NCBI RefSeq assembly: GCF_023016155.1
Contig: NZ_JALKBG010000008.1
Span: forward strand, 684,501 to 748,500
Source of the DNA: Aliiroseovarius sp. F20344
GTDB taxonomy: Bacteria; Pseudomonadota; Alphaproteobacteria; Rhodobacterales; Rhodobacteraceae
Direction: 5' to 3'
Length of the DNA stretch: 64,000 nt
Of this stretch, positions 1 through 64,000 are shown in pieces. The notes under the pieces are model-generated. The model did not search any database. It was given only the letters and a program-made list of their open reading frames with translations, and was not told the origin of the DNA. Every line of letters starts with the position of its first letter. Position 1 is the first letter of the stretch. The translations under genes were made by a program, and so were the position numbers.

Positions 1-2265
1 GTCGAGCGTGGGCATGATGTAACCCGATATGTTCTGCAGTGCTTTGGCGGCGCAGGGGGGCAGCATGCCTGTCTGGTTGCCGATGCGTTGGGCATGAAGA
101 CCGTGTTCTTGCATCCGTTTGCTGGCGTATTGTCTGCCTACGGCATGGGGCTGGCCGAGATCCGCGCGCTGCGTCAGGAACAGTTTGATGCGCCACTCGA
201 TGCGGTGGAAGATGCCACATCGCGGTTGCAGGCTCTGGCGTCCGATGCAGAAGGCGAGGTCGCCAAACAGGGCGTCACCGACATTCAGATCGAGCGCATT
301 GCCCATCTGCGCTATGACGGCTCGCACCAAGCGCTTGAAGTGCCGTTTGGTGATGCCGCCCAGATGCGTGCGGATTTCGAAGCCGCACACGAGACGCGCT
401 TTGGCTTCCATTCCCCAGAACGTGCGATCCTGTTCGAGGTTCTGGCCGTTGAAGCCATTGGAACATCAGGCGAAGCACCGCGCGGTCATGCGACCGGCGG
501 GGATGATCAACCAGTCGATACCGTGCAGCTGTGCACCGAAGCGGGCTGGCAGGATGTGCCGCTCTATGATCGGGCCAACCTGTCGGCCGAGTCGCGCCTT
601 TCCGGCCCCGCAATCATCCGCGAACCTACTGGCACCAATATGATTGAACCGGGCTGGCAGGCACGGCAGGACGCGCATGGCAACCTGATCCTTGAACGGG
701 TCGAGGCCTTGGCCCGCGCCCACGCGGCAGGCACAGATGTGGACCCGGTTTTGTTGGAGGTTTTCAACAACCTCTTCATGTCCGTGGCCGATCAAATGGG
801 GGCGACGCTGGCCAATACCTCGTGGTCGGTGAACATCAAGGAACGGCTCGATTTTTCCTGTGCGATCTTTGATGCATCGGGCGATCTGGTCGCGAATGCG
901 CCGCATGTGCCGGTGCACCTGGGATCCATGTCCGACAGCATCCGAACGGTGATGCGTGATAACGCAGGGCAGGTGAAGCCGGGCGACGCGTTTGTCCTAA
1001 ACAGCCCCTTTAACGGCGGCACGCACCTGCCGGATGTGACCGTCGTAACACCGGTGTTCGTAAGCGACCGCATTGCCTTCTGGTTGGGATCACGCGGGCA
1101 CCACGCAGACATTGGCGGGCGTACGCCGGGCTCTGGCCCGCCCGACAGTACGCATATCGAGCACGAAGGCGTGCTGATCGAAAACACTCGACTGGTGGCC
1201 GAAGGGCAGCTTCTGGAAGGCGACATGCGTGTGCTTTTGGCCTCGGGCAAATATCCGTGCCGCAACATTGATCAGAACATGGCGGATCTGAAGGCGCAGG
1301 TGGCGGCTAACGAGACAGGGCGTCAGGCGCTGTTGGGTGTGGTTGATCACTACGGTCTGGACGTCGTGCAGGCTTACATGGGCCATGTGCAGGCCAATGC
1401 CGAAGAAAGCGTGCGCCGTGTCATTGATCGACTGCGCGACGGGGCGTTTGTCTATCCGATGGATGGCGGGTCCGAAATCCGCGTCACCGTCAGCGTCGAC
1501 AAAGCCACACGCTCGGCCACGGTCGACTTCACCGGAACCTCGGATCAGCAGGCGGGCAACTATAACGCTCCTTTGTCGATCAGCCGTGCGGTGGTGCTCT
1601 ATGTCTTCCGGACCTTGGTCGGGGCCGACATCCCGCTGAACGAAGGCTGTTTGGCGCCGCTGAACATTATTGTCCCAGAAGGCACGATGCTGAACCCGCG
1701 TTACCCGGCGGCGGTGATTTCGGGCAATACCGAGGTCAGTCAGGCCGCATGCAACGCGCTCTATGGCGCACTGGACGTGATTGCCGGGTCGCAAGGCACG
1801 ATGAACAACTTCATCTGGGGCAACGAGGACTTCCAGAACTACGAAACCATCGCGGGGGGCACCGGAGCAGGGCCGGATTTTGATGGCTGTGATGGGGTGC
1901 AAAGCCACATGACCAACACCCGCATGACCGATCCCGAGATCTTAGAGAAACGCTTTCCCGTACGGCTTGAGGCCTTCACCTTGCGCAAGGGCTCGGGCGG
2001 GGCGGGGCAGTGGCGTGGCGGCGATGGGGTCATTCGCAGAATTCGGTTCTTAGAGCCTGTGACGGTCACGACGCTTAGCTCGCACCGTGTGGTGCCGCCC
2101 TTTGGTGGGGATGGTGGCGCGCAGGGTCAGGTGGGCGTGAACACCGCAGAGAAGGCTGACGGCACCCGCATTCCTATGCCTGGTAATGGCGAAGTAGTAC
2201 TTGATCCGGGCGATCTGTTTGAGATGTGTACGCCGGGTGGCGGGGGGTGGGGTGACCCCGATTAA
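1..2265 (+). CDS. Hydantoinase / 5-oxoprolinase A-B fusion, 3' part (partial)
   Basis: The reading frame is open from the first base, so the gene begins upstream of the window. The first ~210 residues are the C-terminal part of a HyuA-type subunit (motif GGAGGQHA at the very start). From about nt 730 a HyuB-type subunit follows (starting near DVDPVLLEVFNNLF), continuing to a Gly-rich C-terminus (TPGGGGWGDP). Such A-B fusions are ATP-dependent amidohydrolases of 5-oxoproline or N-methylhydantoin-like rings in the cytoplasm; the true substrate cannot be read from sequence. A strong hairpin terminator follows the stop. Full-length members are roughly 1,200 aa, so about 450 residues are missing here. 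Family assignment is secure, substrate is not. Confidence 0.9.
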   Translation, partial: VERGHDVTRYVLQCFGGAGGQHACLVADALGMKTVFLHPFAGVLSAYGMGLAEIRALRQEQFDAPLDAVEDATSRLQALASDAEGEVAKQGVTDIQIERIAHLRYDGSHQALEVPFGDAAQMRADFEAAHETRFGFHSPERAILFEVLAVEAIGTSGEAPRGHATGGDDQPVDTVQLCTEAGWQDVPLYDRANLSAESRLSGPAIIREPTGTNMIEPGWQARQDAHGNLILERVEALARAHAAGTDVDPVLLEVFNNLFMSVADQMGATLANTSWSVNIKERLDFSCAIFDASGDLVANAPHVPVHLGSMSDSIRTVMRDNAGQVKPGDAFVLNSPFNGGTHLPDVTVVTPVFVSDRIAFWLGSRGHHADIGGRTPGSGPPDSTHIEHEGVLIENTRLVAEGQLLEGDMRVLLASGKYPCRNIDQNMADLKAQVAANETGRQALLGVVDHYGLDVVQAYMGHVQANAEESVRRVIDRLRDGAFVYPMDGGSEIRVTVSVDKATRSATVDFTGTSDQQAGNYNAPLSISRAVVLYVFRTLVGADIPLNEGCLAPLNIIVPEGTMLNPRYPAAVISGNTEVSQAACNALYGALDVIAGSQGTMNNFIWGNEDFQNYETIAGGTGAGPDFDGCDGVQSHMTNTRMTDPEILEKRFPVRLEAFTLRKGSGGAGQWRGGDGVIRRIRFLEPVTVTTLSSHRVVPPFGGDGGAQGQVGVNTAEKADGTRIPMPGNGEVVLDPGDLFEMCTPGGGGWGDPD

Positions 2266-2281
2266 CACAACACTGAAACGA

Positions 2282-2308
2282 AAACGGGCGCCGCTTGGGC
2301 GCCCGTTT
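2282..2308. terminator. Bidirectional terminator between hydantoinase gene and znuA
   Basis: Perfect 11-bp stem (AAACGGGCGCC / GGCGCCCGTTT) with a 5-nt loop, located between two convergent genes. A/T runs flank it on both sides, so it can serve both transcripts. Confidence 0.85.
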
Positions 2309-2312
2309 CTGA

Positions 2313-3374
2313 TTACTTGCCTTCCAAGCAGGTGGCAATTGTATCTGCCGCAGTCCAGAGCAGGTTTTCATAAAGCATCGGACCAATTTCTTGTGACGCC
2401 CCTGAGGGATCCAGAACCGCGGTGCCGGTTCCGGCGCTCTTTGCCAGTTCAAGCACTTGGGATTCACCTTGTGCTGGCTCCGAGAAGATACAGGCGACTT
2501 CACCATGCTCGATTTTCTCGGAAATCTCGGCCAGTTGCGCAGCTGAGGGCGGAGCTGCATCCGTTTCACGGATGGATGCAAGGTTGTTCAGCTCATAGTA
2601 ATCCGAGAAATAGCCAAATGCGTCATGAAACAGCACAAACCCTTTTCCCTTAACAGGGGCCAAACGGGCCTGAATGCGTTCATCCAGTGCGGCGATTTTT
2701 TCCTGCGCTTCATGCGCGTTGTCGTGGTAAATCTTGGCATTGCCCGGGTCGATCTCTGACAGCTCTTCCGCAATCGCTTCAAGCCAGATCTGAGCGTTTT
2801 TCGGGGACAACCAGGCGTGTGGATCTACGCCTTCTGCATGCTCGGCGTGTTCGTCGTGCTTATGCTCATCATGCTCATCATGCTCATCATGCGCGTCGTG
2901 ATCGTGATCGGCATGTTCATCATGTTTCTCGTGGACATGGTCCGCGTGCTCGTCATGCTGTTCATGGTCATGATCATCATGCGCATCTTTTGAATGATCA
3001 TCGTGATCATCGTGATCATCGCCGTGGTCGTGATCATGCCCGCCTTCACGCTTTACCGTTTCTGGCAGGGACAGAAGCGCCATGCTGTGATCTGGTGCAG
3101 CGCTTTCAATAGCGCGCTCAAGCCAAGGACTCATTGATGGGCCAACCCATAGCAGCAGATCCGCATCCGTAAGGGCGCGCATCTGAGATGGGCGCATTTG
3201 GAATCCATGAGGGTCCGCCCCTTGTGGAAGCAGCAGATCGGGCTCATCAACACCGTTCATCACCTGCGCGGCAAGTGAGTGGATGGGGGCAAAATCTGCC
3301 ACCACTTTCGGCGGATCGGCTAAAACTACTGTCGGACAAAGGCAAAGGGCCGTTGCGGTGCGGAGCAATGTCAT
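2313..3374 (-). CDS. znuA: Zinc ABC transporter periplasmic binding protein ZnuA
   Basis: 353 aa cluster A-I metal-binding protein that captures Zn(II) in the periplasm for ZnuBC. Residues 1-19 form a signal peptide (cleavage near VLA-D). Probable zinc ligands are His56 (GADPHGF), His186 (VDPHAWL) and the His of LFHDAFGYF. Between them lies a disordered acidic His loop, roughly residues 113-179, with about 24 His, far longer than the usual short loop. At DNA level this loop is a low-complexity CATCATGCT-like repeat. The gene is divergent from zur-znuC-znuB, and the shared upstream region carries two candidate Zur boxes. Identity is very firm; the long loop probably buffers or samples zinc (inference). 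Confidence 0.95.
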   Translation of the reverse strand: MTLLRTATALCLCPTVVLADPPKVVADFAPIHSLAAQVMNGVDEPDLLLPQGADPHGFQMRPSQMRALTDADLLLWVGPSMSPWLERAIESAAPDHSMALLSLPETVKREGGHDHDHGDDHDDHDDHSKDAHDDHDHEQHDEHADHVHEKHDEHADHDHDAHDEHDEHDEHKHDEHAEHAEGVDPHAWLSPKNAQIWLEAIAEELSEIDPGNAKIYHDNAHEAQEKIAALDERIQARLAPVKGKGFVLFHDAFGYFSDYYELNNLASIRETDAAPPSAAQLAEISEKIEHGEVACIFSEPAQGESQVLELAKSAGTGTAVLDPSGASQEIGPMLYENLLWTAADTIATCLEGK

Positions 3375-3394
3375 CGGGGCTTGTTCCTGATCTT

Positions 3395-3436
3395 GTTATG
3401 TTATACCATTTTGGAAGAGTGATATTATTACATAAC
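3395..3436. promoter_or_regulatory. Candidate paired Zur boxes in znuA/zur divergent promoter
   Basis: Two AT-rich imperfect palindromes, GTTATGTTATACCATTTT at 3395-3412 and GTGATATTATTACATAAC at 3419-3436, lie 24 bp apart (start to start). They occupy the 76-bp gap between the divergent znuA and zur start codons. Both resemble the alphaproteobacterial Zur operator type (TTATGTTATA-like half site), and the genes on either side are the expected targets. Functional assignment is inferred. Confidence 0.6.
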
Positions 3437-3450
3437 GCAGGTGTCAACCC

Positions 3451-3939
3451 ATGTCCGATCCCGCATGCGCCTTTCAAAAACACGATCACGGCACGTGTTC
3501 CCGTGATGCCCTTTTAAGGGCCGAGGAAATCTGCCGCGAGGCTGGCGCGCGACTGACGCCTGTGCGCCGCCGTGCGCTTGAAATTCTGTTGGAAGAACAT
3601 CGTGCCTTGGGGGCTTATGATGTACTGGAGCGTCTGGCCGCAGATGGGTTTGGAAGCCAACCTCCGGTAGCTTACAGGGCTTTGGAGTTTCTAGTGGATC
3701 AAGGCTTGGCCCATCGCATTCGACGCCTGAATGCTTTTGCGGCCTGCACAACGCTGGAATGCGACCACGCGCCGGCCTTTTTCATTTGCAAAAGCTGTAA
3801 AGCGGTTGCCGAAACTCCTGCCGATACGTTGCGTGCGCAAATCGATAAAGCCGGGGCCGCACTTGGCTTCGTTGTTGAACGCGCAAATGTCGAGGCGTTG
3901 GGCCTGTGCCCATCGTGCCAGACCGAGGCGCCCGCATGA
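3451..3939 (+). CDS. zur: Zinc uptake regulator Zur (Fur family)
   Basis: 162 aa Fur-family repressor. The N-terminal winged helix (about residues 20-90, containing LTPVRRRALEILL) is followed by a dimerisation and metal-binding domain. Two CxxC pairs (FFICKSCK and LGLCPSC) form the structural zinc site typical of Zur. It should repress znuA and its own operon when zinc is sufficient. The stop codon overlaps the znuC start (ATGA), so zur, znuC and znuB form one translationally coupled operon. Zur rather than Fur follows from the neighbours and the cysteines. Confidence 0.92.
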   Translation: MSDPACAFQKHDHGTCSRDALLRAEEICREAGARLTPVRRRALEILLEEHRALGAYDVLERLAADGFGSQPPVAYRALEFLVDQGLAHRIRRLNAFAACTTLECDHAPAFFICKSCKAVAETPADTLRAQIDKAGAALGFVVERANVEALGLCPSCQTEAPA

Positions 3940-4691
3940 GTTTGATAAAAGCCGAGGGCCTGTCTGTCAGGCACGGTGCACAGCTTGTCTTAGATCAGGT
4001 GAACATCTCGATTGATCGGGGTGAGATCGTGACAATTGTCGGCCCCAATGGATCCGGCAAGACATCGCTTCTACGCGCACTTTTGGGACTGACACCTTCG
4101 ACTGGGGCGATCCAAAAGAAATCGGGATTGGTGATCGGCTATGTGCCTCAGAAGCTCGCGTTGGACCCGACATTACCGCTGCCTGTTCGATCATTTCTCA
4201 ACCTGCCCAAGCCGCATACTCCCGCGCAGATCGACACCATGCTGAAACGTGTCGGAGTGCCGGGAATTGAAGCCAAGCAAGTTGCCGAATTGTCCGGCGG
4301 GCAGTTGCAGCGCGTGCTTCTCGTGCGAGCTTTGCTGACGGTGCCCGATCTGTTGATCCTGGACGAGCCGACCCAAGGCTTGGATCAAATGGGCGAGGCC
4401 GGATTCTATCGCTTGCTCGAGGATGTGCGCCGCGAATCTGGTGTGGCGGTGCTGATGGTTTCACATGACCTTCACGTGGTGATGAGCGCCTCGGACCGGG
4501 TGATCTGCTTGAACGGGCATATCTGTTGCGAAGGCAAACCCCACGTGGTTCAAAACGCGCCAGAATATCGCGCCTTGTTTGGGCATGGCACGCAAGGCGC
4601 CTTGGCGCTGTACCAGCATGCGCATGATCACGACCATGATTGCGGGCACGACCATTCACATGATCATGATGAGGGAAAGCATGCTGGATGA
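3936..4691 (+). CDS. znuC: Zinc ABC transporter ATPase ZnuC
   Basis: 251 aa ABC ATPase powering ZnuB at the inner membrane. Walker A GPNGSGKT (residues ~36-43), signature LSGGQLQR and Walker B LLILDEPTQG are intact. The start at 3936 is chosen because its ATG overlaps the zur stop (ATGA) and the family homology begins there. The C-terminus is an unusual tail of about 24 residues with 9 His and one Cys (HDHDHDCGHDHSHDHD), echoing the His loop of ZnuA. The gene overlaps znuB by 11 bp. Confidence 0.95.
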   Translation: MSLIKAEGLSVRHGAQLVLDQVNISIDRGEIVTIVGPNGSGKTSLLRALLGLTPSTGAIQKKSGLVIGYVPQKLALDPTLPLPVRSFLNLPKPHTPAQIDTMLKRVGVPGIEAKQVAELSGGQLQRVLLVRALLTVPDLLILDEPTQGLDQMGEAGFYRLLEDVRRESGVAVLMVSHDLHVVMSASDRVICLNGHICCEGKPHVVQNAPEYRALFGHGTQGALALYQHAHDHDHDCGHDHSHDHDEGKHAG

Positions 4692-5478
4692 TTTTCTTGT
4701 GAGGGCTGCGCTGGCAGCCTTTGGCTTGTCGATTGCCACCGGACCGCTGGGGGCGTTTGTCGTTTGGCGGCGCATGGCCTATTTCGGCGACGCGACAGCG
4801 CATGCGGCCATTCTGGGTGTGGCCTTTGCCTTGATTTTCTCCCTGCCGATCAGCCTTGGAACATTGATTGTGGCATTGGCAATGGCGGGGGCCATCAGTT
4901 GGATGATGTCGAAAGGACAATCGCCAGACAGCGGGCTTGGCGTGCTGTCCTTCGGGGCGTTGTCCGCAGGGCTTGTGGCGATCTCATTTGCGCCGGGCGT
5001 GCGCGTTGATTTGTCGGCCTATCTGTTCGGAGACATTCTGACCGTCACGCGATCTGATCTTGTTCTGGTCTGGGGCGGCGCACTGGCCGTGGCTGCGGTG
5101 ATTGCTTGGCGCTGGTCAAAGCTTCTGCTGGCCACGGTCAGCCCTGATCTGGCGGCGGCATCTGGTGTAAACCCCGCGCGGGAAAGCCTTGTTATCACAG
5201 TCGCAATTGCAGTTGTTGTTGCGGTGTCGTTGAAAGTGGTTGGAGCGTTGCTGGTATCCGCGATGCTGATCATCCCAGCCGCAGCAGCACGTGGCGTATC
5301 GAACTCTCCGGTCCAGATGGTGGGCGTTGCGGTGATTGCCAGCTGGATCGCCAGCGGTGCGGGGCTTTGGGCGTCGTTGAAGCTCGACACACCAGCCGGG
5401 CCATCAATCATTGTTGCTGCGGCGTTGATCTTTGCACTCACGACCGGCTATAGGACGATCCGCAAGCAAACCGCATGA
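4681..5478 (+). CDS. znuB: Zinc ABC transporter permease ZnuB
   Basis: 265 aa integral membrane protein of the ABC-3 family with about eight hydrophobic segments; conserved stretches such as GDATAHAAILGVAF and LLVSAMLIIPAAAAR are present. It forms the zinc channel with ZnuC. The start at 4681 overlaps the 3' end of znuC by 11 bp; a longer frame starting upstream would lie inside znuC's His tail and is rejected. Only 12 bp separate its stop from the next gene, a phosphotransacetylase paralogue, which may be co-transcribed. Confidence 0.93.
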   Translation: MLDDFLVRAALAAFGLSIATGPLGAFVVWRRMAYFGDATAHAAILGVAFALIFSLPISLGTLIVALAMAGAISWMMSKGQSPDSGLGVLSFGALSAGLVAISFAPGVRVDLSAYLFGDILTVTRSDLVLVWGGALAVAAVIAWRWSKLLLATVSPDLAAASGVNPARESLVITVAIAVVVAVSLKVVGALLVSAMLIIPAAAARGVSNSPVQMVGVAVIASWIASGAGLWASLKLDTPAGPSIIVAAALIFALTTGYRTIRKQTA

Positions 5479-5490
5479 TGGGACAGACTG

Positions 5491-6369
5491 ATGACGGCTA
5501 CGCTGGATCGTGCATTCGAGATCGCCGCGCAGACCAAACTCCGCGTCGTATTGCCAGAGGTTGAAGATCTCAGAATTGTCGAAGCCGCAGAACGCCTGCG
5601 CGCCGAGGGATTGGCAGACCCTGTGCCTTTGGCGGACGGTACCCCTAAGCATGTTGAGTTTCTGACAGAAAAACGAGGCATGCGCGCCGGGATCGCCAAG
5701 CGGCTGTTGCAACGCCCTTTGATGCGCGCAGCCGCGATGGTTGCCACAGGGGAAGCCGACGTTATGGTGGCAGGTGCAATCGCCCCTACAAAACGGGTGA
5801 TCGAGGCCGCGTCGATCGTGATTGGTCTGGAAGATGGGGTCGCGACGCCCTCCAGCTATTTCCTGATGGTTTTGCCGGACGGGCAAGAATTTATTTTCGC
5901 GGATTGCGCTGTGAACGTGGACCCAACCGCGCAGGAGCTTGCAGATATCGCAAGTGCCAGCGCTCAAACAGCAACAAGGTTTTGGGGGCAGGCGCATGTT
6001 GCCCTTCTGTCGTTTTCGACAGGTCATTCCGGCGCGGGGGAAACGGTCGAGATCGTGCGCGAAGCAGCACAACTGACTGGGTTTTCTGGTCCCGTTCAAG
6101 CTGACGCTGCGCTGGACATGATGATCGCACAGCAGAAAGAAGCATCCCTTTTACATTGTGCCAATGTGCTAATCTTTCCCAATTTGGATGCGGGAAACAT
6201 TGCCTATAAGCTTATGGTGCAATTGGCTGGTGCAAAAGCTTATGGCCCAATCCTACAAGGCTTTCGCTGCCCGATTTGTGACTTGAGCAGAGGCGCAACA
6301 GTGGATGAAATTGTGGCCACAACCGTGCTGTCCATAGCAGGTCGGCGAAGGCAGCCCGCATTTAACTGA
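5491..6369 (+). CDS. Divergent phosphotransacetylase-family protein (PTA/PTB paralogue)
   Basis: 292 aa, clearly of the phosphate acetyl/butyryltransferase family (FADCAVNVDPTAQELADIA, VLIFPNLDAGNIAYKL) and paralogous to the convergent pta at 6362-7366. It is about 40 residues shorter. The active-site block reads RCPICDLSRGATVDE where the neighbour has KPANDLSRGCSAED: Ser and Arg are kept, the catalytic Asp (Asp316 of Methanosarcina Pta by my alignment) is Glu with an Asp one position earlier, and a CPIC pair is new. It lies 12 bp behind znuB and overlaps pta tail-to-tail by 8 bp. It may be an acyl-phosphate transferase of changed specificity, or a regulated or degenerate copy; function is not assignable. 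Confidence 0.75.
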   Translation: MTATLDRAFEIAAQTKLRVVLPEVEDLRIVEAAERLRAEGLADPVPLADGTPKHVEFLTEKRGMRAGIAKRLLQRPLMRAAAMVATGEADVMVAGAIAPTKRVIEAASIVIGLEDGVATPSSYFLMVLPDGQEFIFADCAVNVDPTAQELADIASASAQTATRFWGQAHVALLSFSTGHSGAGETVEIVREAAQLTGFSGPVQADAALDMMIAQQKEASLLHCANVLIFPNLDAGNIAYKLMVQLAGAKAYGPILQGFRCPICDLSRGATVDEIVATTVLSIAGRRRQPAFN

Positions 6370-7366
6370 CGTCGCTTGCCTGCGCCGCCGTGACTGCGAT
6401 CATGTGCAGAATATCTTCGGCCGAGCATCCGCGCGACAGATCGTTGGCCGGTTTGGCCAAACCCTGAAGGATCGGTCCGATCGCCTCGGCTCCGGCCATG
6501 CGCTGGGCGATCTTGTACGCGATGTTGCCGCTTTCCAGATTTGGGAAAATGAACACATTTGCATTGCCTTGCAGCGGACTGTCTTCGGCCTTGCGCGCTG
6601 CCACATCTGGAACGAACGCCGCATCGAATTGAAGCTCTCCGTCAATCAGCAGATCTGGCGCGCGTTCACGCGCCGTATTGGTAGCAGCCACGACCTTCGA
6701 CACCGCGTCATGTTTAGCACTGCCACGGGTCGAAAAGGACAACATGGCGACGCGGGGCGGCTCCCCAATCAACCGTTCAAAAGAATGTGCCGAGCTTAGT
6801 GCGATCTGGGCCATTTCATCTGCAGATGGGTCCACGACCAGACCGCTATCGGCAAAGATCATTGCGCCTTTGCGATCGTGATGTTCCTTGCAAAACAGCA
6901 TCAAAAAGAAAGAAGAGACCAGCTTGGTATCCGGCTTCGTGCCGATGATCTGGATGGCTGCGCGTACAATGTCGGCTGTGGTCGCAACAGCCCCGCCGAC
7001 GGTGCCATCTGCATGACCTGATTTTACCAAAAGTGCTGCAAACACATGGGGAAGCAAGGCGGCCTCTCGCGCGGCATCTTTCGAAACGCCCTTATGTTTC
7101 CTTAGCTCATGGTAGAGATCGGCAAGTTCATCTTTTAGGGGCGATGTGGTGGGATCGTGGATCTCGATTCCATCCAGTACTTCCAGCCCCTGCGCAGCAA
7201 ACTCGGCCTGAATGTCCTTGGTCGAGCCGACCAGCCCGATGCGGGCAATGCCCTGTGATGCGGCTTGATACCCAGCTAAGACCGCGCGCGGATCGCTTCC
7301 CTCGGACAGAACAATCCGTAGGTTGGTGCGGGCTGCGTTTTTAAGAAGAGTTTCAAGCGGTTTCAT
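6362..7366 (-). CDS. pta: Phosphate acetyltransferase
   Basis: 334 aa, the normal length for the short Pta class. It converts acetyl phosphate and CoA to acetyl-CoA and phosphate in the cytoplasm. The C-terminal active-site segment KPANDLSRGCSAED carries the Ser-Arg pair and catalytic Asp expected from the Methanosarcina enzyme. It lies directly downstream of xsc (100-bp gap), so its role is to convert the acetyl phosphate made by Xsc. This xsc-pta order is standard for taurine degraders. Its 3' end overlaps the + strand paralogue by 8 bp. Confidence 0.93.
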   Translation of the reverse strand: MKPLETLLKNAARTNLRIVLSEGSDPRAVLAGYQAASQGIARIGLVGSTKDIQAEFAAQGLEVLDGIEIHDPTTSPLKDELADLYHELRKHKGVSKDAAREAALLPHVFAALLVKSGHADGTVGGAVATTADIVRAAIQIIGTKPDTKLVSSFFLMLFCKEHHDRKGAMIFADSGLVVDPSADEMAQIALSSAHSFERLIGEPPRVAMLSFSTRGSAKHDAVSKVVAATNTARERAPDLLIDGELQFDAAFVPDVAARKAEDSPLQGNANVFIFPNLESGNIAYKIAQRMAGAEAIGPILQGLAKPANDLSRGCSAEDILHMIAVTAAQASDVS

Positions 7367-7466
7367 CGACGCCTCACGAAAAGGGATGTGTGTCGCGGGG
7401 GCGCAGGGCCCAAGCCAGCGTCAGGATGTCCGGGCGCAAGATCATACTGCGCCCGGAGCTAAAGGT

Positions 7467-9245
7467 TTAGACGTTTTGCGGGCGCATATCGTCTTTGCTG
7501 ATGCCAGCCACGCGGACCGGTTTCTTCATCGCGTCACGACGGAAGGGTTCACCCAGTTCTTGGTTGATCATGGCTTCGATCAACGTGGTGACGCCATTTT
7601 CCATCTGATCCTTGATGGCTTGGTTCAGCGCGTCGGTCAGCTCGTCCATGGTGCGGGCGACAACGCCTTTCAGACCACAAGCGTTGGCGATGCCAGCGTA
7701 GGATACCTGCTGATCCAGCTCGGTTCCGACGAAGTTGTCATCGAACCAAAGGGTCGAGTTGCGCTTTTCAGCACCCCACTGGTAGTTGCGGAAGACAACT
7801 TGCGTCATCGCCGGCCATTCTTCGCGGCCAATGGCGGTCAGTTCGGTCACAGCGATGCCGAAAGCACCATCGCCCGAGAACCCAACAACCGGCACGTCTG
7901 GGCAGCCGATTTTGGCGCCGGCAACAGCTGGTAGGCCATAGCCACAGGGGCCAAACAGGCCGGGGGCCAAGTATTTACGACCTTCTTCAAACGCTGGGTA
8001 GGCGTTACCGATGGCGCAGTTGTTGCCGATGTCAGACGAAATGATCGCCTCTTTCGGCAGGGCCTGCTGAATGGCGCGCCACGCCATGCGCGGGCTCATC
8101 CAATCGGGTTTGTCTGCGCGGGCGCGTTCGTTCCAAGTGGTGCCCGGATCGTCATCCTCGTGCGTCATTTCTGTCAGCTGCTGGGCCCACGCGGATTTCT
8201 TTTGCGCGATGCGGGCTTTGCGTTCGTCGCGACCCGCGTCACCTGCGGTGTCGCTGAGTTGCGACAGGATGCCATTTGCAACTTTGGCGGCGTCACCGAT
8301 GATGCCAACAGAAACGGTCTTGGTCAGACCGATGCGGTCAGGGTTGATGTCGACCTGAATGATCTTGGCATTTGCGGGCCAGTATTCCATGCCATAACCG
8401 GGCAGGGTCGAGAACGGGTTCAGACGTGTGCCAAGGCAGAGAACAACATCAGCTTCGCTGATCAGCTCCATCCCGGCTTTCGAACCGTTATAGCCCAGCG
8501 GACCGGCAAACAGAGGGTGCGAGCCCGGGAAGGCGTCGTTGTGCTGATAGCCAACACAAACCGGCGCGTCCAAACGCTCGGCCAGTGCTTTCGAAGCTTC
8601 GATGCCGCCTTTCGACAGAACAACACCGGCGCCGTTCAGAATGACAGGGTTCTTGGCTTCCGAAATCAGCTTGGCGGCTTCAGCAACCGCTTCTGCACCA
8701 CCCGAGGGACGCTCGAAATCAACAATCGCCGGCAGTTCGATGTCGATGACCTGTGTCCACATATCGCGCGGGATGTTCAGCTGAGCAGGCGCCGAGGCGC
8801 GCTTGGCGTTCATGATCACACGGTTCAGAACTTCTGCCACACGGGTCGGATCGCGCACTTCTTCCTGATAAGCGACGCAGTCAGCAAACATGCGCATCTG
8901 TTCCATTTCCTGGAAACCGCCCTGACCGATGGTCTTGTTGGCCGCCTGCGGTGTGACCAGCAGCAAAGGAGTGTGGTTCCAGTAGGCTGTTTTTACGGCC
9001 GTGACAAAGTTGGTGATGCCCGGACCGTTCTGGGCGATCATCATCGACATCTTGCCGGTTGCGCGGGTGTAGCCGTCGGCCATCATGCCGCCCGATCCTT
9101 CATGCGCGCAGTCCCAGAAGGTAATGCCCGCATCCGGGAAAATGTCCGAAATCGGCATCATGGCAGATCCGATAATACCAAAGGCATGTTCGATCCCATG
9201 CATCTGAAGCACTTTTACGAAGGCTTCTTCAGTGGTCATTTTCAT
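7467..9245 (-). CDS. xsc: Sulfoacetaldehyde acetyltransferase
   Basis: 592 aa thiamine-diphosphate enzyme that cleaves sulfoacetaldehyde with phosphate to acetyl phosphate and sulfite, the desulfonation step of taurine and isethionate degradation. It has the three-domain ThDP architecture: the N-terminal domain begins MTTEEAFVKVLQMHGIEHAFG with the catalytic Glu region (DCAHEGSGGMMADGY), and the C-terminal ThDP/Mg motif is GDG-x26-N starting GDGAFG. Length and N-terminus match characterised Xsc proteins rather than acetolactate synthase. A candidate TauR site lies 98 bp upstream of the start. Confidence 0.96.
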   Translation of the reverse strand: MKMTTEEAFVKVLQMHGIEHAFGIIGSAMMPISDIFPDAGITFWDCAHEGSGGMMADGYTRATGKMSMMIAQNGPGITNFVTAVKTAYWNHTPLLLVTPQAANKTIGQGGFQEMEQMRMFADCVAYQEEVRDPTRVAEVLNRVIMNAKRASAPAQLNIPRDMWTQVIDIELPAIVDFERPSGGAEAVAEAAKLISEAKNPVILNGAGVVLSKGGIEASKALAERLDAPVCVGYQHNDAFPGSHPLFAGPLGYNGSKAGMELISEADVVLCLGTRLNPFSTLPGYGMEYWPANAKIIQVDINPDRIGLTKTVSVGIIGDAAKVANGILSQLSDTAGDAGRDERKARIAQKKSAWAQQLTEMTHEDDDPGTTWNERARADKPDWMSPRMAWRAIQQALPKEAIISSDIGNNCAIGNAYPAFEEGRKYLAPGLFGPCGYGLPAVAGAKIGCPDVPVVGFSGDGAFGIAVTELTAIGREEWPAMTQVVFRNYQWGAEKRNSTLWFDDNFVGTELDQQVSYAGIANACGLKGVVARTMDELTDALNQAIKDQMENGVTTLIEAMINQELGEPFRRDAMKKPVRVAGISKDDMRPQNV

Positions 9246-9342
9246 CTTGACGCTCTCCCTTGAAATAATGGTGGGCGGGCAGATTTGCCTCGGCCATCCT
9301 GTCAGTTTTCTGAATCTTTTTAGGCAGCGCAGGGCTTTGCCT

Positions 9343-9352
9343 ATAGGGCCAG
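9343..9352 (-). promoter_or_regulatory. Candidate TauR half-site upstream of xsc
   Basis: CTGGCCCTAT on the minus strand, 98 bp before the xsc start. The identical 10-mer occurs 95 bp before tpa. A weaker CTGGCAACAG lies 23 bp further upstream on the same strand. It resembles the CTGGACYTAA direct repeat reported for Rhodobacter capsulatus TauR. Inference from position and recurrence. Confidence 0.5.
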
Positions 9353-9361
9353 TTGCGTTGG

Positions 9362-10852
9362 CTATCTGTTGCCAGATTTGATTTTGCCCGCAATTTCTTC
9401 GGCAATGATCGCGATGCCATCCGGGATGCGCGAGGCTGGAATCGAGCTATAGGCGATCCGATAAAAATTGGTTGGCTGATTGGGACCGCGGAAAAACGGA
9501 GTGCCCGGTTCGATCAGCACATCCTTTTCACGCAAGCTGTCAGCAAGCTCGCCCATGTCGACACCCTGCGGTGCGCGCATCCAGAAAGCGGACCCACCAA
9601 AAACCCCGCGTCCTGCGATCGTCAGACCACTTTCCTCGATGGCTTGGTTCATCACTTCGCGACGCTCTTGATAAGCGCTGCCCATGCGGCGGATCAGGGC
9701 GTCGTAATGTCCAAGTGAAAGGAAATAGGCGACGGTGCGCTGGATCAGGCCGGGCGGGTGGCGCAACACAGCTGACCGAAGGGCGCGGGCTTCGCGGATA
9801 AAGGGTTCAGACCCCACCATGTAGCCAAGACGTAGCCCCGGGAATAGGGACTTCGAGAAACTGCCCACATAAATCACGCGGCCTTCCCGATCCAAGGATT
9901 TCAACGCGGGGGAGGGTGGTTTCAGGAACGACATCTCGAAATCGTAATCGTCTTCGACAATGACCGCGTCCAGCTCTTTCGCGCGGGCCAAAAGGGCCTT
10001 TCGGCGGGCAAGTGGCATTGTTGCGGTGGTCGGGCTGTGATGGCTGGGCGTCGAAAAGATGACGTCAGTTCCGTCAGGCAGCGCTTCGGGCGGCAGTCCA
10101 TCGCGATCAACGGGGATGTTTACCAGATGGCACCGGCTTTGCGTCAACACATCGCGCAATGAATAATAGCAGGGATCCTCGATCGCGGCTGTGCGTCGCT
10201 GTGTCAGCAGGATTTGCGCGGCCATCCAAAGGGCATTTTGCGCCCCAAGCGTGATCAGGATCTCTTCGGGCCGGGCCAGAATACCGCGCCGGGGCAGAAT
10301 GTGACGTGCAATGAACTCGATCAATTGCGGGTCGTCTTGGTCGTAGTAGTCCCCCATCATCACGGCGTGGTCTTTGTGACCGAGCGCGCGCAAAGCGCAT
10401 AGGCGCCAAGCGTTGTGATCGAACAATTTGGGGTCAGCCTGACCGTATATGAAAGGATACTTGTGCTGTCGCCAGTTCTGCGGTTTCTGCGGCGTACTTC
10501 CCCCGGTGAAGTGATTGCCGATTGCGCGGTGCCAATCGACCTTGTCTTCACCTCGGGCACGAGGCTGAAAACTTGGCGGTTCCGGTGCGTTTTCAGAGAC
10601 ATAGAAACCCGACCGGCCCTTGGAGGACAGGTAATCATTGGCTTGCAGTTCAGTATAAGCCAGCGTGACGGTAATTCGGCTGACACCCAGATGTGCCGAC
10701 AGTTTGCGCGTAGAGGGCAGCTTTTCGCCGCGGGGTAGGCGGCCGGACAAGATTGCCTCGGCGATCATTTGTTGGATCTGGGCCTGAAGCGTGCCTTGGG
10801 CGTCGGGGTCCAGAAAGAATGTCTCAACAGGTGCAACCATGTAGGGCACCAT
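9362..10852 (-). CDS. tauR: Taurine regulator TauR (MocR/GntR family)
   Basis: 496 aa MocR-type regulator: an N-terminal GntR winged helix (about residues 15-85; GEKLPSTRKLSAHLGVSRITV) is fused to a class I aminotransferase-like PLP-binding domain. The PLP lysine is in YVGSFSKSLFPGLRLGY. TauR activates taurine genes in Rhodobacter; the position next to xsc-pta supports the same role here. Start codons at 10852 and four codons downstream (second Met of MVPYM) are both possible. A direct repeat in front of the gene suggests autoregulation. Confidence 0.9.
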   Translation of the reverse strand: MVPYMVAPVETFFLDPDAQGTLQAQIQQMIAEAILSGRLPRGEKLPSTRKLSAHLGVSRITVTLAYTELQANDYLSSKGRSGFYVSENAPEPPSFQPRARGEDKVDWHRAIGNHFTGGSTPQKPQNWRQHKYPFIYGQADPKLFDHNAWRLCALRALGHKDHAVMMGDYYDQDDPQLIEFIARHILPRRGILARPEEILITLGAQNALWMAAQILLTQRRTAAIEDPCYYSLRDVLTQSRCHLVNIPVDRDGLPPEALPDGTDVIFSTPSHHSPTTATMPLARRKALLARAKELDAVIVEDDYDFEMSFLKPPSPALKSLDREGRVIYVGSFSKSLFPGLRLGYMVGSEPFIREARALRSAVLRHPPGLIQRTVAYFLSLGHYDALIRRMGSAYQERREVMNQAIEESGLTIAGRGVFGGSAFWMRAPQGVDMGELADSLREKDVLIEPGTPFFRGPNQPTNFYRIAYSSIPASRIPDGIAIIAEEIAGKIKSGNR

Positions 10853-10855
10853 ATA

Positions 10856-10887
10856 TTGGACTTAGTCTGGGTGCAATCTGGATATAC
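10856..10887 (+). promoter_or_regulatory. Candidate TauR direct repeat upstream of tauR
   Basis: TTGGACTTAG (10856-10865) and CTGGATATAC (10878-10887) form a direct repeat with 22-bp periodicity, immediately upstream of the tauR start. The first copy matches 8 of 10 positions of the known CTGGACYTAA element. The repeat lies on the strand opposite to tauR, unlike the sites at xsc and tpa, which fits a different (perhaps repressing) geometry. Confidence 0.5.
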
Positions 10888-10895
10888 TCAACCTC

Positions 10896-11198
10896 TTAGC
10901 GATTTGAAGATATCCATGCAGACATCATTCCAGCATCGCGAAAGCACTCATCCGGGACTGAACGGCGCTTGGCGCGTGCGATACGTTCGGCAAAGGCGAC
11001 TTGCTTGGACGTTGCGCGATTGTCGCGTGGTTTCTGGGACCGCACCTTAAGGCGCGCTTGATGCTCGCCGATCCACCCTGAAAGGGCAGCACGGTCATGA
11101 ATGACATCAGCAGGGATGGCCGTGCCCAGCTTCGTGGCTATGGCGCGCGCGTAATCCGTTTGTTTCGGCGTCGGGGGCAGACTATTGGCATAAGCCAT
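10896..11198 (-). CDS. Small protein with two tandem copies of a TPKQ...W-type motif
   Basis: 100 aa, function unknown. It consists of two homologous ~38-residue units: the first begins TPKQTDYARAIATKLG and ends ALSGWIGEHQ, the second begins TSKQVAFAERIARAKR and ends MMSAWISSNR. Shared positions are [ST]xKQxxxAxxIA, a Pro-[AD] turn, an acidic residue and SxWI. Similar single units occur, as I recall, at the C-terminus of some DNA topoisomerases, so a nucleic-acid role is conceivable but unproven. The start at 11198 is supported by an AAGGA seven bases upstream. It lies inside the taurine region but has no evident link to it. Confidence 0.7.
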   Translation of the reverse strand: MAYANSLPPTPKQTDYARAIATKLGTAIPADVIHDRAALSGWIGEHQARLKVRSQKPRDNRATSKQVAFAERIARAKRRSVPDECFRDAGMMSAWISSNR

Positions 11199-11290
11199 TG
11201 CGCGTTCCTTTTGTTCACATTGGCGAGAACAAATATAGAACAAAATGATTAATTGTCCAGTGCCCGCGGTTCACGTCGCGGTGATATCCC

Positions 11291-11881
11291 TTAGTTTCTG
11301 GGCTTTTCGAGCCGCCACGTCAGGTTTGCGCGCACCGCTGGCCATTCCGACGCGATGATCGAATAAACCGCTGTATCACGTAAAACGCCATTGCCCTGAT
11401 CCATGTGGCTGCGCAACACGCCATCCAGTTTTGCGCCAAGACGCTCGATCGCAGCGCGGCTCTGGTGGTTCATGAAGTGGGTTCGAAGTTCGACCGCGAT
11501 GCACCCCAGATCGTCGAAGGCATAAGAAAGAAGCAGCCTTTTCGCCTCGGCGTTCAGAAGGCTGCGTTGTACGGATTTCCGATACCAGGTTGATCCGATC
11601 TCGACCCGTTTGTTGATGGCGTCGATATTCATGAAGGTTGTCATGCCGACAGGTGTGCCATCTGGCGTCATCACGCAAAAGGGCAGCATGGTGCCAGCAT
11701 CTTGCAACGCCAAACGCCGTGTGATTTCGGTTTCCATGTTTTTAGGCGTGGGCACGGTAGTGTACCAAAGGCGATGCAATGCGCCTACTGCGCTAGCCTC
11801 TTTCAAGGCAGGGGCATGTTCCAAGCTCAGAGGGGCGAGTGTGACGTGATCGCCAGAAAGCGTGACAGGTGCAGGCCACAT
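11291..11881 (-). CDS. GNAT-family N-acetyltransferase (RimJ/RimL type)
   Basis: 196 aa acetyl-CoA-dependent acyltransferase. The fold signature includes the strand/loop TWYRKSVQRSLLNAEAKRLLLSYAF and the C-terminal region MNHQSRAAIERLGAKLDGVLRSH typical of RimJ/RimL-like proteins, which acetylate N-termini or small molecules. The ATG at 11881 is preferred over an upstream in-frame codon because AGGA lies a few bases upstream and homology begins there. It sits between tpa and tauR with its own spacing; substrate unknown. Confidence 0.8.
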   Translation of the reverse strand: MWPAPVTLSGDHVTLAPLSLEHAPALKEASAVGALHRLWYTTVPTPKNMETEITRRLALQDAGTMLPFCVMTPDGTPVGMTTFMNIDAINKRVEIGSTWYRKSVQRSLLNAEAKRLLLSYAFDDLGCIAVELRTHFMNHQSRAAIERLGAKLDGVLRSHMDQGNGVLRDTAVYSIIASEWPAVRANLTWRLEKPRN

Positions 11882-11917
11882 GGCAGAAATCCTTTTTAAT
11901 TCTACTGTCTCAAACAA

Positions 11918-11945
11918 AAGGCGGCCCCGATGAAAGGACCGCCTT
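11918..11945 (-). terminator. Intrinsic terminator after tpa
   Basis: Ten-position stem (AAGGCGGTCC / GGGGCCGCCTT on the minus strand, one mismatch) with a 7-8-nt loop, followed on the minus strand by TTTTGTTT. It lies 33 bp past the tpa stop codon and just before the GNAT gene. Confidence 0.75.
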
Positions 11946-11977
11946 CATAGCGCACACTATGGTAAATCAGTGATTGT

Positions 11978-13375
11978 TCAACCAAACACTTTGGTCAAAG
12001 CGTTGTCGACCGCCTCGCAGATCCGATCAATGTCTTGTTCGGTTGCGATCAGGGCCGGGCTGAAGCACAGCGTGTTGTTGCGACCGGGAAGGGACCGGTT
12101 GGTCGCCCCGATAATCACGCCTTGTGCGCCACAATCCGCAACCACTGCGCCGACCTCGGCTTCGGAAACCGGCTCTTTGGTCTCGCGGTCTTTCACCAGT
12201 TCTGCGCCAAGGAACAGGCCCTTGCCGCGCACGTCGCCGATCACGCTATGCTTTTCGGCCAGTGCATTCAGATTGGCCAGCATACGTTCGCCCATTTTGG
12301 TGGTATTCTCCAACAGGCCCTCATCTTCGATGATGCGCAGGTTTTCCAGCGCAGCCACTGGGCCAGCGGTGCAGCCACCAAAGGTCGAGATGTCGCGGAA
12401 ATAGCCCAGCGGATCTGATGCGTCTTCCTTGAACATGTCAAATACGCGCTCGTTGGATACGCAACAGGCAATTGCTGCATAGCCCGAGGCCACACCCTTC
12501 GCCATGGTCACAAAGTCAGGTTTGATGCCGTAGTGCTGATAGCCAAACCAAGTGCCTGTGCGGCCAAGGCCGCAGACGACCTCATCGATATGCAGCAAAA
12601 GGTCGTATTTCTCGCAGATTTCCTGCACACGCGGCCAGTACCCTTCGGGCGCTTCAATAACGCCACCACCTGCGGTGATGGGTTCTAGACAAAGCGCGCC
12701 AACAGTATCTGGACCTTCACGCAGAATGACTTCTTCAATGGCATCCGCAGCGGCGCGACCGAACTCGGCACCCGACAGATGCTCAAGCCCAAGCTCATGC
12801 TTGCGGTATTCCATGCAATGCGGCACGCGGATGAAATCCGGTGCAAAGGGGCCATACTGCGCGTTGCGCTCGTCCTGACCGCCTGCCGACATCGTTGCCA
12901 GCGTCGATCCGTGATAATCGCGATCGCGATACAGGATCTTGGTTTTCTTGCCGCCGTATTTCTTGTGGGCGATCTGGCGGATCATCTTGAAGGCTTTTTC
13001 GTTGGCTTCGGATCCTGAATTCGTGATGTAGACGCGGCTCATGCCTGGCATCTTCTCAATCAGTTTCTCCGAGAAGAGCGCACCGGGGATCGATCCAGCG
13101 GAGGCGGCGAAATAGTTCATCTTCACAAGCTGGTCGCGCACAGCGTCTGCAATGGTTTCGCGGCCATAACCAACATTCACGGTCCAGACACCACCAGATA
13201 CGGCGTCGATATATTCTTTGCCGTTCTGATCCCAAACCCGCATGCCTTTGCCTTCTACGATGATACGCGGATCACCGGTTTCAAAAGGCTTGTGCTGGGT
13301 CAGGTGGTGCCAAACATGGGCTTTATCGGCCTCGACCACGTGGCTGATGTCGTTTTCTTTCAGTTGTCCGTCCAT
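11978..13375 (-). CDS. tpa: Taurine-pyruvate aminotransferase
   Basis: 465 aa class III aminotransferase that moves the amino group of taurine to pyruvate, giving sulfoacetaldehyde and alanine. PLP lysine in TMAKGVASGYAA; the Asp of HIDEVVCGLGRTG binds the PLP ring. The N-terminus (MDGQLKENDISHVVEADKAH) is characteristic of Tpa. The start at 13375 is chosen over two in-frame upstream codons because GGAGG sits 5 bases before it. It supplies the Xsc substrate although separated from tauR-xsc-pta by two unrelated genes. Two candidate TauR repeats lie ~95-126 bp upstream. Confidence 0.94.
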   Translation of the reverse strand: MDGQLKENDISHVVEADKAHVWHHLTQHKPFETGDPRIIVEGKGMRVWDQNGKEYIDAVSGGVWTVNVGYGRETIADAVRDQLVKMNYFAASAGSIPGALFSEKLIEKMPGMSRVYITNSGSEANEKAFKMIRQIAHKKYGGKKTKILYRDRDYHGSTLATMSAGGQDERNAQYGPFAPDFIRVPHCMEYRKHELGLEHLSGAEFGRAAADAIEEVILREGPDTVGALCLEPITAGGGVIEAPEGYWPRVQEICEKYDLLLHIDEVVCGLGRTGTWFGYQHYGIKPDFVTMAKGVASGYAAIACCVSNERVFDMFKEDASDPLGYFRDISTFGGCTAGPVAALENLRIIEDEGLLENTTKMGERMLANLNALAEKHSVIGDVRGKGLFLGAELVKDRETKEPVSEAEVGAVVADCGAQGVIIGATNRSLPGRNNTLCFSPALIATEQDIDRICEAVDNALTKVFG

Positions 13376-13469
13376 CGGTTCCTCCATCGGCATGATGTTC
13401 CCCGTGCGAAGCGGGCCGTGGGAACAGAGATTCTTTGATCAAATATCTTCTCGGAATTCTGAAACGAAA

Positions 13470-13501
13470 ATAGGGCCAGCCCGCTATTAGGATATAGCCA
13501 G
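13470..13501 (-). promoter_or_regulatory. Candidate TauR direct repeat upstream of tpa
   Basis: Minus-strand direct repeats CTGGCTATAT (13492-13501) and CTGGCCCTAT (13470-13479) are spaced 22 bp start to start, two helical turns apart on the same DNA face. The downstream copy is 95 bp from the tpa start and is identical to the copy at xsc. Confidence 0.6.
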
Positions 13502-13614
13502 TCGTGGCGTAGGCTGGGCTGTTTGGCAGTTGCAAATAGTTTGCCGCACAGGAAAGGCATCACGGTTTTCTTTTGAAGGCTGGAATTTACGGCTGGATTT
13601 GCTTAACTCATCCC

Positions 13615-14265
13615 ATGGCTGGCCAAACTGAAATCGTATTGAACGCAATCTTGTCCGGGATCGACAAAGGGGATTTGTCGCCGGGGGAAGCGATTGACGA
13701 AAACGCGCTGATTGCGCGTTACGAGGTGTCGCGTACTCCGCTACGCGAGGCGTTGCTTCGGCTTGAAGCAATGGGTTTGATCGTCCGCCCCCCGCGCAAA
13801 GGGGCCGTGCTGTTCAAGCCCAGTTTTGAAGAGTTCCTTGCGATCCTAGAGGTTAACGCCCAGCTGGAAGGTCAGGCGGCGGGGCTGGCCGCGCGCCGGA
13901 TAGGGGCGGAAGGCGGCGAAAATCTGCTGAGTGTCGTAGAGGCATGCGAAAAACATGCGCTTGAGAAGGGCGATGATGACCCAAACGCCTATTACGCGCT
14001 GAACCTAGAGTTTCACAAACAAGTGGCCAAAGCGTCCGGCAATCCGTTCCTTCTGGACATGATCAAGATGAATGGGCGCAAGCTTTTGGCTTATTATCGG
14101 GCGCGCTATCGCAATCCCGGGGCAATTGCTGAAAGCGCGCGAGAGCACCGCCAGATCGCCGAGCTGATCTTGGCCCATGACGCGGATCGCGCACACGCGC
14201 TAATGTCTGAACATGTGCTGTTCGACCAAGTGACAGTTATGGATTTGCTGGCAGCACTTGGGTAG
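13615..14265 (+). CDS. GntR-family transcriptional regulator (FCD domain)
   Basis: 216 aa: N-terminal winged helix (residues ~1-70; ENALIARYEVSRTPLREALLRLEAMGL) and a C-terminal all-helical FCD ligand-binding domain (LNLEFHKQVAKASGNPFL and SAREHRQIAELI contribute the Asn/His metal-ligand positions). FCD regulators sense organic acids. The ATG at 13615 begins at the start of homology; an upstream in-frame codon (13573) would add 14 atypical residues. It is divergent from tpa and convergent with the amidotransferase gene, so it may control tpa or, more likely given the AT-rich palindrome at 15025, the P450 cluster. Confidence 0.85.
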   Translation: MAGQTEIVLNAILSGIDKGDLSPGEAIDENALIARYEVSRTPLREALLRLEAMGLIVRPPRKGAVLFKPSFEEFLAILEVNAQLEGQAAGLAARRIGAEGGENLLSVVEACEKHALEKGDDDPNAYYALNLEFHKQVAKASGNPFLLDMIKMNGRKLLAYYRARYRNPGAIAESAREHRQIAELILAHDADRAHALMSEHVLFDQVTVMDLLAALG

Positions 14266-14280
14266 CCCGTTCAGTGCGGT

Positions 14281-14997
14281 TCAGGTTTGCGCTTGATTTG
14301 CGTGTTCAAAGAACCGCGCAATCCAAGATGCAAAAATTGGGCCATCCGCCAATAGACGAAGCGACTCGCGGGCATGGGTAATAACTTCCGCCGGCTTGTT
14401 ATCTTCAAGTTCGTCGATCAATGCGCTGATAAATCCGCGTGTCATTTCTGGATGGTTTTGGGTGGTGAAGATGTGATTCCCGATGCGGAAGCCACCAATA
14501 GGGCAGCCTTCTGACATCATGATGTTTGTTGCCCCTTTGGGCATTTGGGTCACTTGTTCGATATGCGCGCCGTAAAGCCAGAAGCGTTTCACCTCGACCC
14601 ATGGGGCAGCTTCAGTGATCTCCATCTCGGTCGACCCGAAAATCCAACCATCGGGGTTGGTCCCGATCTTTCCGCCCAAGGCTTTGGCGATGGCTTGATG
14701 GCCAAAGCACGCGCCGAACAGGGGGCGTTTCTGATCGTGCAGTTTCTGGATAAGATCGGCCAGATCGTTCATCCATGGCTCTTCATCTTGGACGGATGCC
14801 GGGCTGCCAGTGACTACAAACCCATCAAACTTGTCCAGTTTTTTGGGGAATTTGCCATCCTTTACCGAAAACACCGTGTACTTCCAGTCAGGACGCTTTT
14901 TTGACAAAAGCTCGATCCACTTTTCGCCGTCCTTTGGATGAAGCTGTGCGAATTCGCTTTCATCCGTGTTGGTCATCAGGATTGCGATGTGCATCAT
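14281..14997 (-). CDS. Class I glutamine amidotransferase-like hydrolase
   Basis: 238 aa stand-alone class I GATase domain. Nucleophile Cys in the elbow GACFGHQAIA; His and Glu of the triad in TQNHPEMT. No synthetase domain is attached. Comparable stand-alone proteins include PuuD (gamma-glutamyl-GABA hydrolase) and AtdA2 of aniline degradation, which act on gamma-glutamyl amides. The gene is divergent from P450-GS-ferredoxin with an 84-bp shared promoter region, so hydrolysis of a gamma-glutamylated amine or amino acid made by the GS-like enzyme at 16384 is the natural proposal (inference). Alternative: a generic GMP-synthase-like GATase paralogue. Confidence 0.8.
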   Translation of the reverse strand: MMHIAILMTNTDESEFAQLHPKDGEKWIELLSKKRPDWKYTVFSVKDGKFPKKLDKFDGFVVTGSPASVQDEEPWMNDLADLIQKLHDQKRPLFGACFGHQAIAKALGGKIGTNPDGWIFGSTEMEITEAAPWVEVKRFWLYGAHIEQVTQMPKGATNIMMSEGCPIGGFRIGNHIFTTQNHPEMTRGFISALIDELEDNKPAEVITHARESLRLLADGPIFASWIARFFEHANQAQT

Positions 14998-15024
14998 TTC
15001 GCCTCTTTACATAATTAACATGTT

Positions 15025-15041
15025 CTATAATATATTTATAG
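15025..15041. promoter_or_regulatory. Palindromic operator candidate between GATase and P450 genes
   Basis: Perfect inverted repeat CTATAA-TATAT-TTATAG in the 84-bp divergent intergenic region, inside an unusually AT-rich block. It could be bound by the FCD/GntR regulator encoded at 13615. Because it also resembles promoter -10 elements, the regulatory reading is tentative. Confidence 0.4.
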
Positions 15042-15081
15042 ACGCGCTGCACACAATAGCAAAAACGCCAGGGAGGTGCGC

Positions 15082-16341
15082 ATGACAGTCTGGACCCCAA
15101 ATGATGATGGATTTGCCGATCTGTCCAGTCACGATACGTTCGTAAATGGCGCACCGCACAACACATTCGCACGCTTGCGGCGTGAAGATCCGCTAAGCTG
15201 GACCGATTGGGATGGCGGGGAAGGCTTCTGGAACGTGGTTCGGCATGCGGATATTACCGAACTAAACCGGAACTATGAACTCATGTCCTCGGCCCGTGGT
15301 ATTCGGATGGAGGATCAGACCTACGAGGAATACCTGGCCCGTCGAACCTTTCAGGAAACCGATCCTCCCGAGCATATGAAGACCCGCGTGATGGTGGGTA
15401 AAGCGTTTTCGCGGCCTGTTGTTGCAGAGTTCGAAGATCAGATCCGCGAACTATGCCACCCCATTCTGGATGCCGCACTTGAGGCGGGCAGGTTCGACGC
15501 CACGAAGGTGATTGCGCGCCAGCTTCCCATGATGATGTTGGGGCGGATCATTGGAACGCCGGACGAAGACCTGCCGTGGCTGGTTGAGAAGGGTGACGCG
15601 CTGATCGCAAACACAGACCCGGATTTCACCGACCATGTGCTTGATAAGATGGAGACGGACGAATACCGGATGATGCCCTTCAACTCGCCTGCCGGGGCAG
15701 AGCTGTTCGACTACGCCAAAAAGCTAATCGAAGAAAAGAACCGCAAGGGCGACACGGATGGCGTGTTGCATATGATTATGAAGCCGGATCGTGACGGCAA
15801 CGTCATGCCGGAACAAGAATTCCGCAACTTCTTCTGTCTGCTTGTTGCTGCGGGCAATGACACCACGCGCTATTCGATTGCGGCAGGTATTCAGGCGATG
15901 GCACATCAGCAAGAATTGCTGGGTCAGATGCAGGAAGGCGGCGATATCTGGGCCACTGCGCCGGATGAGATTATCCGCTGGGCGACGCCCGCGCTATACT
16001 TCCGCCGCACCGCCACGCGCGATCACGAGATGCACGGGAAGCTGATCCGCGAAGGCGACAAAGTGCTTTACTGGTGGGCCTCTGCCAACCGCGATGAAGA
16101 GGTGTTCGACGACCCCAACCGCGTTGACCTGTTCCGAAGCCCCAACCGCCATATGTCCTTCGGGCAGGGTGGCCCTCATGTCTGTTTGGGCATGCATCTG
16201 GCTCGGCTTGAGGTGCGGGTTTTGTTCGAAGAACTGGCGAAACGCGTGAAAATGGTGGAACCTGCCGGGGATCACAAGTTCCTGCGCTCGAACTTCGTGG
16301 GTGGGATCAAGGAATTGCCTGTTACGATGCAGGCCAAGTAA
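15082..16341 (+). CDS. Cytochrome P450
   Basis: 419 aa soluble bacterial class I P450. I-helix oxygen-activation motif AAGNDTT, K-helix ExxR in EIIRWATP, and heme-thiolate loop FGQGGPHVCLG with the Cys ligand near the C-terminus. The ATG at 15082 is preferred over GTG at 15076 because GGAGG sits five bases upstream of the ATG. It is followed at 42 bp by a GS-like gene and then a [2Fe-2S] ferredoxin, the presumable electron donor; no ferredoxin reductase is present nearby. The P450-GS-like-ferredoxin combination recalls CYP151 (pipA/morA) of mycobacteria growing on piperidine, pyrrolidine and morpholine. Substrate is unproven. Confidence 0.93.
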   Translation: MTVWTPNDDGFADLSSHDTFVNGAPHNTFARLRREDPLSWTDWDGGEGFWNVVRHADITELNRNYELMSSARGIRMEDQTYEEYLARRTFQETDPPEHMKTRVMVGKAFSRPVVAEFEDQIRELCHPILDAALEAGRFDATKVIARQLPMMMLGRIIGTPDEDLPWLVEKGDALIANTDPDFTDHVLDKMETDEYRMMPFNSPAGAELFDYAKKLIEEKNRKGDTDGVLHMIMKPDRDGNVMPEQEFRNFFCLLVAAGNDTTRYSIAAGIQAMAHQQELLGQMQEGGDIWATAPDEIIRWATPALYFRRTATRDHEMHGKLIREGDKVLYWWASANRDEEVFDDPNRVDLFRSPNRHMSFGQGGPHVCLGMHLARLEVRVLFEELAKRVKMVEPAGDHKFLRSNFVGGIKELPVTMQAK

Positions 16342-16383
16342 CCCCAAAAGGGGACGACCCGGAAAACCGGGCAGGGAGGATTG

Positions 16384-17673
16384 ATGAAAGACCGTTTGCG
16401 GGCCCTTTGGCTCGATCACCTGAGTATTCTGCGCGGCAAGTATCTGCCCGGGTCAAAGATTGGCACCAGCGAGACGCGGTTTTGCCGATCCACCTATGGT
16501 GTGCATTACGACAAGGACCTTCTGGACGCGCCCGGCGCGATGATGAAGGAAGGCCTGCCGGACATGGAGCTGCGCTGGCGGGCGGAAGACATTCGCGAGG
16601 GGTGGGAGGCCTCGACGCAGATTGTCATTGGCGACCTGTATGACCAAGACGGCGTGCCGTTGGAGCTTTGCGGCCGTCAGGCACTGAAACGCGCGGTTGC
16701 GGCATGGGAAGAGCGCGGATTGACCCCGATGGTCGGGATCGAGCTGGAATGCTTCGCACTGATGGCAAATGAAATCGGCCGCCTTGTGCCCTATGACGCG
16801 CCGGGCGGTGTGGTTTACGGCACAGGCCCCTTCACCGATCCGCTGCGCTTCACCGACGACATCTGGGAACGGGCTGAGAAGCTGGGTTTCAATCTGGAAA
16901 TGATGACGGGCGAATATGACAGCCCTCAGTTCGAGTTCACCCTGACCTTTGATGAAGTGTTGAAACATGTGGATGACATTGTGCTCTTCCGCCAGATGGC
17001 CCGCGAAGTGGCGCTCGAACACGGGTTGGTCCTGACCTTTATGCCCAAACCGATTGCCGAGGCTGGTGGGTCAGGCATGCATATCAACTATAGCTTCCGG
17101 GATCGGTCAGGCGGCAACGCGCTGGACAATGGACCCGTGGGCGGGCCGGAGCATATGAACGATCTGGCGCGCGGCTGTATCGCGGGCTTGATGCATCACC
17201 ACAAAGGGCTGGCCGGACTGGTCGCACCGACGACAAATTCGTATCAGCGTTTGCAGCCGGGATCTCTGTCCGGGTACTGGCGCAACTGGGGCGGGGATCA
17301 CCGAAACGTCACCACGCGGATTTCTGGCGAAGGCGGCGCGAAGTCGCGGCTTGAACACCGAATGGCGGACGCGACTGCGAATCCATATACGGCTGTCGCG
17401 GCGGTTCTGCAGGCGTCCCTTCTAGGGCTTGAAAACAACTATCCGCTGGGCCCCATCGAAGGCGGTGACGGCTTTGATCGGACCGAAGCCAAGGAAGGCA
17501 CGGCAGTGAACCTGAAGGCCGCCATGAAGGACCTAGAGGCCGACACTGTGCTGGGCGATCGCGTGGGCCGGATGCTGGTGGATAACCATATTTTCATGAA
17601 ACGCAAAGAGGTCATCAAGACCCGTGATCTTGAGGGTGACGGGCTGCGTGATTTCTATGTGAACTTCGTCTAA
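16384..17673 (+). CDS. Glutamine-synthetase-family ligase (probable gamma-glutamyl-amine synthetase)
   Basis: 429 aa GS-fold ATP-dependent ligase. Visible GS elements are the metal Glu motif GIELECFAL, the GGSGMHIN His loop, the ATP/phosphate region RNVTTRISG and SRLEHRMADATANPY. It is closer in style to amine-specific homologues (gamma-glutamylmethylamide, -isopropylamide or -putrescine synthetases) than to housekeeping GlnA, lacking the usual adenylylation-loop sequence. Start at 16384, four bases after GGAGG. Lying between a P450 and a ferredoxin gene and opposite a GATase-like hydrolase, it is predicted to gamma-glutamylate an amine substrate or product. The specific amine is not deducible. 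Confidence 0.85.
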   Translation: MKDRLRALWLDHLSILRGKYLPGSKIGTSETRFCRSTYGVHYDKDLLDAPGAMMKEGLPDMELRWRAEDIREGWEASTQIVIGDLYDQDGVPLELCGRQALKRAVAAWEERGLTPMVGIELECFALMANEIGRLVPYDAPGGVVYGTGPFTDPLRFTDDIWERAEKLGFNLEMMTGEYDSPQFEFTLTFDEVLKHVDDIVLFRQMAREVALEHGLVLTFMPKPIAEAGGSGMHINYSFRDRSGGNALDNGPVGGPEHMNDLARGCIAGLMHHHKGLAGLVAPTTNSYQRLQPGSLSGYWRNWGGDHRNVTTRISGEGGAKSRLEHRMADATANPYTAVAAVLQASLLGLENNYPLGPIEGGDGFDRTEAKEGTAVNLKAAMKDLEADTVLGDRVGRMLVDNHIFMKRKEVIKTRDLEGDGLRDFYVNFV

Positions 17674-17699
17674 GCGACTTAAAAACAAGGAGATACGAG

Positions 17700-18011
17700 A
17701 TGAAAGTAACCTGGGTCTTGCCTGGGGGCGAGGAGGTTGTGGCTGATGTCCAGACGGGCGTGAACCTGATGGAAGCCGCTCAAGCGAACAATGTCGCCGG
17801 CATTCAGGGTGAATGCGGGGGCTCGCTGTCCTGCGCGACCTGTCATGTCCATGTGGATGGCGACTGGCTGTCGAAAACCGGCGCGAAGGGCGACTTTGAA
17901 GAGGCGATGCTCGATATGGCGGATGGTGAAGTCACCGATGCCTCGCGTCTGTCGTGCCAGATCGAGGCGTCAGACAATTTGGACGGGATCCGCCTGATCG
18001 TGCCGGTCTGA
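17700..18011 (+). CDS. [2Fe-2S] ferredoxin (adrenodoxin type)
   Basis: 103 aa. Cluster ligands are in ECGGSLSCATC (C-x5-C-x2-C), with the fourth Cys in RLSCQIE. The fold and C-terminal RLIVPV are typical of P450- or dioxygenase-linked ferredoxins. It lies 26 bp after the GS-like gene with a GGAG ribosome site and is most likely the electron donor to the P450 at 15082. A reductase must be supplied from elsewhere in the genome. Confidence 0.93.
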   Translation: MKVTWVLPGGEEVVADVQTGVNLMEAAQANNVAGIQGECGGSLSCATCHVHVDGDWLSKTGAKGDFEEAMLDMADGEVTDASRLSCQIEASDNLDGIRLIVPV

Positions 18012-18063
18012 AAGCGGACTACCTTCCTTTGTGATAAGATGATCTCAAAGGGAGGATGATCTT

Positions 18064-18432
18064 ATGCAATTGGGCGCGTTTTCTGTCAGTCTCGGGGTTA
18101 AGGATCTTGGCAAATCCAAGGCATTTTACGAGGCGCTGGGCTTCACCGCATATGCGGGAACCGAAGAGCATAATTACCTGATCATGAAAAACGGCGAGAC
18201 GCTGGTTGGGCTGTTTCAGGGGATGTTTGAAGGGGCGATGCTGACCTTCAATCCCGGCTGGGATCAGAACGCTTCGAATGTCGATCCGTTTGACGATGTG
18301 CGCGCGATCAAGGCGCAGCTTGCCGCCGCAGGGGTTGCGATCACACAAGAACAAGGTGGCGAAGATGGCCCTGCCAGCTTTGTCGTGGTGGATCCCGACG
18401 GGTTCCCGGTTTTGATCGATCAACACAGATGA
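18064..18432 (+). CDS. VOC-family (glyoxalase/dioxygenase fold) protein
   Basis: 122 aa single VOC module: SVSLGVKDLGKSKAFYEALGF at the start and FVVVDPDGFPVLIDQ at the end. Such proteins include glyoxalases, dioxygenases and resistance proteins; several retain only metal or ligand binding. It is last in the P450 operon by position (52-bp gap, GGGAGG upstream of the ATG) and is followed by a bidirectional terminator. No function can be given from sequence. Confidence 0.8.
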   Translation: MQLGAFSVSLGVKDLGKSKAFYEALGFTAYAGTEEHNYLIMKNGETLVGLFQGMFEGAMLTFNPGWDQNASNVDPFDDVRAIKAQLAAAGVAITQEQGGEDGPASFVVVDPDGFPVLIDQHR

Positions 18433-18433
18433 A

Positions 18434-18460
18434 AAAGGCCGCCCAATTCAGGCGACCTTT
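18434..18460. terminator. Bidirectional terminator between VOC gene and aminotransferase
   Basis: Ten-position inverted repeat AAAGGCCGCC / GGCGACCTTT (one mismatch) with a 7-nt loop, flanked by A/T runs and placed between two convergent genes. Confidence 0.75.
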
Positions 18461-18479
18461 GTGCTTGGTGGCTGTGCAA

Positions 18480-19832
18480 TCAGATCGCGGCAAAACCTGC
18501 CTTGAGCGCGGACAGGATGGTTTGCACATCCTCTGATGTGAGTACCAAAGGCGGAGACATGATCACGTTCGGGCCAGAGACGCGTACCATTGCGCCGTTT
18601 TGATAAGCGACCTCTTGCAGGGTGCCGATGCTGGCTTTGTCTATGGATGCTTTTGTGTCTTTGTCCGACACCAGCTCCAACGCGCACATCAAGCCGTGTC
18701 CGCCGCGCACGTCGCCGATGACGTCATACGCCGCGCCCAGTTCTTGCAACCCGGCGAACAATTCCGCCCCGCGGGCGGCGGCGTTTTCGTTCACCTTCAG
18801 ACGCAGAGTTTCTTCCATACATGCAATCGCCGCAGCTGCCCCAACCGGGTGGCCTGAGTAGGTGTATCCGTGCCCGATGGCGGCCTTGCCGGTCTCGTCT
18901 TTCTCAAAGGTTTCAACCACATGGTCGGCAATCATCACGGCGCCAAAAGGGAAGTATCCATTGGTGATCGCCTTGGCGGTGCACATGAAATCAGGCTGAA
19001 CGCCCCAGTAACGGCTCCCCGTCCAACCACCCGTGCGGCCGAAAGCGGTGATGACCTCATCTGCGATCAGAAGGATACCGTGACGCGAACAGATTTCGCG
19101 CACGCCGGGCATGAAGCTTTCATGGGGCGAGATTACGCCGCCTGCGCCCAGAATGGGTTCCATGATCATCGCGGCGATGGTGTCTGCGCCTTGGAAGGAA
19201 ATCTCGTCTTCCATCGCTTGCAGGCAAAGCTGGGCGAGGCGCTCGGGATCGGTTTCATTGAACGGATTGCGATAGGTGTAGGGCGCGGGGATATGATAGC
19301 AGCCGGGCAGAAGGGGCTCATACTGCGTGCGGAAATTGGCATTCCCGTTCACCGAGGCCCCGCCCATATGGGTGCCGTGATACCCCTTCTTCAAGCTCAG
19401 GAACTTGGTGCGGCCCGGTGCGCCTTTCACCTTGTGATACTGGCGTGCCAGACGCAGCGCGGTTTCCACACTGTCCGATCCACCCGAAGTATAAAACGCC
19501 CGTGTCAGCCCGTCCGGTGCAAAGAAATCCCGCAGGATCTCCGACAGCTCGATCACCTTGTCATTGGTGGTGCCGCGGAAAGTTGAATAGTAGGGCAGGG
19601 TGTCCAGCTGCGCAGAAATCGCGTCCTTAATGGGTTGGCATGAAAAGCCAAGGTTCACGTTCCACAGTCCACCCACAGCATCGACAACTTCGTGGCCATC
19701 CACATCTGTGATTTTCACACCAGAAGCTCCTGTGACAATGGTTGGCGGGTTCTTCAGGCAATCGGCGGGATGCGCCATAGGGTGCCAGAGCGAACGGGCG
19801 TTCTTTTCTTTCAGAAAGTTGGAATCTTTCAT
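18480..19832 (-). CDS. Class III (omega-) aminotransferase
   Basis: 450 aa PLP enzyme. Asp in LLIADEVITAFGRTG; PLP Lys in CTAKAITNGYFPFGA. It belongs to the omega-amino acid/pyruvate group, acting on terminal amines or omega-amino acids such as beta-alanine, GABA or diamines. The start ATG overlaps the stop of the upstream iclR gene (ATGA), so regulator and enzyme are co-translated. Together with the ALDH at 24043 and the amine genes at 14281-18432 it could deaminate an omega-amino acid intermediate (inference). Confidence 0.88.
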   Translation of the reverse strand: MKDSNFLKEKNARSLWHPMAHPADCLKNPPTIVTGASGVKITDVDGHEVVDAVGGLWNVNLGFSCQPIKDAISAQLDTLPYYSTFRGTTNDKVIELSEILRDFFAPDGLTRAFYTSGGSDSVETALRLARQYHKVKGAPGRTKFLSLKKGYHGTHMGGASVNGNANFRTQYEPLLPGCYHIPAPYTYRNPFNETDPERLAQLCLQAMEDEISFQGADTIAAMIMEPILGAGGVISPHESFMPGVREICSRHGILLIADEVITAFGRTGGWTGSRYWGVQPDFMCTAKAITNGYFPFGAVMIADHVVETFEKDETGKAAIGHGYTYSGHPVGAAAAIACMEETLRLKVNENAAARGAELFAGLQELGAAYDVIGDVRGGHGLMCALELVSDKDTKASIDKASIGTLQEVAYQNGAMVRVSGPNVIMSPPLVLTSEDVQTILSALKAGFAAI

Positions 19833-20635
19833 GTCAGCTCGCTTTCTGCAGGAGGTTCTGCGGGGGAAAATGTTGGAAAAGTGTCAGGAGGGAAACCGCC
19901 CAGAACACGCGTTGTCCGGCGGGCAGCAAGGGCAAGTTCGGTTTGGATCGTGGCGCGCAATTCGTCCGTTATGCGCGAGACCGGGGCCGCCACCGCCATC
20001 GCGCCGATGCATTGCGACCCGGCGTCGAAAATGGGCACAGCGTGGGAATAGACATCCCGTTCATAGCCGCCGATCGACCATGCCATCCCACGTTTGCGAA
20101 TTTTTGGTAGCAAAGCTTGAATGGCTGCAGGATCGGTGACGGTTTCCGGAGTGCGCGCGACTAGCGGTTTGCTTAGAATGGCGTCGACAAAGGGGGCAGG
20201 GGAAAAGGCTAGGACCGCCAGGCCCGAGCCGGTTGAATGAAGCTCTAGAACCTCGGCGTCTTCCATCATCACCATCGTCCCGTGCTTGTGTGCATAGCTA
20301 TAGGTGAGGTTGGACAGGACCTCTCCGTTCAAGAGCGACATATGAGAGGTTTCGCCGGTCAACCCGCTGAGTTTTGTCAGCTCGGCCAGCGCCAGTTCGC
20401 GCATCGGAACCGCTTTTTCGCGTAGGGCTGCGAGTCGCAGAAAGGCGGGGCCAAGACGGTATTCTCGGCCCGCGCCGACCTGCTCAACGAATCCATGATC
20501 GGCCAGTTCGCCCATAAGGCGATGCACAGTGGCCTTATTGATCCCAGACAGGCGGGCCATGTCGCTTAGCCCAATCTGAGGTTGCGATCGCGTGAAGTAG
20601 TTCAATAAGGACAACGCCTTAGAGGCCGTACCCAT
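19829..20635 (-). CDS. IclR-family transcriptional regulator
   Basis: 268 aa: N-terminal winged helix (SDMARLSGINKATVHRLMGELADHGFV) and a C-terminal IclR effector domain (residues ~75-250). It is divergent from tctCBA-ALDH and leads the aminotransferase operon, so it is placed to control both. The 173-bp intergenic region has two perfect palindromes. IclR proteins typically bind small organic acids; the ligand here is unknown. Confidence 0.9.
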   Translation of the reverse strand: MGTASKALSLLNYFTRSQPQIGLSDMARLSGINKATVHRLMGELADHGFVEQVGAGREYRLGPAFLRLAALREKAVPMRELALAELTKLSGLTGETSHMSLLNGEVLSNLTYSYAHKHGTMVMMEDAEVLELHSTGSGLAVLAFSPAPFVDAILSKPLVARTPETVTDPAAIQALLPKIRKRGMAWSIGGYERDVYSHAVPIFDAGSQCIGAMAVAAPVSRITDELRATIQTELALAARRTTRVLGGFPPDTFPTFSPAEPPAESELT

Positions 20636-20710
20636 GGTTTATTCGGTTCCATTATCTCAATCAACGCGACGCACGCGGATTGGTTTTTCGTTCACTTGTT
20701 CAATGTTTTG

Positions 20711-20759
20711 TTGACAGGAATCACTCCGGTCTGTCAATCTATTTTAAAACCAATGGTTT
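20711..20759. promoter_or_regulatory. Two palindromes in the iclR/tctC divergent promoter (operator candidates)
   Basis: TTGACAG (20711-20717) and CTGTCAA (20731-20737) form a perfect 7-bp inverted repeat with a 13-bp spacer; the left arm doubles as a -35-like TTGACA for the rightward transcript. A second perfect palindrome, AAACCA-A-TGGTTT, lies at 20747-20759 and overlaps a further TGGTT...AACCA repeat. Placement between an IclR gene and its presumed target operon makes operator function likely. Confidence 0.5.
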
Positions 20760-20808
20760 GAATAATGAACCAACAAGCAAGATTATCTGACGAAACAGGG
20801 AGACCGTC

Positions 20809-21750
20809 ATGAACACCAAATCCATTCTGGCTGGCGCGCTGGCCGTAACCGCATCCATGATGGCTGCACCTGCCATGGCTGAATATCCGGAAAAGCCGGT
20901 CAGCTTCATTGTGCCGTGGCCTCCGGGTGATCTTGAAGACGTTCTGACGCGTATGATCGCTGAGGATTTTCAGGCAGAGTACGGCGTGTCGGCGGCTGTC
21001 GTGAACAAGCCCGGTGGCGGCGGTGGCCCATTCCCCGGCGCAATTGACGTCGCAACGGCCCCGGCAGATGGCTACACCATCGGCAGCTTCGTGCCCGCCG
21101 TGCCCGTCATCGGCCACGAGATTGGAATTGACGAACTGGCGCCTGCCAAGTTCGACCCGATTGGCATATTCTTGACCTATCCGTTCGTGATCGCCACAAA
21201 GGGCGACGCGCCCTACAGCTCGATGGAAGAGCTGGCCGCTTATGCGAAAGAAAACGACGTAGCGCTGGGTCACTTCGGGGACGTCCTGACACCAACACAG
21301 GTGACCAAAGCCTATTCGAAGAACGCTGGCTTTGAGTGGGGGTCGGACGCAGCCTTTGACGCGTTGGACTGTAACACGCTGGCCTCGGGCGACGCGGATG
21401 TGATCAACACCACGCTGCAACTGATCCTGCCTTGCCTTGACGACGTGAAGGTGCTGATGGCTGTCACCGACGAACGCATCAGCCTTGTGCCCGACACGCC
21501 GACCATCGGCGAGCTGGATGAAAGCCTGAACATCGCGCTTTGGAACGGTCTGTTCGTGACCAAGGATACACCGGCTGATGTGCGCGAGAAGATCGCCGCC
21601 GTCGCGTCCAAAACCGTGATGAGCGAACGTGCGCAGGCGGTTGCCAAGGAAACCGGCGCGCTGGTTTACTGGATGGATGCTGAAGCTTCGGCAGCACGCA
21701 TCGCCACGGATCAGGAAACTGGTGCGGCGATCGGCAAGATCCTCGAATAA
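20809..21750 (+). CDS. TctC-type periplasmic solute-binding protein
   Basis: 313 aa. Signal peptide residues 1-24 (ASMMAAPAMA cleaved before EYPEKP), then the Bug/TctC fold (VSFIVPWPPGD, VVNKPGGGG). It binds a carboxylate or related solute for the tripartite tricarboxylate transporter. First gene of a tctC-tctB-tctA-ALDH-Tm-1 operon under apparent IclR control. Substrate of Bug proteins cannot be predicted reliably. Confidence 0.9.
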   Translation: MNTKSILAGALAVTASMMAAPAMAEYPEKPVSFIVPWPPGDLEDVLTRMIAEDFQAEYGVSAAVVNKPGGGGGPFPGAIDVATAPADGYTIGSFVPAVPVIGHEIGIDELAPAKFDPIGIFLTYPFVIATKGDAPYSSMEELAAYAKENDVALGHFGDVLTPTQVTKAYSKNAGFEWGSDAAFDALDCNTLASGDADVINTTLQLILPCLDDVKVLMAVTDERISLVPDTPTIGELDESLNIALWNGLFVTKDTPADVREKIAAVASKTVMSERAQAVAKETGALVYWMDAEASAARIATDQETGAAIGKILE

Positions 21751-21840
21751 CGACTGGACGAATAATACGCTCGGGGCTGGCTTTGGCTGGCCCCGCGTTA
21801 CGCACAGACCGACCTTCTGGCGCAAGGAATGCCCTCTGAA

Positions 21841-22530
21841 ATGAGCGATGAGATTATTGAACATCCTGATCGGCCCCAGCGGGGTCAGGTGTTGTTCGCG
21901 GCCCTGTTTCTGATTTGTGCGACGCTTCTGTTGGCGGCCATAGGGGATCAGACCAAGTGGCTGAAGGGAAAAGACTTTTTTGCGCAACCCCGGTTTTGGC
22001 CGGGAATTGGCGTGGGCGGCATGGTGCTGTTCACGGCGCTGCATTTCTGGCACCTGCCACGCAAACAACGCCGCCTTCCTAGGTGGATGCGTGAGGCAGA
22101 TTGGTTCCAATGGGCGGAAAGTCTGTTCTGGGCATTTCTTGCGGCAGGTCTGGCACTGTGGCTTGGCCCAATTGCAGCGGCGCCGATGGTGTTTCTGGTC
22201 GCCGTGATCCGCGTTACATGGCTTTATCAACACTGGACGGACCGACGTGAGGCGAAGGTTTGGGCCTCGGTCTTTGAATGGGCCGGATGGTTCTTGGCCT
22301 ATGTGCTGTTGGTGCCGATCATTGGCTACCTGCCCGTAACAATGGTGTTTGCCCCGATACTGACATGGCGGGTTGGGTATCGCTCGCGTCTGATGCTCTG
22401 GACGTCGGTCGTTTTTGCCGTTGTGGTCGTGCTGATTTTCAAAAGCTTCCTGCAAGTGAAAATCCCTGGGGCTGCGCTTTATGAATACCTGCCGGGCGCG
22501 CTGCGTTCGTTCTTTATCCTGAATTTCTGA
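21841..22530 (+). CDS. TctB-like small membrane subunit
   Basis: About 229 aa with four to five hydrophobic segments; corresponds to the small TctB membrane protein of the tripartite transporter, though longer than the usual ~150-170 aa. ATG codons at 21829 and 21841 are in frame; the AAGGA directly abuts 21829 and lies ~12 bases before 21841, so 21841 (MSDEIIEHP) is chosen with reservation. Sequence conservation in this family is low; identity is supported by its place between tctC and tctA. Confidence 0.75.
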   Translation: MSDEIIEHPDRPQRGQVLFAALFLICATLLLAAIGDQTKWLKGKDFFAQPRFWPGIGVGGMVLFTALHFWHLPRKQRRLPRWMREADWFQWAESLFWAFLAAGLALWLGPIAAAPMVFLVAVIRVTWLYQHWTDRREAKVWASVFEWAGWFLAYVLLVPIIGYLPVTMVFAPILTWRVGYRSRLMLWTSVVFAVVVVLIFKSFLQVKIPGAALYEYLPGALRSFFILNF

Positions 22531-22537
22531 GGGCCTC

Positions 22538-24178
22538 ATGGATCTTATCTACGATTTCCTCACACAGGTGCAGGCCTCGTCATCGTACCTAGCACGATGG
22601 GACGTGGTGCTCGCCCTTCTGGTGGGCTCTGTCGGCGGTGTGCTGATCGGCGCAATCCCCGGTGTAGGACCTGCGGTTGCCATCGCGATCTTGCTGCCCG
22701 CGACATTTTCCATGGACCCCATCGTGGGGCTGACGGTGCTTTTGGGTATTTACGGCAGTTCGATGTATGGGGGCTCGATCCCCGCGATACTGATCAACAC
22801 GCCGGGCACGGCGGTGAACGCGCTGACCACCTATGACGGCTTCCCTATGACCACGCGGGGCGAGGCACGGCGCGCACTGTCGCTGGCCTATAGCTCGTCT
22901 TTCTTTGGGGGCATCTTTTCTGTCGTCTGCCTGATCCTATTCGCCCCGATCTTGGCGAAAATCGCGCCCATGTTTGGTTCGCGTGAAATCTTCTTGGCAG
23001 CGCTTTTGGGGATCATTCTGGTCGTTACGGCGCATCGCAAACACACGCTGATTGCCGCCGCCATGGCGTGCTTTGGCATTTGGTTGAACACGATCGGCTT
23101 GCACCCGGCGAGCTACTCAAAACGCTATACGTTTGACCAAAGCTGGTTGTCGGGCGGGGTGAACCTGATCGTCGTGGTGCTGGGCCTTTTTGCTTTGAGC
23201 CAAGCCTTTACGCTGTTGCATGGCGACGACGAGAAAGTGCGCCTGACCAAGCTAAAAGGCAGCTTCTTTCAGGGTTTCCGAGAACTCGCCCGCCACCCGC
23301 GCATCGCGGGTATCTCGGCCACGTTCGGTGTGGTGATGGGCATGATCCCGGGCGTGGGCGAGTTCACCGCGCAGTTCATGTCTTACACCTATGCGCAGAA
23401 GTCTTCGAAACGGCCTGAGGATTTTGGACATGGCTCATCCGAAGGCTTGATCGCAGCCGAGACTGCCAACAACGCCGTCCCCGGTGCCGCCATGGTGCCG
23501 CTTCTGGCGCTGGGCATTCCGGGCGAGGCGCTGACGGCGATGATGCTGTCTGTCTTCTATGTCCACAATGTCATCCCCGGCCCACAGCTGTTCCAGAATG
23601 ACATGGACTTTGTGGTTGCGCTCTACCTCGCGCTTTTGATCCTGAACGTGCTGGTGGTGGCTTTCCTTTTGGTGGCAACCAACCAGCTGATTAAAGTGGT
23701 GAAGATTCCCAATCGCTTTCTGGGCGTCTGCATCCTGATCCTCAGCTTCGTGGGCGTCTACAGCCTTCGCAATTCGCTGACCGATTGCATCGTCGCAGCA
23801 GCCTTTGGCATTTTCGGCTTCATCATGAAACGCATGCAACTGCCCGTCGTGCCCATCGTCTTGGGCATGGTTCTGGGCGGCATCATGGAAGTGAAACTGC
23901 GCAGCGCCATGGCGCGCGTGAAGACCCCTCTTGATTTCATTGATCGCCCCATTGCGGCGATACTGTTTGGAATGATTGTCCTAGTCCTTCTCCTGCATTT
24001 CCGCCGGGTTTGGCTGGACTACAAAGAAAGAAAGACTGACGAATGGCAGACCAGTCACGCATCAACGAGCTTTCCCGCAATCCTGTCGCGCCGCAGAAAC
24101 TATATATTGACGGAGCGTGGAAAGAAGCTGAGGGCGAAGCGCAAGACGTTCTCTCGCCGATTGACGGACAACGACTGA
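22538..24178 (+). CDS. TctA-type large transporter subunit
   Basis: 546 aa polytopic membrane protein. The conserved TctA signatures are intact: GAIPGVGPAVAIAILLP, YGGSIPAILINTPGT, GMIPGVGEFTAQF and PLLALGIPGEALTAMM. About 12 hydrophobic segments form the channel for the TctC ligand. The last ~46 residues (after LHFRRVWLDYKERKTDE) are highly basic, unlike the family, and overlap the first 136 bp of the ALDH gene in another frame. A frameshift near 24000 would move the stop to 24037, just before the ALDH start, which is the more usual arrangement. Confidence 0.88.
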   Translation: MDLIYDFLTQVQASSSYLARWDVVLALLVGSVGGVLIGAIPGVGPAVAIAILLPATFSMDPIVGLTVLLGIYGSSMYGGSIPAILINTPGTAVNALTTYDGFPMTTRGEARRALSLAYSSSFFGGIFSVVCLILFAPILAKIAPMFGSREIFLAALLGIILVVTAHRKHTLIAAAMACFGIWLNTIGLHPASYSKRYTFDQSWLSGGVNLIVVVLGLFALSQAFTLLHGDDEKVRLTKLKGSFFQGFRELARHPRIAGISATFGVVMGMIPGVGEFTAQFMSYTYAQKSSKRPEDFGHGSSEGLIAAETANNAVPGAAMVPLLALGIPGEALTAMMLSVFYVHNVIPGPQLFQNDMDFVVALYLALLILNVLVVAFLLVATNQLIKVVKIPNRFLGVCILILSFVGVYSLRNSLTDCIVAAAFGIFGFIMKRMQLPVVPIVLGMVLGGIMEVKLRSAMARVKTPLDFIDRPIAAILFGMIVLVLLLHFRRVWLDYKERKTDEWQTSHASTSFPAILSRRRNYILTERGKKLRAKRKTFSRRLTDND

Positions 24179-25527
24179 CCACAATCGCGCGGGCGTCCGC
24201 TGCGGATGTGGATCGGGCTGTGGCGGCAGCACGGCGGGCGTTTGACGATGGACGCTGGTCACGCGCAGCCCCAGCGCATCGCAAGAAGGTTCTGCACAAA
24301 TTGGCGGACTTGATTGAGCAGAATGCTCTGGAACTGGCGGTTCTGGGCGTGCGCGACAATGGGACCGAAATTGGTATGGCCCTGAAAGCCGAACCCGGTT
24401 CGGCGGCGGGCACCTTCCGTTACTATGCCGAGGCTTTGGACAAAGTATATGGCGAGATAGCCCCGACCGCGCCCGGCATCTTGGGCCTTGTCCACAAGGA
24501 ACCCGTGGGCGTTGTTGGTGCGATTGTGCCGTGGAACTTCCCGCTGATGATTGGCGCGTGGAAACTGGCGCCTGCACTGGCGGCGGGCAATTCGGTCGTG
24601 TTGAAACCCGCCGAAACCGCCTCCCTGACTTTGCTTCGGCTGGCCGAATTGGCCAGCGAAGCCGGATTGCCCGATGGTGTCTTGAACGTCGTCACCGGGG
24701 CCGGGTCCGTCACGGGCGAGGCGCTGGCCATGTCCATGGACGTTGACGTTCTGGTCTTTACCGGATCGGGCGGGGTCGGGCGGCGGCTGTTGGAATACTC
24801 GGCCCGCTCGAACCTGAAACGCTGCTATCTGGAATTGGGCGGCAAATCCCCCAACGTGGTCTTCGCGGACGCGCCGGATTTGGAGCAAGCGGCCAAGGTC
24901 TCGGCTGCGGGGATCTTTCGCAATGCGGGGCAGGTGTGCGTGGCCGGGTCTCGTTTGCTGGTTGAGGACAGTATCCACGACGAATTTGTCGAGGCGCTGT
25001 CACGCCAAGCCGCTGCCATGAAAGTTGGCAATCCGCTGGATCTGACCACCAACATCGGTGCTGTGAATAATCTGACGCAGCTGGAAGGCAATTTGAGCTT
25101 CGTGACGAAAGCCGTGGATGAGGGTGCCGAGATTGCACTTGGCGGCACGCGGATCATGGAAGACACGGGCGGCTATTTCATGGAGCCGACCGTGCTGAAA
25201 GGCGTAAAGCCTGAGCACAATGTGGCCCAAAACGAAGTCTTCGGGCCGGTGCTGGCCGTCACGCCGTTCAAGACGGATGAAGAAGCGGTCGCCATCGCCA
25301 ATTCGACGAATTTCGGTTTGGCTGCAGGGGTTTGGACCTCAAACCTCAGCCGCGCGCATAACATGGTGCGCGACATTCAAGCGGGCGTCGTGCACGTGAA
25401 CACCTACGGTGGCGCGGATGGCACCGTTCCCTTGGGCGGTGTCAAGCAATCGGGCAATGGCCATGACAAGTCGATGCACGCCTTCGATAAGTATTTCGAC
25501 CTCAAAACAGCATGGATGCAGCTATGA
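24043..25527 (+). CDS. NAD(P)-dependent aldehyde dehydrogenase
   Basis: 494 aa, ALDH superfamily, oxidising an aldehyde to its acid. Catalytic Cys in GQVCVAGSR, general-base Glu in LELGGKSPN, cofactor motif GAIVPWNFPLM. Full length with the typical start (KLYIDGAW within the first 25 residues). It starts inside the apparent tctA 3' end and overlaps the next gene by ATGA. It resembles aminoaldehyde/betaine-aldehyde-type ALDHs; the aldehyde is unknown but an amino- or gamma-glutamylamino-aldehyde would fit the neighbouring P450/GS genes (inference). Confidence 0.92.
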   Translation: MADQSRINELSRNPVAPQKLYIDGAWKEAEGEAQDVLSPIDGQRLTTIARASAADVDRAVAAARRAFDDGRWSRAAPAHRKKVLHKLADLIEQNALELAVLGVRDNGTEIGMALKAEPGSAAGTFRYYAEALDKVYGEIAPTAPGILGLVHKEPVGVVGAIVPWNFPLMIGAWKLAPALAAGNSVVLKPAETASLTLLRLAELASEAGLPDGVLNVVTGAGSVTGEALAMSMDVDVLVFTGSGGVGRRLLEYSARSNLKRCYLELGGKSPNVVFADAPDLEQAAKVSAAGIFRNAGQVCVAGSRLLVEDSIHDEFVEALSRQAAAMKVGNPLDLTTNIGAVNNLTQLEGNLSFVTKAVDEGAEIALGGTRIMEDTGGYFMEPTVLKGVKPEHNVAQNEVFGPVLAVTPFKTDEEAVAIANSTNFGLAAGVWTSNLSRAHNMVRDIQAGVVHVNTYGGADGTVPLGGVKQSGNGHDKSMHAFDKYFDLKTAWMQL

Positions 25528-26756
25528 GCGACAAGACAATTCTGGTCGTTGGGACCTATGACACCAAAGATGACGAGTTGAACTATATTGCCGATGTGAT
25601 CCGGGCGCATGGTGGTGGGGTGGCGACGATGGACATCTCGGTTCTGGGTGATCCAAGCGCGCCGTGCGATTATTCCAAACATGATGTGGCCGAGGCGGGT
25701 GGTTCCTCTATCAAGGCGGCCATTGACAGCGGGGACGAGAACACCGCGATGCAGATCATGGCGCAAGGCTCTGCCGCTTTGGCGTTGAAACTCTACCGTG
25801 AAGGCGTGTTTGACGGTCTGATCGTGCTGGGTGGCACAATGGGCACGGACGCGGCACTGGATCTGTGTCAGGCGTTGCCGATTGGGGTGCCGAAATACGT
25901 TGTGTCCACTGTCAGCTTCTCGCCCCTGATCCCACCGGAACGTCTTCCTGCGGATGTGCAGATGATCTTGTGGGCGGGGGGGCTTTACGGGTTGAACTCG
26001 ATCTGCAAAGCGTCGTTGTCACAAGCCGCCGGAGCCGTTCTGGGTGCTGCAAGAGCAGTGGAAAAACCTGCTACCAAAAAGCCGCTCATCGGAATGACCA
26101 GCTTCGGGAAAACCGTGCTGCGCTATATGGTCAGTCTGAAACCTGCTCTGGAGGAACGAGGGTTTGAGGTTGCGGTGTTCCACGCCACGGGCATGGGTGG
26201 ACGGGCCTTTGAAAGCTTGGCCGCGGAAGGCGCTTTTGCCGCCGTTCTGGATTTCGCGCCGCAAGAGCTGGGCAATCACATTATGGGATCCACGATCTCT
26301 GCCGGTCCCGACAGAATGACCAATGCGGGCGCGTCTGGTACGCCGCAAATGGTGTCCATTGGCTGCTATGACCTTGTGGATTTTATCGGCTGGCAGGACG
26401 TCCCGCAGAAACTGGCAGGGCAAGAAGTGCACGCGCATAACCGGCTGCTGTCATCGGTGATGATGACACCTGACCAACGGCGCGAGATGGCGCGGGCCAT
26501 GTGCACACAACTTGCAGGCGCGAAAGGTCCGGTGCACCTTATCCTACCACTTCAGGGCGGCAACGAATGGGATCGACCTGGTGGCCCGCTGCACGACGCC
26601 GAAGGGCTTTCGGCGTTTATCGACGAGATCCGTGCACATTGCCCAGACAACTTGACCTTGATCGAGCTGGACGCGCATATCAACGACGCCGCATTTTCGG
26701 ATCGGGTCCTGGCCGAGTTCGATGCATGGGTCGCGGCAGGAACCGTATCGACCTGA
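25524..26756 (+). CDS. Tm-1-like ATP-binding domain protein (UPF0261)
   Basis: 410 aa. The N-terminal half carries the Tm-1-like nucleotide-binding domain (ILVVGTYDTKDDELNYIADVI, LGGTMGTDAALDLC) and the C-terminal half the TIM-barrel-like UPF0261 region (GMTSFGKTVLRYM, PLQGGNEWDRPGGPLHD). The family is named after tomato Tm-1; bacterial function is unknown but members are often in catabolic operons with transporters. The start at 25524 overlaps the ALDH stop (ATGA), so it is coupled to that enzyme. Confidence 0.85.
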   Translation: MSDKTILVVGTYDTKDDELNYIADVIRAHGGGVATMDISVLGDPSAPCDYSKHDVAEAGGSSIKAAIDSGDENTAMQIMAQGSAALALKLYREGVFDGLIVLGGTMGTDAALDLCQALPIGVPKYVVSTVSFSPLIPPERLPADVQMILWAGGLYGLNSICKASLSQAAGAVLGAARAVEKPATKKPLIGMTSFGKTVLRYMVSLKPALEERGFEVAVFHATGMGGRAFESLAAEGAFAAVLDFAPQELGNHIMGSTISAGPDRMTNAGASGTPQMVSIGCYDLVDFIGWQDVPQKLAGQEVHAHNRLLSSVMMTPDQRREMARAMCTQLAGAKGPVHLILPLQGGNEWDRPGGPLHDAEGLSAFIDEIRAHCPDNLTLIELDAHINDAAFSDRVLAEFDAWVAAGTVST

Positions 26757-26830
26757 GACAACTTGTTGCACCTGCAATGATTTGCAATTTAGACGAGACG
26801 GGTATTTACTACCAGTGTTAAGGAGTGAAC

Positions 26831-27277
26831 ATGCCACACCTGTCTTTCGAATACAGCAACGGGCTGGGCCAGCAAGCGGATTTGCCAGCACTGGCCGAAA
26901 CCATACGCGCTGCACTGGTCGCCACGGGGCAATGCCCCATTGGTGGCATCCGCGTGCGTGGGTTCGAAGCTGACATCGACGCCATTGGCGACGGGGCAGG
27001 CGGGTATCACTTCATCGATATGATCCTAAGGCTTGGGCAGGGACGGGACGAGGCCACGCGCGAGGCCATCGCCGACACCCTATACAGCGCGGTTGAGGAC
27101 GCGCTGCGCCCACAGATGGGCGACACGCCTTTCATTCTTAGTCTTGAGGTTCAGGAAATTGAAACCCGCTTCAGTCGCAAAGGCTGGAGCACGATCCACG
27201 CGGCCATCCGCGGAAGGACACAAGATGATGAAGAAACTCGATCGCGCGCTGCCACTGGCTCTTCTCCACGCCCGTGA
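26831..27277 (+). CDS. 5-carboxymethyl-2-hydroxymuconate isomerase-like tautomerase
   Basis: 148 aa; the mature protein would start with catalytic Pro-1 (MPHLSFEYS), as in the tautomerase superfamily member HpaF/HpcD of homoprotocatechuate degradation. AAGGAG lies five bases before the ATG at 26831, deciding against GTG at 26825. The body matches the ~126-aa family; about 20 extra C-terminal residues overlap the downstream MarR gene by 53 bp. No other homoprotocatechuate genes are in the window. Confidence 0.8.
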   Translation: MPHLSFEYSNGLGQQADLPALAETIRAALVATGQCPIGGIRVRGFEADIDAIGDGAGGYHFIDMILRLGQGRDEATREAIADTLYSAVEDALRPQMGDTPFILSLEVQEIETRFSRKGWSTIHAAIRGRTQDDEETRSRAATGSSPRP

Positions 27278-27653
27278 GGCAACCCTCAAACCATTTCGCC
27301 ACGAACTGGACCAGATTGGCTTAACCGTTCAACAATGGCGCGTGATCCGCGTGCTGGCCGAGGGCAAAGCCTGCTGCGCCACAGAACTGGCCGAACGCTG
27401 CGTCTTGATGCCGCCCAGCCTGTCGCGCATCCTGAAAACACTGACTGAACAGAAGCTGATCGAACGGGTCGAAGACAGCGACGCACGCCGACGTCGGGTG
27501 CAGATATCGTCAGTAGGTCGGGAAAAATACGCCACCATGGCCGGGAAAGCCGCGGACATCTACGAAGACCTCGAAACCCGCTTCGGAACCGAGAAGATGG
27601 AAACTCTGCTGGACCTACTGAACGAGCTTTACGACGTGGCAAAAGTGGCCTGA
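27225..27653 (+). CDS. MarR-family regulator, HpaR-like
   Basis: 142 aa winged-helix regulator (LTVQQWRVIRVLAEG, ATELAERCVLMPPSLSRILKTL, DSDARRRRVQISSVG). The N-terminal region (LDRALPLALLHAREATLKPFR) resembles HpaR/HpcR, the repressor of homoprotocatechuate catabolism, and it follows an hpaF-like gene. GGA six bases before the ATG at 27225 sets the start; the gene overlaps the tautomerase gene by 53 bp. The specific regulon is inferred. Confidence 0.83.
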   Translation: MMKKLDRALPLALLHAREATLKPFRHELDQIGLTVQQWRVIRVLAEGKACCATELAERCVLMPPSLSRILKTLTEQKLIERVEDSDARRRRVQISSVGREKYATMAGKAADIYEDLETRFGTEKMETLLDLLNELYDVAKVA

Positions 27654-27732
27654 TCAGGGTCGCAGGTGAAGACGCTCTTGCATGGGGTGCAGGGGCAGCT
27701 TACCCATGGGGCAACAAAGAACGAGGCCCCCA

Positions 27733-28134
27733 ATGTCCAACAAGATGACTGACACCCAATCCGCCCCCGAAGGCGACATCATCCTGCGCACGCTTGCTAT
27801 GCCAAAGGACACCAACGTGGCCGGGGACATCTTCGGCGGCTGGGTGCTGTCCCAAATGGATATCGCGGGTGGAGTGCTGGCTGCGGAATACGCAGGCGGT
27901 CGCGTGGCAACTGTGGCGGTGGACGCGATGAAGTTCATCTCTCCGGTCAAAGTGGGCGACGTTTTGTGTCTGTATGGTGAGGTCACGAAGGTAGGCAGAA
28001 CCTCGATGTCCATCACGCTGGAAGCTTGGTCCGAACGTGATCGCGGCCGGTCAAAGCACAAAGTGACCGAGGGTGTTTTTGTGTTTGTCGCGCTGGACGA
28101 TGAGGGGAATTCAACCCCCGTCCGAGGTAATTAA
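27733..28134 (+). CDS. Acyl-CoA thioesterase, YciA/hotdog type
   Basis: 133 aa single hotdog domain: MPKDTNVAGDIFGGWVLSQMD carries the Asn/Asp acyl-CoA hydrolase motif, followed by VAVDAMKFISPVKVGD. YciA enzymes hydrolyse various acyl-CoAs in the cytoplasm. Starts at 27733 (MSNKMTD) or 27745 are possible; the former has GAGG seven bases upstream. A degenerate second copy of its 3' end lies at 29355-29438 beyond the Hint gene. Confidence 0.87.
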   Translation: MSNKMTDTQSAPEGDIILRTLAMPKDTNVAGDIFGGWVLSQMDIAGGVLAAEYAGGRVATVAVDAMKFISPVKVGDVLCLYGEVTKVGRTSMSITLEAWSERDRGRSKHKVTEGVFVFVALDDEGNSTPVRGN

Positions 28135-28188
28135 ACAGGCGTTTCTGGCGAGTTTGATATAAAACCCAAACTGCATGACGCACTGAGC

Positions 28189-29235
28189 TTAGTGCTTACT
28201 AAGGCAAATCGCTTCGTAGGAACGCAAGAACCGTGCGGCTTTTGGGGTGCCAAACACCCCATCTTGGAACAGCTCTGGAAACAGCGTTAGAAGCTCTTCT
28301 TGGCAGTCCTCTGAAACTGCACCCATCGCGACGACACCTGGATAGAGGCTTTCGGTCGGGATACCCTCTGAGTAAATGATCTGATGGTGTTCGAATAGAA
28401 CGTGGAAGTAGGTGATCATGCCACCCGGTCGGCGATAGATCGTTTCGCCATTCACAAGGTCAACCGCCCGCGCAATCACTTGATCCTCTCCAAATAAAAA
28501 CTCTGCACGCCAATCTTTGATGACGACGCCGTGCTGGGGGGACACGACCAGCTCGCGGGTGTTTCCAAGAGCACCCTTTGTAATCACGACCGGCGCAAGC
28601 TTACCTTCTGCCGCAACCGTGGTCTGACCGATCCAAATCAGGGGCTGGTAATCCCCGGTCTGCGTCAACACCAGATCGCCGGGTTCCAGATCCTCAATCA
28701 GTGTCTGGCCTTCCTGCGTTTCGATCAGTGTCCCCTTGGCGAAGCAAACCACTTGCGCCCCAAGGTCCAAATGCAGTGCGCCATTGTCGTTCTCGACGAT
28801 GGGGCCGACGGTCAGATCAGTGCCTGCGGGTGGAATGCCGTCCGGGAAGACCAGATAATAGCCATCCTCGCCCGCATCCTGCAGATCGTCATCATTATTC
28901 AGGTCAACATCAATCACGCCGACGCGGTAGACGGTACCGTCGGCGGCTGTGACTTCAAACGTATAATCCCAGACAACCTGCCGGTCGGTCCCGCCGATCT
29001 CGACCGTCTGTGCCCAGATCCCGCCGATTTGTTCCTGTGCCGAAACTGTTTCGTTGGTCACGTCGCCGTTGAAATTGGAGGCACCGTCGTTTTCTTTGAC
29101 GGCAAAGTTGGTGCTTGTCCCGGACCAGCTCCAGGTACTGCCAATGGGTGGGCCAAAGTTGTAGTCAAACGCAGAGCCATCGATCGTGCTCTGCGTTCCA
29201 AAGATGGCATTCTGATAGCCATAATAGACGACCAT
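28189..29235 (-). CDS. Hint-domain (hedgehog/intein-like) protein
   Basis: 348 aa, no classical signal peptide. The N-terminal ~160 residues are acidic and beta-rich with an Asp/Asn stretch (VIDVDLNNDDDLQDAGED) suggestive of calcium binding. From Cys164 (VVCFAKGTLIETQEG, LEPGDLVLTQTG) a Hint_2-type domain follows, ending LFPELF...AARFLRSYEAI. Such proteins are common and secreted-looking in roseobacters; Hint domains can autoprocess at the leading Cys, but the role is unknown. The gene interrupts a thioesterase 3'-end duplication, suggesting insertion. Confidence 0.82.
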   Translation of the reverse strand: MVVYYGYQNAIFGTQSTIDGSAFDYNFGPPIGSTWSWSGTSTNFAVKENDGASNFNGDVTNETVSAQEQIGGIWAQTVEIGGTDRQVVWDYTFEVTAADGTVYRVGVIDVDLNNDDDLQDAGEDGYYLVFPDGIPPAGTDLTVGPIVENDNGALHLDLGAQVVCFAKGTLIETQEGQTLIEDLEPGDLVLTQTGDYQPLIWIGQTTVAAEGKLAPVVITKGALGNTRELVVSPQHGVVIKDWRAEFLFGEDQVIARAVDLVNGETIYRRPGGMITYFHVLFEHHQIIYSEGIPTESLYPGVVAMGAVSEDCQEELLTLFPELFQDGVFGTPKAARFLRSYEAICLSKH

Positions 29236-29354
29236 GTTTCAGCCTCACTTCAGAAACTCGTCATAACGCTTTGTTAACGATAACATGAAATTCAGGCATC
29301 CGTTAGGCAGGCTTCTAACGATTGCGTGAGGTTTGGCGGGTTTTCGCCGGGGGG

Positions 29355-29438
29355 CGGTCAAAACACAAGGTGACCGTGGGGGTGTTTGTCTCGTTGGATG
29401 ATGAGGGGAGCCCGATGGGGGCGGAGAAGGGGTGGTGA
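29355..29438 (+). pseudogene. 3' remnant of a YciA-type thioesterase gene
   Basis: Read in frame from 29355 the sequence gives RSKHKVTVGVFVSLDDEGSP then a short tail and stop. The intact thioesterase ends RSKHKVTEGVFVFVALDDEGNS in the same strand orientation. About 18 of the 20 residues shown align, with a two-residue gap. No upstream coding part remains. It is therefore a duplicated 3' fragment left on the far side of the Hint gene, touching the stop of the next gene. Confidence 0.75.
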
Positions 29439-29439
29439 A

Positions 29440-30168
29440 TTAGTTAGAACGCTCAAAGTCGGCATAAGCCTTAAGCTCTTCGTCCAAAAAATCGAAACAT
29501 TGAACGTCGGTGAATGCTTTCACAGCTCGTGGATCTCCATTCTTCCATCTTGCAACAAGCGTTAAGAAAACATTCGCAAAATCAGCGTCCATAAGTGCAT
29601 GAAGTGTAGAAATATACTGTAGTGAATCCTGTTTGCTAAAGTCTTGTTCAACTAGTAGCGCATGAGCAGTGATCAATAGTCTCGCTGGGGTGCCGAACTC
29701 GGTTATCTCGTCCGTGAGTTCCCAATCCACGAGACTATTTGAATTCTTCACAGAATGATAAACGTGCCATTTTGCTTGCGTTGCAAGAGTTGAATCGCCG
29801 TATTTCATTGTCCGATCCAGCGAGCGACGCTCCTCGGAAATCAATCTGACAAGGGAAAAGAAACTTTGTTCGAAGCTCTGCTTTCGTAGAGCTGCTTCTT
29901 GCAGAGCATTGATGCTTTCTTGCCCGCTCAGAAGCTTTTTCGTGTCATTTCGTTCTTCCTTGATGATATTTAACTCTTCTCGCTGCAGAATGACTGCATA
30001 GATAAGCATCATAAGAGCGGTGCCTGAAAAAATTGCATTCGCAGCACCGAACGTGTCACCGAACGTACCACCAGAAGCGTCTGATTTGACCGCGTAGATA
30101 AAGTTAGCGATGTAAGCGCAGGGAACAAAGAACAGCACGAAAAACAAGATAGTTTTCAGATGGGGCAA
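29440..30168 (-). CDS. Putative phage abortive-infection protein (putAbiC-like membrane protein)
   Basis: 242 aa. Two N-terminal membrane segments (residues ~5-27 and ~43-62) surround SGGTFGDTFGAANAIFSG; a charged coiled-coil region follows (LQREELNIIKEERNDTKKLL), then FEQSFFSLVRLI. The arrangement and the FGD-FG...FSG motif resemble the putative phage abortive infection family (putAbiC). Codon use is markedly more AT-rich than in neighbours. The start appears to be TTG at 30168 with only a weak AGAG upstream. Defence function is inferred from family resemblance; no partner genes are present. Confidence 0.62.
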   Translation of the reverse strand: MPHLKTILFFVLFFVPCAYIANFIYAVKSDASGGTFGDTFGAANAIFSGTALMMLIYAVILQREELNIIKEERNDTKKLLSGQESINALQEAALRKQSFEQSFFSLVRLISEERRSLDRTMKYGDSTLATQAKWHVYHSVKNSNSLVDWELTDEITEFGTPARLLITAHALLVEQDFSKQDSLQYISTLHALMDADFANVFLTLVARWKNGDPRAVKAFTDVQCFDFLDEELKAYADFERSN

Positions 30169-30252
30169 AACAATTCTCTAAAAATTGGCGTTGTCCTAAA
30201 CCTATGCGCGAACGCGGATTTGAAGTCAAATCCGCTGCCTCGCGCTGATGAA

Positions 30253-30278
30253 AAAGGGCCCCGAAGTTGGGGCCCTTT
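30253..30278 (-). terminator. Terminator after ettA
   Basis: Perfect 10-bp stem AAAGGGCCCC / GGGGCCCTTT with a 6-nt loop and a minus-strand T run, directly after the ettA stop codon. Confidence 0.9.
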
Positions 30279-30280
30279 GT

Positions 30281-31936
30281 TCATCTCGTAAACTTCTTAT
30301 GCTTCAAGCGCTTGGGCTCCAGCGCGTCCGGTCCCAGCCTGCGCTTCTTGTCCTCTTCGTAGTCCTCGAAGTTGCCTTCGAACCATTCCACATGGGCGTC
30401 GCCTTCGAAGGCCAGGATGTGGGTACAGATACGGTCAAGGAAGAAACGGTCGTGCGAGATGACGACGGCGCAGCCGGCGAAATCTACCAGCGCGTCTTCG
30501 AGTGCGCGCAGGGTTTCGACGTCCAAGTCGTTGGTCGGTTCGTCGAGGAGGAGCACGTTGCCGCCCTCTTTCAACAGACGCGCCATGTGGACGCGGTTAC
30601 GTTCACCGCCTGACAAGAGGTTCAGCTTCTTCTGCTGATCGCCGCCTTTGAAGTTGAAGCTGGAACAATAGGCGCGGGAGTTCACCTGCGCGTCGCCCAG
30701 TTCGATGATTTCGGCGCCACCGGAAATCGCTTCCCAAACGGTGTCATTGTCGTTCAGGTCGTCGCGAGACTGGTCGACATAGGACAGTTTCACGGTGTCG
30801 CCCAGTTCCACGGTGCCTTCGTCGGGCTGTTCCTGACCGGTCAGCATCTTGAACAGGGTCGATTTACCGGCGCCGTTAGGGCCGATGACGCCGACAATGC
30901 CGCCGGGGGGCAGCGAGAAATCGAGGTTTTCAATGAGCAGCTTGTCACCCATGGCTTTCTTCAGGCCTTCGACCTCGATCACCTTGCCGCCCAGACGGGG
31001 GCCGTTTGGGATGACGATCTGGGCGCGTCCGACTTTGTCACGCTCGGACTGACCTGCCATCTCGTTATAGGCGGCGATACGGGCTTTGGATTTCGCCTGA
31101 CGGGCTTTCTGACCCTGACGCATCCATTCCAGTTCGCGCTCCAGCGTTTTCTGCTTGGATTTGTCTTCGCGGGCTTCTTGCTCCAGCCGTTTGGCTTTCT
31201 GTTCCAGCCAAGCCGAGTAGTTGCCTTCGTAGGGAATGCCGCGGCCACGGTCGAGTTCAAGGATCCAGCCGGTGATGTCATCCAGGAAGTACCGGTCGTG
31301 GGTGACGATCAGAATGGTGCCCTTGTAGTCGATCAGGTGCTGTTGCAGCCACGCGATGGTTTCCGCGTCCAAGTGGTTGGTCGGTTCGTCGAGCAGCAGC
31401 ATATCGGGCGCTTCCAACAGCAGCTTGCACAGCGCCACGCGGCGTTTCTCACCACCCGACAGAGTTGTGACGTCGGCGTCATCGGGGGGGCAGCGCAGTG
31501 CCTCCATCGACACGTCAATCTGCGCGTCCAGATCCCACAGGTTCTGGGCGTCGATCTCATCCTGCAGCTTGGCCATTTCCTCGGCAGTTTCGTCCGAGTA
31601 GTTCATGGCGAGTTCATTGTAGCGCTCGAGAATGGCTTTCTTTTCGGCTACGCCCTGCATGACATTGCCGCGCACATCCATCGATGCGTCCAATTCGGGC
31701 TCCTGCGGCAGATAGCCGACCTTGGCGCCTTCGGCGGCCCAAGCTTCACCCGTGAAGTCCTTGTCGATGCCCGCCATGATGCGCATCAGCGTCGATTTAC
31801 CGGTGCCGTTCACACCCACCACGCCGATCTTCACGCCTGGCAGGAAGCTCAGGCGGATATCCTCGAAGCACTTTTTCCCACCGGGGTAAGTCTTGGAAAC
31901 GCCGTCCATGTGGTAGACATATTGATAAGCGGCCAT
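30281..31936 (-). CDS. ettA: Energy-dependent translational throttle ATPase EttA (ABC-F)
   Basis: 551 aa soluble protein with two ABC domains: Walker A GVNGTGKST and GPNGAGKST, signatures LSGGEKRR and LSGGERNR, and two LLLDEPTN Walker B motifs. The linker with its basic helical stretch (LEREARED...LERELEWMRQGQKARQAKSKAR) and the arm in the first domain are typical of EttA, which binds the ribosomal E site and gates elongation according to ATP/ADP. Length matches E. coli EttA (555 aa). Monocistronic with its own terminator. Confidence 0.95.
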   Translation of the reverse strand: MAAYQYVYHMDGVSKTYPGGKKCFEDIRLSFLPGVKIGVVGVNGTGKSTLMRIMAGIDKDFTGEAWAAEGAKVGYLPQEPELDASMDVRGNVMQGVAEKKAILERYNELAMNYSDETAEEMAKLQDEIDAQNLWDLDAQIDVSMEALRCPPDDADVTTLSGGEKRRVALCKLLLEAPDMLLLDEPTNHLDAETIAWLQQHLIDYKGTILIVTHDRYFLDDITGWILELDRGRGIPYEGNYSAWLEQKAKRLEQEAREDKSKQKTLERELEWMRQGQKARQAKSKARIAAYNEMAGQSERDKVGRAQIVIPNGPRLGGKVIEVEGLKKAMGDKLLIENLDFSLPPGGIVGVIGPNGAGKSTLFKMLTGQEQPDEGTVELGDTVKLSYVDQSRDDLNDNDTVWEAISGGAEIIELGDAQVNSRAYCSSFNFKGGDQQKKLNLLSGGERNRVHMARLLKEGGNVLLLDEPTNDLDVETLRALEDALVDFAGCAVVISHDRFFLDRICTHILAFEGDAHVEWFEGNFEDYEEDKKRRLGPDALEPKRLKHKKFTR

Positions 31937-32010
31937 GTGGAATTCCTTGGGTGATCTTGCTGAGATTTGGTTCCCGGAGTGATACCTGCGCCGCTGGCCA
32001 GAGGCAATGG

Positions 32011-32886
32011 TCAGAGTGTTTTCTCGAAAAACAAATCCGGGTTGGGATCGTCATTGTAGCGGTCGATTTCGTACCAGCCATCCTTGCGGTATAGATCGAT
32101 CGCTTCGGGCAGGGCCGAATTGGTGTCGAGCCGTAGCCGTGTCAGGCCGATGTCGCACGCGCGATCCTCAAGCTCTTTCATTAGGCGTTTGGCCAGACCC
32201 ATCCCGCGGGTGCGCGGATCGACCCAAAGGCGTTTTACCTCGCCGATGCCGGGTTCGAGCGTTTTTAGCATGACGCATCCCACCGGCAGATCATCCGATT
32301 GGGCCAAAAGAAATGCCCCATTGGGCGGGACCAGTTGATCAGCGTCCGGTGCGCGCGAGTTTTCCCGGTCGAAGGATTGGTTGAAACGCTCGTCCAGCTC
32401 GTCGAAATACTGCGCGAGACAGTGTTCTGCGGCGGCAGAGTTCGGGTCGGCGATGCTGATCCGGGTTTTCTCCCGTGCAAGGGAAAGCGATATTCTGTCC
32501 ATCTCGGCCAGAAGATCCTCGTTGCCACGCAGCCTGGATAGGATCGTTTCCGCCCGCTCATCTGATAGGATTTCATAGGCTTGGAATTCAGCCAGCCCGG
32601 CTTTGGTCAGGTGCGCCAAACGACGGCGTGCATCTTCGGGGCCGGGCTTGGTTTCGATCAGGCCTTCATCTTCAAGGCCGCGCAAATACCGGCTCATCAA
32701 TCCGCTGTCCAAACCTAAGGTGCTGCGCAAATCTGCAACATCGTTCATGCCATGACCGATGGCATTCAGGACGCGCGCAACGCCCAAGGGGCGGCCACGG
32801 TTCAGGAACGAGGCATCTAGGGCACCGACTTCTGCGATGACAGTCCTGCTAAAACGGCGGATGCGGGAAATTGGGTCATTGAACAT
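32011..32886 (-). CDS. MarR-GNAT fusion protein
   Basis: 291 aa. Residues ~1-140 are a MarR winged helix (TLGLDSGLMSRYLRGLEDEGLIET, DARRRLAHLTKAG); residues ~150-291 are a GNAT acetyltransferase (VKRLWVDPRTRGMGLAKRLMKELE is the acetyl-CoA loop, ending FFEKTL). Fusions of this kind are widespread but substrates are mostly unknown. A TCTGACTTAAGTCAG palindrome lies just upstream of the start (about 32890-32904) and may be its own operator. Confidence 0.88.
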   Translation of the reverse strand: MFNDPISRIRRFSRTVIAEVGALDASFLNRGRPLGVARVLNAIGHGMNDVADLRSTLGLDSGLMSRYLRGLEDEGLIETKPGPEDARRRLAHLTKAGLAEFQAYEILSDERAETILSRLRGNEDLLAEMDRISLSLAREKTRISIADPNSAAAEHCLAQYFDELDERFNQSFDRENSRAPDADQLVPPNGAFLLAQSDDLPVGCVMLKTLEPGIGEVKRLWVDPRTRGMGLAKRLMKELEDRACDIGLTRLRLDTNSALPEAIDLYRKDGWYEIDRYNDDPNPDLFFEKTL

Positions 32887-32889
32887 GAT

Positions 32890-32904
32890 ATCTGACTTAA
32901 GTCA
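32890..32904. promoter_or_regulatory. Palindrome upstream of MarR-GNAT and nadD
   Basis: TCTGACTTAAGTCAG contains the perfect 12-bp palindrome CTGACTTAAGTCAG-type core (TGACTTAAGTCA) four bases from the MarR-GNAT start. MarR proteins bind such short palindromes, so autoregulation is plausible. Confidence 0.5.
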
Positions 32905-32973
32905 GGTAAATGTGTAGGTCAAGCGATGCGGTTGCTGATTGACTTCAAGAAGGCAGGCGGCGAAACAAACGCG

Positions 32974-33570
32974 ATGCGCTACAACTTTCCATATGCGCGC
33001 CCGGGCCAGGTCATTGGGCTGTTGGGGGGATCGTTTGATCCGGCCCATGCGGGGCATGTACATATCACGCGCGAGGCGTTGAAGCGCTTTGGGCTTGATC
33101 AGATATGGTGGTTGGTGACGCCGGGCAATCCGTTGAAGGAACACGGTCCTGCGCCTCTTGATCAACGTCTGGCGCATGCGCGTGACGTGATGCAGCATCC
33201 GCGCGTAGAGGTCACGCAGATCGAAGCCCATACCGGCACCCGATACACGGCTGAGACGTTGGAAGCTCTGATCTCGCTCTATCCCGGGGTGCATTTTGTC
33301 TGGTTGATGGGTGCGGATAATCTGGCGGGCTTTCATCGGTGGGAGCGTTGGGACTGGATCATGGAAAACGTCCCTGTTGGCGTCCTTGCCCGCCCAGGAG
33401 ATCGCGGGCAGGCGCGCATGTCCAAGGCCGCACGCCGGTATCGGGCTGCACAGATCAAGGGCCGAGATGCCGAGCGGCTTCGTATTGCGCAGGCGCCGGC
33501 CTGGTGTCTGGTCAATATGCCGATGCTGGACATCTCATCGTCCGAGATCAGAGAGCGCGGCGACTGGTAA
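32974..33570 (+). CDS. nadD: Nicotinate-nucleotide adenylyltransferase
   Basis: 198 aa nucleotidyltransferase making deamido-NAD from nicotinate mononucleotide and ATP. Motif [14 protein letters not shown] contains the HxGH site, and [10 protein letters not shown] is the C-terminal ISSTxIR-type motif. The ATG at 32974 ([12 protein letters not shown]) matches the usual N-terminus; an earlier in-frame ATG at 32926 would add 16 residues. Nearby genes do not belong to NAD synthesis. Confidence 0.92.
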
Positions 33571-33645
33571 ACCCGGTCAGAAAGAACCTGCTGATCGTTG
33601 GGTTTCGCACTTGAATGACCGGACCATGAAAGGTTTACTCGCCTC

Positions 33646-35130
33646 ATGGCGAAAGCAATTTCTAGACGCGTATTTTTATCAGGACTTGGGGCTGGTTTAG
33701 CCTCGCCTGTGCTGGCGAATGCCCCGACGACGTCGCTGTTTCCCGTGGCAAAGCCCGTCGATTTTGCCAAACGAAGCCTTCCATCCGTTGACATGCTGGT
33801 TGATGCAGCGGGGCTGGGTGGGAAGCTGGGCTTCATGGTCGCGGACGCCCGAAGCGGCGAAGTGCTTGAGGTTCGAAACCCTGTTCTTCCACTGCCACCT
33901 GCCAGCGTGGCAAAGGCCATCACCGGGGCATATGCTTTGTCATCTCTTGGTGGGGGGCATCGGTTTGAAACGCTTTTGATGGCGACGGGGGTTGCTAAGA
34001 ATGGTGTCATTCAAGGGGATTTGATCCTTGTGGGCGGGGCGGACCCGACGCTTGATACGGACGGTCTGGCGCAGATGGCGCTGGATTTGAAGGCGCAAGG
34101 GGTGACCGGGATCACTGGCAGCTTCAAGGTGGATGGTGCGTATCTTCCTTACCAGCGCGTCATCGATCCGGGGCAGCCAGACCACCTTGGCTACAACCCC
34201 TCGATTTCGGGTCTGAACCTGAACTTCAACCGCGTGCATTTTGAATGGAAACGTGCGGGGCAGGGCTGGGACGTGGCGATGGATGCCCGGTCTGAAACCC
34301 TGCGTCCTGCCGTTAAAGTGGCGCGGATGGAGGTTGTTGACCGCAAATCGCCCATTTTCACTTACAAGGACGCATCTGGCGTCGACAGCTGGACGGTGGC
34401 CCGGACGGCTTTGGGTAAAGGCGGGTCGCGATGGCTGCCCGTGCGGCGTCCTGACATTTATGCCGGTGAAGTCTTTCAGGTCTTGGCGCGCGGGCAGGGG
34501 ATCAATCTGCCGCGTCCTGTGTCGCAAGGTGCCGCGACGACTGGAAACGTGCTGACCACCTACCACTCTGCCCCGGTGTCCGAAATCGTGCAGGGCATGT
34601 TGAAGTATTCGACCAATCTAACCGCTGAAGTGGTTGGCATGGCTGCCAGTGTGGAAGCTGGCGCCGCGCCCGCCGATTTGCCCAGCTCGGCAACTGCCAT
34701 GTCCTTTTGGGCGAAGGAGGCGCTTGGAACCCGCCGCTTGAGTTTCGTCGATCACAGCGGTTTAAGCGATCAATCACAGATCACCGCACGCGATATGGTG
34801 CGGGCCCTGATTGCAACCTCACCGGATGGCGATCTGGCGCCGTTGCTGAAGAATGTCCCGCCGAAGTCTGAGCTTCTGCCTGATGGTGGAAGCCATACCA
34901 TTCGCGCAAAGACGGGGACGCTGAACTTCGTGTCGTCCTTAGCGGGTTATGCGACCACGCCGAATGGGCGAGAGCTGGCTTTTGCAATTTTCACTGCCGA
35001 TATGGAGCGCCGTAGCGCCATTCAACGCGCGTTTCGCGAGCGCCCACAAGGCGCACGCGGTTGGAGCAGGCGATCGCGGAGATTGCAACACGATCTGATT
35101 GCGCGATGGTCAGTGTTGTTTGGAACGTAA
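33646..35130 (+). CDS. dacB: D-alanyl-D-alanine carboxypeptidase/endopeptidase (PBP4 type)
   Basis: 494 aa periplasmic penicillin-binding protein of the DacB (S13) family trimming peptidoglycan peptides. Active-site triad motifs: SxxK in PPASVAKAI, SxN in KYSTNLTAE and KTG in RAKTGTLNF. A twin-arginine-like signal (SRRVFLSGLGAGLASPVLA) spans residues 6-25. The large insertion between SxxK and SxN is usual for PBP4. It follows nadD by 75 bp. Confidence 0.9.
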   Translation: MAKAISRRVFLSGLGAGLASPVLANAPTTSLFPVAKPVDFAKRSLPSVDMLVDAAGLGGKLGFMVADARSGEVLEVRNPVLPLPPASVAKAITGAYALSSLGGGHRFETLLMATGVAKNGVIQGDLILVGGADPTLDTDGLAQMALDLKAQGVTGITGSFKVDGAYLPYQRVIDPGQPDHLGYNPSISGLNLNFNRVHFEWKRAGQGWDVAMDARSETLRPAVKVARMEVVDRKSPIFTYKDASGVDSWTVARTALGKGGSRWLPVRRPDIYAGEVFQVLARGQGINLPRPVSQGAATTGNVLTTYHSAPVSEIVQGMLKYSTNLTAEVVGMAASVEAGAAPADLPSSATAMSFWAKEALGTRRLSFVDHSGLSDQSQITARDMVRALIATSPDGDLAPLLKNVPPKSELLPDGGSHTIRAKTGTLNFVSSLAGYATTPNGRELAFAIFTADMERRSAIQRAFRERPQGARGWSRRSRRLQHDLIARWSVLFGT

Positions 35131-35228
35131 AGGGGCGGGAGGTCGGCTTTGCGGACAATGAATGAATTCGCATCGCCAACAACAATGTCTGATTTCTTTG
35201 GCGCGACCAAGACTCTTCGAAGGAGAGC

Positions 35229-35594
35229 CTACGATTCGACGGCCTCGTCATAAGTTGCCCGCGCGGCATCGATCTTGGATAGGTTTTCCAGTGCCCAATA
35301 GCCCAAGGCACTGACGGGTTCTCGGAATGACTGACCCATTTCGGTCAGGTTGTATTCGACTTTAGGTGGGATTGTCGGGTGATAGGTTCGGTTCACAAGG
35401 CCGTCGCGCTCCAACTCTTTCAGTGTCAGACTTAGCATGCGCTGCGAGATGCCAAGGTTGCGCTTGAGTTCATTGAACCTCAGCGTACCGTATTCGGCCA
35501 ATGAGATCACGACAAGCACGCTCCACCTATCGCCAACACGCGACAGCACCTCATTGATGCGTTTGCAATCGGGGCATTGTTTATCGTCCAGCAT
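35229..35594 (-). CDS. HxlR-family transcriptional regulator
   Basis: 121 aa winged-helix protein. CPDCKRINEVLSRVGDRWSVLVV and NELKRNLGISQRMLSLTLKELERDGLV are typical HxlR features; N-terminal Cys pair CPDC may be redox sensitive as in HypR/QorR-like members. The ATG at 35594 has GGGA upstream; a longer in-frame version would add 22 unlike residues. It is divergent from the nitroreductase-hchA pair and presumably controls it. Confidence 0.88.
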   Translation of the reverse strand: MLDDKQCPDCKRINEVLSRVGDRWSVLVVISLAEYGTLRFNELKRNLGISQRMLSLTLKELERDGLVNRTYHPTIPPKVEYNLTEMGQSFREPVSALGYWALENLSKIDAARATYDEAVES

Positions 35595-35719
35595 GGTGGT
35601 TCCCTTTATGTAACCGAGGGTCAGACATGTGCCTTCTTGCGGCACAGTGTGGTTCCCCATAGGTAGTCAGTCACAAATATATACTGCCCTGCTGGGGCGC
35701 TGACAATAGGACCAGACCC

Positions 35720-36361
35720 ATGACCTCGAAGCCTCTGAATGATCTTTTGAACTGGCGCTACGCCACCAAGAAAATGGACCCGTCTAAAGCTGTGCCGCAG
35801 GATAAGGTTGATGCCATAGTCGAGGCGATACGTATGGCGCCAACATCCAGCGGTACCCAGCCATTCGAAGTGTTTGTTGCGACCAACCCCGATGTCTTGG
35901 GAGAAATCCGAAAAGTCGCTTGGGATCAGGCACAGATCACCGATGCCTCTCACCTGTTGGTCTTTGCGGCGTGGGATAATTACACGGCTGAACGGATCGA
36001 CCACGTTGTTGATCTGAACGTTGCGGAACGTGGCGACCTGCCGATGCTGCATGCCTATTACGATAATCTGAAGTCCAACTACTTGCCGCGCGACGCCGAG
36101 ACCAATTACGCCCACGCTGCACGCCAAGCCTATATCGCACTCGGCATTGCACTGGTCGCAGCTGCCGAGCAAGAGGTGGATAGCACGCCGATGGAAGGTT
36201 TTGACCCCGATGCCGTGGACGCAATTCTTGGCCTGAAGGGTCGCGGTTTGCGGTCAGTCGTGTTGATGCCATTGGGCTATCGCGACGAAAGTGGCGATTG
36301 GCTGGCCCCAATGGGTAAAGTCCGCAAATCCCGTGACACCATCGTCACTGAGGTCAACTGA
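35720..36361 (+). CDS. NAD(P)H-dependent oxidoreductase, nitroreductase family
   Basis: 213 aa FMN-binding nitroreductase fold (NfsB-like): LNWRYATKKMDP and RMAPTSSGTQPFEV are the N-terminal FMN contacts, and LKGRGLRSVVLMPLGYR lies at the C-terminus. It reduces quinones or nitro compounds. The stop is one base before the hchA start, so the two form an operon likely regulated by the divergent HxlR protein; the pair looks like a response to reactive electrophiles. Confidence 0.9.
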   Translation: MTSKPLNDLLNWRYATKKMDPSKAVPQDKVDAIVEAIRMAPTSSGTQPFEVFVATNPDVLGEIRKVAWDQAQITDASHLLVFAAWDNYTAERIDHVVDLNVAERGDLPMLHAYYDNLKSNYLPRDAETNYAHAARQAYIALGIALVAAAEQEVDSTPMEGFDPDAVDAILGLKGRGLRSVVLMPLGYRDESGDWLAPMGKVRKSRDTIVTEVN

Positions 36362-36362
36362 T

Positions 36363-37223
36363 ATGGGTATCCTACGCAAACTGTTCCGTGCGACCCCAAT
36401 ACCCACAATCGACGGCGCGTTTAGCCCATCCCCCTTGGCGATCAAGTTGGGCACATCGCCCACCACGGATTATGATGGCGGGTTTTATGCGACCCCTTAC
36501 ACGGGCAGTAAAAACCGCGTTCTGATGATCTGCACTGAAGTACGCAACATGACGATGGCCAACGGCAAGAAATTCTCGACGGGAAACCATCCTGTCGAGA
36601 TGGGCCTGCCGATGCTGCATCTGATGAACGCAGGGTTCGTGATTGACGTTGTCACACCAACTGGCGCGCCCGTCTCCATTGAAGATTGGGCGATGCCTGC
36701 GGATGACGCAGACGTCAAACGGCTCTATCGCGATTATGCGGATGCCTTTGCGAAACCTGGCAACCTTGCAGACTTTGTTGCCAGTAAGATGGATGAAGCA
36801 GTGTCTTATGCCGCTGTCTACATTCCCGGAGGACATGGGGCGATGCTAGGCTTGCCCGAAAACACCGATGTCGGGAAAGCGCTGCATTGGGCCCATGAAC
36901 GGGACCTAATCACATTGGCACTTTGCCACGGCCCCGCTGCGTTATTGGCCGCTAAGACAGAAAATGGGTTCTTGTATGAAGGATACAAGATGACTGTGTT
37001 CCCAGATTCGGTCGACAAACAAACCCCCATGATCGGCTACCTGCCAGGTCCGATGCCGTGGTGGGTGTGTGAGAAATTGACCGCACTGGGCGTACAGATC
37101 ACCAACACAAAAGCGGATGCTTCATGCCATGTTGATCGTCGTCTGGTCACGGGTGCAAGCCCCAAGGCCGCGAACTCTTTTGGCCGACTGGCAGCGGAAA
37201 CGCTGTTGAAGAACGTGTCGTAG
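36363..37223 (+). CDS. hchA: Hsp31-type protein (DJ-1/PfpI family glyoxalase III / deglycase)
   Basis: 286 aa, matching E. coli HchA (283 aa) in length. Nucleophile Cys in LALCHGPAALL with adjacent His, and oxyanion region YIPGGHGAMLGLPE. Family members convert methylglyoxal to lactate or act as chaperones/deglycases. Start at 36363 directly follows the nitroreductase stop; the long upstream frame inside that gene is rejected. Confidence 0.88.
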   Translation: MGILRKLFRATPIPTIDGAFSPSPLAIKLGTSPTTDYDGGFYATPYTGSKNRVLMICTEVRNMTMANGKKFSTGNHPVEMGLPMLHLMNAGFVIDVVTPTGAPVSIEDWAMPADDADVKRLYRDYADAFAKPGNLADFVASKMDEAVSYAAVYIPGGHGAMLGLPENTDVGKALHWAHERDLITLALCHGPAALLAAKTENGFLYEGYKMTVFPDSVDKQTPMIGYLPGPMPWWVCEKLTALGVQITNTKADASCHVDRRLVTGASPKAANSFGRLAAETLLKNVS

Positions 37224-37310
37224 AGAGAAACTGGTGCAAAGTGCATGCTGACAATCCTGCGCCTTGCAGCATCGGTCTTTTGGGCTCTAAGCAGATTCTC
37301 GTCTCTCAAG

Positions 37311-37354
37311 CAGCCGGGGCCGTCTAAAAACGAAACCCGGCCTTTGGCTGTATG
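37311..37354. terminator. Possible terminator hairpin between hchA and GST genes
   Basis: Imperfect stem-loop (CAGCC...GGCTG outer arms, GGGGCCG...CCCGGCC inner arms) in the 176-bp gap between convergent genes. No strong T run. The rest of this gap shows nothing recognisable. Confidence 0.35.
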
Positions 37355-37399
37355 CTGAAGGATCAGAAAGCTTCTTTCTCTTGACCCCTCACCCCCCAA

Positions 37400-38098
37400 T
37401 CAGGGTCTGGGCGGTACATTGACCGCAATTTTTGAAGCAGGGCGATCTGCACAACTTGTGTGCCAACGCAGCACGTTCGGAAAGCTCTCAAGCTCTAAGA
37501 CATCGCCGGCGTTATAAGCAGTGAACAGTGCTCGGACCCACGGCCAGATGGCGATGTCGGCGATGGAGTATTCGTCGCCCGCAACAACCTCGCGCCCGTC
37601 CAGACGTTTGTCCAAAACAGCGAGCAGTCGTTTTGCTTCATCGCGGTAACGTTCCATTGGGCGTTTGTCCTCAATGTCTTTGCCGCCATAGGCGTAGAAG
37701 AATCCAAACTGGCCAAGCATTGGTCCAAAGCCGCCCATTTGCCACATCAGCCATTGAAGTACTTCGGCGCGCTTCGACGGATCAGTCGGCAGGAATTTTC
37801 CTGACTTCTCGGCCAGATAGATCAGAATGGCGCCAGTTTCCCAAAGTGGAAGGGGGGTGCCGTCCGGGCCATTTGGATCGATGATGGCAGGGATTTTGTT
37901 ATTCGGGTTCAGCGACAGATACTCCGGCGTGAACTGATCACCATCCATGATGTTGACCAGATGCGCCTCATAAGGAAGGCCGGTTTCTTCTAACATCGCC
38001 GAGACCTTGACGCCGTTTGGCGTGGGCAGCGAATAAAGCTGAATGACATTCGCGTCTTTGGCCGGCCAGCGCCGGGTGATTGCAAAGCTGTCGAGCAT
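37400..38098 (-). CDS. Glutathione S-transferase (Ure2p/YfcG-like)
   Basis: 232 aa. N-terminal thioredoxin-fold domain (IQLYSLPTPNGVKVSAMLEETGLPYEAH; NPNNKIPAI is the cis-Pro glutathione loop; WETGAILIYLAE the gamma-glutamyl contact) and a C-terminal helical domain (YSIADIAIWPWV). Nu-class members such as YfcG/YghU act as disulfide-bond reductases. The ATG at 38098 starts closest to homology. Monocistronic. Confidence 0.9.
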   Translation of the reverse strand: MLDSFAITRRWPAKDANVIQLYSLPTPNGVKVSAMLEETGLPYEAHLVNIMDGDQFTPEYLSLNPNNKIPAIIDPNGPDGTPLPLWETGAILIYLAEKSGKFLPTDPSKRAEVLQWLMWQMGGFGPMLGQFGFFYAYGGKDIEDKRPMERYRDEAKRLLAVLDKRLDGREVVAGDEYSIADIAIWPWVRALFTAYNAGDVLELESFPNVLRWHTSCADRPASKIAVNVPPRP

Positions 38099-38151
38099 GA
38101 CGGCCCTTCCCATCTATGTTGTAAGATTAGACGACGCAGGGTTTGCGTCGA

Positions 38152-38574
38152 TCACAGGTTCATATGGCGTGCCCGTGCGCCCCGTTCAATGGCTGCCGCA
38201 TGCAAACGGTCAATGCTCAGCTCGTATCGGATTTCTTCAAGGATGCGAATTTCCGGCCCGTGCATCACGCCATCAGAGGCTGCAACATCACATGCCAGCG
38301 CATAGGCCGTTTCCCACAGGTTTTCGGGAAGATTGTCGCGCACAAGGCCAAAAAGGGCATCCAGCCCATCTTCGACAGCAAACAGATCAAAGACGGTTTG
38401 AGAAACGGTCTTGAACCGATCGGGGTCATAGGTTGCGAAAACCGGTAGGTGGTTGACGATGCGTTCGATGGTCAAAAGCTCGGCCGATGTGATCTCTTCA
38501 TCGGACGCGGAAACCGCCATCATAACAGCGATCAAGCTGTCTTGGGCCGTGAGGGAGTGGGGGATATCTTGCAC
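38152..38574 (-). CDS. TerB-like protein
   Basis: 140 aa all-helical protein related to the tellurite-resistance TerB family: [24 protein letters not shown] and [22 protein letters not shown] are two repeats with acidic metal-binding positions. Function outside ter operons is unknown; no other ter genes are nearby. It is divergent from lysS. Confidence 0.8.
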
Positions 38575-38675
38575 GTATTCGCTCCTATTCGTTGCAGTGC
38601 AGAATATTGACCCCGCGACCCCTTCGCAATAGGGAGGTGATCACGCGCAATAAGCGCGCCAAGAAAGGAAAACAC

Positions 38676-40325
38676 ATGTCCGAAATGCGTGACACCGCGA
38701 TGAGTTCGAAAGCCTGGCCCTTTGAAGAAGCGCGCCGGGTGCTCAAACGTTATCAAAAGGGTGCGCCGGAGAAGGGATATGTGCTGTTTGAGACTGGCTA
38801 TGGTCCGTCGGGTCTGCCGCATATCGGGACCTTCGGCGAAGTTGCGCGCACCACGATGATCCAGCGCGCGTTCGAGGTGATCTCGGACATTCCGACAAAG
38901 TTGATTTGTTTTTCGGACGATCTGGATGGGATGCGCAAAGTGCCGGGCAATGTGCCCAATTCCGAAGGCCTGCATGAACATCTGCAAAAGCCGCTGACGT
39001 CTGTGCCGGATCCGTTCGGCACCCATGAAAGCTTTGGCCATCACAACAATGCCATGCTGCGCCGGTTCCTGGATACGTTCGGGTTTGAGTACGACTTCTA
39101 CTCCGCCACGGAATTCTACGGCTCGGGCCAGTTTGACGAAGTGCTGAAGCGCGCGGTTGAGAAGTATGACGACATCATGGAGGTGATGCTGCAATCCCTG
39201 CGTGAAGAACGCCGTCAGACATACTCGATCTTCCTACCGATTCACCCGGAAACCGGTCGAGTACTCTACGTGCCAATGAAAGAGGTGAACGCCGAGAACC
39301 ACACCATCACTTTTGATGATGAGGACGGTAAAGAATGGACGCTGCCCGTGACCGGCGGCAACGTGAAGCTGCAGTGGAAGCCGGATTTCGGTGCGCGCTG
39401 GGCCGCATTGGAAGTCGACTTCGAGATGTATGGCAAGGACCATTCCACCAACACGCCGATCTATGACAAGATCTGCCGCATTCTGGGCCATCGCGCGCCG
39501 GAGCATTTCACCTATGAGCTGTTTCTGGATGCCAATGGGCAAAAGATCTCGAAAACTTCGGGCAACGGGATTTCGATTGATGAATGGCTGAGCTATGCCT
39601 CGACCGAGAGCTTGGCGTACTTCATGTTCCTGAAGCCCAAGACCGCCAAGCGGATGCATTTTGATGTGATCCCCAAGGCGATGGACGAATATCACCAGCA
39701 GCTGAATGCCTATCACAAGCAAGACTTGAAGGCGCAGCTGAACAATCCGGTCTGGCACATTCACGGCGGAGACGTGCCGGTGTCAAACTTGGTTGTTCCG
39801 TTCTCGATGCTGCTGAACCTGGCATCTGTGGCGCATGCCCATGACAAAACGCAGCTTTGGGGCTTCATCCAGCGCTATGCGCCGGACGCGACACCAGAAA
39901 CGCACCCGGATCTGGATGCGGCGGCGGGCTATGCCGTGAAATACTACGAAGACTTCGTCGAGCCCGAGAAGGTGTTCCGCCTGCCAACCGATCAGGAACG
40001 TGGCGCGCTGGAAGAGCTGGCACGTGCGCTCCGGGACGGGGATACGGCACTCGATGCGATTGCGCGTAAGAACGAGATGATGGGCAACGACGACCCGCTG
40101 CCTGAGGTCAATTTCGGATCGGACGAGTTCCTACAATCGGTTGTTTTCGCGCTGGGCAAACTGCACGGGTTCGAGAACCTGCGCGACTGGTTCAAAGCGC
40201 TTTACGAGGTTCTTCTGGGTGCGAGCCAGGGCCCGCGGTTCGGTGGGTTCGCAGCACTTTACGGGGCCGAGGAAACCGCAGCCCTGATCGACAAAGCGCT
40301 GGCAGGCGATCTGGCATCGGCTTGA
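38676..40325 (+). CDS. lysS: Lysyl-tRNA synthetase, class I
   Basis: 549 aa class I aminoacyl-tRNA synthetase, charging tRNA-Lys. Rossmann-fold signatures are HIGT (in [13 protein letters not shown]) and KISKTSGNG in place of HIGH and KMSKS. This is the archaeal-type LysRS that replaces the class II enzyme in many alphaproteobacteria. The ATG at 38676 is preceded by AAAGGA. A bidirectional terminator follows. Confidence 0.94.
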
Positions 40326-40348
40326 TAGCTCTACATAAGAAATCACTT

Positions 40349-40373
40349 AAAGGGCGTCCATGTGGCGCCCTTT
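40349..40373. terminator. Bidirectional terminator between lysS and DMT transporter
   Basis: AAAGGGCG / CGCCCTTT stem with a 9-nt loop, then TTTT on the plus strand and TTAAG on the minus side; lies between convergent genes. Confidence 0.8.
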
Positions 40374-40379
40374 TCCATT

Positions 40380-41279
40380 TTATTCAACGGGTTGCGGCTG
40401 TTTCTTCGGGTGATCCTTGAAGCTTACCAAATAGGCGGCGAAGAGCACGCAAATCGTTGCGGGTAGGAAGTTCAGGCCCGGCCAGATGTTAAAGATCAGA
40501 AGATCTGCGCCCACGGCGAAAACCAACGAGAGGTACTCGATCCCCGCCAGTTTTGCGGTCTCAGCCAGTTTCAAGCCCAAGGTCATACAGATATGGGCAA
40601 GCCCGCCAGACAGGCCGGCTCCGATCAGGAACAAGTAGCTTTTTAAGTCCGGGCTGGCCCAGCCAAAAGGCAGGCTAAGTAGGCCACCAATTGTGCACAC
40701 AAGCGCAAAGTAAAAGGCGATGGCGCCGGGGTGTTCTGTCGCGGTCAGCTGTCGGATCTGCACCTTGGCAATTGCGGTAATCACAGCCGTCGCAAGGCCG
40801 AGCGCCACACCAGTTAGGTAACCTTCGGACCTCGCGCCTTCAGAGACAAGGATCGCAGGCAGGGTCATGATTACAACACCTGCGAACCCGGCGCTGACGG
40901 CCAGTACCCTGTTGCGCGTGATCGCCTCGCCCAGAAAGACACCGCCGAGGATCAGCATCAGAATGGGCGTCAGGTAGCCAATCACGGTGCTGTCCGCCAC
41001 CGGCAGGTATTTCAACGACATGAAGGATGTCGTCATCGCCGCCAACCCTAAAAGGCATCTTAGGATATGAGCGCGCGGTCTGTTCGTACGCAGCCCGGAC
41101 GGCAGATCACCCGTCATGTGAAGATAGATCAGCAAGGGTGCCATCGCGACAAAACTGCGCCAAAAGATGATTTGACCCACAGGAATGCTGGTTGCGGTCA
41201 GCTTCACGCAAACCACCATCACTATGAAGAAAAAGCTCGCAGAGACGCGAAGGGCCAGTCCGTATTGATCTTGTGTCAT
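40380..41279 (-). CDS. DMT-superfamily transporter (EamA)
   Basis: 299 aa with about ten transmembrane helices in two EamA repeats (IIFWRSFVAMAPLLIYLH in the first; LKLAETAKLAGIEYLSLVFAV in the second). Such proteins export or import metabolites; substrate unknown. The ATG at 41279 (MTQDQYGLALR) is used; a longer version adds 17 basic residues without homology. Flanked by lysS (convergent) and the beta-helix gene (divergent). Confidence 0.87.
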   Translation of the reverse strand: MTQDQYGLALRVSASFFFIVMVVCVKLTATSIPVGQIIFWRSFVAMAPLLIYLHMTGDLPSGLRTNRPRAHILRCLLGLAAMTTSFMSLKYLPVADSTVIGYLTPILMLILGGVFLGEAITRNRVLAVSAGFAGVVIMTLPAILVSEGARSEGYLTGVALGLATAVITAIAKVQIRQLTATEHPGAIAFYFALVCTIGGLLSLPFGWASPDLKSYLFLIGAGLSGGLAHICMTLGLKLAETAKLAGIEYLSLVFAVGADLLIFNIWPGLNFLPATICVLFAAYLVSFKDHPKKQPQPVE

Positions 41280-41506
41280 GTCACATATTGTTTTTCGGTT
41301 CCGATCACGGGCTGGCTGAATGCGGCACATAGCAACGAGGAGTTGCGTGTGGGTGTGTTCGCATCTGGCGGGCGTACGGCGCAGTTAACTCCTCTTAAAC
41401 GTGGTTTGCTACCCCTTTTGGCGTTTCTCGCCCCGAACACGCGCGTCTGCTGAGCGCCATGCCTGTTGCGGGGCCTTGCGTGAATTTCGACCTGAAAGGG
41501 GTTTCT

Positions 41507-43798
41507 ATGAACAAGGCGATTACCGATGGCGTGGTGTTCATGCCGCCAGAGTTTGAAGATGGGCTTGATGTGTGGTCAAGCGAAGACGGCACCCCGGGCA
41601 CGAATACCTATGATGGGGCGGGCAACGCGGCCATTGTCCCTGCGGATCAGGACTTCGACAGCTGTCTTGAACTGTTCAAGGATCAAAACACCCAGAAACT
41701 ACGCTACATGGGCCAAACACCGTTTGAGCAAGGCTGTTATCTGCGGGTTCGGGCCAAGGTCAAAGCGATCTCGGGCCCTTTGCCGTCTGTGCGTATTGCG
41801 GCACGCCCAAGCTTAACGGGCGGCGGCCATGCCGGGGGCTATGTTGAAACAGGTCCGGCAGTTCCGCTCACCGCCTATGGGGAAGTGGTCGAGGTGTCCG
41901 CCATCATCGGGTCGGGCAGTCGGTCTAGCGTGGATATGGTGTGGGGCGATGATGTCGCCTATGCTCATATGGGGCTTGATCTAACCGGGTCCAATGGCGC
42001 CGCCGTGCGGATTGATGAGATGGTCATCGAAGATGTTACAGGCGCCTATCTGCGTGACATGATGGACTGGGTGGATGTGCGCGACTTTGGTGCGGCAGGG
42101 GATGGTGTGACCGATGATCGCGCGGCCTTTGCTGCGGCAGATGCGGCCTCAGCCGGGCGCACGCTTTTGGTGCCGGAAGGTGTCTTTCACATTGGGTCGA
42201 ACCTGACGCTGCATTCAGATATTCGGTTTGAAGGCACTGTGACGATGGCTGACAATGTGTATCTGTCGCTGACACGTTCCTTCGATCTTCCAACCTATAT
42301 CGACGCGTTTGGAACCGAGCTTCTGGGCTTCCGCAAGGCGTTTCAGGCACTGCTACACTATGCCGACCACGAAACTCTGGACATGTGCGGTCGTCGCATC
42401 GATGTGACCGAACCGATTGACATGCAGGCGGCCTATGCGACGTCGGACACGTTCCTGATCCGCCGTGTGATTAAGAACGGGCAATTCTACGTGATTGGCG
42501 GCGCGGCTTGGGATGATGAAGTTGCGACTTCGACTGCGCAGTACAATCCGGCCAACCCCTACAAGCTGACAAACGTCGCCAACATCTCAGCCATCGATCC
42601 CGGCGCAATCATTGCTGGAAACGGGGTGGGCCGTGAGGTCTATGTGAAAACGGTAAATGTAGGCGCTGCTGAGGTTGAACTTAGCCAACCTCTTTGGGGA
42701 GCAGCCACCAATCAAAGCTATACGTTTACGCGCCACAAATACGTGTTGGATTTCGGCGGATTTGCGCAGGTCAATCGAATGAACCTGGTTGAGGTCGAGT
42801 TCCAGTGCAACAACCACTCCTCAGCTGTGATGCTGCCGCGGGATGGCGAAAACTTCGTGTTCCAGGACTGTTTCTTTATCAAAGCTAAAAACCACGCGAT
42901 TTCTTCGACCGGGCGCGGGTGTCAGGATCTTCACGTAGATCGTTGCCAGTTCATTTCAGGCGAACAGGGGCTGGCAGCAACTGATCGTGTCTCGGTCGCG
43001 TTTAATGTAAACGCCAATGATGCAAAAATCCGCGACAGCCGCTTCCAGCGCATGGGACTTTCCATGATTTTTCATGGGTCCAACCACATCATCCAAGGCA
43101 ACCACCTGTTTCAAGGCGACGAAGTCAGCGACGGCCCACGTACTCCGGGCATGGTATTTACCTATGAAAACAACAATGCGGTGATTGCCGGTAATTACAT
43201 CGATAACTGTTCGATCGAATGGAACAACGAGCATGATGAGAAGCCGGATTTCGGGTCCGAGTACTCGTTCGGCGGGATGACCATCGCAAACAATACGTTC
43301 TTGTGCATTGACGCAGCGTCTTGGTTCAAATGGATCCTCGTGAAGCCATTTGGTACGGGCCATTATGTATCTGGCTTGCACGTTACTGGAAATGTGTTCC
43401 GAAGCATTGCCGGGACGATCAACCGAGTTGATGGCGTGGTGAGCACCCATGGAACCCTCGACGGTTGGAGCATGCGTGACGTGACCTTTGAAAACAACGC
43501 GTTTGTAGGGATCAACCAGCGCACGATGTCGCCGGTCACATTGGAGTTTAATCAAAACACCGTCGCCGGCACCTGGACATTGGACGGATCGGACTATTTT
43601 CCATTTGGAGGGAATGCGCGAACAGTCAGTTCTGTTGTGATCGAAGGGGCGCTTCGAGATGGGTCCAACAATCAGGTCTGGGACAACCCACATGTCGAAG
43701 TGAACAAGGGGGCAAGTGCGCAGCTTGCTCAATTGAAATGGTCCAAGCCCGTGCGCGGGACCGCGCATGTGACACTTCGGGTTGATCGGCCAAACTAA
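41507..43798 (+). CDS. Right-handed beta-helix protein with pectate-lyase-like fold (tailspike/GTA head-spike-like)
   Basis: 763 aa. The N-terminal ~185 residues are a conserved adaptor (MNKAITDGVVFMPPEFEDGL, WSSEDGTPGT). Then a Pectate_lyase_3 start (VDVRDFGAAGDGVTDDRAAF) leads into beta-helix coils rich in N-x-F/V ladders (VIAGNYIDNCS, IANNTFLCI, VTGNVFRSI), followed by a beta-rich C-terminal domain. No signal peptide. This build is that of phage tailspikes and of spike proteins associated with rhodobacterial gene transfer agents; no phage or GTA genes flank it. AGGGG precedes the ATG at 41507; a clear terminator follows. Carbohydrate binding or cleavage is inferred. Confidence 0.7.
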   Translation: MNKAITDGVVFMPPEFEDGLDVWSSEDGTPGTNTYDGAGNAAIVPADQDFDSCLELFKDQNTQKLRYMGQTPFEQGCYLRVRAKVKAISGPLPSVRIAARPSLTGGGHAGGYVETGPAVPLTAYGEVVEVSAIIGSGSRSSVDMVWGDDVAYAHMGLDLTGSNGAAVRIDEMVIEDVTGAYLRDMMDWVDVRDFGAAGDGVTDDRAAFAAADAASAGRTLLVPEGVFHIGSNLTLHSDIRFEGTVTMADNVYLSLTRSFDLPTYIDAFGTELLGFRKAFQALLHYADHETLDMCGRRIDVTEPIDMQAAYATSDTFLIRRVIKNGQFYVIGGAAWDDEVATSTAQYNPANPYKLTNVANISAIDPGAIIAGNGVGREVYVKTVNVGAAEVELSQPLWGAATNQSYTFTRHKYVLDFGGFAQVNRMNLVEVEFQCNNHSSAVMLPRDGENFVFQDCFFIKAKNHAISSTGRGCQDLHVDRCQFISGEQGLAATDRVSVAFNVNANDAKIRDSRFQRMGLSMIFHGSNHIIQGNHLFQGDEVSDGPRTPGMVFTYENNNAVIAGNYIDNCSIEWNNEHDEKPDFGSEYSFGGMTIANNTFLCIDAASWFKWILVKPFGTGHYVSGLHVTGNVFRSIAGTINRVDGVVSTHGTLDGWSMRDVTFENNAFVGINQRTMSPVTLEFNQNTVAGTWTLDGSDYFPFGGNARTVSSVVIEGALRDGSNNQVWDNPHVEVNKGASAQLAQLKWSKPVRGTAHVTLRVDRPN

Positions 43799-43812
43799 GT
43801 CTGTTGCCTAAG

Positions 43813-43839
43813 AGGCCCGCCAATCGGCGGGCCTTTTTT
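43813..43839 (+). terminator. Terminator after beta-helix gene
   Basis: Perfect 9-bp GC-rich stem AGGCCCGCC / GGCGGGCCT, 4-nt loop, followed by TTTTT; 15 bp after the stop codon. Confidence 0.92.
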
Positions 43840-43948
43840 AATCTGATCGGATTGATTGCCAAGCTATCTTCAAATTTTTTGATGCGGATCAAGGCGGGCC
43901 GGTTCGCGCAGTGCTAATGGCATCGTGGACAAATAAGGAGAGATGCGA

Positions 43949-44905
43949 ATGAGTGTGAATCAGACCCGTACAACTGCGCCTAAAACTGCTGCCAAAACTC
44001 CGGCGAAACCGGCGGAGGCAAAGCCAGAAACTCAGGCAAAGCCTTTTCCCAAAGTCAGCGCGGATCAAATCCGCGAGACGTTTGAAAACGGCAAGTATCC
44101 TTATGATACCAAGCTGGGCCGTAAGGAATACGAAGCCGAAAAAGCACGCATTCAAGCTGAGCTTTTAAAGGTTCAGCGCTGGGTTGGTGAAACGGGTCAG
44201 AAGTTCGTGCTGTTGTTCGAAGGCCGTGACGCGGCTGGCAAAGGCGGCACGATCAAACGCTTTATGGAGCATCTCAACCCGCGTGAAGCCCGTGTTGTCG
44301 CGTTGAACAAGCCAACCGATGAAGAGCGCGGCCAGTGGTTTTACCAACGCTACATCAGCCAATTGCCGACCGAAGGCGAAATGGTTTTCTATGACCGGTC
44401 TTGGTACAACCGTGCCGGTGTTGAACGTGTCATGGGGTTCTGCTCACCCAGTGAGTATTTGGAGTTCATGCGGCAGACGCCTGAGTTCGAACGCATGCTG
44501 ACACGATCGGGCATTCGTCTTTACAAATACTGGTTCTCAGTCACGCGCGAGGAACAGAAGCGCCGCTTTGACAGCCGCAAGGATGACCCGTTGAAGCGTT
44601 GGAAGCTCAGCCCGGTTGATTTGGCGTCCTTGTCGAAATGGGATGACTACACCGAAGCAAAAGAGGCGATGTTCTTCTACACCCACACTGCCGATGCGCC
44701 TTGGACTATTATCAAGTCAAACGACAAGAAACGCGCACGCCTTGAATGCATGCGCCACTTCCTGTCGACGGTTGATTATCCGGATAAGGATTATGATCTG
44801 GTCCGCGCACCCGATCCGCTGATTGTTGGTCATGCAAGTCAGGTGATCCACAACTCTGAACACATCTTGGGTGCAAGCCTGCATCCGGATCAGCGCCGCG
44901 CCTAA
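43949..44905 (+). CDS. ppk2: Polyphosphate kinase 2
   Basis: 318 aa PPK2-family enzyme transferring phosphate between polyphosphate and nucleotides. Walker A GRDAAGKGGTIKR and lid/Walker B region FYDRSWYNRAGVERVMGF are intact. Residues 1-~35 are a low-complexity Ala/Pro/Lys/Thr linker with no visible function. Two ATGs six bases apart exist; 43949 has the better distance from AGGAG. Single gene with its own terminator. Subclass (AMP- or ADP-directed) cannot be decided by eye. Confidence 0.92.
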   Translation: MSVNQTRTTAPKTAAKTPAKPAEAKPETQAKPFPKVSADQIRETFENGKYPYDTKLGRKEYEAEKARIQAELLKVQRWVGETGQKFVLLFEGRDAAGKGGTIKRFMEHLNPREARVVALNKPTDEERGQWFYQRYISQLPTEGEMVFYDRSWYNRAGVERVMGFCSPSEYLEFMRQTPEFERMLTRSGIRLYKYWFSVTREEQKRRFDSRKDDPLKRWKLSPVDLASLSKWDDYTEAKEAMFFYTHTADAPWTIIKSNDKKRARLECMRHFLSTVDYPDKDYDLVRAPDPLIVGHASQVIHNSEHILGASLHPDQRRA

Positions 44906-44930
44906 GCGGACATTCGCGTAGAAAGAAACT

Positions 44931-44953
44931 GGGGCGCTTCGGCGTCCCTTTTT
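44931..44953 (+). terminator. Terminator after ppk2
   Basis: GGGGCGC-TTCG-GCGTCCC hairpin (one G-T pair) with a stable TTCG tetraloop, followed by TTTTT. Confidence 0.88.
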
Positions 44954-45051
44954 CATTCAAAACCGTCTGGACTGAGGGTAGTGTTTAACAAAAGCGTTGC
45001 CCACTCCACGCCAAGTGGACTGCGGTGAATTAAGCAGTACAGGTGATTAAA

Positions 45052-46206
45052 ATGCCCCTTTCCCGACGTTTCTTTCTGGCTGGTGTATCCGCCGTTTCCC
45101 TTGCTGCGTGTCGATCCGGAGCGGCGGATCGCATGGTGACATCATCAACGCGATCTTCTGCAGGCACGACAATGCGTGCGGTGCCCAATGCCGGGTTTGA
45201 TGCTTGGGTTGCGGGGGCCAAGGAACGTGCGAAAGCGCGTGGCATAAGCTCAGCGACAATCAACCGGGCCTTCCGGGGTGTGGGCTTTCTGCCCGGCGTG
45301 GTGGAACGTGACCGCAACCAGACTGAATTCGTGCGCAGCTTCGAGGACTATCTGGCCATTGCCGCATCTGATGCGCGGATCGAAATAGGCCGAGCGATGC
45401 TGCAAAAACACGCCGCTCTGCTGCGCCAATTGGAGGCGAAGTACGGCGTGGAAAAAGAGGTTATCGCCGCAGTTTGGGGCGTGGAAAGCCGATATGGGGA
45501 ACGGCGCGGGGACGTGCCTGTGATATCCGCCTTGTCGACTTTGGCTTATGACGGGCGACGCGGTAAGTTTTTTGAAGGTCAGCTGATGGCCGCCCTGAAG
45601 ATCCTTCAACGGGGGGACGTGTCGGCCGATCGCATGACCGGAAGTTGGGCGGGGGCCATGGGCCATACACAGTTCATCCCGACTTCGTATCTGGCGTATG
45701 CAGTGGATTTCCGGGGCGATGGGAAGCGTGACATCTGGTCCGATGACCCAACCGATGCGCTTGCGTCAACTGCCGCCTATCTCAGCCGATCAGGTTGGAA
45801 ACGCGGCCAGCGTTGGGGGGATGAGATAACCGGGAATTCGCCTTCGGGCCGGGGCCGCGTGGTGAAGCCCGCAGGTGACAGCGGACCGGTGTTTGAGGTC
45901 TATCACAACTACTCTGTACTGGGCCGCTACAACAACGCGCAGAAATACATCATTGGCGTGGGGCATCTGTCCGACCGATTGGCAGGACGTCCGGCTTTGC
46001 GCGCGTCATTTGGACCTGATGAACATGGCCTTACCCTTGCAGATCGTAAGGCGCTGCAGCGTGGTTTGACCCGCGCGGGCTTTGACGCCGGCGAAGCGGA
46101 TGGGGTCTTGGGCAAAAAGACCTTCGCCGCGATTGAGGCCTTCCAGCGGTCACGCGGTTTGCCGGTGACCGGCACGCCAAGCAAAGCATTGCTTGCAATG
46201 CTCTAA
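45052..46206 (+). CDS. Lytic murein transglycosylase (MltB-like) with peptidoglycan-binding domain
   Basis: 384 aa. Signal sequence with Arg pair (PLSRRFFLAGVSAVSLAAC), the Cys suggesting a lipoprotein. Catalytic Glu in AVWGVESRYGERRGDV; MltB-type TGSWAGAMGHTQFIPTSYL follows. The last ~60 residues are a PG_binding_1 repeat (QRGLTRAGFDAGEADGVLGKKT...AFQRSRGLPVTG). It cleaves murein glycan strands with anhydro-sugar formation. ATG at 45052 is preferred over GTG at 45043. Confidence 0.92.
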   Translation: MPLSRRFFLAGVSAVSLAACRSGAADRMVTSSTRSSAGTTMRAVPNAGFDAWVAGAKERAKARGISSATINRAFRGVGFLPGVVERDRNQTEFVRSFEDYLAIAASDARIEIGRAMLQKHAALLRQLEAKYGVEKEVIAAVWGVESRYGERRGDVPVISALSTLAYDGRRGKFFEGQLMAALKILQRGDVSADRMTGSWAGAMGHTQFIPTSYLAYAVDFRGDGKRDIWSDDPTDALASTAAYLSRSGWKRGQRWGDEITGNSPSGRGRVVKPAGDSGPVFEVYHNYSVLGRYNNAQKYIIGVGHLSDRLAGRPALRASFGPDEHGLTLADRKALQRGLTRAGFDAGEADGVLGKKTFAAIEAFQRSRGLPVTGTPSKALLAML

Positions 46207-46208
46207 TC

Positions 46209-46263
46209 GGCGGCGCCTCTCAACCGCCGCGCCTTTCAAAGCAAATCCACCAATCGGTGGATT
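46209..46263 (+). terminator. Two hairpins after the transglycosylase gene
   Basis: GGCGGCG / CGCCGC (46209-46228 region) and AATCCACC-AATC-GGTGGATT (46244-46263). The second is a perfect 8-bp stem but lacks a T run, so terminator strength is uncertain. Confidence 0.45.
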
Positions 46264-46333
46264 GGCTATTTGTTGCTGATAGCGCCATCACTCTGTGCTT
46301 GCCCCTCCGCACCACCGAGAATAGAGGTGGGGA

Positions 46334-47692
46334 ATGACACAAGTTATGACCCTTCCTCAGCACATGCGCGCAGTGCTTGTGCTTGGCACCCCTTTGGTGG
46401 CCTCGCAGCTGGCGCAGTTCTCGGTTCAGATCACCGACACCATTATGCTGGGCTGGTATGGGGTCGACGAACTGGCCGCCGTCACTCTGGCGGGGACCTT
46501 CTTTTTCATTTTCCTGATCATGGGGGCAGGGCCTGCATTTGCATTGATGCCGATGGTCGCAGAAGCCGCCGAGGCTGGGGACGAGGTCCGTGTGCGTCGT
46601 CTGACCCGCATGGCCCTTTGGATCTCGGTCGGGTTTGCAATCGCGGTACTGCCGCTGATGTGGTTTTCTGCCCCGATCTTGCAGCGCATGGGGCAGGATG
46701 CAGAGCTAAGCCTGATTGCGCAGGACTATCTTCGAATTGCCGGGTTTGGGATGATCCCAGCCTTGGTGGTCATGGTGTTGCGCAGTTACTTATCCGCGCT
46801 AGAGCATGCGCGCATTGTTCTGTGGGCAACGGTTATTGCTGCTGTGATGAACGGCGTGATCAACTACGCGCTTATCTTTGGCAACTGGGGTGCGCCAGAG
46901 CTTGGCGTACGCGGGGCGGCCATCGCGTCCGTCACCATTCAAATCGCAGCGGGGCTGGTTCTTTGGATCTATGCCGCGCGGTTGAACCCGGAACAGGCAT
47001 TGTTCCAACGCTTGTGGAAACCCGATTGGGAAGCCCTTTCGGCCCTTCTGAAGCTCGGAGTCCCCATTGGCCTGACCACATTGGCTGAGGTTGGGATGTT
47101 CTCGGCCTCGACCATCGTGGTGGGTTTGATTGGCACCGTTGAACTGGCCGCTCACGGGATCGCGTTGCAGATCACGGCGACGTTCTTCATGGTCCATTTG
47201 GGTCTGTCTATGACCTCAACGGTCCGGGCAGGACGCGCATTGGGGCGTAAAGACGAACTTGGTCTGCGCCGTGGCGCGCTGGCTGTCACGCTGACGTCTC
47301 TTCTGTTTGGCGGGCTGACCGTCATTCTGTTCCTGGTGTTCCCTGCGCCGTTGATCCAACTGTTCCTGGACCCAACCGAGGCCTTGCGCGAACAGATTGT
47401 GCTTCTGGGCACCGCGCTTTTGGTGGTCGCGGCACTGTTTCAGATTGCGGATGGGGCGCAAGCCATTGCGATGGGCCTGCTTCGTGGCGTGCAGGATACT
47501 CGCGTGCCGATGATCATCGCCAGTCTCAGCTATTGGATTGTCGGAATGGGCTCGTCTTACGTGCTGGGGATCACACTTGGCTTTGGGGCCGTTGGCGTTT
47601 GGTGGGGGCTGCTTCTAGGATTGGTCTGTGCGGGCGCGTTCATGTCATGGCGGTTCTGGATGCGGTCGTCCCGCATCGGCGCAACCAGCTAG
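46334..47692 (+). CDS. MATE-family efflux transporter
   Basis: 452 aa, about 12 transmembrane helices. Typical MATE elements are LGTPLVASQLAQFSVQITDTIMLGW in helix 1 and LLRGVQDTRVPMIIASLSYW in the second half (LKLGVPIGLTTLAEVGMF begins that half). It exports cationic compounds using H+ or Na+; substrate unknown. GAGGTGGGGA precedes the ATG. Convergent with the next gene. Confidence 0.92.
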   Translation: MTQVMTLPQHMRAVLVLGTPLVASQLAQFSVQITDTIMLGWYGVDELAAVTLAGTFFFIFLIMGAGPAFALMPMVAEAAEAGDEVRVRRLTRMALWISVGFAIAVLPLMWFSAPILQRMGQDAELSLIAQDYLRIAGFGMIPALVVMVLRSYLSALEHARIVLWATVIAAVMNGVINYALIFGNWGAPELGVRGAAIASVTIQIAAGLVLWIYAARLNPEQALFQRLWKPDWEALSALLKLGVPIGLTTLAEVGMFSASTIVVGLIGTVELAAHGIALQITATFFMVHLGLSMTSTVRAGRALGRKDELGLRRGALAVTLTSLLFGGLTVILFLVFPAPLIQLFLDPTEALREQIVLLGTALLVVAALFQIADGAQAIAMGLLRGVQDTRVPMIIASLSYWIVGMGSSYVLGITLGFGAVGVWWGLLLGLVCAGAFMSWRFWMRSSRIGATS

Positions 47693-47716
47693 CCCCGGTT
47701 GAACACATCTCGCGCG

Positions 47717-48127
47717 TTATTCTGACTTTCCCTTGATCAGCCTGTCGGCTTTCTTGCGCACAAGCATTGAACGAAGGTCGTGCATCGCCAGCAAAAGCGC
47801 ATCCGTCACCTGTTCCAGATCTTCATCCGAGGCACGGCTTTGCGCCCAATGCGTCGTCAGGTTCAGGTGGTCGACGGTCCGAAGAATGTCATCAATGTCA
47901 CGTTGCGCCAATTTCGCGCGGCGCTTTTCCATCCAGTCCGAAATGGCAGCTTTGTCCGCATCCGTTAGAGTGCGGCCGCCGTTTGGTTTGACCTCGCCGT
48001 TTTTGACATTCAGAACCGCGATCTGATCCAACTCGATCCGACGCTGACGGTTTTCCGTATCAACCTTGAACACGAAGGCGCCGTTCTCACGGACACGGAA
48101 ATAGTACTCGGGCAATGCGGCGGTCAT
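47717..48127 (-). CDS. Conserved-looking hypothetical protein
   Basis: 136 aa, not recognised. The N-terminal third has alternating hydrophobic residues (YYFRVRENGAFVFKVDTENRQRRIELDQIAVLN), suggesting a small beta-sheet; the rest is helical and charged (ADKAAISDWMEKRRAKLAQRDIDDILRTVDHLN). No signal peptide, membrane segment or metal motif. It is 32 bp downstream of the aspartate aminotransferase gene on the same strand and may share its transcript. Confidence 0.7.
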   Translation of the reverse strand: MTAALPEYYFRVRENGAFVFKVDTENRQRRIELDQIAVLNVKNGEVKPNGGRTLTDADKAAISDWMEKRRAKLAQRDIDDILRTVDHLNLTTHWAQSRASDEDLEQVTDALLLAMHDLRSMLVRKKADRLIKGKSE

Positions 48128-48159
48128 TGGAAACCTTTCGAATCGTAATGCAGGCTCTT

Positions 48160-49425
<1,266 letters not shown>

Positions 49426-49468
49426 TCAACAGGTGCCGGTTATCGACATTGTTTTAAGAGAGGCAGGC

Positions 49469-49864
49469 ATGGAACAGACAGAAGCAAATGGTGATTGGTA
49501 TTCGGAAGAGGCCGCCACCTTCGGGGATCGTCTTGCAGCCGCCCGTGAATCCGAAAACATGTCGCAATCTGCCTTGGCGAAACGGCTTGGCATTAAGGTG
49601 AAAACACTGCGCGGATGGGAAGAGGATCTTTCGGAACCGCGTGCCAACAAACTACAGATGGTCTCAGGCGTTCTGAACGTCTCGATGCGTTGGCTTTTGA
49701 CAGGCGAAGGGGCAGGGGTCGAAGAGCCCGCGCTTGAGGATGGGGATACACCCGAGGTTCGTGATCTCTTGCTTGAAATCCGCGACATCAAGATGCAAAT
49801 GGCACGCTCGGCGGATCAGCTAGGCCGTTTGGAAAAACGCCTGCGTAAGCGGTTGGAAGGATAA
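49469..49864 (+). CDS. XRE-type helix-turn-helix regulator
   Basis: 131 aa. HTH in residues ~18-70 (FGDRLAAARESENMSQSALAKRLGIKVKTLRGWEEDLSEP), then MRWLLTGEGAGVEE and a C-terminal coiled coil (EIRDIKMQMARSADQLGRLEKRLRKRLEG). It is divergent from aspC and only 3 bp before sdhE, so the two are probably co-expressed. Targets unknown. Confidence 0.88.
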   Translation: MEQTEANGDWYSEEAATFGDRLAAARESENMSQSALAKRLGIKVKTLRGWEEDLSEPRANKLQMVSGVLNVSMRWLLTGEGAGVEEPALEDGDTPEVRDLLLEIRDIKMQMARSADQLGRLEKRLRKRLEG

Positions 49865-49867
49865 AAG

Positions 49868-50176
49868 ATGAGCGGCATTCCCCTCGATCAGTTGAAGGAA
49901 ACACCGGGCGCACGCGAGGGCGAAACCCACGAACATCGCGTCAAGCGTTTGGCCATGCGCTCGATGCGGCGCGGGATCAAGGAAATGGACATCATCCTGT
50001 CGCGCTATGCAGATGATCATCTGTACGCGATGAACGCGGACGAACTTGATCTTTACGAAGCACTTCTGGGTGAGAACGATCAGGATCTGTATCAATGGGT
50101 GTCAGGTCAGCAGGACGCGCCCGAAGCGTTGTCAGAACTGATCTCGCGGATCGCCCGACATATGCAGTCGCGCTAA
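49868..50176 (+). CDS. sdhE: Succinate dehydrogenase assembly factor SdhE
   Basis: 102 aa. The RGxxE motif is present (MRRGIKEMDIIL), followed by LLGENDQDLYQW, the hallmark of the SdhE/Sdh5 family that promotes covalent flavinylation of SdhA. The N-terminal ~20 residues are longer than in E. coli. sdh structural genes are not in the window. Confidence 0.92.
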   Translation: MSGIPLDQLKETPGAREGETHEHRVKRLAMRSMRRGIKEMDIILSRYADDHLYAMNADELDLYEALLGENDQDLYQWVSGQQDAPEALSELISRIARHMQSR

Positions 50177-50293
50177 GCACGCAATTATTTTTAAGAGAAT
50201 TGTCCTGATCTCTGTGATGGGATGCCGACATATTTAACCGAATGTTCTTCTTTCGGTCTCAATAGTCGTTCCTATAACGGTTCGGAGAGACGG

Positions 50294-50791
50294 ATGAGTA
50301 TGCATTCCCAGATTGGGCAAACGGAAAATCAAAGCTTTGTCCTGCAGTATCTCGAGGCATTGGCGCTGGTTGAGCGTCTGCACAGGTTGTTGCTGGATGT
50401 GATCAAAGATGAATTTGAACGGGTCGGCGTTTTGGAAGTGAACGCGGTACAAGCGTTGTTGCTGTTCAACATTGGCGACAACGAAGTGACGGCGGGCGAA
50501 TTGAAAAGCCGCGGTTATTATCAGGGATCCAATGTGTCCTATAACCTGAAGAAGCTGGTCGACATGGGCTACATGCACCACCAACGATGCGAAATTGATC
50601 GCCGTTCGGTGCGGGTGCGTTTGACGGAAAAAGGCCGATCGATCCGCGATATCGTGGCAACCCTGTTTGAACGGCACGCCGAAGGGCTGCAGACACGCGA
50701 TGTTCTGTCCTCGGATGGGATCAGCGACATCAACGGCGCGTTGAAACGCGTTGAGAGATACTGGACGGATCAGATCCGTTATATCTACTGA
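50294..50791 (+). CDS. ldtR: MarR-family regulator, LdtR-like
   Basis: 165 aa. VERLHRLLLDVIKDEFERVG and the winged helix ELKSRGYYQGSNVSYNLKKLVDMGYM with DRRSVRVRLTEKG match the conserved alphaproteobacterial LdtR group, which in Liberibacter and Sinorhizobium affects an L,D-transpeptidase and stress tolerance. GGAGAGACGG precedes the ATG; a second Met lies two codons downstream. It overlaps the convergent DUF1194 gene by 7 bp. Confidence 0.82.
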   Translation: MSMHSQIGQTENQSFVLQYLEALALVERLHRLLLDVIKDEFERVGVLEVNAVQALLLFNIGDNEVTAGELKSRGYYQGSNVSYNLKKLVDMGYMHHQRCEIDRRSVRVRLTEKGRSIRDIVATLFERHAEGLQTRDVLSSDGISDINGALKRVERYWTDQIRYIY

Positions 50792-51549
50792 TTTGGAACG
50801 GGGGGCTGGGGCCTCGGTTTGGCGTGCGAGACCATAAGCCCCTGCAGTTCGCGCAAGAGTTTCTTGGTCATCGCCTGCTCAAAGGCGTCAAAGCTGGCGG
50901 CCTGAATGGCGAAGCTTCCGATCCCGTTCAAAACGACCGCTTCGAAATAGGGTTTAAGATCACGCCCTCCATCAGTGTCCCCAACGACCAGCGCATTCAC
51001 AACTACATTTTCAAACAGATCTTGGCTTCGCACATCCTGTGGCCGGGGCCCGGAATTTGAACGGCCGTCCCCGGAAAGATCCAGACTATGTGACCAGCAA
51101 TCTGGCCGTTTCGCAAGAAGAACACCCCCAAAAACCATTGCGCGGCCTAGCCCTGTAGATGGATCAGCCGGAATACGGGCGGTGCTGCGCAACCGGTCTG
51201 CAACTCTTGTTATCACTGCCGCAGACGTGACAGGGGTCCAGTCCAGCACCAACCGTTGGTGGTTGGGACCGCTCCATTCAAACACGCTGATTTCGATGTG
51301 GGTGTTAGGCAACTCCAAAAGCTTCCCGACAACTGAAGCACTTTCAAGCGCTGCGGCAAGCCCATCCAATTGCAGCCGGTACTCACGTTCATCAACCGAA
51401 CCTGACACATCCAGCCCAAGTGCAAGGGCTTGTCGACATTGGGTTTGAGCAAGGCTTTGGGCCGGGACCGGACCAACCAGCGTAGCCAGGCAAGCTAAGA
51501 ACACGGCCCCCACCGTCTTCATGCGTTTCTTCGCAGGAAAGACAGGCAT
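50785..51549 (-). CDS. DUF1194 (von Willebrand A-like) exported protein
   Basis: 254 aa. Signal peptide MKTVGAVFLACLATLVGPVPA (internal to the predicted start), then a vWA-like domain with MIDAS-type LGLDVSGSVDEREY and later SLDLSGDGRSNSG. DUF1194 proteins are common in alphaproteobacteria; function unknown, probably periplasmic ligand or protein binding. The ATG at 51549 shares a base with the gloA stop (TGATG coupling), though Met at 51522 would place the signal peptide at the very N-terminus. Confidence 0.82.
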   Translation of the reverse strand: MPVFPAKKRMKTVGAVFLACLATLVGPVPAQSLAQTQCRQALALGLDVSGSVDEREYRLQLDGLAAALESASVVGKLLELPNTHIEISVFEWSGPNHQRLVLDWTPVTSAAVITRVADRLRSTARIPADPSTGLGRAMVFGGVLLAKRPDCWSHSLDLSGDGRSNSGPRPQDVRSQDLFENVVVNALVVGDTDGGRDLKPYFEAVVLNGIGSFAIQAASFDAFEQAMTKKLLRELQGLMVSHAKPRPQPPVPNQ

Positions 51550-51977
51550 CACCAATGCCCGGTATTTTCCATGCTTGCCCAGGGTTCCTGCGGCGCAAGG
51601 GCGTCACCCGCCTGTAACAGCTCGACCGAGATATTGTCGGGCGATCGCACAAACGCCATGTGCCCGTCGCGCGGGGGGCGATTGATCACGACGCCGTTGT
51701 CCTGCAAGTGCTGGCACATGGCGTAAATATCCTCGACCTCATAGGCCAAATGGCCGAAATGGCGGCTGTCTGATGGCAGTCCTTCGTCGCCATCCCAGTT
51801 ATAGGTCAGCTCAACCGGGCAATCCGGCTGATCTGGAGGCGCCATGAAGATCAATGAAAACCGCCCAGCTTCGCTGTCATAGTGTCGTGTTTTTTCCAGT
51901 CCCAGCAGTTCGAAGAACCGGATGCTGGCCTCAAGGTCCTTCACCCGAACCATTGTGTGCAGATAGCGGATTTTCAT
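51549..51977 (-). CDS. gloA: Lactoylglutathione lyase (glyoxalase I)
   Basis: 142 aa VOC metalloenzyme converting the methylglyoxal-glutathione hemithioacetal to S-lactoylglutathione. Metal ligand positions are seen in [22 protein letters not shown] (His), VELTYNWD (Glu), [12 protein letters not shown] (His) and NISVELLQ (Glu). Good length and N-terminus. Coupled to the DUF1194 gene by TGATG. Confidence 0.92.
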
Positions 51978-52129
51978 TTGAGGCCTCCCTTTCGTTGCGG
52001 ATCACTGGCGCCACCATAGCACCAACAGTGCTAAGGGGAAGCCAAGTCGCATTTTCCGTCATATGGCTGTTTTTCCGAGAGGCACAACTAGATATAGTGG
52101 CCGGGCAGGTAACCTACGAGAGATTCGAA

Positions 52130-53038
52130 ATGTCATTGAGCCCCGAGCAGATCCAGGAAATCGAAGAACAACGCGCCCAGACCGGAACCACCCGTCGTGC
52201 GATCAGCGAGGGGATGGAGAAACACCTCTATACCGCGCATGAAGTGCTGGATCATGGCTTTGTCCGTGTCATCGACTATATGGGCGATGACGCCGCGATC
52301 TGTCAGGCCGCGCGGGTCAGCTACGGCAAGGGCACCAAATCGGTGCAGAATGACGAAGGGCTGATCCGGTATTTGATGCGCCACTGGCACTCGACCCCGT
52401 TTGAAATGTGCGAGATCAAGCTCCATGTGAAACTGCCCGTATTCGTGGCGCGCCAGTGGATCCGCCACCGGACGGCCAATGTGAACGAATACTCGGCGCG
52501 CTATTCGATCCTTGATCGCGAGTTCTATATTCCAGCCCCTGAACACGTCGCCGCGCAGTCCGTGGTGAACAACCAAGGCCGGGGCGTGGCGCTGCAGGGC
52601 GAAGAAGCCGCGCGGGTTCTGGACATCCTGAAGGCCGACAGCAATCGCGCCTATGATCACTATGAAGAGATGATCAGTGACGAGGGTCAGGACGGTCTGG
52701 CCCGCGAACTGGCCCGCATGAACCTGCCCGCCAACATCTATACGCAATGGTATTGGAAAGTGGACCTGCACAACCTCTTCCACTTCCTGCGCTTGCGCGC
52801 CGACCACCACGCGCAATACGAAATCCGTGTCTATGCGGACGCGATCTGCAAGGTCGTCGCCGACTGGGTCCCCGCCGCCTACGGCGCGTTCGAGGACTAC
52901 CGCCTTGGCGGTGCCAACCTTTCGGGACGCGCCATGGACTGCCTGCGCCGCATGCTGAAAGGCGAAGAAGTCACGCAGGAGACCTCCGGCATGTCGAAGG
53001 GGGAGTGGCGCGAGTTTGAGGCGGAGTTGAAGGGGTGA
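52130..53038 (+). CDS. thyX: Flavin-dependent thymidylate synthase
   Basis: 302 aa FAD enzyme making dTMP from dUMP with methylenetetrahydrofolate and NADPH. The ThyX motif is [15 protein letters not shown] (RHRx7S). The ATG at 52130 is used; the frame stays open ~276 bp upstream but that part lies over the gloA gene and its promoter and lacks homology. The stop overlaps the next start (GTGA). Confidence 0.95.
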
Positions 53039-53748
53039 GCGACTCTGTCAGTATTCCAGAGGAATGTGGTCGCAAATGGAATTCAGACGGCAGCAAGTGT
53101 TCTTGGCCTGCGGTGGTTAACACCCCTTGTCCTCACTGTGGCGCCGCGACCAACTTCCCTCTGCAAAATCGACAACACAACCCAAATGCTCTCATGACCT
53201 GTGCCTCGAGTGTTTGCCCAAATTGCGATGGCTTCATTCAGTTGGTTTTGACGTTCCCACATGTAGAAAGAAATTCGGCGGCTCAACGTCCCTCGGCAAT
53301 TAGAATGTTTCCGGCGAGAACCAAAAAGTACGAGATTCCCGATCTGCCTGACGTGGTCCCTGAAGCGCTACGCAAGTCCATGTTAGATACCGTCCGGGCA
53401 TACAATGCTCAGATTTATGGTGCGACTGCTACGTCTGGCCGACGGACATTGGAAGGCATTTTCAAGTTCATAGTCCCCGAGAGTAAACAAAAGCTGCCTC
53501 TCCAGAAGTTAATATTGGAAGCACAGTCACATACGGACCTAGCTGAACCGTTGAGAAAGCTCTCTGACGCAATTCGTAAGGGAGGAAATCTTGGGGCTCA
53601 TTTCGATTTGGACAACGAGCCAAATGAAACGATGGCGCGTCAAATTGTGGAACTTCTAGACTATCTCATTTCATATATTTACGTGCTTCCAGATCAGATA
53701 AGCAAACTAGAGGATGAAATACCGACCCGGTCTGGACAGCCAAATTGA
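53035..53748 (+). CDS. DUF4145-like protein with zinc-ribbon N-terminus
   Basis: 237 aa. N-terminal Cys pairs CPHC (near residue 32) and CPNC (near residue 61) suggest a zinc ribbon. The C-terminal ~130 residues ([46 protein letters not shown]) resemble DUF4145, a domain frequent in defence islands and restriction loci. Start is GTG overlapping the thyX stop by 4 bp. Base composition is noticeably more AT-rich than thyX. A large palindrome follows. Function unknown. Confidence 0.65.
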
Positions 53749-53776
53749 GGCATTGCGCAATGAGTGAATTAACCAG

Positions 53777-53853
53777 CCCGTGCTGCGCACGGGCAGCGCC
53801 CGACCCTCCCCACGGGAGGGCGCTTCGCACCATCTCAGGGTCGGGCGCTGCCC
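53777..53853. repeat. Compound palindromic intergenic repeat
   Basis: Contains three nested inverted repeats: CCCGTGC-TGC-GCACGGG (53777-53793), CCCTCCC-CAC-GGGAGGG (53804-53820) and a perfect 17-bp pair GGGCAGCGCCCGACCCT / AGGGTCGGGCGCTGCCC (53791-53807 and 53837-53853). The arms share bases, so alternative folds compete. No gene is needed to explain it; it looks like a REP/MITE-like element or strong terminator-like structure behind the DUF4145 gene. Confidence 0.8.
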
Positions 53854-53881
53854 TCAGCAGATGCCGCACTCCCCCATAGAA

Positions 53882-53913
53882 AAACCCCGCCGAGTTTTCA
53901 CTCCGCGGGGTTT
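53882..53913. terminator. Terminator hairpin before csp (bidirectional)
   Basis: AAACCCCGC / GCGGGGTTT perfect 9-bp stem with a 14-nt loop, flanked by A and T runs. It ends the thyX-DUF4145 transcript and could also stop readthrough from csp. Confidence 0.8.
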
Positions 53914-54040
53914 CGCAATTCGGTGGGTCAAAGCAAATCCGATCAGTGGCATTCCACTCTCATTCGAACGCGATTGCGGGCAATCGCTGCTTTGAGAGGC
54001 CGGTGAATACTCTTATGATCGTATCAGGATTTGCTCTCGC

Positions 54041-54259
54041 TTAGCCCTGAACTTCGATCTCAACTGCCGACTGGCGACCGTCGCGACCTTCTTGCAGGTC
54101 GTAGGACACTTTGGTGTTGTCGGCCAGACCGGTCAGGCCCGAACGCTCAACAGCCGAGATGTGTACAAACACGTCTTTGCCGCCGTTATCGGGTGCGATG
54201 AAGCCGTAGCCTTTGGTGGTGTTGAACCATTTCACGGTGCCGGTTTGTTTATCGGACAT
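54041..54259 (-). CDS. csp: Cold-shock domain protein
   Basis: 72 aa single CSD, binding single-stranded RNA/DNA. RNP1 KGYGFIAP and RNP2 DVFVHISA are present. GGAG lies seven bases upstream of the ATG. The region upstream (54260-54524) is free of genes and can hold a long 5' leader, as is common for csp mRNAs; I see no decisive structure in it. Confidence 0.93.
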   Translation of the reverse strand: MSDKQTGTVKWFNTTKGYGFIAPDNGGKDVFVHISAVERSGLTGLADNTKVSYDLQEGRDGRQSAVEIEVQG

Positions 54260-54524
54260 ATCCGCTTCTCCTTATTTGAACCCTGCAGTGTGCGGGGCCT
54301 TCGTTCGCAATCAGGTATCGTCCGACTGCATGAAAGGAGGCGGTAGATAGTTCTGTCTTACCCCTTTGACATGGGGCGCGAGGCGTCGAAATGCAAGAAA
54401 AACCTTAAGAACGCCTGATTTGCAGCGGAACTCTGCATCCTTTCGTTTCTCGCCGTATGGGGTCATAAAAGGCGCAGGTGGCACCATCGGGGTGTCGTGT
54501 GACAGGACTATGACAGGGGGCGAC

Positions 54525-54860
54525 ATGCGCGTTTGGGGGCTGAAAAATTGTGATACCTGCCGCAAGGCGGTGAAGGCGCTGGAGGGGGCGGGGCGAACGC
54601 TCGATTACGTGGATGTGCGTGCGAATGGCGTGGACCGGGGTGATCTGGAGCGGTTCTTTGCGGCCTTCGGGGATGCGCTGGTGAACAAGCGATCCACCAC
54701 GTGGCGTGGGCTGTCCGAGGCGGAACGGGTAGGGGATCCGGTTGCGCTTTTGGCGACGCATCCAACCCTGATGAAGCGTCCGGTGATCGAGGCCGATGGC
54801 GACTTGACGCTGGGTTGGGATGTAAAAACGCAAGCGAAATGGTTGGCGAACGGCAATTGA
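54525..54860 (+). CDS. ArsC/Spx-family thioredoxin-fold protein
   Basis: 111 aa. N-terminal redox motif NCDTCRKA (CxxC) and LEGAGRTLDYVDVRANG, then TLMKRPVIEADG, the RP motif of the ArsC/Spx fold. It is probably a YffB-like reductase rather than a true arsenate reductase; no ars genes are nearby. Start at 54525 has GGGGG upstream; an ATG 15 bases earlier is possible. Confidence 0.85.
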   Translation: MRVWGLKNCDTCRKAVKALEGAGRTLDYVDVRANGVDRGDLERFFAAFGDALVNKRSTTWRGLSEAERVGDPVALLATHPTLMKRPVIEADGDLTLGWDVKTQAKWLANGN

Positions 54861-54895
54861 TCCCTTATCTGGGATGAAAGAGCAGGAGGAAAACG

Positions 54896-55252
54896 ATGCG
54901 TAATGCCGCTTTGGTTCTTGGTGTGATTGCAGGTGTTTTGGGCATGATCGTCGGGTTTTTTGGATATGGATACACGGAAGTGATCGACCGGTTTGGCGAA
55001 CTTCCTGACTTGGCTGAACAGGTGGACAACCCCGGCCGAATTCGCGTGTTTGCACTGATCGCGCCGCTTCTGGCGCTGGCCGGTGGGGCGATGGCACGCT
55101 CTGTCGCGCAGATTGGGGGCGGGTTGATGCTGGCCTCGGCTGCCGGGATGTATTTTGCCTTTGGTTACGGTGTCTTCACCATGTTCCCAATCGCACTGGC
55201 CGCGCTGGGCGGCATTCTTGCATTGGTGGCAACCAAGCCCGACCCGCACTAG
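54896..55252 (+). CDS. Small four-helix membrane protein, unknown
   Basis: 118 aa with about four hydrophobic segments (ALVLGVIAGVLGMIVGFFGYG, FALIAPLLALAGGAMA, IGGGLMLASAAGMYFAFGY, FPIALAALGGILALVA). Architecture is like DUF4064-type proteins. AGGAGG lies six bases before the ATG. It follows the ArsC-like gene by 35 bp and is closed by a terminator. Confidence 0.75.
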   Translation: MRNAALVLGVIAGVLGMIVGFFGYGYTEVIDRFGELPDLAEQVDNPGRIRVFALIAPLLALAGGAMARSVAQIGGGLMLASAAGMYFAFGYGVFTMFPIALAALGGILALVATKPDPH

Positions 55253-55280
55253 GTCATCCACGATAGTTTGGAAATTGAAG

Positions 55281-55310
55281 CGCCTGTGGAGCAATTCCGC
55301 AGGCGTTTTT
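55281..55310 (+). terminator. Terminator after small membrane protein gene
   Basis: CGCCTGTGGA-GCAAT-TCCGCAGGCG (10-bp stem, one G-T pair) followed by TTTTT. Confidence 0.92.
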
Positions 55311-55377
55311 CTGCCCTGCGGCGCGGTGTTTGCTGCACCTGCGTGACCAGAATTTGCATTCGTAGTCAATCACGGCC

Positions 55378-55439
55378 AGTCTCGGGTTCATAACAGAAGC
55401 GGTAAACCCGCTCGAAGAAACGGGCAAAGCCCCAGCGAC
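55378..55439 (+). promoter_or_regulatory. Candidate structured leader (possible xanthine/urate riboswitch) before NCS2 permease
   Basis: Directly upstream of the permease ribosome site are mutually exclusive short helices: CCCG (55407-55410) with CGGG (55421-55424), versus GGGC (55422-55425) with GCCC (55429-55432) across an AAA loop. A further outer pairing GTC...GAC can close the unit. The conserved-looking unpaired runs GGTAAA and GGGCAAAGCCCCA and the gene type recall the NMT1 (xanthine) riboswitch class of proteobacteria, but I cannot confirm the consensus by eye. Confidence 0.35.
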
Positions 55440-55450
55440 AGGGAAGTGAA

Positions 55451-56797
55451 ATGACAGATATTAGTAACGCAGAGGCCCTGCGGGACCCCAACTACATGCC
55501 CCCATTAGGGCAAGCGGTCCCGCTTGGTATTCAACATGTTCTGGCGATGTTTGCCTCGAACGTGACGCCTGCCATCATCGTGGCAGGTGCAGCCGGGTTT
55601 GGCTTTGGGTCAAACTCTCCAGATTTTCCGGTCATGCTTTATATGATCCAGATGTCGATGCTGTTTGCGGGCATCGCAACATTGATCCAGACCATAGGCA
55701 TGGGCCCCGTGGGCGCGCGTTTGCCCATTGTGCAGGGGACAAGCTTTGCCTTCTTGCCTGTTATGATCCCGGCTGTGGCCGGGCAGGGTGTGGCTGGCAT
55801 GGCCGGGCTGATGACCGGCGTGATGATCGGCGGGGTGTTCCACTTCCTGCTGGGCGCTGTGATCGGTAAAATTCGCTTCGCATTGCCGCCTTTGGTCACA
55901 GGGTTGATCGTTTTGATGATCGGTTTGTCCCTTGTGAAGGTTGGCATTCAGTATGCCGCGGGTGGTGTGCCTTTGATGGGCAAACCTGAATTCGGCAGCC
56001 TGAACATGTGGATCCCCGCATTGGTTGTTGTTGTTGTCACGTTGGCGATCAAGTTCTTTACGCGGGGCTTCATGGCCGTCGCGGCGGTCTTGATTGGCCT
56101 GATCGCAGGCTATGTCGTCGCCATGATGATGGGCCAGGTGAACTTCGGCAATGTCGGGCGTGCGTCTTGGTTTGCAATGCCCATGCCTTTCAAATGGGGC
56201 ATGGATTTCAACGGCGCCATCATCATCGGCATGTGCTTCATGGCTGTTATCTCGGCGATTGAAACCGTTGGCGATACGTCGGGCATCACCAAAGGTGGCG
56301 CAGGGCGCGAAGCTACGGATGACGAGATTTCTGGCGCGACCTACGCGGATGGTCTGGGAACGGCAATCGCTGGCATCTTTGGTGGCCTTCCAAATACCTC
56401 GTTTAGCCAGAACGTCGGCTTGATCAGCATGACCGGCATGATGAGCCGCCATGTGGTGACCATCGGGGCGTTGTTCTTGATTGTCTGTGGATTGGTTCCG
56501 AAAATCGGCTCGATCGTATCCACGGTTCCAATTAACGTGCTGGGTGGCGGTGTGATCGTCATGTTCGGCATGGTGGCCGCTGCTGGTCTGAACATGCTGT
56601 CCGAGGTGACTTGGAACCGTCGCAACATGGTGATCTTCGCCGTGTCGCTGTCGATGGGTCTTGGACTTCAACTGGTACCGGAGGCGCTTCAGCACATGGG
56701 GCGGACTTGGCAGATCCTGCTGACCTCGGGCCTGTTGCCTGCGGCCTTCTTGTCCATCGTGTTGAACCTGGTTCTGCCCGAAGAACTGGGCGAATAA
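55451..56797 (+). CDS. NCS2-family xanthine/uric acid (or uracil) permease
   Basis: 448 aa, about 14 transmembrane segments. Family signatures: QHVLAMFASNVTPAIIV, LPIVQGTSFAFLPVM, MAVISAIETVGDTSGITKGG (the conserved Glu region of TM8) and GGLPNTSFSQNVGLI. The TM10 motif style suggests xanthine or urate rather than uracil. No purine catabolic genes are adjacent. A putative RNA leader precedes it and a strong terminator follows. Confidence 0.9.
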   Translation: MTDISNAEALRDPNYMPPLGQAVPLGIQHVLAMFASNVTPAIIVAGAAGFGFGSNSPDFPVMLYMIQMSMLFAGIATLIQTIGMGPVGARLPIVQGTSFAFLPVMIPAVAGQGVAGMAGLMTGVMIGGVFHFLLGAVIGKIRFALPPLVTGLIVLMIGLSLVKVGIQYAAGGVPLMGKPEFGSLNMWIPALVVVVVTLAIKFFTRGFMAVAAVLIGLIAGYVVAMMMGQVNFGNVGRASWFAMPMPFKWGMDFNGAIIIGMCFMAVISAIETVGDTSGITKGGAGREATDDEISGATYADGLGTAIAGIFGGLPNTSFSQNVGLISMTGMMSRHVVTIGALFLIVCGLVPKIGSIVSTVPINVLGGGVIVMFGMVAAAGLNMLSEVTWNRRNMVIFAVSLSMGLGLQLVPEALQHMGRTWQILLTSGLLPAAFLSIVLNLVLPEELGE

Positions 56798-56819
56798 GAT
56801 CGACCACCAGAAAAGCAAA

Positions 56820-56848
56820 AGAGCACCTGAGAAGGTGCTCTTTTTTTG
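56820..56848. terminator. Bidirectional terminator between permease and bufferin operon
   Basis: Perfect 9-bp stem AGAGCACCT / AGGTGCTCT, 4-nt loop, then a T7 run on the plus strand and TTTTGCTTTT on the minus strand; lies between convergent transcripts. Confidence 0.92.
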
Positions 56849-56864
56849 TTTTAGATGAAGCCGC

Positions 56865-57413
56865 TTACCTGAGCTTCAACAGCCGATCCAGCGACAGAGC
56901 ACCTGCGCCTTTGAAAACGGGGATCAGCAGCACAACAACCCAAAACAGGCGTTGATCCAGAATAAGGCTGTCTGGTATGCGATCAAACCAAGCACCCAAG
57001 GTCTCGGCATGTTCGATGCCCCCATGACCAAACAAGTCAGTGAGGCTTTGCACGACGACAAAACCAATCATGCCCAGCGAGGCCAAGCGGGTGAACAGCC
57101 CGATCACGATCAGAAGCGGTAGAATGAACTCGGCCACCGTGCCAGCAAAGACGACAGCCCAGTGGAAGAAAGTCAGATCGCCCACGTTATAGCTGGCGGC
57201 CTCCATGGCTTTGGGGAAGATCTGCGCATAGGCCCCAAGCGAAGGCTTGAAAATGCCCAAAAGGCCCGGACCCACCTTGGTCAGGGCAGATGCCCAGAAA
57301 TACCCCAGAAGCGTGGCCGCAAATGTAAAGCGTGCCAGCAGAGGCAGAACCTCGGGGGCGGCACGATCAGCCAGCCCGGCCAGCCGGTTGTGAATGTGAG
57401 CCAAGGCGCGCAT
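56865..57413 (-). CDS. bufD: DoxX-family membrane protein of bufferin operon
   Basis: 182 aa with about four transmembrane helices (LLARFTFAATLLGYFWASALTK, VVFAGTVAEFILPLLIVIGLF, ASLGMIGFVVVQSLTDLFG, LFWVVVLLIPVF). DoxX proteins are linked to membrane redox processes. It is the last of four genes in the order precursor-MNIO-DUF2063-DoxX, matching the Caulobacter gig/buf operon, where the DoxX member is GigD/BufD. Its exact role is unproven. Confidence 0.82.
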   Translation of the reverse strand: MRALAHIHNRLAGLADRAAPEVLPLLARFTFAATLLGYFWASALTKVGPGLLGIFKPSLGAYAQIFPKAMEAASYNVGDLTFFHWAVVFAGTVAEFILPLLIVIGLFTRLASLGMIGFVVVQSLTDLFGHGGIEHAETLGAWFDRIPDSLILDQRLFWVVVLLIPVFKGAGALSLDRLLKLR

Positions 57414-57436
57414 GGCAATGTCCTTCCATCTTCTTT

Positions 57437-58225
57437 TTATTTGTCCCGGTCTATACCGGTTATAGCTTGCGCCGCGATCAGGATCGTCAGCGTTTCAGTC
57501 AGATCGAAATCTGGCGTCTCGGAAGTGGCAAGCCCAAGGGCGGTGCCAAAGCTTCGGCCTTTCAGAAGCGAGCTGACAAAGGCAGCAGCCCCTTCGGGCA
57601 GCAGGTAGGTGGCCGGCTCAAATCCAATGCGCGAAATCAGGATGTCCTCGCCGCCGGATGTCGGTTGCGGACCGTCCTGCATGTTAAAGTCCCAAATGGA
57701 TTTCGCGGGCCACTTGGCGCGCAGCACCTCGCAGGCCGGGGCCAGCGTCAGGCGCGCTTCCATTAGCTCGTGCTGGCTAAGGTCGGTCAGCTCGGCCGGA
57801 TCGATCGGATCGGCATCGCCTGCGTGATAGGCACGGCGCAGGGCCAGTTCTAAACGGGCCACGTCGGAAAGGTATTTCAGATGCAGCGTTCCGGGGAAGC
57901 TTTCCAGAAATCCGGGAAGGGCCGCACCGTAATGCATCATCAGCTGAGATGCAGGCGGATGAATGCGCAAGTAAACCTTCGCCATTTCGCGAAAGAAATC
58001 GTCCCCTAGAAGCTTTGCTAGAACCGGGAAGCCGGTCAACATCGCCTCGGACAGGCTGTGCACAACATTGTTGCGATAGACCGAGAAGCGTTTTGAGGCT
58101 TGCTGGCCATCGGGGTTCACCAGGCCCTCGGGCACATCAGCCTGCGCGTTTAGGATTGCATTGCGGAACTCTAACTGGGTTACCGCGGCACGGTCGGTCG
58201 CTTGGGTCAGTGTGTCTTGCGTCAT
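57437..58225 (-). CDS. bufC: DUF2063 partner protein of MNIO enzyme
   Basis: 262 aa. N-terminal DUF2063 region (FRNAILNAQADVPEGL, RFSVYRNNVVHSLSEAMLTGFPVLAKLLGDDFF) and a C-terminal region FDLTETLTILIAAQAITGI. In MNIO systems this protein recognises the precursor and delivers it to the MNIO enzyme (cf. MbnC and BufC). The start overlaps the bufB stop (ATGA), so the complex partners are co-translated. Confidence 0.87.
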   Translation of the reverse strand: MTQDTLTQATDRAAVTQLEFRNAILNAQADVPEGLVNPDGQQASKRFSVYRNNVVHSLSEAMLTGFPVLAKLLGDDFFREMAKVYLRIHPPASQLMMHYGAALPGFLESFPGTLHLKYLSDVARLELALRRAYHAGDADPIDPAELTDLSQHELMEARLTLAPACEVLRAKWPAKSIWDFNMQDGPQPTSGGEDILISRIGFEPATYLLPEGAAAFVSSLLKGRSFGTALGLATSETPDFDLTETLTILIAAQAITGIDRDK

Positions 58226-59088
58226 GCGGGCACCTTTTGCGTCTGTGCAGCCATCTGAGCAGTTGCGCGGGCGGCTTCGCTTTCAAGCACATCCCATTCG
58301 GGCACGTCATTGTCCCACTCGATCAGGGCGGGTCGGGCACCTGTACGGGCGATGACGTGATCAAACAGGGCCCAGACGGGCTCGTCCACCGGTTTGCCAT
58401 GGCTGTCGATCAACAGCTTGCGGCCAAGTTCATCCGCATCCTCGTCGTGACCGGCAAGGTGGATTTCCTCGACCAGCTCGAGTGGATAGGCGTCCAGATA
58501 ATCCAGCGCTTCAAACTCTAGATTGGTGGCCGAGATAAACACGTTGTTCACGTCCAGCAGCAGACCACAGCCCGTGCGGCGGGCGACTTCGCGAATGAAA
58601 TCGGGCTCAGACCATGTGCTTTCAGCGAAGGCGAGATAGGAAGAGGGGTTTTCCAACAGCATCTTTCGGCCCAGAAGCTCCTGCACTTCGTTAATATGGG
58701 CGGTGACGCGGTTCAATGTTTCGTTCGTGTAGGGCAGGGGCAAAAGGTCGTTCAGGAACGCACTATCATGGGTCGACCATGCCAGATGTTCCGAGAAGCT
58801 GGCCGGGTTCAGCCAGTCCACCAGTTTTTTCAGTCGGGCCAGATGTTCGGGGTCCAAACGGCCCTCGCCCCCGATCGACGCACCCACGCCGTGGACGGAA
58901 ATCGGGAAGTTTTCGGCCAGATGACGTAGCTGAGCGATCTGACGGCCACCGTCGCCCATGTAGTTTTCGGCGTGAATCTCAAGCCAAGTCACATCGCCGG
59001 GGGCGTTCAGAAGGTCTTGGAAATGCTGCGCTTTGTACCCAACGCCAGCGCCATTCGGAAGCGTCGTGTTTGTGCGTTGTTCCAACAT
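58222..59088 (-). CDS. bufB: MNIO (DUF692) iron enzyme, bufferin maturase
   Basis: 288 aa TIM-barrel of the multinuclear non-heme iron oxidative family. Metal-site regions visible: WLEIHAENYMGDGG, PISVHGVGASIGG, FSEHLAWS, LLLDVNNVFISATN, IHLAGHDEDADE, LIDSHGKPVDEPVW and LIEWDNDVPEW, providing His, Asp and Glu ligands. In the bufferin pathway it converts core cysteines of the precursor to thiooxazoles. Start at 59088 (MLEQRTNTTLP); an upstream in-frame codon would add 14 residues. Confidence 0.9.
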   Translation of the reverse strand: MLEQRTNTTLPNGAGVGYKAQHFQDLLNAPGDVTWLEIHAENYMGDGGRQIAQLRHLAENFPISVHGVGASIGGEGRLDPEHLARLKKLVDWLNPASFSEHLAWSTHDSAFLNDLLPLPYTNETLNRVTAHINEVQELLGRKMLLENPSSYLAFAESTWSEPDFIREVARRTGCGLLLDVNNVFISATNLEFEALDYLDAYPLELVEEIHLAGHDEDADELGRKLLIDSHGKPVDEPVWALFDHVIARTGARPALIEWDNDVPEWDVLESEAARATAQMAAQTQKVPA

Positions 59089-59118
59089 GTCAAAAGCCTT
59101 CGTATCTTTTTTCAGATG

Positions 59119-59148
59119 TGCTCTGGCCAAGCGATGTTGGCCAGAGCA
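59119..59148 (-). promoter_or_regulatory. Strong hairpin between bufA and bufB
   Basis: Perfect 12-bp stem TGCTCTGGCCAA / TTGGCCAGAGCA with a 6-nt loop in the 94-bp gap. There is no minus-strand U run after it, so it is more likely an mRNA-stabilising or attenuating element that favours the small precursor over the enzymes. Confidence 0.65.
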
Positions 59149-59182
59149 GAGTTCTTGGGACTGTTCAGCTTAACCTTGAGGA

Positions 59183-59476
59183 TTAGCCGGGCAGGTTCAT
59201 TTCGGTCGCTTCCAGCGAACCCATGTGCTTCTTGCCGTCTGCATCGGTGATTTCCATGGTTTCACAGGTGCCAGCCGGAACCAGTTTCCAAGCGTTGCCC
59301 TGATAGTCTACGGTCGACGAGCCGGCGCAGGTAGTGCCGGGGCCAGCGGCGCAGTCGTTCTGACCTGCCAGCGAAACGCCGAAGCATTTTTCGTTATCTT
59401 CAGCAAATGCGGGGGCAGCGTTGGCAGCTACGGCGGCAGTGACGGCGCCCAGGATGGCTACAGTTTTCTTCGACAT
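59183..59476 (-). CDS. bufA1: Bufferin precursor (BufA1-type, DUF2282), copper-binding RiPP
   Basis: 97 aa. Signal peptide 1-25 (AAPAFA cleaved before EDNEK). The mature part has four Cys at 31, 42, 50 and 71 in [21 protein letters not shown] and VPAGTCE, the pattern of DUF2282/bufferin 1 precursors; in Caulobacter the two central Cys become thiooxazoles that bind copper. AAAGGAAA precedes the ATG. Heads the operon bufA1-bufB-bufC-bufD. The repeat-rich upstream region probably holds its regulation. Confidence 0.9.
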
Positions 59477-59839
59477 CGAGTTTCCTTTCGGGTTTTAAAT
59501 TCGATCCGCTTCAAGGCGGTAAGGAAAAGTTAGGGGGCGAATTGCGCTGTCTCCACTCACGAAAACGTGGATCACAGGCCTGTTAGGGCGACGTGAGGCT
59601 CGTTCACGACCGCGTGAGCTTCGTGAGTGAGCGATTACACGCTCAGGCCCCATATTTACTGGCATTACCTAGGGTTAACTTCCGTGAGCTTCGTGTGGGT
59701 GCTCACAGATGTGTCAGAAATTGCTGCAATTGATTTCAGCTTACCAGAGGTGGAAATCTGATTTGTTACAGAGTTCTGCGCTGCGGCATGACGTGTTTCA
59801 CTGACGATGTGAGCAATTGTAACGAACTCTCAAAAGAAA
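59477..59839. other. Gene-free 363-bp region upstream of bufA1 with repeats
   Basis: No credible gene. It contains the exact 13-bp direct repeat CGTGAGCTTCGTG at 59613-59625 and 59683-59695, a related CGTGAGGCTCGT at 59592-59603, and a perfect 10-bp inverted pair CACTCACGAA (59554-59563) / TTCGTGAGTG (59620-59629). Near bufA1 a minus-strand TTACC...CGAA pair weakly resembles an ECF-sigma promoter. Confidence 0.6.
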
Positions 59840-59871
59840 AACGCCCCCAAACACTACGGTGCGGGGGCGTT
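59840..59871 (-). terminator. Terminator after thrS
   Basis: Perfect 9-bp stem AACGCCCCC / GGGGGCGTT with a 14-nt loop, then TTTCTTTT on the minus strand; 19 bp past the thrS stop. Confidence 0.9.
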
Positions 59872-59890
59872 TTAAAGGCTTGTTTTCGGA

Positions 59891-61837
59891 TCAAATCATG
59901 TCGGGGGGTGTCGCCTCGGTCGCGAGCGTCGCGGCAACCTCGTCCAGCGGCAAGACTTTCGAGTGCTTCTCGCCCAGACGGCGTATCGATACGGTGCCCT
60001 CTTCGACCTCTTTCATACCGCAGGCCAGAATTACCGGCACTTTGCCGACCGAGTGTTCGCGGACCTTGTAGTTGATCTTCTCATTACGAATGTCGGCCTC
60101 GGCGCGGATGCCCTTGGCTTTTAGCGCGTCGACCACCTGATGCACGTAGTCATCTGCATCCGACACGATCGAAGCCACGACCACCTGACGTGGGGCCAGC
60201 CAGAACGGCAGCTTGCCCGCATGTTCTTCGATCAGGATGCCGATGAAACGTTCAAACGATCCCAGCGTGGCGCGGTGCAACATGACCGGGCGGTGCTTGG
60301 CACCGTCTTCACCCACAAAAGTGGCGTCCAGGCGTTCGGGCAGATTGGGATCCACCTGAAGCGTGCCACATTGCCAGTCACGGCCAATGGCGTCGGTCAG
60401 AGTGAACTCAAGCTTCGGGCCGTAAAACGCGCCTTCGCCTTCCAAAAGCTCATATTCGTGACCTGCGGCATTACAGGCATCGCCAAGCGCCTTTTCAACT
60501 CGTTCCCAGCTTTCATCCGACCCAATTCGCTTTTCTGGACGGGTGGACAGTTTGATCGTCCAGTTGTGAAAGCCAAGATCGGCATAGACGCGCGACAGGA
60601 AGTCGATGAAAGTCGCGGTTTCCTCGGTGATCTGATCTTCGGTGCAGAAGATGTGGCCATCATCCTGCGTAAAGCCGCGCACCCGCATGATCCCATGCAG
60701 TGCGCCCGAGGGTTCATAGCGCGCGCAAGAGCCAAATTCGGCCATGCGCAGCGGCAGGTCGCGATAGGATTTCATGCCCTGGTTATAAACCTGAACGTGG
60801 CAGGGGCAGTTCATGGGCTTCAGGGCATTCACAGCCTTTTCGCGGGCATGATCTTCGTCGACTTCGACGATGAACATGTTTTCCTGATACTTGTCCCAGT
60901 GGCCCGAGGCCTCCCACAGCTTACGATCAACAACCTGCGGCGTGTTCACCTCGACATAGCCGCCTTTGCGTTGTTGGCGGCGCATATAGTCCTGAAGTTC
61001 GGTGTAGATGGTCCAGCCGTTGGGGTGCCAGAAAACCTGACCGGGGGCCTCTTCCTGCATGTGAAACAGGTTCATCTCGCGGCCCAGCTTACGGTGGTCG
61101 CGCTTGGCGGCCTCTTCCAACATATGCAGGTGCTTTTTCAGCCCGTCCTTGTTCTGGAACGCCACACCATAGATACGCTGCAACATGGCGCGGTCACTGT
61201 CGCCGCGCCAATAGGCCCCGGCGACTGACATCAATTTGAACGAGTCTGCGGGCAACTGACCCGTGTGTTGCAGGTGCGGACCACGGCAGAGGTCCTGCCA
61301 GTGACCGTGCCAATACATGCGCAGCGGCTCGTCGCCCGGAATGGCTTCGATCAGCTCGACCTTATAAGGCTCATTGTTGGCCTCATAGAATTTCACCGCG
61401 CGGTCACGCTCCCAGATTTCGGTGGTGACAGGATCGCGCTTGTTGATGATCTCTTTCATCTTGGCTTCGATCGTGCCCAGATCTTCTGGCGTAAACGGCT
61501 CTTCGCGGTCGAAGTCATAATACCAGCCATTTTCAATGACCGGACCGATCGTGACCTTCACGTCCGGCCAGATCTCTTGCACAGCGCGCGCCATCACGTG
61601 GGCAAAGTCGTGCCGGATCAGCTCCAACGCCTGATCCGCATCCTTCATGGTGTGGATGGCAATCTCGGCATTGTCAGTGATCGGCCACTGTAGATCCCAG
61701 TGTGCGCCGTTCACAGTGGCGGAAATGGCCTTTTTGGCAAGCGAGTTGGAAATGCCAGAAGCAACTTCAGCAGGGGTTACGCCTGCATCATAGTCACGCG
61801 CATTGCCATCGGGAAATGTAAGGGAAATCTGGCTCAT
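59891..61837 (-). CDS. thrS: Threonyl-tRNA synthetase
   Basis: 648 aa class II synthetase. An N-terminal TGS domain ([23 protein letters not shown]) is followed by the editing domain ([18 protein letters not shown]) and catalytic core (motif 2 region [35 protein letters not shown]; zinc ligands include NCPCHVQVY). A C-terminal anticodon-binding domain ends it. Start at 61837 (MSQISLTFP) is canonical; upstream in-frame codons are not supported. Confidence 0.96.
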
Positions 61838-61997
61838 CGGCCTAGCTCCTCGTCGTTTTGGCGCCCACGGAACGCCCGGTTGCGGGTTATGTCTGCGCGT
61901 GTTTTTACCCGCGCACGTTGCGAAGTCAACGGCGGCAATTGGAAAATCGGCTTGCATTCACGAGGGGCGGGGGCAAGATGCGGGGCAGGAGGGGCGA

Positions 61998-62666
61998 ATG
62001 CGCAGATTTGACGACATTCTGATGATGGCGGTTGAGCGCAAAGGCTCGTTCGGGGCCGTCTTGGATGGCATCGAAAAACCGAAATCCGCAGATGAATTGG
62101 CTGCGCTGGATGACAGCGCGTGGCTGGCCTGTTTTGCCAAGGGGGTTTTTCAGGCGGGGCTGGCCTGGCAGGTCATCGTCAACAAGTGGGACGGCATCGA
62201 AGAGGCATTTCACGGGTTCGACATTGGTCGCTGCGCGATGATGTCCGACGACTGGTTTGACACGCTGTTGGCCGACACGCGCGTTATTCGCAGTGCCCCC
62301 AAGATCCGCGCAATTCAGGAGAACGCGGTTTTCATTCAATCCGTTGCCTCCGAAGCGGGAAGTTTCGGACGGAAGATTGGGGAATGGCCCGCCGAAGACT
62401 ACTTTGGGCTGCTGGATTGGCTGAAAGCCAACGGCGCCCGGTTGGGTGGCAATACTGGCGCATATGCCCTGCGCATGATGGGGCGTGATGGATTTATGAT
62501 GACACGGGATGTTGTGGCACGATTGGTTGCTGAAGGAGTGATCGAGAAAGCGCCGACATCAAAAGCCGCCAAGGCTGCGGTTCAGGCCGCGTTCAACCGA
62601 TGGCACGAAGAAAGTGGGCGCAGCTTCACCGAAATCTCGCGCATTTTGGCATATAGTATCGACTAA
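61998..62666 (+). CDS. DNA-3-methyladenine glycosylase I-family protein
   Basis: 222 aa helix-hairpin-helix-type Tag family: WLACFAKGVFQAGLAWQVIVNKW contains the Trp/Glu-type pocket region, and AVFIQSVASEAGSFGRKIGEWP and GGNTGAYALRMMGRDGFMMTRDVV follow. It would excise alkylated adenines. AGGAGGGGCGA precedes the ATG at 61998. It is somewhat longer and divergent from E. coli Tag, so substrate range may differ. Divergent from thrS; the hydrolase gene follows 13 bp later. Confidence 0.82.
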   Translation: MRRFDDILMMAVERKGSFGAVLDGIEKPKSADELAALDDSAWLACFAKGVFQAGLAWQVIVNKWDGIEEAFHGFDIGRCAMMSDDWFDTLLADTRVIRSAPKIRAIQENAVFIQSVASEAGSFGRKIGEWPAEDYFGLLDWLKANGARLGGNTGAYALRMMGRDGFMMTRDVVARLVAEGVIEKAPTSKAAKAAVQAAFNRWHEESGRSFTEISRILAYSID

Positions 62667-62679
62667 GAAGGACAGAAGA

Positions 62680-63429
62680 TTGACCGCGTATCTCGACACG
62701 GCGCAGGGGCGTCGCATTGCTTATGTAAAGACCGAAGGGGATGGGCCGACCATTCTGTTCTTATCCGGTTTGAAATCGGATATGGAAGGCACCAAGGCCG
62801 TCGCACTTGAGGCTTGTGCGAAAGAGCAAGGGCGCGCTTTCGTGCGCTTTGACTATTCGGGGCACGGCATTAGCTCGGGCGAGTTTCGTGAGGGCTGCAT
62901 TGGCGACTGGCATGAAGATACGCTTGAGGTGGTCGACAATCTGATCGACGGCCCGGTGTTGGCTGTGGGCAGTTCGATGGGGGGCTGGCAGTCGCTGCTT
63001 TTGGCACGCGCGCGCCCTGATCGCGTGATGGGATTGGTGACAATCGCCGCCGCGCCGGATTTCACGGAAGATGGCTATTGGGCTGGCTTCTCGGATGAGC
63101 AGAAGGCCGAGCTGGAGCGCGAAGGCTTCCTGTCGATCCCGTCCGACTATGACGAGGATTACATCATCACCAAGCGCATGATCGAAGATGGGCGCAACCA
63201 CATGGTGCTGCGATCCACTCTGCGGTTGGACATGCCCGTGCGCTTCCTTCAAGGGACCGAGGATACGGCCGTCCCGACGTCACAGGCAGTGAAGTTGCTG
63301 GAGCACGCAGAAGGTGATGACATTCGCCTGACCCTTGTGAAAGGGGCGGATCACCGGTTCTCGGATGACGAATGTCTGCGCACGATTCAGAAAATGGTAA
63401 AGGTCGTTCTAGCCAGAGGTGAAGCATGA
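62680..63429 (+). CDS. Alpha/beta hydrolase (ABHD10-like acyl thioesterase/esterase)
   Basis: 249 aa. Nucleophile elbow VGSSMGGWQS (Ser), acid in LQGTEDTAVPTS and His in KGADHRFSDDE. LFLSGLKSDMEGTKAVALEAC resembles mitochondrial ABHD10. No upstream ATG fits homology; a TTG at 62680 preceded by AAGGA seven bases upstream is the best start. Stop overlaps the next gene (ATGA). Confidence 0.85.
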   Translation: MTAYLDTAQGRRIAYVKTEGDGPTILFLSGLKSDMEGTKAVALEACAKEQGRAFVRFDYSGHGISSGEFREGCIGDWHEDTLEVVDNLIDGPVLAVGSSMGGWQSLLLARARPDRVMGLVTIAAAPDFTEDGYWAGFSDEQKAELEREGFLSIPSDYDEDYIITKRMIEDGRNHMVLRSTLRLDMPVRFLQGTEDTAVPTSQAVKLLEHAEGDDIRLTLVKGADHRFSDDECLRTIQKMVKVVLARGEA

Positions 63430-64000
63430 AAAACGTGTTGCGAGGTGCCATGGCATTGGCGGCAATAGTCGCTGCTGCTTTTGTGATCGGTCCGTATGAG
63501 CCGGTTGATCTTAACGTCCAGTTTGATGCGGCTGCAATCGGGCCCGACCCCGACGCTTATCTGGCCCGCCGTGAGGCGGTCTTCGATGATCTGATCGAGG
63601 GTGCTGAGAAACAAATCGTCTGGGCCGGTGAGGCTGGGCAAAAGACGCGGCTTTCAGTTGTCTACATCCACGGTTTTTCGGCATCCCATCAGGAAATCAG
63701 CCCTGTGCAGGAACTGGTGGCCGACGGGCTTGGGGCAAATCTCTATAACGCTCGGCTGGCCGGGCATGGCCGCAGCGCAGAAGCGATGGCAGGTCCAACC
63801 GTAAACGACTGGATGGTTGATTTTGCCGAAGCGATGGCCATCGGGCGCGCCATCGGGGATGAGGTTTTGATCATTGCGACCTCAACCGGTGGGACAATTG
63901 CCGCACTGGGCATGTTCGACGCACAGGCGGCGTCAGGGGTGAAGGGCATCACCTTCATTTCCCCTAACTTTGGGATCAACCATTCTGCCGCGCCTCTGCT
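63426..64000 (+). CDS. Exported alpha/beta hydrolase (partial, runs off window)
   Basis: 191 codons visible. An N-terminal hydrophobic signal or anchor (LRGAMALAAIVAAAFVIG) is followed by VVYIHGFSASHQE (oxyanion loop), ARLAGHGRSAEAM and the nucleophile elbow IATSTGGTIAAL. The rest lies beyond the window. It overlaps the upstream hydrolase stop (ATGA), so the two form an operon. Substrate unknown. Confidence 0.85.
   Translation, partial: MKNVLRGAMALAAIVAAAFVIGPYEPVDLNVQFDAAAIGPDPDAYLARREAVFDDLIEGAEKQIVWAGEAGQKTRLSVVYIHGFSASHQEISPVQELVADGLGANLYNARLAGHGRSAEAMAGPTVNDWMVDFAEAMAIGRAIGDEVLIIATSTGGTIAALGMFDAQAASGVKGITFISPNFGINHSAAPL

Follow-up and report, generated by a model that had tools for sequence, protein, structure and literature searches.

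A conserved gene set for a cytochrome P450, a glutamine synthetase-like ligase and a class I amidotransferase is associated with homoprotocatechuate catabolism in marine bacteria

We analysed a 64,000-nucleotide stretch of Aliiroseovarius sp. F20344 DNA (referred to as the window). It carries the genes for a class I glutamine amidotransferase-like protein (GATase), a cytochrome P450, a glutamine synthetase (GS)-like ligase (GSL), a ferredoxin and a VOC protein that a sequence-only reading had named, all five in place and with intact catalytic residues (Table 1). The conserved unit exceeds positions 14281-18432, as it also includes a GntR regulator gene upstream and genes for the class III aminotransferase AT2, an IclR regulator, the TctCBA transporter, an aldehyde dehydrogenase (ALDH) and a UPF0261 protein downstream. 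In the window, hpaF and hpaR close the downstream unit. The start assigned to the GntR gene follows its orthologues, which begin with MAGQT, and comparison with orthologues likewise gave the probable ATG codons of the P450 gene and GSL. The best NCBIfam models for the ALDH were PuuC, aminobutyraldehyde dehydrogenase and StyD, all below their cut-offs. The hpaF product scored 65.8 bits against PRK15031, below the cut-off of 215, and is the only 5-carboxymethyl-2-hydroxymuconate isomerase of the genome above the Pfam cut-off.

Table 1. Features of the locus, with positions counted from the first nucleotide of the window.
Feature	Position	Strand	Remarks
GntR/FCD regulator	13573..14265	+	PF00392 + PF07729; start probably ATG 13615; module neighbour
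Stand-alone class I GATase-like protein	14281..14997	-	PF00117
Element in the GATase-P450 gap	15005..15038	+	consensus TTTACATATTTA-N11-AATATA; putative promoter/operator
Cytochrome P450	15076..16341	+	PF00067; start probably ATG 15082
GS-like amine ligase GSL	16381..17673	+	PF00120; start probably ATG 16384
[2Fe-2S] ferredoxin, ISC/adrenodoxin type	17700..18011	+	PF00111; 39/60 loci
VOC/glyoxalase-fold protein	18064..18432	+	PF00903; accessory, 9/60 full-length named loci
Class III aminotransferase AT2	18480..19832	-	PRK07481 over cut-off; proposed dopamine-type amine transaminase
IclR regulator	19829..20635	-	PF09339 + PF01614; 46/60 loci
TctC-TctB-TctA transporter, tripartite tricarboxylate-type	20809..24178	+	PF03401, PF07331, PF01970; 45-46/60 loci
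TctC	20809-21750	+
TctB	21829-22530	+
TctA	22538-24178	+
Aldehyde dehydrogenase (ALDH)	24043..25527	+	PF00171; 43/60 loci; proposed 3,4-dihydroxyphenylacetaldehyde oxidation
UPF0261 / Tm-1-like ATP-binding protein	25512..26756	+	PF06792 + PF23189; 36/60 loci
hpaF, 5-carboxymethyl-2-hydroxymuconate isomerase	26825..27277	+	PF02962, 107 bits; ATG probably 26831
hpaR-like MarR regulator	27249..27653	+	TIGR02337, 120.7 bits (cut-off 121.2)

In 60/60 full-length named loci, taken from the best 80 of 93 confirmed loci, GSL has both the P450 gene and the GATase gene no more than 4 kb away, which bears out the proposal that these genes form one conserved unit. Within the same distance and among the same loci, a GntR gene was found in 54/60 and a ferredoxin gene in 39/60, none being found in the other 21. 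A VOC gene was present in 9/60, and the VOC protein, which the sequence-only reading had grouped with the others, was rejected as a core component. In 295 genus-level genomes, one per genus code, GSL (E≤1e-60) occurred in 59, the module-type P450 (E≤1e-100) in 57 and both in 56. In at least 12 cases an unnamed and a named locus cover one and the same site; this leaves the 60-locus and 295-genome counts unaffected, and some organisms appear twice in the mixed row counts given below (hpa linkage, residue conservation, promoter gaps). The GSL-P450-GATase gene set is conserved, and it is found in marine bacteria. Three loci (L122, L124 and L126) carry a GSL of a second clade apart from, or opposite to, the P450 gene. 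Taurine-related neighbours (xsc, tpa) were dropped as a part of the pathway, xsc being present in 9/60 full-length loci. Relatives of the GATase also occur in stretches of four genomes (G213, G064, G239 and G209) in which no GSL or P450 match was found, L168 and L170 being truncated where their contigs end. The GATase gene of L167 and L169 is surrounded by other genes and genes apparently for acyl-CoA metabolism, going by names read from sequence starts; the GATase alone is thus not diagnostic of the module.

GSL has the metal, ATP and glutamate residues of GS and lacks the ammonium-site Glu327. Residues E129, E131, E212, E220, H269, R321, R339, R344, R355, E357 and R359, which presumably keep their metal, ATP and glutamate roles as in GS, are invariant in 29/29 rows of the GSL family, and position 327 is Leu in 24/29 and Met in 5/29. 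The D50 column, in a poorly aligned loop, reads Asp, Asn, Pro, Thr or Glu (Asp in the window). We built a tree with E. coli GlnA, the genome's own GlnA, PuuA, IpuC proteins and the genome's own paralogue L002 as references, in which GSL formed a separate 16-row clade (support 100/100) apart from GlnA, PuuA and IpuC. Both GlnA proteins split from GSL at 100/100, and in GSL the E327 position is Leu and Tyr397, adenylylated in GlnA, is Phe, which rules out an ordinary GlnA, as had been anticipated. The IpuC proteins of pTC1 and pTC2 and an Aminobacter protein formed their own clade (95/99), with GSL outside. PuuA, about 30% identical to GSL, grouped with L002, a meeting of long branches that makes this join unsure. 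PDB chain 8wwu, labelled just 'Glutamine synthetase' and which we take, as a guess, to be NpaA1, was a distant match (E 2.5e-24). Glu357, reportedly lost in GoaS ligases (PMC11335346), is kept in GSL. The active-site pattern is compatible with an amine ligase.

The heme ligand Cys370 and the I-helix pair Asp262-Thr263 of the P450 are conserved in 107/107 rows, the four Cys of the ferredoxin in 69/69, and the GATase triad Cys97/His182/Glu184 in 106/105/105 of 106 rows, in counts from which sequences outside set lengths were dropped and in which a few organisms are counted twice. The Ipu P450s, 26-27% identical to the window P450, formed a separate 100/100 clade with the window protein outside. 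We propose that the GATase, whose best solved relative is gamma-glutamyl peptidase 1, is a gamma-glutamyl-amide hydrolase and that the P450 is a hydroxylase of a gamma-glutamyl aromatic amide, with the 2Fe-2S ferredoxin as its probable electron donor.

The gap between the divergent GATase and P450 genes contains a conserved element that may act as a promoter/operator. Both half-sites, mismatches allowed, occur in 69/77 such gaps, with an 11-base spacing in 61. Over 2.29 Mb of loci, some of them redundant, 54 copies of the strict element were counted, 50 in GATase-P450 gaps and the other 4 falling, by position, in those of L063, L138, L156 and L157. The strict form is absent from the window, whose copy deviates from the consensus by one mismatch in its left half, and from L116 and L153. 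The idea that one operator serves both the hpa operon and the P450 promoter was considered and dropped, as L153 gave no match to the strict element, which is a weak test since the window and L116 fail the strict form too.

Homoprotocatechuate (HPC, 3,4-dihydroxyphenylacetate) is classically reached from 4-hydroxyphenylacetate via HpaBC and degraded by meta-cleavage (hpaDEFGHI). Counting TIGR02295 matches over cut-off and LigB-type matches at E≤1e-60, we found an HPC ring-cleavage dioxygenase in 56/59 GSL-positive versus 47/236 GSL-negative genomes (Fisher p 8e-28). The window's own genome has one (HpaD_Fe, TIGR02298, 344.5 bits for a cut-off of 316), and its contig C6 codes for HpaH, HpaD_Fe, HpaE and HpaR, all scoring above their cut-offs, as well as for an HpaG-like protein that falls short of its cut-off. 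In some loci the two gene sets are contiguous: GAT-P450-GSL is joined to hpaH-hpaG-decarboxylase-hpaD-hpaE in L121 and L130, the decarboxylase being of the DOPA/Tyr type; gntR-GAT-P450-GSL-Fdx adjoins hpaE-hpaD-hpaG-hpaH-hpaI in L094; and one stretch carries the module, the AT2 block and hpa genes in L160 and L161, the GSL of L161 lying, by its coordinates, just beyond the end of the stretch examined. Such proximity is confined to a minority of loci, with hpa or decarboxylase genes at most 9 kb from the module in just 10/60 full-length named loci (best 80 of 93), 3 of them by hpaF alone, with or without hpaR. The HPC dioxygenase gene was within 15 kb of GSL in at least 7/40 GSL-positive genomes compared and was not found within that distance in the other 33, and the decarboxylase gene was within 3 kb of it in at least 30/70 (of an 80-genome set), both counts being lower bounds, with LigB-type places used for 7 genomes only.

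The best solved relatives of the decarboxylase are DOPA and tyrosine decarboxylases. Among the 130/295 genomes searched (80 + 50), it was found in 39/40 GSL-positive genomes, 31/40 GSL-negative genomes with HPC dioxygenase and 12/50 others. AT2, searched in 80/295 genomes, was found in 12/12, 38/47 and 1/21 of the corresponding classes. AT2 thus goes with the HPC pathway whether or not GSL is present, which makes the module look like an addition placed upstream of AT2. Because both AT2 and the decarboxylase are also found where the module is missing, neither pins down the substrate of the module. No HpaB match (PF03241, E≤1e-20) was obtained in 52/59 GSL-positive genomes, the window's included. 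The mirror result that we expected was absent, as HpaB was also rare in GSL-negative genomes with HPC dioxygenase (8/47; 13/189 in others), so that the absence of HpaB does not mark the P450 as its replacement; the notion that HpaB-positive means GSL-negative was dropped because the counts fail to discriminate.

Given these associations, we consider that there is about an even chance that the module constitutes an amine-masking upper branch of HPC catabolism, with tyramine as the most likely substrate. The gamma-glutamyl-amide route put forward from the sequence remains the natural reading. GSL would use ATP to couple glutamate to an aromatic ethylamine, of which tyramine is the likeliest; the P450, with electrons from the 2Fe-2S ferredoxin, would hydroxylate the gamma-glutamyl amide on its ring; glutamate would then be removed by the GATase-like hydrolase, freeing dopamine; and AT2 and ALDH would convert dopamine to HPC for breakdown by HpaD/E/F/G/H/I, TctCBA importing the substrate. 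The order ligase, P450, amidotransferase follows the logic of the Ipu pathway. P450-GS gene pairs also occur amid aromatic-degradation genes in S. canus and Novosphingobium EMRT-2. Masking may keep AT2 from converting tyramine to 4-hydroxyphenylacetate, a possible dead end without HpaB. More tentatively, we suggest the full sequence tyramine, gamma-glutamyl-tyramine, gamma-glutamyl-dopamine, dopamine, HPC as an undescribed route, widespread in marine Rhodobacterales, in which the P450 would 3-hydroxylate the ring in the role of HpaBC and glutamate would be a removable protecting group; this reading predicts gamma-glutamyl-tyramine and gamma-glutamyl-dopamine as intermediates. Among titles and the beginnings of abstracts in the open-licence literature, we found neither bacterial catabolism of these two compounds nor a pathway from tyramine or dopamine to HPC via a P450 and a GS. 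If correct, the proposal would assign a function to a gene set that roughly a fifth of the genera sampled from the family carry (59/295), add a third oxygenase-substrate pairing to gamma-glutamyl amine catabolism, after alkylamine-P450 and arylamine-Rieske, and explain access to HPC in marine bacteria without HpaB. Tyramine respiration, positive for Phaeobacter inhibens DSM 17395 and negative for P. gallaeciensis CIP 105210 in one study (PMC4148982), was set aside as evidence.

The same masked pathway could instead have another P450 step, either the O-demethylation of a methoxylated amine (3-methoxytyramine, for example) or the hydroxylation of phenethylamine, which we regard as unlikely. Dopamine for AT2, ALDH and the HPC pathway would result likewise, and the module of Ruegeria TM1040 adjoins paaABCDE, which would fit phenethylamine or phenylacetate; nothing specific was found that speaks against this variant, and the one feature that favours tyramine is the likeness of the decarboxylase to DOPA and tyrosine decarboxylases.

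The Ipu isopropylamine pathway of Pseudomonas KIE171 and Arthrobacter aurescens TC1, with IpuC, a P450 system and an IpuF-type amidotransferase, is the closest precedent by gene content. The pTC1 and pTC2 clusters of TC1 carry ipuC, GATase, P450 and ferredoxin genes, so that the earlier statement that no described pathway has this exact set does not stand; the four-part set has an Ipu precedent, and the association with HPC catabolism is the new result. As described, the Ipu route runs from the ligase to the P450 and then to a postulated amidotransferase step (PMC6776027). By analogy, a small aliphatic amine would be glutamylated, the P450 would hydroxylate a side-chain carbon and the GATase would free an amino alcohol, the HPC link being coincidental or regulatory. 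This is quite unlikely: the gene set beside the ligase does match, but neither GSL nor the P450 belongs to the clade of its Ipu counterparts, on which ground membership in the Ipu system was rejected, the association with HPC is strong, and the TM1040 unit has no annotated alcohol dehydrogenase. Moreover, ipu has its own ferredoxin reductase, none being seen in the module, whereas the HPC genes, the aminotransferase and the Tct transporter are on the module side.

Two other systems based on GS-like ligases differ in their oxidative step. AtdA1A2 and NpaA1A2 (aniline and 1-naphthylamine) resemble the module by gene type, with a GS-like ligase and a GAT-like protein, and NpaA3A4A5 acts on gamma-glutamyl-1-naphthylamine (PMC11335346); their oxygenase is a Rieske dioxygenase on a gamma-glutamyl arylamide, whereas that of the module is a P450, which rules out membership. 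The E. coli Puu pathway (PuuA, PuuD, PuuC, PuuB) shares the logic of ligase, gamma-glutamyl hydrolase, ALDH and aminotransferase but uses the oxidase PuuB instead of a P450, and the position of PuuA outside the GSL clade rules out membership here too. A GS-like ligase and a hydrolase can also serve a reversible conjugate pool, in which gamma-glutamyl conjugation would detoxify or store reactive catecholamines and the P450 would have some other target. HPC-linked genomes would presumably be confronted with dopamine quinones; the 60/60 conservation of P450, GSL and GATase argues for a single pathway, and we find such a non-catabolic role very unlikely.

We know of no GATase, aminotransferase or HPC link for the pip genes. 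That a CYP151-like P450 acts first, by ring opening or dealkylation of a secondary or cyclic amine, and that the ligase then masks the product, as the sequence-only reading had favoured, is highly improbable, since the likeness in gene neighbours to pip/mor, in which a GS gene and a ferredoxin-type gene neighbour pipA-like P450s in Gulosibacter (PMC9477822), and the neighbouring GntR gene are set against linked genes among which we identified none that suggests cyclic amines and a strong association with HPC, AT2 and the decarboxylase, which points to aromatic amines and HPC cleavage.

All five genes attributed to this locus by the sequence-only reading (GATase, P450, GS-like ligase, ferredoxin and VOC) are really present in the window, and the window's gene order together with a comparison of loci revealed that the conserved unit extends beyond them. 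Locus counts rest on 60 full-length named loci, out of the best 80 of 93 confirmed, that carry the GS-like ligase (GSL). The survey of co-occurrence suggested along with that reading found P450 and GATase accompanying GSL in 60 of 60 loci, and a family search of 295 genomes (one per genus code) found GSL in 59 and the window-type P450 in 57, with both in 56; in the 57th P450-bearing genome the P450 is just a fragment, located where a contig ends. The module is real and conserved rather than an artefact. Among the same 60 loci, gntR is found in 54, the class III aminotransferase AT2 in 45, TctA in 45, ALDH in 43, ferredoxin in 39 (it was not found in the other 21) and UPF0261, a Tm-1-like ATP-binding protein kept within the aromatic-amine unit, in 36. 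VOC is present in the window but is carried by just 9 of the 60 loci. In Ruegeria TM1040, an FkbM-type methyltransferase (L116, 15430-16176) occupies the ferredoxin slot after GSL, and the P450 of Pseudophaeobacter leonis (L063, 7602-8842) matches in two pieces and may be frameshifted.

Features of the conserved unit and its surroundings in the window
Feature	Position	Strand	Placement
Phosphotransacetylase-like gene, first	5491-6369	+	
Phosphotransacetylase-like gene, second	6362-7366	-	tail to tail with the first
Taurine-type cluster	6362-13393		adjoins the module
gntR	13573-14265		first gene of conserved unit
GATase		-	between gntR and P450
P450			after GATase
GSL	16381-17673	+	after P450
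Ferredoxin			after GSL
VOC			after ferredoxin
AT2, IclR		-	after VOC
TctC-TctB-TctA, ALDH		+	after IclR
UPF0261	25512-26756	+	after IclR
hpaF (CHMI isomerase), HpaR-like regulator		+	after IclR
Hint-domain protein	28189-29235		past hpaR end of operon

The gap between GATase and P450 holds a conserved promoter-like element, TTTACATATTTA-N11-AATATA. When mismatches were allowed, both half-sites occurred in 69 of 77 gaps, with the 11-base spacing in 61; the left half of the window copy has one mismatch. Across the loci searched, which total 2.29 Mb and are partly redundant, the strict pattern gave 54 matches, 50 of which were counted in GATase-P450 gaps, while the remaining 4 lie, by position, inside such gaps of other loci. 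The element may serve as promoter of the P450 gene and include an operator for GntR.

Alignment showed that GSL retains 11 of the 11 GS residues checked, which we take to bind metal, ATP and glutamate. Glu327 is replaced by Leu or Met throughout the 29 GSL family rows, and this residue is also absent from PuuA (Tyr) and IpuC (Trp); Tyr397, the adenylylated residue, is Phe in the window GSL, and the Asp50 position is Asp in a poorly aligned loop. The view that the ligase is not an ordinary glutamine synthetase held up, as GSL falls in a 16-row clade (100/100) apart from GlnA, PuuA and IpuC, the support applying to this clade and not to the deeper forks of a tree in which several reference rows are long-branched. 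Family alignments revealed that the catalytic residues of GATase, P450 and ferredoxin are conserved. Among solved structures, GATase has its best relative in gamma-glutamyl peptidase 1, which fits hydrolytic cleavage of a gamma-glutamyl bond by the predicted enzyme. The best solved relatives of the P450 (CYP125MRCA, CYP268A2 and CYP124) say little about its substrate.

The sequence-only reading knew of no described pathway with this exact set; the same four parts are held by the ipu clusters of plasmids pTC1 and pTC2 from Paenarthrobacter (Arthrobacter) aurescens TC1, in which ipuC, a glutamine amidotransferase, a P450, a ferredoxin and a ferredoxin reductase are clustered. According to the part of the source consulted, IpuC forms gamma-glutamyl-isopropylamide and the P450 system converts it to gamma-glutamyl-L-alaninol, from which a postulated amidotransferase step would free L-alaninol (PMC6776027). 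With the ligase upstream of the P450 step, this precedent, as described there, runs contrary to the proposal that the P450 acts first on a secondary amine. Together with a GS-GATase-P450 row in Sagittula stellata, the Ipu clusters make the four-part set one of a known kind, in which the ligase precedes the P450. The window module resembles the Ipu route in working logic, yet neither its GSL nor its P450 groups with the Ipu proteins, the latter falling outside the Ipu P450 clade.

The Sagittula genes belong to yet other clades and lie close to aromatic ring-hydroxylating dioxygenase genes; a similar row exists in Novosphingobium humi, and both are probably further glutamyl-masked oxidation systems. 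These two rows are those of L146 (5920-9227) and L165 (7189-10221). P450-GS pairs in Streptomyces canus, Embleya and Novosphingobium EMRT-2 (L145, L163, L164, L117) hint at the same chemistry outside Rhodobacterales; ring-cleavage-type genes lie near the pairs of S. canus and EMRT-2 and near one of the two Embleya loci.

The ring-cleavage dioxygenase of homoprotocatechuate (HPC; 3,4-dihydroxyphenylacetate) was found in 56 of 59 genomes with GSL compared to 47 of 236 without. The three exceptions (G069, G155 and G181) are assemblies of 300, 370 and 100 contigs, the last 86% complete. As a partial control for this association, HpaB was not enriched with GSL (7/59 compared to 21/236). Of the 47 HPC-positive genomes lacking GSL, 39 gave no HpaB hit, so there must be further hydroxylases or compounds by which the pathway is entered. 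AT2 was present in 12/12 genomes with GSL, 38/47 HPC-positive genomes without it and 1/21 other genomes tested, indicating that AT2 tracks the HPC pathway with or without the module, which looks like an add-on. Relatives of the L121 decarboxylase, which resembles DOPA and tyrosine decarboxylases, occurred in 39/40, 31/40 and 12/50 genomes tested of these respective classes. Among 70 decarboxylase-bearing genomes compared, at least 30 have this gene within 3 kb of the HPC dioxygenase and 5 have it within 8 kb of GSL, distance counts being lower bounds.

Physical linkage was also observed. In L121 and L130, whose GSL belongs to a second clade (about 48% identity), GATase, P450 and GSL stand in a row with hpaH, hpaG, the decarboxylase, hpaD and hpaE; in L121, HpaE (749 bits) and HpaD (411 bits) exceed their cut-offs and HpaH (342) is slightly below. 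Part or all of the hpa genes are absent near the remaining second-clade loci, and in L122, L124 and L126 GSL is separate from, or opposite to, P450. In L094, hpaE-hpaD-hpaG-hpaH-hpaI immediately precedes gntR, and in L060-L062, L066, L091 and L136 decarboxylase-hpaI stands before gntR (L060 HpaI-like protein, 338 bits against a cut-off of 369). L160 and L161 contain module, AT2 block and hpa genes in one stretch. The window operon continues into hpaF and hpaR; this hpaF is the sole CHMI gene over cut-off in its genome, and another contig encodes HpaH, HpaG-like, HpaD_Fe, HpaE and HpaR. A conserved protein close to the hpa genes in L121 (832-1878; also in L109, L110, L126 and L129) matched neither an NCBIfam model at E<=1e-10 nor a Pfam model at E<=1e-5.

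Judging from gene content and neighbourhood, we consider this most likely to be an HPC-feeding, glutamyl-masked aromatic-amine hydroxylation module. Decarboxylase, AT2 and ALDH would suffice for a base route from DOPA through dopamine and 3,4-dihydroxyphenylacetaldehyde to HPC. The P450 module would provide an extra entry for an amine one ring hydroxyl short, which we infer to be tyramine, and glutamylation would block AT2 action until the ring is hydroxylated. 3-Methoxytyramine or phenethylamine would also fit as the amine. Phaeobacter inhibens DSM 17395 and P. gallaeciensis CIP 105210 are reported to differ in tyramine phenotype (PMC4148982), which is not counted here as evidence for either view. 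Several observations stand against the HPC/tyramine reading. Just 10 of 60 loci have hpa or decarboxylase genes within 9 kb, and of 40 GSL-bearing genomes compared, 7 (a lower bound) have the HPC dioxygenase no more than 15 kb from GSL. The same goes for the lack of an HpaB hit in most HPC-positive genomes without GSL, the patchy occurrence of ferredoxin, and paaABCDE bordering the module in Ruegeria TM1040.

The taurine-type cluster adjoining the module comprises xsc, a MocR-type regulator, a phosphotransacetylase and a class III aminotransferase. Its xsc product, sulfoacetaldehyde acetyltransferase, is over cut-off, and the gene lies alongside the module in 9 of the 60 loci. Of the two phosphotransacetylase-like genes, the second alone passes the Pta cut-off. 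Beyond the other end of the operon lies a gene for a Hint-domain protein (PF13403).
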